Below the pieces are notes generated by a model, which saw nothing but the letters and a program-made list of their open reading frames with translations, had not been told where the DNA came from and made no database searches. DNA of 20,751 nt from a virus, in IMG/VR virus record IMGVR_UViG_3300025131_000528, positions 1 through 20,751 of that record; one strand, 5' to 3'. A program made the position numbers and the translations under genes. This document shows positions 1 through 20,751 of the stretch, one piece after another. Within the stretch, counting starts at the first letter, position 1. Each line of letters starts with the position of its first letter.

Positions 1-3000
1 TTGTCAGTTTTGTCTTATCTGTAATCACGGGATAGTCCACTGCTATTCCGGACTTAATTGAATTATAAAGAACCCCTGGAGCGAAAAGCGCTTGCGCGAG
101 GGGTCTTAGGCGCCCATTAAGTGGTTGAGCGGGGGTCCCACCACCTACATTCGTAACAAAGCCCCCTCCATAAGATCTAGAAAATTGATTTATTAAATCC
201 AATGTTCTTTGAGCCGGGTAAAACCCTTTATAGGGGTTTAGCCTGATCGCCGCATTGCACACTAGTTTAATTTCAGTTGCAGGTACGCGCGTCGTCCTTC
301 TCACTCTAGAAAAAGCACTCATAAATTCAGAATTTGAATAATCTTTATAAAACGAAGCAGTACTGCTATTTATGTCCGTGCCAGGAATATCAAATGTATC
401 GAGCTTACCGCGATTAAACAGTCCATATTTAACATAATCTTCAACATGTTCACTAATCCGGAATTCGGGAATAATAGAATAATCTTTGGCCATCAATTTA
501 AGATCAGCCTTAAAGTCATCATAACTATTAAACCAAGGAGCAGAAGCGGTAGCTTGAAACATCACGCTGGAGCCTGATTTTACTACAATTCCCGCCTGCG
601 AATCGGCTTCCCACAAAGCTTCGCCGGCGTATGCGTCAATTGCTTCGGAACCCAAAAACGGTTGAGACAAACTGCCGGTTTGCGGAATGGGAATACCAGA
701 AGGAGACGCAACAGATCTGAAAGAAGAAAGTATATGCTTTCGCGCATACAAGGCTCCTGGTCTTAGGCTCCTCGCGGGTAGGGCTCCACCGGCGGCGCCG
801 GTGTGAGACATAACATAGTTGTTCTGCAACTCGCCGGCGGCGCCGCTGCTGATGAGGTCAACATAGGGAGAGCCCGCATTAAGTAAAGCGGGGCCCGTCC
901 TTGTAAGAAAGTTTTCTTGTGCATCCAGAGGCCAACAACTTTGAGAAACAGAGGCACCAAAAGAGTTGAGAATGTTGGCACCCACAGCAACCCTCTGCGC
1001 ATTACTATCTCTCCAAAACTTATTATCAAAACCGGTCCTCCCCAGTGAGCGAGAAAGATACGCATTCTTTAGCGACGGAAAAAGATTTTCTGAATATTGA
1101 ATCCAGTTAAATGTATAAGAGGGGTTGTATCTCACTAATCTGATGATCTGATTGAAGGGGGTTATATTTACCATAGAGCTTTCGTACTGAAGATCATCTA
1201 ATGACGTTTCATTAAAATAAACCCTTTCATTGTTGTGGGTCGCCTTGACAGTCATACTGTTCCCATTAATGTCCAAATTTGCCACGACGGGGCGGCCCCT
1301 TGTTGAAGCGGGCGCCAATCTATAACTCTTGATTATTCCAGTACTTTTGTCAACCACAGTTAACTTATTAGAGTTTCTGTGTTTTCTCAATATAGGATGG
1401 TCGCCATTCCGGGCGCCCTTCCACGTCCAACCAAGTGTATTTCCCCTGTGACTCATTAGCGCATTAAAATAATTTACCTTTAAATTGGTGTTGCCCTCGA
1501 AAATCACCGGGGGCATAGCCAAAAGTTCGGTATTACGATAATCTAAATTAGACGCCGTTAATGAGTACCCCATAGTATTGGGGGCGCCGCCGATAATATC
1601 CACAGGATCGTGTACAAATATATTTAGGCGACTAGTGGGCTGCTTTAAGGCGCGTGGAGAGCCGCCGCCCATGCCGGGTCCGTACCCAACCACATCACTA
1701 GCCGTCACATAATTGAAATAAGCTGTATAGCCCGCTGAACTGGAATATAAACCAGCTTGTGGCCCTTGTGTGGGCGCATATCCATAATAACGTGCTGCTG
1801 TAGATCCGGGAGCCAAAGAAGCTGTCACCCATGCATATTGCCTATCTGATCGTGGAATCTGATGCTGTATATTAAAGTTATCATACTGTGAGGCACTATA
1901 ATATCCTGTTGATGCAGATTTGATAAGATGTTTGGTGTTCCTGTTGATCTTGAACATCGCCGGGGCTTGGTCATATGACGCTCCCGGGTCGGTTACAGAG
2001 AAAGAATCTCTTCCGAAGCGCGCTGCGTGGCGCGCAAGATGGGCGCGGAGTCCAAAGTCTTGACCATTAATATCTGAAACCCGAATGCCCGTCGTGCCTT
2101 GTCCCAACAGGGGCGGGTTGGGTGTCTCCGAAATTGAACCAGAGGGCCCCTGAGATGGCTTAATAACCGATAGATTTCGATAAGGCAGCGCATTATAAAC
2201 GGACATTTCTGCCGCTCTCACATCTAGATATCCAATGCCCATGGTTTCGATCCCACCAGGAGCAGAAAAGCGACCGATTATAACGGATCTGTTTGCCGAG
2301 CCCGTTAAATAAGCCACAGAATAATCGGGTATAAACTGAAAGTGGTTCCGAACTGAGCGGTGAACATCCAAAATAGATCTTCCCTGAGAGGCAGAGGGCG
2401 TCTCCGTTATCTGGGATGGAAGCGACGGCTGATTATTAATAAAATGACTTGGATTTGAATAGGCTCCCACCGTGCTCACCACTTGCCAATTCTGGGTATA
2501 ATTTCCCAGAACGGAACCGGTAGTAGATTTGATGTTTCTAATATTAACCGGACGTTTTGCAACAAAGTCGCGATAATATACTGCCTTTTCGGATGCACTA
2601 GCTGGATAATCACTTGTTACGGGCCACGGATAATCGGCGCCGACCATTCCCAGGGCGCCCGTAACGTCCGGTGTAGAGGCGGTAACAGTACCCAATAACA
2701 ACTTCCAGGCTTCTGGTCGATTTGTACAATTATCGGTGCCAGTATTTAAAGCAATATGGCGCGATTGGTGCCCGCCGACCGCGAATTCGGAAAAAGGCCC
2801 TTGCAACGGTACTTCCATCATAGGACCATAAACATCATTATGCAAATTGGTAATTTCAATTCCGCCTGTAACCTTTTCGACAACATCTTTGTTGTATCCA
2901 GTTGTCAAAGAAGAACTGAATATGTTAAAGGGAAAGGCATAAGTCGATTTTACATTTGAATACCCGAGACCATCTTCCCAATCGCGGCCATGTTGTACCT

Positions 3001-6000
3001 TAAACACTCTTTGAATTTTTTTCAATTCGGGGGGCGACGTAGTGTCTACGCTACTCTTAAGTGGAACAATGTCACTAGCAAAAAATATTAATACATTTTC
3101 AGGAATCGTGGTCGAACCAGTTATAAAAATGGGACCAGCAGGATAAAGAGCATTGTAGGTAAATTGAATATTTTTAGTATCTGTAAAATTAACGCCGCCG
3201 CCAAAATCTTGTTTTCTCCTTACTTCCAGTTTATATGGTTTAGCCAACTTGCGCAAAACAAAGGTACTGCCATTATATCTGCTTGTTACGCCAGTACTTA
3301 CCACTCTTGCCAGAAGAGAAGCAGATTGATTATTATCATTATCAGCAGAAATTCTTATAGCGTCTCTATCCAAGTTGACATTAGCATCAGAGGACGCAAC
3401 AACAGTGTTGTTTTGGCGATTTGCTCGTTGGCGCCACCATTCAGAATTCTCTTTTTGAAGATTGGAAACGGGATGGTGATTAAGTCGCCAGTTATAGGTG
3501 AGTTCGTTAATCCCCAATACGGGGGCCCCGATATCATCACTGCGGGGGCGCAATGTGGGAAATATAGATTTATATTTATTTCTCTCCAATACATGACTTT
3601 CGATAGTATTCAATACGTCAGGAACAAAACCAGATGACGCCGGAACCAATTGGGCAATTATTTCAGTGAGCGCATCATCAAACCACTTATAATATGTAAT
3701 AAACTTTTCTACGTCTGTGACAGTCGTAACTCTTCTGAAAAAGATTTCTCTAAGCTTTTCTATGGTTTTATAGCGGTCACGATAGCGGTTAACTGGCTCC
3801 CCGATCACGTTGTTAAAATCGACAACGCCCGCAAAAAAAGTTAACATCTCTTCGGATATGGCGGCATATAGGCTCTTTTCCAATACATAGAAAAAGTTAG
3901 GCACCGTTTGAGATACCGGGAGGCCAAAAACCTTCTCCTTGTCCGATATAATTTGAACCATATCAGATGCTGCCGCCATTTCGGGATCTACAAATTTAAA
4001 CGAATTAACAAGTCGCTTATCTATAGAGGATGTGGAAGAGGCTTCAAACCCATATCCATATCCACTGTGTTGATAACCAGAAGTCTTCCCCAACCAACCA
4101 TAATTGTTTCTTAAGAGCACGGAACCCGAACTAACATCAGTTACATAGAAATTGCCAGTAGCGTCCGATCCTGTTACATTATCAAAATTCCAATTTAATG
4201 CCAAAGTATTCCAATTGGAAAGCTCATAGCCAGGATCGCCAGTATCCAGAGGAGAAATACTCTGATAGGAAGCAGAAATACCCGCATTATTAATATCTGC
4301 TGCATGCTGATCTAACGCGCCGTCTTCTACGTATTTTGTCCAATATTTAACACCTGAAAACAGTGTGTCCGACTTATGAATCACGGCGCCGGTAATATTA
4401 GTTCTCTGCGCGCCGGCGTACACCCTTTTGGGCGCTCTCAAGAAGGCGGATCCGGTCGCCAGGGTGATTGATGCCGAAACTACAAAACTATCTTGAACGC
4501 TTCCCAAGAGAGTATTGACCCCCCTAAAGATAACATCATAGGTATAGTCGCCTGAGCCTGTTACCATGCCGGCTACAGGATAAGTGCTAGGCTTCAACCT
4601 AACAGAAAGGTTCCACCGATCATTGTCGTAAACATTGAAAAACAAACTACTCGTGAGTTCCGGAAAGGGAAACGGAGTAACCGAAGATGATAATCTAAAA
4701 TATACATTTTTTGAATCTTCCGTGGGCTTTACCGCAACTACCTGGAAGTTAGCGCTATCCAGTGGCGAGTATTTTGTATCGGTGGGGTCAGTAGTGTTTG
4801 CTTGGTGCATCCCGAAAAGGGACGCTGTTAGAAAACGGCGGTTTACGGGATCTTCAGAATCGTCATAGCTCGGGAAAGTAATGTCTGCCTCGGCAGTCAT
4901 TCCGTATTTATCTTCAACGCCGGCCCAAGACATGCCGGAACTTCCAGAAATATAACCACTGGATTCGGAATTTGAAGGATCCGGGTATTGAAGAACTACC
5001 GCGGAGGTATTGTTTTTGTTATTAAAATTAAGAGAAGTCTTGTTTATTAAAGTTTGCTTTAAGTTATCTTTAAGGGGATAGGTCTGCCCGTCAGAATAGA
5101 CATTTAATTTAACGAGCCTATCATCAAGATTAAAACATCTCAGAACATTTCTGATTGATTTTTCTGTTCCCTTGTTTTTATAAATGTTAGCCAGATTGTT
5201 ATAGATATTTAAATATATCTTATTTTTTGTATCCGTTAAATCTCCCTCAAAAAGAGTTGTCTGATCACGATTCAGAAATGTTTCCATTACATCTGCGTCA
5301 ACAAACAATTCGGGCATATATAAGCCTAGCGATTCCGGGAGATAACGAGCGAAGGGGAGAGGCTTATAAGAGGCACTAGTATAAATCGGACTTTTAAATT
5401 TTGGTAGTGCGTTAATTTGCAGATATAATGTATCAAAATAAGCCCCCGCAATGTGACTCATTTTTTGGAGTTCTGATGTTTTACTCTCGTCTTGGGCGAT
5501 AACCCAATTGGGCATCAGCGATAGGAAAGAGCTATTATTATTTGAATCATAAAAAGATCCACTTTTTAATAAGTTTGTCTTAAGTGTGGCTACGCTTGGA
5601 TGAGTGGAGTAAATAATCGGGTCTTTATATTCGGTAGCACTTGCACTAGCGAGAACAATGGCCGATCCAGTGTTGCGTGAATTTGAGCCATATCCTGTCC
5701 ATGTACCATTGCTAATTCTTCCACTATAATCTAAAACAGTGCTATCAACACTTGCGGTTAAAGAGATACCTTCATTAAATTTATAATAAACGCCCAATGT
5801 TGCATTGCTAATATCTGTATTAGCGCCCCCCTGTATATCTGTAAACCAATAGCGCCCGATATCATTCGCCGTGCGGGACACTTTCCAAAATCTAAACTCA
5901 TCTAGTGAGCCGCTAAACTTGCCGGCTGATGCGGAGGCTAGGGTTCCAGATGGAGAGGTAATGAGCGACCCTATGCGCGCAATCATATTTTTTGACTTCA

Positions 6001-6952
6001 GTTCATTAAGGGAGCCGGCTCTCCTATTGGTATCATTTATAACACCATTTACATATAATTTTGTCCTAAAGCTATTGCTACCCGTATTTTCGAATTTAAA
6101 AGCATAATGCTGATAAGATTCCAACGAGGCTGTCGTCAGTCCGGAACCAATCGATTGTTGAAAAATACCGGAAGTTCCAGATTGGGCCGTAATTCTAAAA
6201 GGGCTTCCCGTTGCGGCGCCGGTTAACTCAATTGTAATTCTTCCGTAATCGGCGCTAGAGGTGGCTTCGTTGTTCCAAACATCAAGAACTACCTCTTTGC
6301 TTGAAGAGAGATTTGTAAAAGCTTCTTTTTTGAGCCAAAACTCAACCGTTACACCAGTGTCAAAATTTGATTTTAAGTTTGATTCGCGAGTTCCTACCCC
6401 ATAATCGCTTGGAAGTCCTTCCCTTGTATAAATATCCGTCTCATAAAGGTTCGCAGATTGAAATTTGGTATTGTAAGGGTTGTCAAAGGCGCTTGCCAAA
6501 GTGGTATACGAAGAAGAATGGGGTCCACCATAAAAGGAAATATATTCCAAGGTTTGTGGAAGACCATATCCATCTACTTGACTACCATCGCGGGATCCCC
6601 ACCCATCCGCGCTCATGAGAATATAGCCGTTTGTCCGCGGATACAAATTATCAAAAATATATTTTTCAATATTTAATAAATTATTATAAAATTCATTAAT
6701 TTCCGCGGAAGAGCCATCATACGGATAATAATCATGAATTCTCTCTATTGCGCTTTTATAGTATAAGTAAGCAGAACCATACTTAGCAAAATTGGCAGGC
6801 TCTGTCCAGTCAATCTGGGGAACAAAAGCTGCTTGTTTATCGGTAAGCGCCTTTACGTTTCGAGACGATTCAACATCTTGAAAGGCGTCTTTTTCCGTTC
6901 TATTGGAAAGATATTTTCTGCCTGTAGAGCCGAAAAGCTTTTTAATACTCAT
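1..6952 (-). CDS. Giant virion/baseplate-associated protein with LamG-like domain, 3' end beyond window
   Basis: One frame stays open from the ATG at 6952 to the left edge, at least 2317 codons. I read every triplet of the frame and found no stop. The start overlaps the previous stop by 11 bases (ATGAGTATTAA). Residues about 195-385 look like a LamG/concanavalin-A jelly roll: a TVEFWLK strand near 203, LYVNGV near 300, and SLDEFRFW near 350 followed by an RTANDIGRYWF stretch. Residues about 585-610 hold a charged helical motif, NIYKNKGTEKSIRNVLRCF. About 1100-1180 is rich in Trp, Arg and Asn, including SEWWRQRANR. The rest is Ser/Thr/Gly/Tyr-rich and beta-like, as in tail fibres and adhesins. 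Its place downstream of the gp25- and gp6-like genes is that of P2 gpI/gpH, so a fused wedge-fibre or receptor-binding protein is my inference. The gene is certain; the exact role is not. Confidence 0.9.
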   Translation of the reverse strand, partial: MSIKKLFGSTGRKYLSNRTEKDAFQDVESSRNVKALTDKQAAFVPQIDWTEPANFAKYGSAYLYYKSAIERIHDYYPYDGSSAEINEFYNNLLNIEKYIFDNLYPRTNGYILMSADGWGSRDGSQVDGYGLPQTLEYISFYGGPHSSSYTTLASAFDNPYNTKFQSANLYETDIYTREGLPSDYGVGTRESNLKSNFDTGVTVEFWLKKEAFTNLSSSKEVVLDVWNNEATSSADYGRITIELTGAATGSPFRITAQSGTSGIFQQSIGSGLTTASLESYQHYAFKFENTGSNSFRTKLYVNGVINDTNRRAGSLNELKSKNMIARIGSLITSPSGTLASASAGKFSGSLDEFRFWKVSRTANDIGRYWFTDIQGGANTDISNATLGVYYKFNEGISLTASVDSTVLDYSGRISNGTWTGYGSNSRNTGSAIVLASASATEYKDPIIYSTHPSVATLKTNLLKSGSFYDSNNNSSFLSLMPNWVIAQDESKTSELQKMSHIAGAYFDTLYLQINALPKFKSPIYTSASYKPLPFARYLPESLGLYMPELFVDADVMETFLNRDQTTLFEGDLTDTKNKIYLNIYNNLANIYKNKGTEKSIRNVLRCFNLDDRLVKLNVYSDGQTYPLKDNLKQTLINKTSLNFNNKNNTSAVVLQYPDPSNSESSGYISGSSGMSWAGVEDKYGMTAEADITFPSYDDSEDPVNRRFLTASLFGMHQANTTDPTDTKYSPLDSANFQVVAVKPTEDSKNVYFRLSSSVTPFPFPELTSSLFFNVYDNDRWNLSVRLKPSTYPVAGMVTGSGDYTYDVIFRGVNTLLGSVQDSFVVSASITLATGSAFLRAPKRVYAGAQRTNITGAVIHKSDTLFSGVKYWTKYVEDGALDQHAADINNAGISASYQSISPLDTGDPGYELSNWNTLALNWNFDNVTGSDATGNFYVTDVSSGSVLLRNNYGWLGKTSGYQHSGYGYGFEASSTSSIDKRLVNSFKFVDPEMAAASDMVQIISDKEKVFGLPVSQTVPNFFYVLEKSLYAAISEEMLTFFAGVVDFNNVIGEPVNRYRDRYKTIEKLREIFFRRVTTVTDVEKFITYYKWFDDALTEIIAQLVPASSGFVPDVLNTIESHVLERNKYKSIFPTLRPRSDDIGAPVLGINELTYNWRLNHHPVSNLQKENSEWWRQRANRQNNTVVASSDANVNLDRDAIRISADNDNNQSASLLARVVSTGVTSRYNGSTFVLRKLAKPYKLEVRRKQDFGGGVNFTDTKNIQFTYNALYPAGPIFITGSTTIPENVLIFFASDIVPLKSSVDTTSPPELKKIQRVFKVQHGRDWEDGLGYSNVKSTYAFPFNIFSSSLTTGYNKDVVEKVTGGIEITNLHNDVYGPMMEVPLQGPFSEFAVGGHQSRHIALNTGTDNCTNRPEAWKLLLGTVTASTPDVTGALGMVGADYPWPVTSDYPASASEKAVYYRDFVAKRPVNIRNIKSTTGSVLGNYTQNWQVVSTVGAYSNPSHFINNQPSLPSQITETPSASQGRSILDVHRSVRNHFQFIPDYSVAYLTGSANRSVIIGRFSAPGGIETMGIGYLDVRAAEMSVYNALPYRNLSVIKPSQGPSGSISETPNPPLLGQGTTGIRVSDINGQDFGLRAHLARHAARFGRDSFSVTDPGASYDQAPAMFKINRNTKHLIKSASTGYYSASQYDNFNIQHQIPRSDRQYAWVTASLAPGSTAARYYGYAPTQGPQAGLYSSSAGYTAYFNYVTASDVVGYGPGMGGGSPRALKQPTSRLNIFVHDPVDIIGGAPNTMGYSLTASNLDYRNTELLAMPPVIFEGNTNLKVNYFNALMSHRGNTLGWTWKGARNGDHPILRKHRNSNKLTVVDKSTGIIKSYRLAPASTRGRPVVANLDINGNSMTVKATHNNERVYFNETSLDDLQYESSMVNITPFNQIIRLVRYNPSYTFNWIQYSENLFPSLKNAYLSRSLGRTGFDNKFWRDSNAQRVAVGANILNSFGASVSQSCWPLDAQENFLTRTGPALLNAGSPYVDLISSGAAGELQNNYVMSHTGAAGGALPARSLRPGALYARKHILSSFRSVASPSGIPIPQTGSLSQPFLGSEAIDAYAGEALWEADSQAGIVVKSGSSVMFQATASAPWFNSYDDFKADLKLMAKDYSIIPEFRISEHVEDYVKYGLFNRGKLDTFDIPGTDINSSTASFYKDYSNSEFMSAFSRVRRTTRVPATEIKLVCNAAIRLNPYKGFYPAQRTLDLINQFSRSYGGGFVTNVGGGTPAQPLNGRLRPLAQALFAPGVLYNSIKSGIAVDYPVITDKTKLT

Positions 6953-8480
6953 ATTCTTCTACCCTAAACTTAAATATTTCAGGCTGTTCGACCCACGATA
7001 CCAAAGCTGCATCATAAAAAGCAAATTTAAATGCATACATATATCCCGGCTGGAGAAGATTCATGGCAAGATCGAAATAATTACCTGATACATCATACGA
7101 CATTTGTGTGTGCAAATCGGAGCCGGTTCCATAAGGAATTGCTTCAAAGCCGTCGACAGCCCTAAACACTCGATAAGATGCACTTAAAATTGTTGTACTC
7201 TCTGGTGTTGCATTTGCTACTGTATAAATAGTTGGGCTCCAATTTTTGTTTCGAACGTACAGATTAAATCTCGCCGTTTCGTCGCTTCGATATTTTCTTT
7301 TTAGGTTGGTGATATTTAAGTAATATACTGGCTTGGAAACAGTTTGGGCGGCACTCAAAACAATAGGTGTGATGGAGCCAGTAAAATATTCCGTGGCAGT
7401 GCTGTCGCTGTGCCATACATCATAAAGTGTCGTAAGGGGGGTGCTGGCGGCCGTAATTGCCATTGATGCAGTATAAATCCCGGTGGAACTATATCCTCCA
7501 GTAATATTTAACTTTCCATCATAAAGTACAAGCTTTGAGCCACTAGGGGCTGAATTATTAGCGGACCCAGAATAAAGGCTTACCAAAATATTTCCGGTGT
7601 CGATACCAGGAATATTGGTTAATCTTCCCCTCACGTAGTTATAAAGATAAATGGTGTTTAAATTATCAGCCGCCGGCGCCAACGAGCTACTATAATAAAA
7701 ATCGCCGCGGCTGTCTTTGACTGCCGAATCCCAACGTGCCTCAATAACTGGACGCTTAAAGAAGAACTGCGATCCTCTGGCGAAAAAACGTTTTGTGTAA
7801 TAAGATTTTGTGGCGCCACTCACATTGTTGATTACGCTACCACTATTTTGTCCGGTTGAACTAGAGAAATATGCCTCATAACTAGCCGACAAACGTACCC
7901 CGACGCCATAATTCTCAAATTTACCGCCGGCGGATCCTGTAATCCAATCTTCCACTAATTGAGTAATATCAATTTCAAGATCTTCTAATCCGGTACTAAA
8001 CGTTTGTGTGTATGTTTCTGAAGAGGCTGATAGGTAGTCGCCGCCCACGCTTGTCCATGGGGCGGTATTTGATGCGCTCATCCAGTTTGCGCCCGTGTTT
8101 CCCTTGGTTAAGTCTTTATAATTTTCCAGATCTAAACCAACGCCCTCTTGCCATGATTGAGAAACTGGCTGGACTACTAATTTATAATCTCTTGGAACTG
8201 TTTTGGAATGCTCGGCATTAAACAGCCGAAGGTAAAAACTCATACTACCGCTGGCAGGAATTTTGTTATTTGTTCGATCTGATGAAATCGTTGATACAGG
8301 AAATTTAGTAAGAATTCTGGAAAGCTCTTGAGAACTTGTGGTCTGCCGGCCATAAATTGAGAAAATTTCTGATACATCCGCTTCACCCATATTGGCGCCC
8401 GTGCCGCGAGTTACCAAATCCGGTTGGAATGCGTTTACAATTGTAGTATCTGCATCTGCTTTATATCTTTTTATTGCCAT
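6942..8480 (-). CDS. Structural protein with DNRLRE-like beta-sandwich domain (512 aa)
   Basis: Probable virion protein; exact role unknown. Residues about 5-255 follow the pattern of DNRLRE/CBM96-type carbohydrate-binding beta sandwiches: a DADTTI start, a SMSFYLRLFN strand near 79-88, the SQSWQEGVGLD segment at 108-117, NTGANW near 128-133, and LEIDITQLVEDWITG at 168-182 followed by NYGVGVRLSAS. It then continues with a RFFARGSQFFFKRP stretch near 231-243 and more Ser/Thr-rich beta sequence to an acidic end. The start codon shares one base with the gp6-like stop (TAATG), and an AGGAA element lies about 12 bases upstream, so translation is probably coupled. The domain call comes from pattern recognition by eye, so I am moderately sure of the fold and much less of any ligand. 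A wedge-to-fibre connector or a receptor-binding protein is plausible from its place between gp6 and the giant LamG protein. Confidence 0.85.
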   Translation of the reverse strand: MAIKRYKADADTTIVNAFQPDLVTRGTGANMGEADVSEIFSIYGRQTTSSQELSRILTKFPVSTISSDRTNNKIPASGSMSFYLRLFNAEHSKTVPRDYKLVVQPVSQSWQEGVGLDLENYKDLTKGNTGANWMSASNTAPWTSVGGDYLSASSETYTQTFSTGLEDLEIDITQLVEDWITGSAGGKFENYGVGVRLSASYEAYFSSSTGQNSGSVINNVSGATKSYYTKRFFARGSQFFFKRPVIEARWDSAVKDSRGDFYYSSSLAPAADNLNTIYLYNYVRGRLTNIPGIDTGNILVSLYSGSANNSAPSGSKLVLYDGKLNITGGYSSTGIYTASMAITAASTPLTTLYDVWHSDSTATEYFTGSITPIVLSAAQTVSKPVYYLNITNLKRKYRSDETARFNLYVRNKNWSPTIYTVANATPESTTILSASYRVFRAVDGFEAIPYGTGSDLHTQMSYDVSGNYFDLAMNLLQPGYMYAFKFAFYDAALVSWVEQPEIFKFRVEEYEY

Positions 8481-10276
8481 TAGACGATTTTTCCTATAAT
8501 ATCAACAGAAGGATATTTTATTTCAAAAACAGTGTTAGCCGGCGCTATCAAATAGCTACCATCAGGAGAAATATTTGAATCAATATCAAATTCTGTACTG
8601 GCATACGTTGCACCAGTTTTGTTGGTTATCTTTACGTTTGAAACATCCAATATCCCCGTAACTCCGTTAAGCGCGGTATATATGTCGCTGATAAGGAGCG
8701 CTTCTCCAATATAAAATTTGGTGCTAAAATGACTCGAAAGTGCGGACATAGCCGCATCAAGTAAGGAGTATTTATCTGCACCCGAAGCGGGCTTCATAAC
8801 AAATTCAATTCCAAGATTAATAATATAGGCATCTAAAATGTCCACCGTGTCATTAATCATTCTATATTCATTTAACCATGTTTTTAAATTATTTTTAATT
8901 GTTGAATTCGTCGTGATTAATTTTCCAAATTTATCCTCTGAAATTACATACATGTTTAGATTTCTTTTGCTCGAAGAGGCATCGCGCTGGCACGAAACCC
9001 GAGAAACAGCCCCAAATTGGGATGCCATTCTATAAGCAAGATTTTCATAATCTTTTTGTGTTACTGCGCGATTCTGTGTCGGGAAAGTATCCGTTATTCT
9101 TTGTTTTAATTCGGCGGTAGTGGGAGCGGACGTGTCTCCCGTAATCGGTAACTCATTAGACACCTCTAAAGACGATATCACGTTATTGATTGTTGTAGTT
9201 ACGAGGGTGTCTGCATTTTCAAAATCCACTAAGGCGCTCTGAACAAAAGAGAGTTGACCGGTCGAAACACTAGAATTTGCTGGATTCGTGGCGCGATAAC
9301 TTACAGTAAGCGTGGTATTTTGAGGAACAATGCCAAGAAGTTCATTTTGATGGAGCCTAGTTGGGTCAAAAGTTGTATCGGTTACGTAATCTTTACCAAA
9401 TACATTAGCCGCCACACTCCCCGGGTCGGCCACAACATTTGACGATCCACAATCGCCACTTCCAAATTGCAAAGTAGCGCTATTTTGATCTTGGTCGAGC
9501 AGAAACTTTCTCGCTACCACATACGGCTTCATCACCGAGGGAACATTATCATTTTTATAATTATTGTTTGCCACCTCTTTGTAAATCACATCTTGCGCTA
9601 GATAATCTACTTCAAAATATTCATTCCCTTCTGAATCCACAACAGAAATGATCTCAGAAACATTGGGATCCGCTATTGTCACCTTCTTAAAAGCTTCGTA
9701 TGCCCCGATAGTAATCTCCTCGCGACCGAAATATCCCGATACAACGTTACCATAAGCTTTAATCGCAAATTGAGATGGGGCGCCAGTTCCCGGATCATTC
9801 ATAGCAACTACTACTGGATTTTGAGGATCTCCAAAGTCTACATTTTCTGTTAAAACAAAATTCAAGCCCGTAGTAGATGTAAATTTTGAACCGCGCTTAA
9901 GGAGGGGAACATACTTTGAATCTGGGCCCAATCCCGTTGCAGAAGCCGGAATCATAACATAAAGCGCCACCTGTCCATATGTCGATGGGCGCCCTGTATA
10001 TTTGTACCCCAAAGCCTTCCCGGTGCGCAGTACATTATCGTATTCGAAAGCCGTGTTCAAGAAAGATTCGTTGACGTTGTAGTCACAATAAAAAGACAAC
10101 TGATCGCCCACATACGCAACAGCATCTATCATCAACGAACCAAAAGACGCCTCGCTGAAGTCTTGAAAGGTGTTGGGATAGAGTCGCTCTGCCACCCCCA
10201 TGAGATCTTTACGAATACTTTCATAATCTCTATGAGTATAATCAATTGGAACCGTTGTTTTTTTATTGCTGGCCAT
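8480..10276 (-). CDS. Baseplate wedge protein, T4 gp6 / P2 gpJ-like (Baseplate_J family)
   Basis: Core component of the contractile-tail baseplate. In T4, gp6 dimers link the wedges into the inner ring and transmit the signal for sheath contraction. The protein is 598 residues, close to T4 gp6. The N-terminal part has the typical DYESIRKDLM helix and the SEASFGSLMIDAVAYVGDQL stretch at 41-60, which matches the usual gp6 start where a short N-terminal helix region leads into an 'open the interior' motif. Near residues 395-420 is the family hallmark NRAVTQKDYENLAYRM followed by FGAVSRV. The C-terminus ends in FEIKYPSVDIIGKIV, as in gp6-type proteins of T4-related phages. The start at 10276 is fixed by a strong AAGGAGAA Shine-Dalgarno seven bases upstream. 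It sits directly after the gp25-like gene, the same order as gpW-gpJ in P2, which strongly supports the call. Confidence 0.9.
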   Translation of the reverse strand: MASNKKTTVPIDYTHRDYESIRKDLMGVAERLYPNTFQDFSEASFGSLMIDAVAYVGDQLSFYCDYNVNESFLNTAFEYDNVLRTGKALGYKYTGRPSTYGQVALYVMIPASATGLGPDSKYVPLLKRGSKFTSTTGLNFVLTENVDFGDPQNPVVVAMNDPGTGAPSQFAIKAYGNVVSGYFGREEITIGAYEAFKKVTIADPNVSEIISVVDSEGNEYFEVDYLAQDVIYKEVANNNYKNDNVPSVMKPYVVARKFLLDQDQNSATLQFGSGDCGSSNVVADPGSVAANVFGKDYVTDTTFDPTRLHQNELLGIVPQNTTLTVSYRATNPANSSVSTGQLSFVQSALVDFENADTLVTTTINNVISSLEVSNELPITGDTSAPTTAELKQRITDTFPTQNRAVTQKDYENLAYRMASQFGAVSRVSCQRDASSSKRNLNMYVISEDKFGKLITTNSTIKNNLKTWLNEYRMINDTVDILDAYIINLGIEFVMKPASGADKYSLLDAAMSALSSHFSTKFYIGEALLISDIYTALNGVTGILDVSNVKITNKTGATYASTEFDIDSNISPDGSYLIAPANTVFEIKYPSVDIIGKIV

Positions 10277-10283
10277 TTACTAA

Positions 10284-10291
10284 TTCTCCTT
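10284..10291 (-). promoter_or_regulatory. Strong Shine-Dalgarno for the gp6-like gene
   Basis: On the minus strand the bases read AAGGAGAA, seven bases before the ATG at 10276. They lie directly after the gp25-like stop codon (10293-10295). This is the clearest ribosome binding site in the window and fixes the start of the gp6-like protein. Confidence 0.8.
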
Positions 10292-10292
10292 T

Positions 10293-10703
10293 TTAAATTG
10301 CTAATTCTAAAATATCACGTAAATTAATGCTGGGTATTGAATATTCAATTGCAATATATAGTTTATTAGAATCCTGTTCGGAATCGTCAAATATAATATT
10401 ATCTATCGTAACGGCCGATAAATATTGTGCAACTTGTTCTCTTATCTTAAATTCGATTTCCGCATAGACGCCGGCATCAAACCTTCTAAATAAATAACTC
10501 TCCAATCCCACACCAAAAGTTGGTTCCATTACTCTTTCGCCCGTATGAGTTAACAAAATCATCGTTAAATTTTGCGCAATCATTGGTTCAAGTGTTGTTA
10601 TTAATTCCCAGCCATCAGCCGAACTATTGGTCAAGGGAAGAGCGACAGCCAGGGCAGTTGTCCCACCAGAACTGCCGTTAGAATCACCGTTGCAACTACT
10701 CAT
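10293..10703 (-). CDS. Baseplate wedge protein, T4 gp25 / P2 gpW-like
   Basis: Small wedge protein of 136 residues, the usual size of the gp25-like family. It forms the wedge core bundle with gp6- and gp7-type proteins and starts sheath polymerisation. Residues 49-72 carry the family signature: LLTHTGERVMEPTFG followed by VGLESYLF. It then has a long helix (about 80-96, EIEFKIREQVAQYL) and a beta hairpin leading to a short hydrophobic end. The first 20 residues are Ser/Gly-rich and probably disordered, an unusual extension in front of the core. The start at 10703 has AAGGTAAC about eight bases upstream. It lies 27 bases after the 2341-residue gene and 16 bases before the gp6-like gene, so the three are almost certainly cotranscribed. 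Family assignment is by recognised motifs and gene order. Confidence 0.88.
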   Translation of the reverse strand: MSSCNGDSNGSSGGTTALAVALPLTNSSADGWELITTLEPMIAQNLTMILLTHTGERVMEPTFGVGLESYLFRRFDAGVYAEIEFKIREQVAQYLSAVTIDNIIFDDSEQDSNKLYIAIEYSIPSINLRDILELAI

Positions 10704-10730
10704 TTTTGTGTTACCTTATTATAAATATCA

Positions 10731-13700
10731 TCAATCTTCATTTTCGCACGGTTCTCCATCCGCATTAAATGGATTAGAGCGTAATTTTCGTCGTTTCCAC
10801 CATGGCATTAGCCTTTCTCCTGGTCGTGGACTCATTCGCCCTTTCAATTCAGCCATAAAAGCTTTACCGGGACTCTCTCCCTTACCGAATGTAGCGAAAT
10901 CTCTGGAATTATAATATGATTTAAACAATCTTTTGATTTGCCGTTTAGATTTCGTCAAGAGATCCCGGTCCCATTGATCATAAGTTTTAAAGATTGTCGG
11001 CCGGTCTCTATCTTCATATGCTGCCCAGCCCGGGTTTCCGTAAACATCAACACTCTCTACATATGTATTCCCGTTCTTCTCGGCAGTATTTATATCCACA
11101 TAGCGACCCGGCTTATCGTTGGTGCTACCTTCAAGGTTGGAAGACACCCATGCCCAGGTTGCGCCCTTTTTCACCGTTACTTCGCCAATTGATGACAAAA
11201 ATGCCATATCATTATAGATCGCTGTCGTGGCGGTTATCTTAGAAAGAGGGAAAATATATCTGCATATTAATTTAAATTTGTCATCTTCTTTTAGAAGGTT
11301 TATCAGACACCAGAGCAGCTTGCTATTTGCCTCAAGGGTTTTAAACTCACTAAGAGGCAAGTCTAAAGCATCAACTTCAACCGAAGTCATTTCATATTTT
11401 ACTCCGTCAATTGCCATAGAAAACATTAAGCCATAACGAACACCAAGCTCTCCTTCTACACCCACAACATTACCATCTTCGTCTTCAACGAACCTCAATT
11501 CATTTCCCTCTGGTCCCGGGTATACATCAGAAATATTTTGAGTCAAGTCTTCATTGGAGGATATTTGATATGTGGCTAATGAAGGCTTCATTTTAACGCC
11601 ATCAATTTTGATGTATTTCTCCAAGCCAAAGGGGCGAGTGTCGCCCGGTTGGGGGACAGTCGACTCATATTCGACAACATCACCTATGTCAATACTAGTT
11701 TGATTTACCAGGGGGGCTAAGATATCTTGCTGGTAGCCATATTCTTCTGTGCCCGTATCTGGATTAGTATAGACCCCTTCTCCTAAGTCTGTGGGGCCCG
11801 CCAAAAATACACTGGTGCCTTCGTCATCGATATGGACTACGTATTCTCCCACATATTCTTGTCCGGAGTAAAAGCCGTTTTCAAGATCAAGATCTTCGGC
11901 AACAACAAATTCTGCGCCGGCAGTATAGTATGGAATATCATCCGGCTCTGGTTCAGCGGGAAGATTTGGATATGTATATTTTATTTCATGATCAATGTCT
12001 AGGTTATCACACCCTTGCGTAAAGTTTTCAAGCAAATAATAATCTAAATCAAAAACATCGGGCACCATTTCCACAACATCCAAATTGCTTATAAACTTTT
12101 CACCCATATAATTCAATTGTTCGATTACCAACTCTTTCAAAACCAATTTAGCATCTTCTTCTGTTGCCTTAACTGCTTCTAAAATTTTATCATATCTGTA
12201 TTTTTTCAATTGGAAAAATCTGCGTTTTGTTTCATGTAAGCCATAATCTTCCTCCCTGTCGGCTACAGAAGGTCGGTCATAATTTTCCATCATATCGTTC
12301 AAGCGCGTTAGTGCTCTTACCACATGGGGAGGAGCTTCAATATCCTCATCTTCAAGGCGCCGGGCGTACATTTGCACAGATTGTTCTAGAAATCCATACC
12401 AAAATTTATCATCTCTTGGATTATCTGCTCGGGCGCCGGTGAGATTAGATTCCGAAGCATCCCTAAAGCTTTCTTCCATATTCTCCACCACATACGATGC
12501 GTATAGGGAACTAAAAACTTCTGGAAACTTGGGAGAGAATTTTGTAAAAGTTGCCATCGATTTAATAAAATGAGCACTAGCATAAATACGAACGGCTGCC
12601 ATTATTAAGCCCTGTAGACCAGCCACCGCAGAGCGCTCAAGAATTCTACCATAAGGCCACTCTACCGCACAATCGGGGTGCTGTTGAAGCCTCTCATCTT
12701 GGGGAACAGATGGATATACTTCATCCATTTTATCTTGAATTTGTCCAAAATCAACTAAATCGCTTTTTTGAGGTTTGCATGGGCTCATCTCCGGAAACAA
12801 CACATCAATAAACCCAAGCCACCCCTTGTTCATAAGTGGTTTGATATATAAAGGAGGGCTCATATAATTTCCCCCATACATTATGGGATCTAAATAAAAG
12901 ATTCGATTTTCTCCCTCTTTCTCTTCATTCTTTATCAACCACTGCATGCGGCTTATACCCAATATCTGATCTCTATTCTTGAGTTTGCGTAAGTTTCCAT
13001 CTTCATCTTTGATTTCCGCTTCCCCGTAAGATGTTCCACCCGGAGAGGCTGTCTGTCCGGTGTCAACGACATATTCAACCTCATCCCACGTCAAGCTATC
13101 AAAATCAGCACCATAATTAAATCCTGGCTCATTTGCGGCAACTTCTGCGATAATTGTATTTGTTATGTCAGACATAAAAGCGTCATAACGTTCTTTGATT
13201 TCCTGTTGAGAAAACGGTGCGCCGGAATCGTTAAGCATTTCATGTAGCAAAATGACGGGTGGAGTATAATTGTGGACCGAAGTTTCAAACATGGACATAA
13301 ATGCCGGATATTTTTCGAGGGTCTCTATTGATATCTCATCTAGAGTATTGTCTACGGAAACAAATTCATATTTTAAATCCACAACAACTTTTTCGCCCTT
13401 GTCTTCTGTCACTTTTTTTAATACGTTTCTCACCGATGGTATCGCAAGAGCCGCCAACTTAACATCGAGATTCGTCTCCGGATTGCTAAACTCATATATT
13501 TTTATGCGAGAGAGGCCGACGGCGTTCTTGATTTTCGCGGTGGTGGCGCCGCCGCTGGATTGCTCGGATCCAGCGGCATATAGCGAAGTTTCACAACTTT
13601 GCATCTCATCCCAGGTGCCGCTGTCCGTATCAACGTTGAGGCTTGTTTTAGTGTCTTCGTCGGCGGATTCAGTGGCATATAGCGAAGTTTCATAACTTTG

Positions 13701-16700
13701 CATCTCTTCCCAAGTACCCTCCATCGACTCAACATCTTCTGGTGGTTCATCTTTGATTAAATCTGCATTATAAAATTGTAGCTGGAATCCCCAACTGAAG
13801 CCTTCCTGTCCACCCTCTGGACCAGTTTTCATTCCTTTGGCATTATCTTCAAATAATAACTCGAAATCGGGAGTACCCTTGCGCGCCTTTTTAGTAAAGT
13901 TTACAACGCCGTCTTCCCATGCAGGATCGATTTCAACATTGTAGCCAAAATCAGGGAGTGATAATATATTAATAGCTTTTCTCAAACCTCCTCTTGTGTA
14001 ATCATCCTTATCTTTTACAATCTTAACATCATCTAGAAAATCATTGTTAGAATTATAACTAACTGTCAAATTTGATATTTGTTCTTGAAGCCATTCGGCA
14101 ACAAATTCAGGATAAGCCCCCCTTTGTCTCCAAATTTTGCCATCGGCGCTTCCAACTTCTTCTGACTCCGCAGAGTCGTCGGTATAAAAGTCAACGTAGT
14201 TTTTTGACGGCCAGCCATTGGCTGCTTTTCTCTGGTGTACAGTAAGAGGAGATGCCAGCGTGTCGGAGAGAATCATATTCATCATTCCCCAATTTTTCAT
14301 AAAGGGTCCATTTCCCAACATATCAGTCGAAAAGTCTGATTTAAGTGCTTCTAACTGATTGCCCAAAACGGATGTTGTAGCCGCTATCGATTCCGCCGGC
14401 TCAAAAGGAAGGATTCCATTATCACATCCCGGATCTGATACGAGGGGAGGCATATTACATGCCACATGATTATCAAAATTCTGGAACGGTTTAACGAGTT
14501 CTTCTAAGTTATCCTTTATTCCCTGACGATCACACAGTTTCTTGATTTGTTCCGGGCTAGCGCGATCTTGCATTAGCGTAGCCCGCAATTCACAAAATTG
14601 TTCAATTTGCTCAGGGGTGGCACACAAAGTAGGATTGGCGGGTACCATTTCATTTACCGGGGTCGAATCTACCAATCTCTTAATATTATCTTTAAAGTCT
14701 AGCGGCATCAAATTACCTATATTTTTAAACATGCTTTTGACGCCAGTTTCACTATGGAGGGCGGGGAATTGAGGGTATTCGTATGACAAAAAGGTTGCAA
14801 TAACCTGGGTAGCTTCGCCGGCATCTTGTCCCAACACTAACTTATTCACTTCGTCTGAGGTGGCCACAGATGAAATCCCGCCGACCATTTCGAGAACCAA
14901 TTCTGAATCAGCCATGGCGGCGCCGGCGTCCCCCATTAATGCCACCAAATCCACTATTGTTTGATTTACTGTATCATCATCTACATCTGGTCCACAAATT
15001 GACTCTTTAATTACGCTAGCCAAGCCCGTTCGGTTGCCTGTAGCTAATGCCGCTGTCACATCTCCAACAAGTTCAAGTGTTTGACAAATCGCAGTTCCAA
15101 GTAATTCGCACAATTTAATAAATATTTTGGCTACTATTGCGATTAGCAACTCTTTAATCACTTGTGTTGCTACCTGAAAAAGAATCCACATAATGTCCTT
15201 CCAATTCATTGTAATGTAAAAAGGATTTTTAAAAGCAATTTCAGGCCACACAAAATCTCTACCGCATGTCCACGGGAGTTCAAAATCCTTAATAATGTCT
15301 ACAAAACTTGGATCCATAAAAGGGGGGCGCGGGCATGCGGTGGTGGCAATAATATTCGCAATAAGGGCCGCTCCAGGGAATGTATTTAACTTATCGACCA
15401 ATTCCAGTTCTTTACCCTTGAAGTTTTCTAATAAAGCCTTAGCATATGCTTCTCGAACGGTACTTTCGCTCAACGAAGATACATCCCCGGCGGCCGCTTC
15501 GGTCCAGCTATCGCCTCCATCGCTTGAAGGTGCTAATGTTCTTTGTGATTGTTCCCTCTGACTAGTTACTTCAGTTTCTGTCATTCCGCCATATCCACTG
15601 GGATCGTATTCGGTCTTCGCGTTCTCCCAGGTGCTCCCCTGGAGGGTGCTCTCTTTAAATGCATCCCAGCCCTGCCAGCCGCGTTCCTCAGAAAAAATCC
15701 CGGCTTCATCGGGAAGATCTTCGGCGCCATCCACATAGTTTCCAATCTCTCCGTCCGAAGCCTCTGCCATATCGGTATTGCTATCTTTAAAAAGATCCCC
15801 ACTCTCCAAGTTTTCTTTAACTAAAGCATCGAGTTCGGCTTGTTGATCGGCGGATAAACCAATAAAAAGTTTATCAAAGTTATCAATCGACATGCCCTCA
15901 AGGGTTGCCTTTAGAATGCTAGCTAGTGCCTCTTCGAGAGTAAGACCGCCAGTAAGACAACGGATTACACCAGCGAGCATATCCAAAAGTCCACATAGTT
16001 TTAATCTATCCCATACATCTCCTACTTCGGTTCTCCATGGCCCGAGGCCGAGGTCATATTCCTTGTTGAGAAAGGGGCCCTTACCGGCCGATCCCATCCA
16101 ACTACACAAAAAATCAAACATCGTGGGGTTTGCCTGCACATATTCATATGCCTGCACTTGGGCTAAATCATAAACAGTATCCGGCATTCCGGAATTGACA
16201 CCTTCCCCTGTCATATTAGATGGTCGGGCGCCGCCCGCATCAGCAAGATGTTGCATTTCTGCCGCAGTTGGAATGTGACTTCCTCGCTTGAGTCCCATCG
16301 TCTCGCGCCACTCCTTTACATCTTCAGCACTATTAGAACACAACGCCTCGTGAAACCTGTAAGCAATGGCATCTCCGAGACCAAAGGCGGTGTTCAAAAT
16401 ATCTTCGCCAAGTTGCTTGCCTTCTGCCAGCAAAGACTCGCCGACACAAGCAGCTACAGAACCAGCCAGGCTTTCTTCGTATAAGTCGTCAGGGTAAGTC
16501 GATATATAAACTTCGGGAAATGTATATTTTACTAAAAATTCTGTCCATTCCATAGGAACTCTGGCAACCAAGTCTATTTCCATTTCCACCAGGCGTGCCA
16601 GATAAGCCATGGCGGTTACATCCCGAAATTCCTCATACCGCTGCGCCATCTCGGGACCCGCAACAACGATAGCATCATAGGGGCACGCTATAGTGTAAAT

Positions 16701-17756
16701 CACTATCTTTTTTATCCGATAGTCATAGGTAAAAGTAAAAATAATTTCACCAACTTTTTTCTTTGTACTGCGAAATGCCGCGGCGTCTAAAAAATAACCT
16801 TTGTTGTTTATGTGTGCTTTTAAATTAGTCCAGAGTTTCGCCATCAATGAAGCGTCACGTCCCCAACCCCGATCACCATAATTCTCTACATTGAACACCA
16901 CGGGCTTTCCATAATCTCCGGGGTTTAAATACAAAATGTTAGATGATTCTATCGCACGAAAAACATCTAAATAACGCTTATACAGGTCGAGCCCCTTTCT
17001 AATGCGAATGAGCTTGATTTCCAAGTCGCCAGGCTTAAAAGAAACTTCAATATCAGTGGTATCTACTTCTTCTTCTTCATCAGGGGGAACGTACTCGGCA
17101 ATACTTTGCAAAACTTCGTAAGGAACAGAATACAATAACTTTAAGCGAGACATTGCGCGAGGGGCTAAATCCCAATCAGTATATTCCAAATATGCCTTTA
17201 TTGTGTTTCGCGCGGTCTCGGACGTGTCTTTATTGTAAGCCTCCAAGAGCGCCAATGCTATTTCGTCGGCATATTCATCAAATATCGCGCTCGGAATTCC
17301 TCCATTTTTTTCGTCTGTTGCGGGACAGGCGTCGGTAGCTGCTATCGATTCCAGTTGTCCCGGATCGAGGTCTTCAGGTGGTGTGTCACCCGGTACGTCT
17401 TTCGGGTCAGATGTGGGTTCTTCATCGAGCCAACCTGACTCGAAAGACGTATCGCTCTCCGAACCTCTAGTTTCGCGGCGGGCTGATGCCACTCCGTCAG
17501 CGCTGCTTCGCTGTTTCGTTTCTTCTTCGGGTCCAGTCGTAGTTCGTGGAGTGCCCTTGGTAATCTGATATTTACAAATCTTTTCATTTAAAAAAGGTTC
17601 CCACTTGCGCCTATTCTGCCATATGGGAGTGATGGCGCACGGGTTGGGTATGCAACCGGGACAAAATTCCTCGTTTACTTCTGGAAATTCTCCACAAACG
17701 TCAATTAAGCCATCACCATTTGCGTCTTGATATTGTAAAAATTTTGAATCAGCCAT
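10731..17756 (-). CDS. Giant putative baseplate/virion protein of unknown family (2341 aa)
   Basis: I do not recognise a named family. The N-terminus has a calcium-loop-like DANGDGLIDVC (residues 10-20), then a Cys/Pro cluster FCPGCIPNPC, then an acidic Pro/Ser/Thr-rich linker (about 70-145) that looks disordered. Most of the rest mixes long helical stretches with acidic loops and contains about thirty cysteines. Residues about 854-890 form a strongly hydrophobic stretch starting DIMWILFQVATQVIKELL. Two internal repeats occur: a 20-residue period at 1046-1085 and a 33-residue period at about 1346-1396. The C-terminus is basic then acidic (WWKRRKLR, ending CENED). AAGG about nine bases before the ATG supports the start. 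Lying between the putative hub/spike genes and the gp25-like gene suggests a baseplate role, perhaps replacing gp7- or gp53-type proteins. A tape measure protein is a less likely alternative given its cysteines and acidic loops. The gene is certain; the function is not. Confidence 0.9.
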   Translation of the reverse strand: MADSKFLQYQDANGDGLIDVCGEFPEVNEEFCPGCIPNPCAITPIWQNRRKWEPFLNEKICKYQITKGTPRTTTGPEEETKQRSSADGVASARRETRGSESDTSFESGWLDEEPTSDPKDVPGDTPPEDLDPGQLESIAATDACPATDEKNGGIPSAIFDEYADEIALALLEAYNKDTSETARNTIKAYLEYTDWDLAPRAMSRLKLLYSVPYEVLQSIAEYVPPDEEEEVDTTDIEVSFKPGDLEIKLIRIRKGLDLYKRYLDVFRAIESSNILYLNPGDYGKPVVFNVENYGDRGWGRDASLMAKLWTNLKAHINNKGYFLDAAAFRSTKKKVGEIIFTFTYDYRIKKIVIYTIACPYDAIVVAGPEMAQRYEEFRDVTAMAYLARLVEMEIDLVARVPMEWTEFLVKYTFPEVYISTYPDDLYEESLAGSVAACVGESLLAEGKQLGEDILNTAFGLGDAIAYRFHEALCSNSAEDVKEWRETMGLKRGSHIPTAAEMQHLADAGGARPSNMTGEGVNSGMPDTVYDLAQVQAYEYVQANPTMFDFLCSWMGSAGKGPFLNKEYDLGLGPWRTEVGDVWDRLKLCGLLDMLAGVIRCLTGGLTLEEALASILKATLEGMSIDNFDKLFIGLSADQQAELDALVKENLESGDLFKDSNTDMAEASDGEIGNYVDGAEDLPDEAGIFSEERGWQGWDAFKESTLQGSTWENAKTEYDPSGYGGMTETEVTSQREQSQRTLAPSSDGGDSWTEAAAGDVSSLSESTVREAYAKALLENFKGKELELVDKLNTFPGAALIANIIATTACPRPPFMDPSFVDIIKDFELPWTCGRDFVWPEIAFKNPFYITMNWKDIMWILFQVATQVIKELLIAIVAKIFIKLCELLGTAICQTLELVGDVTAALATGNRTGLASVIKESICGPDVDDDTVNQTIVDLVALMGDAGAAMADSELVLEMVGGISSVATSDEVNKLVLGQDAGEATQVIATFLSYEYPQFPALHSETGVKSMFKNIGNLMPLDFKDNIKRLVDSTPVNEMVPANPTLCATPEQIEQFCELRATLMQDRASPEQIKKLCDRQGIKDNLEELVKPFQNFDNHVACNMPPLVSDPGCDNGILPFEPAESIAATTSVLGNQLEALKSDFSTDMLGNGPFMKNWGMMNMILSDTLASPLTVHQRKAANGWPSKNYVDFYTDDSAESEEVGSADGKIWRQRGAYPEFVAEWLQEQISNLTVSYNSNNDFLDDVKIVKDKDDYTRGGLRKAINILSLPDFGYNVEIDPAWEDGVVNFTKKARKGTPDFELLFEDNAKGMKTGPEGGQEGFSWGFQLQFYNADLIKDEPPEDVESMEGTWEEMQSYETSLYATESADEDTKTSLNVDTDSGTWDEMQSCETSLYAAGSEQSSGGATTAKIKNAVGLSRIKIYEFSNPETNLDVKLAALAIPSVRNVLKKVTEDKGEKVVVDLKYEFVSVDNTLDEISIETLEKYPAFMSMFETSVHNYTPPVILLHEMLNDSGAPFSQQEIKERYDAFMSDITNTIIAEVAANEPGFNYGADFDSLTWDEVEYVVDTGQTASPGGTSYGEAEIKDEDGNLRKLKNRDQILGISRMQWLIKNEEKEGENRIFYLDPIMYGGNYMSPPLYIKPLMNKGWLGFIDVLFPEMSPCKPQKSDLVDFGQIQDKMDEVYPSVPQDERLQQHPDCAVEWPYGRILERSAVAGLQGLIMAAVRIYASAHFIKSMATFTKFSPKFPEVFSSLYASYVVENMEESFRDASESNLTGARADNPRDDKFWYGFLEQSVQMYARRLEDEDIEAPPHVVRALTRLNDMMENYDRPSVADREEDYGLHETKRRFFQLKKYRYDKILEAVKATEEDAKLVLKELVIEQLNYMGEKFISNLDVVEMVPDVFDLDYYLLENFTQGCDNLDIDHEIKYTYPNLPAEPEPDDIPYYTAGAEFVVAEDLDLENGFYSGQEYVGEYVVHIDDEGTSVFLAGPTDLGEGVYTNPDTGTEEYGYQQDILAPLVNQTSIDIGDVVEYESTVPQPGDTRPFGLEKYIKIDGVKMKPSLATYQISSNEDLTQNISDVYPGPEGNELRFVEDEDGNVVGVEGELGVRYGLMFSMAIDGVKYEMTSVEVDALDLPLSEFKTLEANSKLLWCLINLLKEDDKFKLICRYIFPLSKITATTAIYNDMAFLSSIGEVTVKKGATWAWVSSNLEGSTNDKPGRYVDINTAEKNGNTYVESVDVYGNPGWAAYEDRDRPTIFKTYDQWDRDLLTKSKRQIKRLFKSYYNSRDFATFGKGESPGKAFMAELKGRMSPRPGERLMPWWKRRKLRSNPFNADGEPCENED
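13572..13719 (-). repeat. Imperfect direct repeat, two 49-bp copies 99 bp apart, inside the giant gene
   Basis: Copies lie at 13572-13620 and 13671-13719. They differ at 6 of 49 positions by my count. The start-to-start distance is 99 bases, an exact 33 codons, so the frame is kept. The encoded copies are GTWEEMQSYETSLYATES (about residues 1346-1363) and GTWDEMQSCETSLYAAGS (about 1379-1396). The high DNA identity suggests a fairly recent in-frame duplication. The segment is acidic and Ser/Thr-rich and may be an exposed linker. Confidence 0.85.
14502..14621 (-). repeat. 20-residue internal protein repeat, two units
   Basis: Residues 1046-1065 begin ATPEQIEQFCELR and residues 1066-1085 begin ASPEQIKKLCDRQ, an exact 20-residue (60 bp) period with aligned Pro, Glu-Gln-Ile and Cys. 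DNA similarity is low, so the duplication is old or is kept at the protein level. The pattern suggests two similar short helical hairpins, each with one cysteine. It lies within the giant 2341-residue gene. Confidence 0.6.
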
Positions 17757-17774
17757 TATTCGTGCCTTTTTGAT

Positions 17775-18782
17775 TTAAGTGGAATTAACATTCCGACTCC
17801 AAACTGCGCGGGGTGCCTGTGCAGTTAAATATAAGCCTTCAAATTCAGTCATTGATTGTCGAAGGGTGTAGAGCGGGCTGCTACAAAAATTCATTCGGGC
17901 GGTGGCGTCTGCTCCCGTTGCTGCACTTAGTGGCGATAGCGCCGCACCCATGGCAGAGAAACATGTCGATGTTAACATTTCTGACTGAATCATGAGACCC
18001 ATAAGGTGATCTACTAATTCTGCCATCTTCGCCAGTGCATCTCTGGTGCGATAACCCAAAGCAATGGGCTGCAAATAAGTCTCCTCTTTCCCCGAAAGCG
18101 ACAGGTATCGTTTTCTTCCAATCTCATTACCAGCAATCAAATCAATTGTGGGGACGATCTCCAGCTTATTTCCAAAACTGTCTGTCTCGCCCTTGAATCC
18201 ATATCCCGTAACGCCCGCCATACCGCCAGTAACGATTTTTACTCCGGCGCGACCAATAATCCGCACCTTATCGGCTTTTACCGCGATGGCAGAACGTTGT
18301 GGTTCCACCCCATCTTTGTTGAATTGCTCCTCCCAAGGAGTTTGTACAATCCCAAAGTTTTTGTCGACTCTTGTTGAGCGGCTTATATAAATTCTCGCGG
18401 CATCAGCAGCAGGGCTATTGCCCACAAACATTCCATCGCAAGGACCGGCGCCTCCGTGTGAGGATGCCATGCGCCCAACAACCAAATCAATTGTATCGGA
18501 AATGGCGCCCTTCCCTCCTTCCCCGCTAACCTCTGTGCTTGGGCGATCTTGCCCCAACACAATATAGGCATTAGAATTTGAAATTATCTTCTCATTCCGT
18601 GCTGCATTAAAAGTTATGAATGGTGCAGGGGGGCTTGTGCCGGCTAGCCCGTCGCTAGCTAAATTGGCTGGGCGCCCGTTGTTAAGGATATCCTGTGGCA
18701 GAATAGGTGCCGCAGATTCTCCCGTTTCGCAATTTTTGAAAGCATCTTTGTTGAAGATCTTTCTATCTGGATTTTTTGCCAT
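17775..18782 (-). CDS. Putative baseplate/tail spike structural protein (335 aa)
   Basis: Probable virion protein; no firm family. The N-terminal ~90 residues are Pro/Gly/Asn-rich. Residues about 95-220 look like alternating beta strands: SDTIDLVVGRMASS, then ARIYISRSTRVDKNFGIV, then SAIAVKADKVRIIGRAGVKI near 164-183, then PTIDLIAGNEIG. Regular strands of this kind occur in beta-helix or prism domains of phage spikes such as the gp5 C-terminal domain. A helical segment follows at about 247-272 (RDALAKMAELVDHLMGLM). It lies between the putative hub peptidase gene (51-base gap) and the giant gene (18-base gap). Its place suggests that it supplies the spike part that T4 gp5 carries in one chain. 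The start at 18782 is preceded by AGGAAAAG. The spike assignment is an inference from strand pattern and position. Confidence 0.85.
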   Translation of the reverse strand: MAKNPDRKIFNKDAFKNCETGESAAPILPQDILNNGRPANLASDGLAGTSPPAPFITFNAARNEKIISNSNAYIVLGQDRPSTEVSGEGGKGAISDTIDLVVGRMASSHGGAGPCDGMFVGNSPAADAARIYISRSTRVDKNFGIVQTPWEEQFNKDGVEPQRSAIAVKADKVRIIGRAGVKIVTGGMAGVTGYGFKGETDSFGNKLEIVPTIDLIAGNEIGRKRYLSLSGKEETYLQPIALGYRTRDALAKMAELVDHLMGLMIQSEMLTSTCFSAMGAALSPLSAATGADATARMNFCSSPLYTLRQSMTEFEGLYLTAQAPRAVWSRNVNST

Positions 18783-18833
18783 TATTTATTCTTTTCCTAT
18801 CATACGAGGATCTGACCTATCTTGCGCGCGAGA

Positions 18834-20102
18834 TCACTGATTGGTGACCTCGGCCATGGTCGTGGCGATGGTGCTGGCGCCACCCGAGGGCACGGCGTAA
18901 TCTGATAAGTCGCAACCCTTGGCAGGATAAGTATCTAAAATGTTTTTGTTCCACGTCTCCGTGTCCGGATTCGTGGCGGCGTCGGCTTGATGTGTGGCGG
19001 CATCGCGCTGGGTACCGCCGCTTTCCCAGCCACTACCATAAGTAAGATGAAAGTGGGGACCGGTGGACTTGGTGGATGGATAATTATATTCATCTATCCA
19101 CTTAAATTCGTTGTCGGCGGCGTTCATAGATGCAAAAAGGTAATTCATGTACATCACATTCTCATCATCCACATATTCATTCTTGCGACCGTCATTGTAA
19201 TGACTACCCTGCACTAGCGGACCATCGGATGGGAATACGGAAATATCAAAAGCCTTTCCTGCTCTGTGATTTCCCCCTTCATGCCAGTCATCGTTACCTC
19301 CCCCTATCTCCACCCTAAAATTATTCGGCAGGTTATCAGCGAACTTCTGTTTGGAAAGCTCTTTCATAACATTCGCCAACGCCATGGCGGCGCCTTCCGT
19401 GATATCTCGACCGCCCTCAGACAGCCTGCCATGGCCACTAACGTCAAATCCATCTTTGGCGAGGGACTTCAAAAAGCATCGCAACTTATTTGCATTAGGG
19501 GTTTTTTCATCATCCACCCCAAAGGTTCCGGGGTTCCCCGACCCTCCTGTCAGCACGACCGGCTCCGAATTGCCGCCAAAAAGCCCCGCAAGGGAAGTGC
19601 AGTCAATGGCTTTTTTTCCTCCTTGTGAATTATATTTTCTTTTTTGGTTTATGCCCACTGCCCAGCCGCGTTCTAAATTAAAAGGCGCGTCGAGCCAGCC
19701 CGGATCCAAAAACACATTAACCCTATCATTTCTTTCAACAGATCCCTTTCCGCTATTGTCAAAAAAATCTTCGGTCAATATAAACTCAGTATGTTCTAAA
19801 ATTAACGCGGCTGTATAATGTGGACTCTCTGTCTCTCCCAGATCGCACGGATCAGGCAAAAACAAATGAGGTGAATCATCACCAAGAATTCTTCCTCGAA
19901 ACGCTTGGCGCGCCCACTTGGTAGCTGGTGTAGTTCCGGCTGTGGGCGCTTTGGGCCCTTGCTTGCCAAGCGCGTCGGCTTCTCCCTGTGTCAGAGTATA
20001 GCCGCTAGTCAAGGCCACCGCTACGAATTGATTAGTTTTTTGATATACATCCGGAAAGATCTTTCTGAGCCATGCTCTCTCTCTTGCTTCTTCTGCTGAC
20101 AT
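18834..20102 (-). CDS. Putative tail hub protein: OB-like domain plus LAS/M15-type zinc peptidase (422 aa)
   Basis: Probable hub component that cuts peptidoglycan during infection. Residues about 60-155 (FRGRILGDDSPHLFLPDP, then ERNDRVNVFLDPG) look like a small beta-barrel, compatible with the OB fold of gp5/gpV-type hub proteins. Residues about 225-355 carry the D-Ala-D-Ala-peptidase-like zinc site: H279 and D286 in NHRAGKAFDISV, with the 7-residue H-to-D spacing of M15 enzymes, and H350-x-H352 in GPHFHLTYG. Those residues match the LAS (lysostaphin, D-Ala-D-Ala, Sonic hedgehog) metallopeptidase layout. The usual Glu in an ExxH motif is not obvious; D337 or E338 is a candidate. The C-terminal ~65 residues are Ala/Asp/Thr-rich. 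The start at 20102 follows the previous stop with no gap and has CAGGGGGA seven bases upstream. Peptidase fold fairly sure; OB domain tentative. Confidence 0.88.
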   Translation of the reverse strand: MSAEEARERAWLRKIFPDVYQKTNQFVAVALTSGYTLTQGEADALGKQGPKAPTAGTTPATKWARQAFRGRILGDDSPHLFLPDPCDLGETESPHYTAALILEHTEFILTEDFFDNSGKGSVERNDRVNVFLDPGWLDAPFNLERGWAVGINQKRKYNSQGGKKAIDCTSLAGLFGGNSEPVVLTGGSGNPGTFGVDDEKTPNANKLRCFLKSLAKDGFDVSGHGRLSEGGRDITEGAAMALANVMKELSKQKFADNLPNNFRVEIGGGNDDWHEGGNHRAGKAFDISVFPSDGPLVQGSHYNDGRKNEYVDDENVMYMNYLFASMNAADNEFKWIDEYNYPSTKSTGPHFHLTYGSGWESGGTQRDAATHQADAATNPDTETWNKNILDTYPAKGCDLSDYAVPSGGASTIATTMAEVTNQ

Positions 20103-20393
20103 TTATGCATCCCCCTGAATTAAATCAAATAAATCGTTCTTGTCTTCTTCTGTGAGTCCTACTTGCTGTGTTTGTCCCTTTTGTCGCAAGCCAATCAACT
20201 TGACCAATTGTTCATTGGAGCGCTGCATGGTCTCAATATGCTTGGCTGCCACGGGACTTAAATACTTGTTCTGTTCTGAATCCTTTGCGATCTGGTTGGC
20301 AATTTCATTTAAAAACTCTCGCGCAACTTTTCTATCGTCACGAATATTATCTAGTGCTTCATCGATTAGAGTTTCTAAATTTTTATTGCTCAT
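20103..20393 (-). CDS. Small helical protein (96 aa), terminase-small-subunit-like or late coactivator-like
   Basis: The protein starts MSNKNLETLIDEALDN and is almost fully helical and charged. I choose the ATG at 20393 because it overlaps the previous gene's stop by ATGA; the in-frame ATG 18 bases upstream would extend further into that gene. A helix about residues 50-72 (SPVAAKHIETMQRSNEQLV) has the look of the central coiled coil of T4 gp16-type small terminases. The C-terminus, EDKNDLFDLIQGDA, is acidic with a hydrophobic DLFDLI core. That resembles the sliding-clamp-binding tails of T4 gp33 and gp55, which could instead point to a late-transcription coactivator. Both readings are weak. 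No conserved catalytic residue is visible. It sits between the sigma-like gene and the hub peptidase gene. Confidence 0.75.
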   Translation of the reverse strand: MSNKNLETLIDEALDNIRDDRKVAREFLNEIANQIAKDSEQNKYLSPVAAKHIETMQRSNEQLVKLIGLRQKGQTQQVGLTEEDKNDLFDLIQGDA

Positions 20394-20751
20394 ATCGTCC
20401 CGTCTTCCCAATCTTGCTTGAAATTATAATATCTCTTGCGAAACTTCTTGAGCGAGTTGACAATCTGCTTTGTATTGAGCCCGGTAATCTCTCGAAGGTA
20501 TAAATAAATAGCCTTCTTGTTAAAAATCTCTATATCTTCTTTTGATTCAAAAAGTATTATAATTGCTTGGTATACTCTCAAATCATTATCTTTCATTTGC
20601 GAAGAATCCCAAGATCGAATCTCCACATAAAAGGATTGCCAAAATTCGTCGTGTTCTCGTTCGGTAAGATATGATTCGTCAGTAGATAGATACTTCTCTT
20701 CATATGCCTTCGGTATGTTGGCATAATCGACTTCTCTTGCGTTCCGTTTTT
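20390..20751 (-). CDS. 3' part of a putative HTH/sigma-like protein (possible T4 gp55-type late sigma), N-terminus beyond window
   Basis: The frame is open to the right edge, giving about 119 residues of C-terminal sequence before the stop at 20390-20392. An internal GTG at 20626 could be mistaken for the start, but upstream codons continue without a stop (EFWQSFYVEIRSW spans it). The visible part is helical, and FNKKAIYLYLREITGLNT then KQIVNSLKKFRKRYY reads like a helix-turn-helix followed by a basic recognition helix. In T4-related phages the late sigma gp55 is a small diverged sigma factor. This fragment has a similar C-terminal feel, but that is my impression, not a match. Other DNA-binding regulators remain possible. 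It overlaps the next gene by ATGA, so the two are probably translated together. Confidence 0.7.
   Translation of the reverse strand, partial: KRNAREVDYANIPKAYEEKYLSTDESYLTEREHDEFWQSFYVEIRSWDSSQMKDNDLRVYQAIIILFESKEDIEIFNKKAIYLYLREITGLNTKQIVNSLKKFRKRYYNFKQDWEDGTI

Follow-up and report, generated by a model that had tools for sequence, protein, structure and literature searches.

A giant protein encoded between the spike-like and gp25 genes marks a lineage of contractile-tailed phages

Introduction

A small conserved core is believed to be common to the baseplates of contractile tails in phages, pyocins, and type VI systems, and within it the spike and gp25 genes are often neighbors. The baseplate of Agrobacterium phage Milano, where the spike is gp27 and BW1, BW2, and BW3 are gp28, gp29, and gp30, has proteins stabilized or linked by disulfides (PMC10811340). 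In A-1(L), the small LysM protein gp16 is the bridge between hub and wedge (PMC10966104). Here, we analyzed the whole of a viral record of 20,751 bases (IMGVR_UViG_3300025131_000528; hereafter the window), in which a preliminary description had placed a 2341-residue protein of unknown family between a spike gene and a gp25-like gene. It had regarded such a protein as unusual for a T4-type operon, and had suggested that one chain may replace several small baseplate genes (gp53, gp7, gp8) or add an outer structure to the baseplate.

Results

Gene order in the window

The giant ORF is present and intact at 10731..17756, with an ATG start, 2341 codons, and no internal stops; like all window features given below, it lies on the minus strand. 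The order on this strand is a 102-aa gene, a 422-aa gene (18834..20102), a 335-aa spike-like gene directly upstream of the giant (17775..18782), the giant, gp25 (sheath initiator or baseplate wedge 1, 10293..10703; PF04965, E 4.5e-13; phrog_261, E 1.5e-17), gp6 (baseplate J wedge protein, 8480..10276; phrog_219, E 4.2e-18), a 512-aa gene in the gp7/gpI position (6942..8480), and a LamG-like gene that runs off the window (2-6952, with 2317 aa or more inside the window). The latter is huge in the related 195-kb contig G001, with 3967 aa (33279-45185; L156/L157). The window gp6 gave full-length tblastn matches to Microcystis phage Mel-JY01, LR756508, and Flavobacterium phage immuto.

The 335-aa gene is called spike-like by its position and appearance only. 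Its profile found a match upstream of the giant in 105 of the 150 fetched loci; in the gp6 retrievals described below, 12 of 14 giant loci had a match in one and 21 of 37 in the other. Its similarity to the spikes of the sister lineage is uncertain (hhalign E 0.01, probability 4). For the 422-aa gene, 80 loci have a profile match ahead of the giant. This gene carries an M15/LAS-peptidase-like motif of the H..D / HxH type (NHRAGKAFDIS ... GPHFHLTYG), has no Pfam match, and keeps the motif at just 54-72% conservation across its family.

A large family absent from the databases

We scanned viral contigs for relatives with an alignment of 5 sequences (223 loci) and with one of 10 divergent members (253 loci). 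Relatives of the giant are thus encoded on at least 223 viral contigs, which we take, from their sample identifiers, to be mostly marine. Fifty-four full-length members (stop-to-stop ORFs, a few of them cut at a contig end) have 2061-2461 aa and are collinear end to end at a mean pairwise identity of 40%. Conservation is even along the protein except for variable stretches around residues 80-150, 480-520, 680-760, and 1340-1440, and gp25 lies directly downstream in 147 of the 150 fetched loci. The ORF is real, intact, and strongly constrained.

The protein has no match in Pfam, PHROG, NCBIfam, or the PDB sequences, and tblastn against 50,697 phage records gave none at E up to 10. Profile searches of the entire records of immuto, Mel-JY01, LR756508, and Atu_ph07 did not find it either. 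Profile searches of PDB sequences gave nothing for queries A1 and A3, and only chance-level matches for A4 (E at least 0.06). A weak hhalign similarity of the N-terminal half to a 371-aa gene of immuto (E 0.021) was dropped after inspection. The assignment to an unknown family is thereby upheld, and the giant belongs to a highly diverse, previously undescribed family whose proteins range from about 1,700 to more than 2,860 residues.

A first scan of genome contigs found no member of this family. The second scan, with gp6, gave a single MAG contig, which carries it: DTRI01000081.1, from a Flavobacteriales MAG, encodes at 83-4568 the C-terminal 972 residues of a giant (40.5% identical), gp25, and gp6. 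This low-coverage contig within the MAG, weak as host evidence, and the Flavobacterium host of immuto together suggest, if weakly, that the giant-bearing phages infect Bacteroidota.

The giant is present throughout one lineage and absent from its sister

To keep the giant from biasing the estimate, we used gp6 as the sole query for fetching loci. The window gp6 gave 14 loci with 6 kb or more ahead of gp25, all of which have a giant; an alignment led by a more distant gp6 gave 37 such loci, again all with a giant, as a single ORF in 33 and as two ORFs in 4. The slot between spike and gp25 therefore encodes a giant product (at least 1600 aa in total) in 51 of the 51 loci with room for it, a count that includes redundant contigs such as L338/L339. 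Forty-seven are single ORFs of 1701-2864 residues, some of which run into the end of the contig or of the fetched stretch and are hence longer. The other four are split into ORFs of 1485-1781 and 504-629 residues.

The loci related to Mel-JY01 and immuto (sister loci) differ. In 21 such loci, every ORF between spike and gp25 is shorter than 1600 aa, and the gp6 tree fully separates giant-bearing from sister loci, with a support of 1.0 on the dividing branch. In contigs retrieved with the Mel-JY01 gp6 placed first, the gene directly before gp25 is small (mostly 112-202 aa, 176 aa in Mel-JY01 and 139 aa in immuto); its product starts with an amphipathic helix and carries a [TK][RK]DYSxLMK motif at the C-terminus. 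The profile of this gene recognizes 72 sister loci as well as Mel-JY01 and immuto, and is found in none of 150 giant loci and nowhere in G001. Between the spike and this small gene, sister loci encode hydrophobic coiled-coil proteins, hydrolase-like proteins, or nothing, and three of them hold 971-1388 aa there. The genes in this slot are very different among L185, L204, L241, and L255 (hydrolase-like; coiled coils of up to 1388 aa), which suggests a hot spot where accessory genes of the tail tip are exchanged or gained.

These loci also bear on what the giant may replace. The 512-aa gene is homologous to the genes that follow gp6 in Mel-JY01 (386 aa) and immuto (369 aa; hhalign probabilities 97 and 95, respectively). 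Since it fills the place of gp7 after gp6, the giant does not replace gp7. Neither sequence nor fold comparison linked the giant to gp7, gp53, or gp8, and Pfam gave no LysM match, at cutoffs of E 0.1 for the window protein and E 10 for ten relatives. The gene truly absent from the giant loci is a different one, the small helical protein before gp25 in the sister lineage. Hence, the proposal of one chain for several baseplate genes holds in part: it is supported because four related loci use two ORFs and because one or two small genes occupy this place in the sister lineage, but a replacement of gp53, gp7, and gp8 in particular is not supported.

Shared cores and split forms

The window-family profile misses most of the other giants, and its matches are graded, from E 1e-136 or better (L328, L345, L279, L307) down to 1e-20 to 1e-13 (L337, L308, L310, L331, L347). 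We iterated profiles seeded with window residues over the loci of the gp6 retrieval. Core A (residues 925-1150, 14307..14984) was found in 55 giant loci, core S (residues 1632-1830, 12267..12863) in 62, and core B (residues 2128-2200, 11157..11375; NSKLLxCLINxLKxDxKFKLxxxYIFP...AIYNDMxFLxSIGE) in 58, and none of the three in a sister locus. Iterated profiles can drift, an explanation disfavored here because the order A-S-B is fixed and the gene place is the same. The giant of L284 (1938+ aa), which seemed unrelated by direct profile, is matched weakly by the iterated core S (E 1e-4). From these sequence comparisons, the giants appear to form one superfamily with the shared cores A, S, and B in this order.

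Where the giant is split (L342, L357, L364, L368, and the partial L341), the first ORF holds both A and S and matches the first 1.4 thousand residues of the one-ORF protein of L362. The second ORF has a hydrophobic C-terminus and matches the C-terminal part of the same protein. Since the two ORFs (1481-1780 and 500-626 aa in this comparison) match parts of a one-ORF form, they probably act in one complex. Comparison by hhalign of the C-terminal parts of other giants with the hydrophobic sister genes gave no convincing match.

Features and predicted structure of the protein

The preliminary description had noted Ca-loop-like, Cys-rich, hydrophobic, and repeat features, and the first three are borne out by the relatives. 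The N-terminus (residues 1-75, 17532..17756) contains the Ca-loop-like segment DANGDGLIDVCG at residues 11-22, a cluster of cysteines (C21, C32, C35, and C61), and then PFLNEKICKYQIT. Residues D11, D19, and C21 are kept in 81-82 of 82 relatives, and the segment looks like the Ca-binding loop of EF-hands or thrombospondin type-3 repeats; no Pfam model matched it. Each of the four cysteines is at least 98% conserved among 82 sequences, and 20 of the 29 cysteines of the protein are at least 97% conserved among up to 107 sequences. The hydrophobic feature is one conserved hydrophobic or amphipathic helix around residues 850-905 (15042..15209), given by Kyte-Doolittle values and by the AlphaFold2 model, where it is 43 residues long. 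In 35 of 54 relatives, the hydrophobicity peak of the whole protein over 19 residues falls in this helix; the best Kyte-Doolittle 19-mer averages 1.85. Of the repeat feature, there is a single two-copy direct repeat of 55 nt (89%; 13565-13619 and 13664-13718) in a variable loop, around residues 1345-1400, where the alignment shows a gap for most relatives. The protein as a whole does not have a repeat architecture.

Residues 1940-2015 (approximately 11712-11939) correspond to a motif, YVGYYHVHxDxxGxxxYMxGxxHxxxxHDxLxP, whose histidines are conserved in most relatives and degraded in the window copy; a similar His-rich motif terminates the giant of L347. It is a candidate metal site, and no match to it was found in the other proteins of the first 88 loci.

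Structure prediction, which had been proposed as a check, was done with AlphaFold2 on two halves. The N-terminal half, modeled with relatives on residues 1-1199 of L003, is fair (pLDDT 72.5, pTM 0.67), with low confidence over the first 40 residues, and the C-terminal half (window residues 1142-2341) is good (pLDDT 82.8, pTM 0.85), a compact mixed alpha/beta fold and not a continuous helix. Neither half model matched a PDB fold at E <= 0.001. Searching predicted viral structures with the C-terminal half alone gave one strong match, BFVD A0A516M7H3 (Foldseek E 5.8e-30, TM 0.52/0.57 over 1313 alignment columns), and weaker ones to A0A1B1IUZ9 (E 1.3e-3) and A0A516MAR9 (E 0.014). By sequence and PDB fold, the giant is thus neither a known tape measure nor another known protein of equal length.

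The phage type

The 195-kb contig G001, which carries a relative of the giant, encodes a tail sheath (PF04984), a tail tube (phrog_4542), and a T4-type gp26-like protein (PF12322), and has an 883-aa gene in the tape-measure position. By its terminase, the nearest cultured relatives are immuto and Mel-JY01, together with the uncultured LR756508 phage. Considering these genes, the giant belongs to a contractile-tailed phage and is not its tape measure. Elsewhere in G001, otherwise unrelated genes near 8560, 10213, 91508, 92110, 92666, and 95470 (L155-L164) share the N-terminal motif MKxLxENWRxFLxE, possibly a capsid-targeting sequence by analogy with T4 internal proteins. By eye from their N-termini, this contig also has a GroEL-like 526-aa gene (136381-137961; L161 16381-17961) and a DNA polymerase III alpha-like gene with a PHP domain (145801-149232; L162 5801-9232; 1143 aa).

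Discussion

Our best reading is that the giant is a lineage-defining virion protein that would bridge the spike/hub and the wedges. Because it is inserted exactly at the junction of spike and wedge 1, across the whole lineage, and is sometimes split side by side, we infer that it may join the central spike/hub to the wedges as a subunit. We give a probability of about one half to the giant being a structural, multi-domain, Cys-rich tail-tip protein of the virion, packed between the spike/hub and the gp25-gp6 wedges. The link between hub and wedge is backed by the giant's fixed place, its conservation, and its presence across the lineage, by the shared cores and two-ORF variants, and by the confident compact fold of the C-terminal half. 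Other core tail functions (sheath, tube, gp26-like protein, and tape-measure position) are already assigned to separate genes. The protein would then be part of the particle, contact both spike and wedges, and secure the baseplate, whose inner part would be enlarged. Its invariant cysteines may stabilize it through disulfides or metal, and could cross-link as in Milano. Operon position does not prove particle position, and two features count against a bridge: the hydrophobic helix and the hydrophobic C-termini of other giants fit a membrane-active protein equally well, and a pure scaffold has no obvious need for a Ca-loop-like motif.

The strongest rival, which we hold to be rather unlikely, is accordingly a penetration protein on or beside the spike that enters the envelope at contraction, with hydrophobic helices that insert in or perturb the membrane, replacing the hydrolases and hydrophobic coiled coils of the sister lineage. 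Besides the conserved helix around 850-905, it would explain the hydrophobic C-terminal segments of other giants, e.g. PGMIYLALLLIDAI, and the Kyte-Doolittle 19-mer of at least 1.6 in 48 of 69 slot proteins, in line with the hydrolase-like or hydrophobic proteins in the sister slot (the Mel-JY01 gene is annotated as a chitinase). However, whole-length conservation over 2-3 thousand residues seems excessive for a cargo protein, no C-terminal hydrophobic segment is present in the window family, and no catalytic motif or enzyme family was found.

A receptor-binding or fiber-carrying protein of the outer baseplate would fit the size and the extracellular-type features (Ca-loop-like segment, many cysteines), but we regard it as improbable: conservation is even, with no hypervariable C-terminal tip, no fiber, lectin, or repeat family was matched, and the tail-fiber-type genes (the LamG protein and later genes) lie downstream. 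There is similarly little in favor of an assembly factor, chaperone or scaffold, absent from the mature particle; the displaced small sister gene does resemble, by its sequence, a helical protein of the assembly type, yet the great size and strong constraint of the giant would be unusual in a transient factor. Great length, helices, and a hydrophobic segment are also those of a tape measure, an identity that we consider highly implausible, since in G001, Mel-JY01, and immuto the position after the tube and gp26-like genes is occupied by other long genes and the C-terminal half is predicted to be compact rather than one continuous helix.

Under the reading as a hub-to-wedge protein, one may tentatively go further and picture a large group of ocean myophages whose contractile tails have baseplates of a new class, where giants of about 260 kDa, in one chain or two, form an extra ring from hub to wedge and evolve so fast that most are unrecognizable by single-sequence search. 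A whole lineage has placed a giant, apparently new fold exactly at the spike-gp25 junction. If it forms a structural ring, this would be a new way to build or lock a baseplate, and if it penetrates membranes, a new way to cross an envelope. The giant also provides a marker by which a widespread, as yet unisolated phage group can be recognized.

Among known proteins, A0A516M7H3 has the same fold across the C-terminal half, but it is 14% identical and is itself an unnamed, uncharacterized viral protein. T4 gp7 (baseplate wedge 3) is likewise a large baseplate protein, but it sits directly after gp6 and is linked to the giant by no PHROG, Pfam, or PDB fold match; the giant is indeed unusual for T4-type operons. 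T4 gp53 and the LysM bridge of A-1(L), gp16, resemble it in the proposed role as a link from inner hub to outer wedge, whereas the giant is over ten times longer, lacks LysM, and has another gene place. Immuto and Mel-JY01, the nearest cultured relatives by TerL and gp6, share with the window the order gp25, gp6, a DNRLRE-like gene, and then a long gene, but have no giant, and its profile matches nothing in either genome. Milano, finally, has many cysteines in its baseplate proteins, as does the giant, where their role is putative; unlike the window, it has the ordinary set gp25-gp30, with no giant between spike and wedge 1 (PMC10811340).
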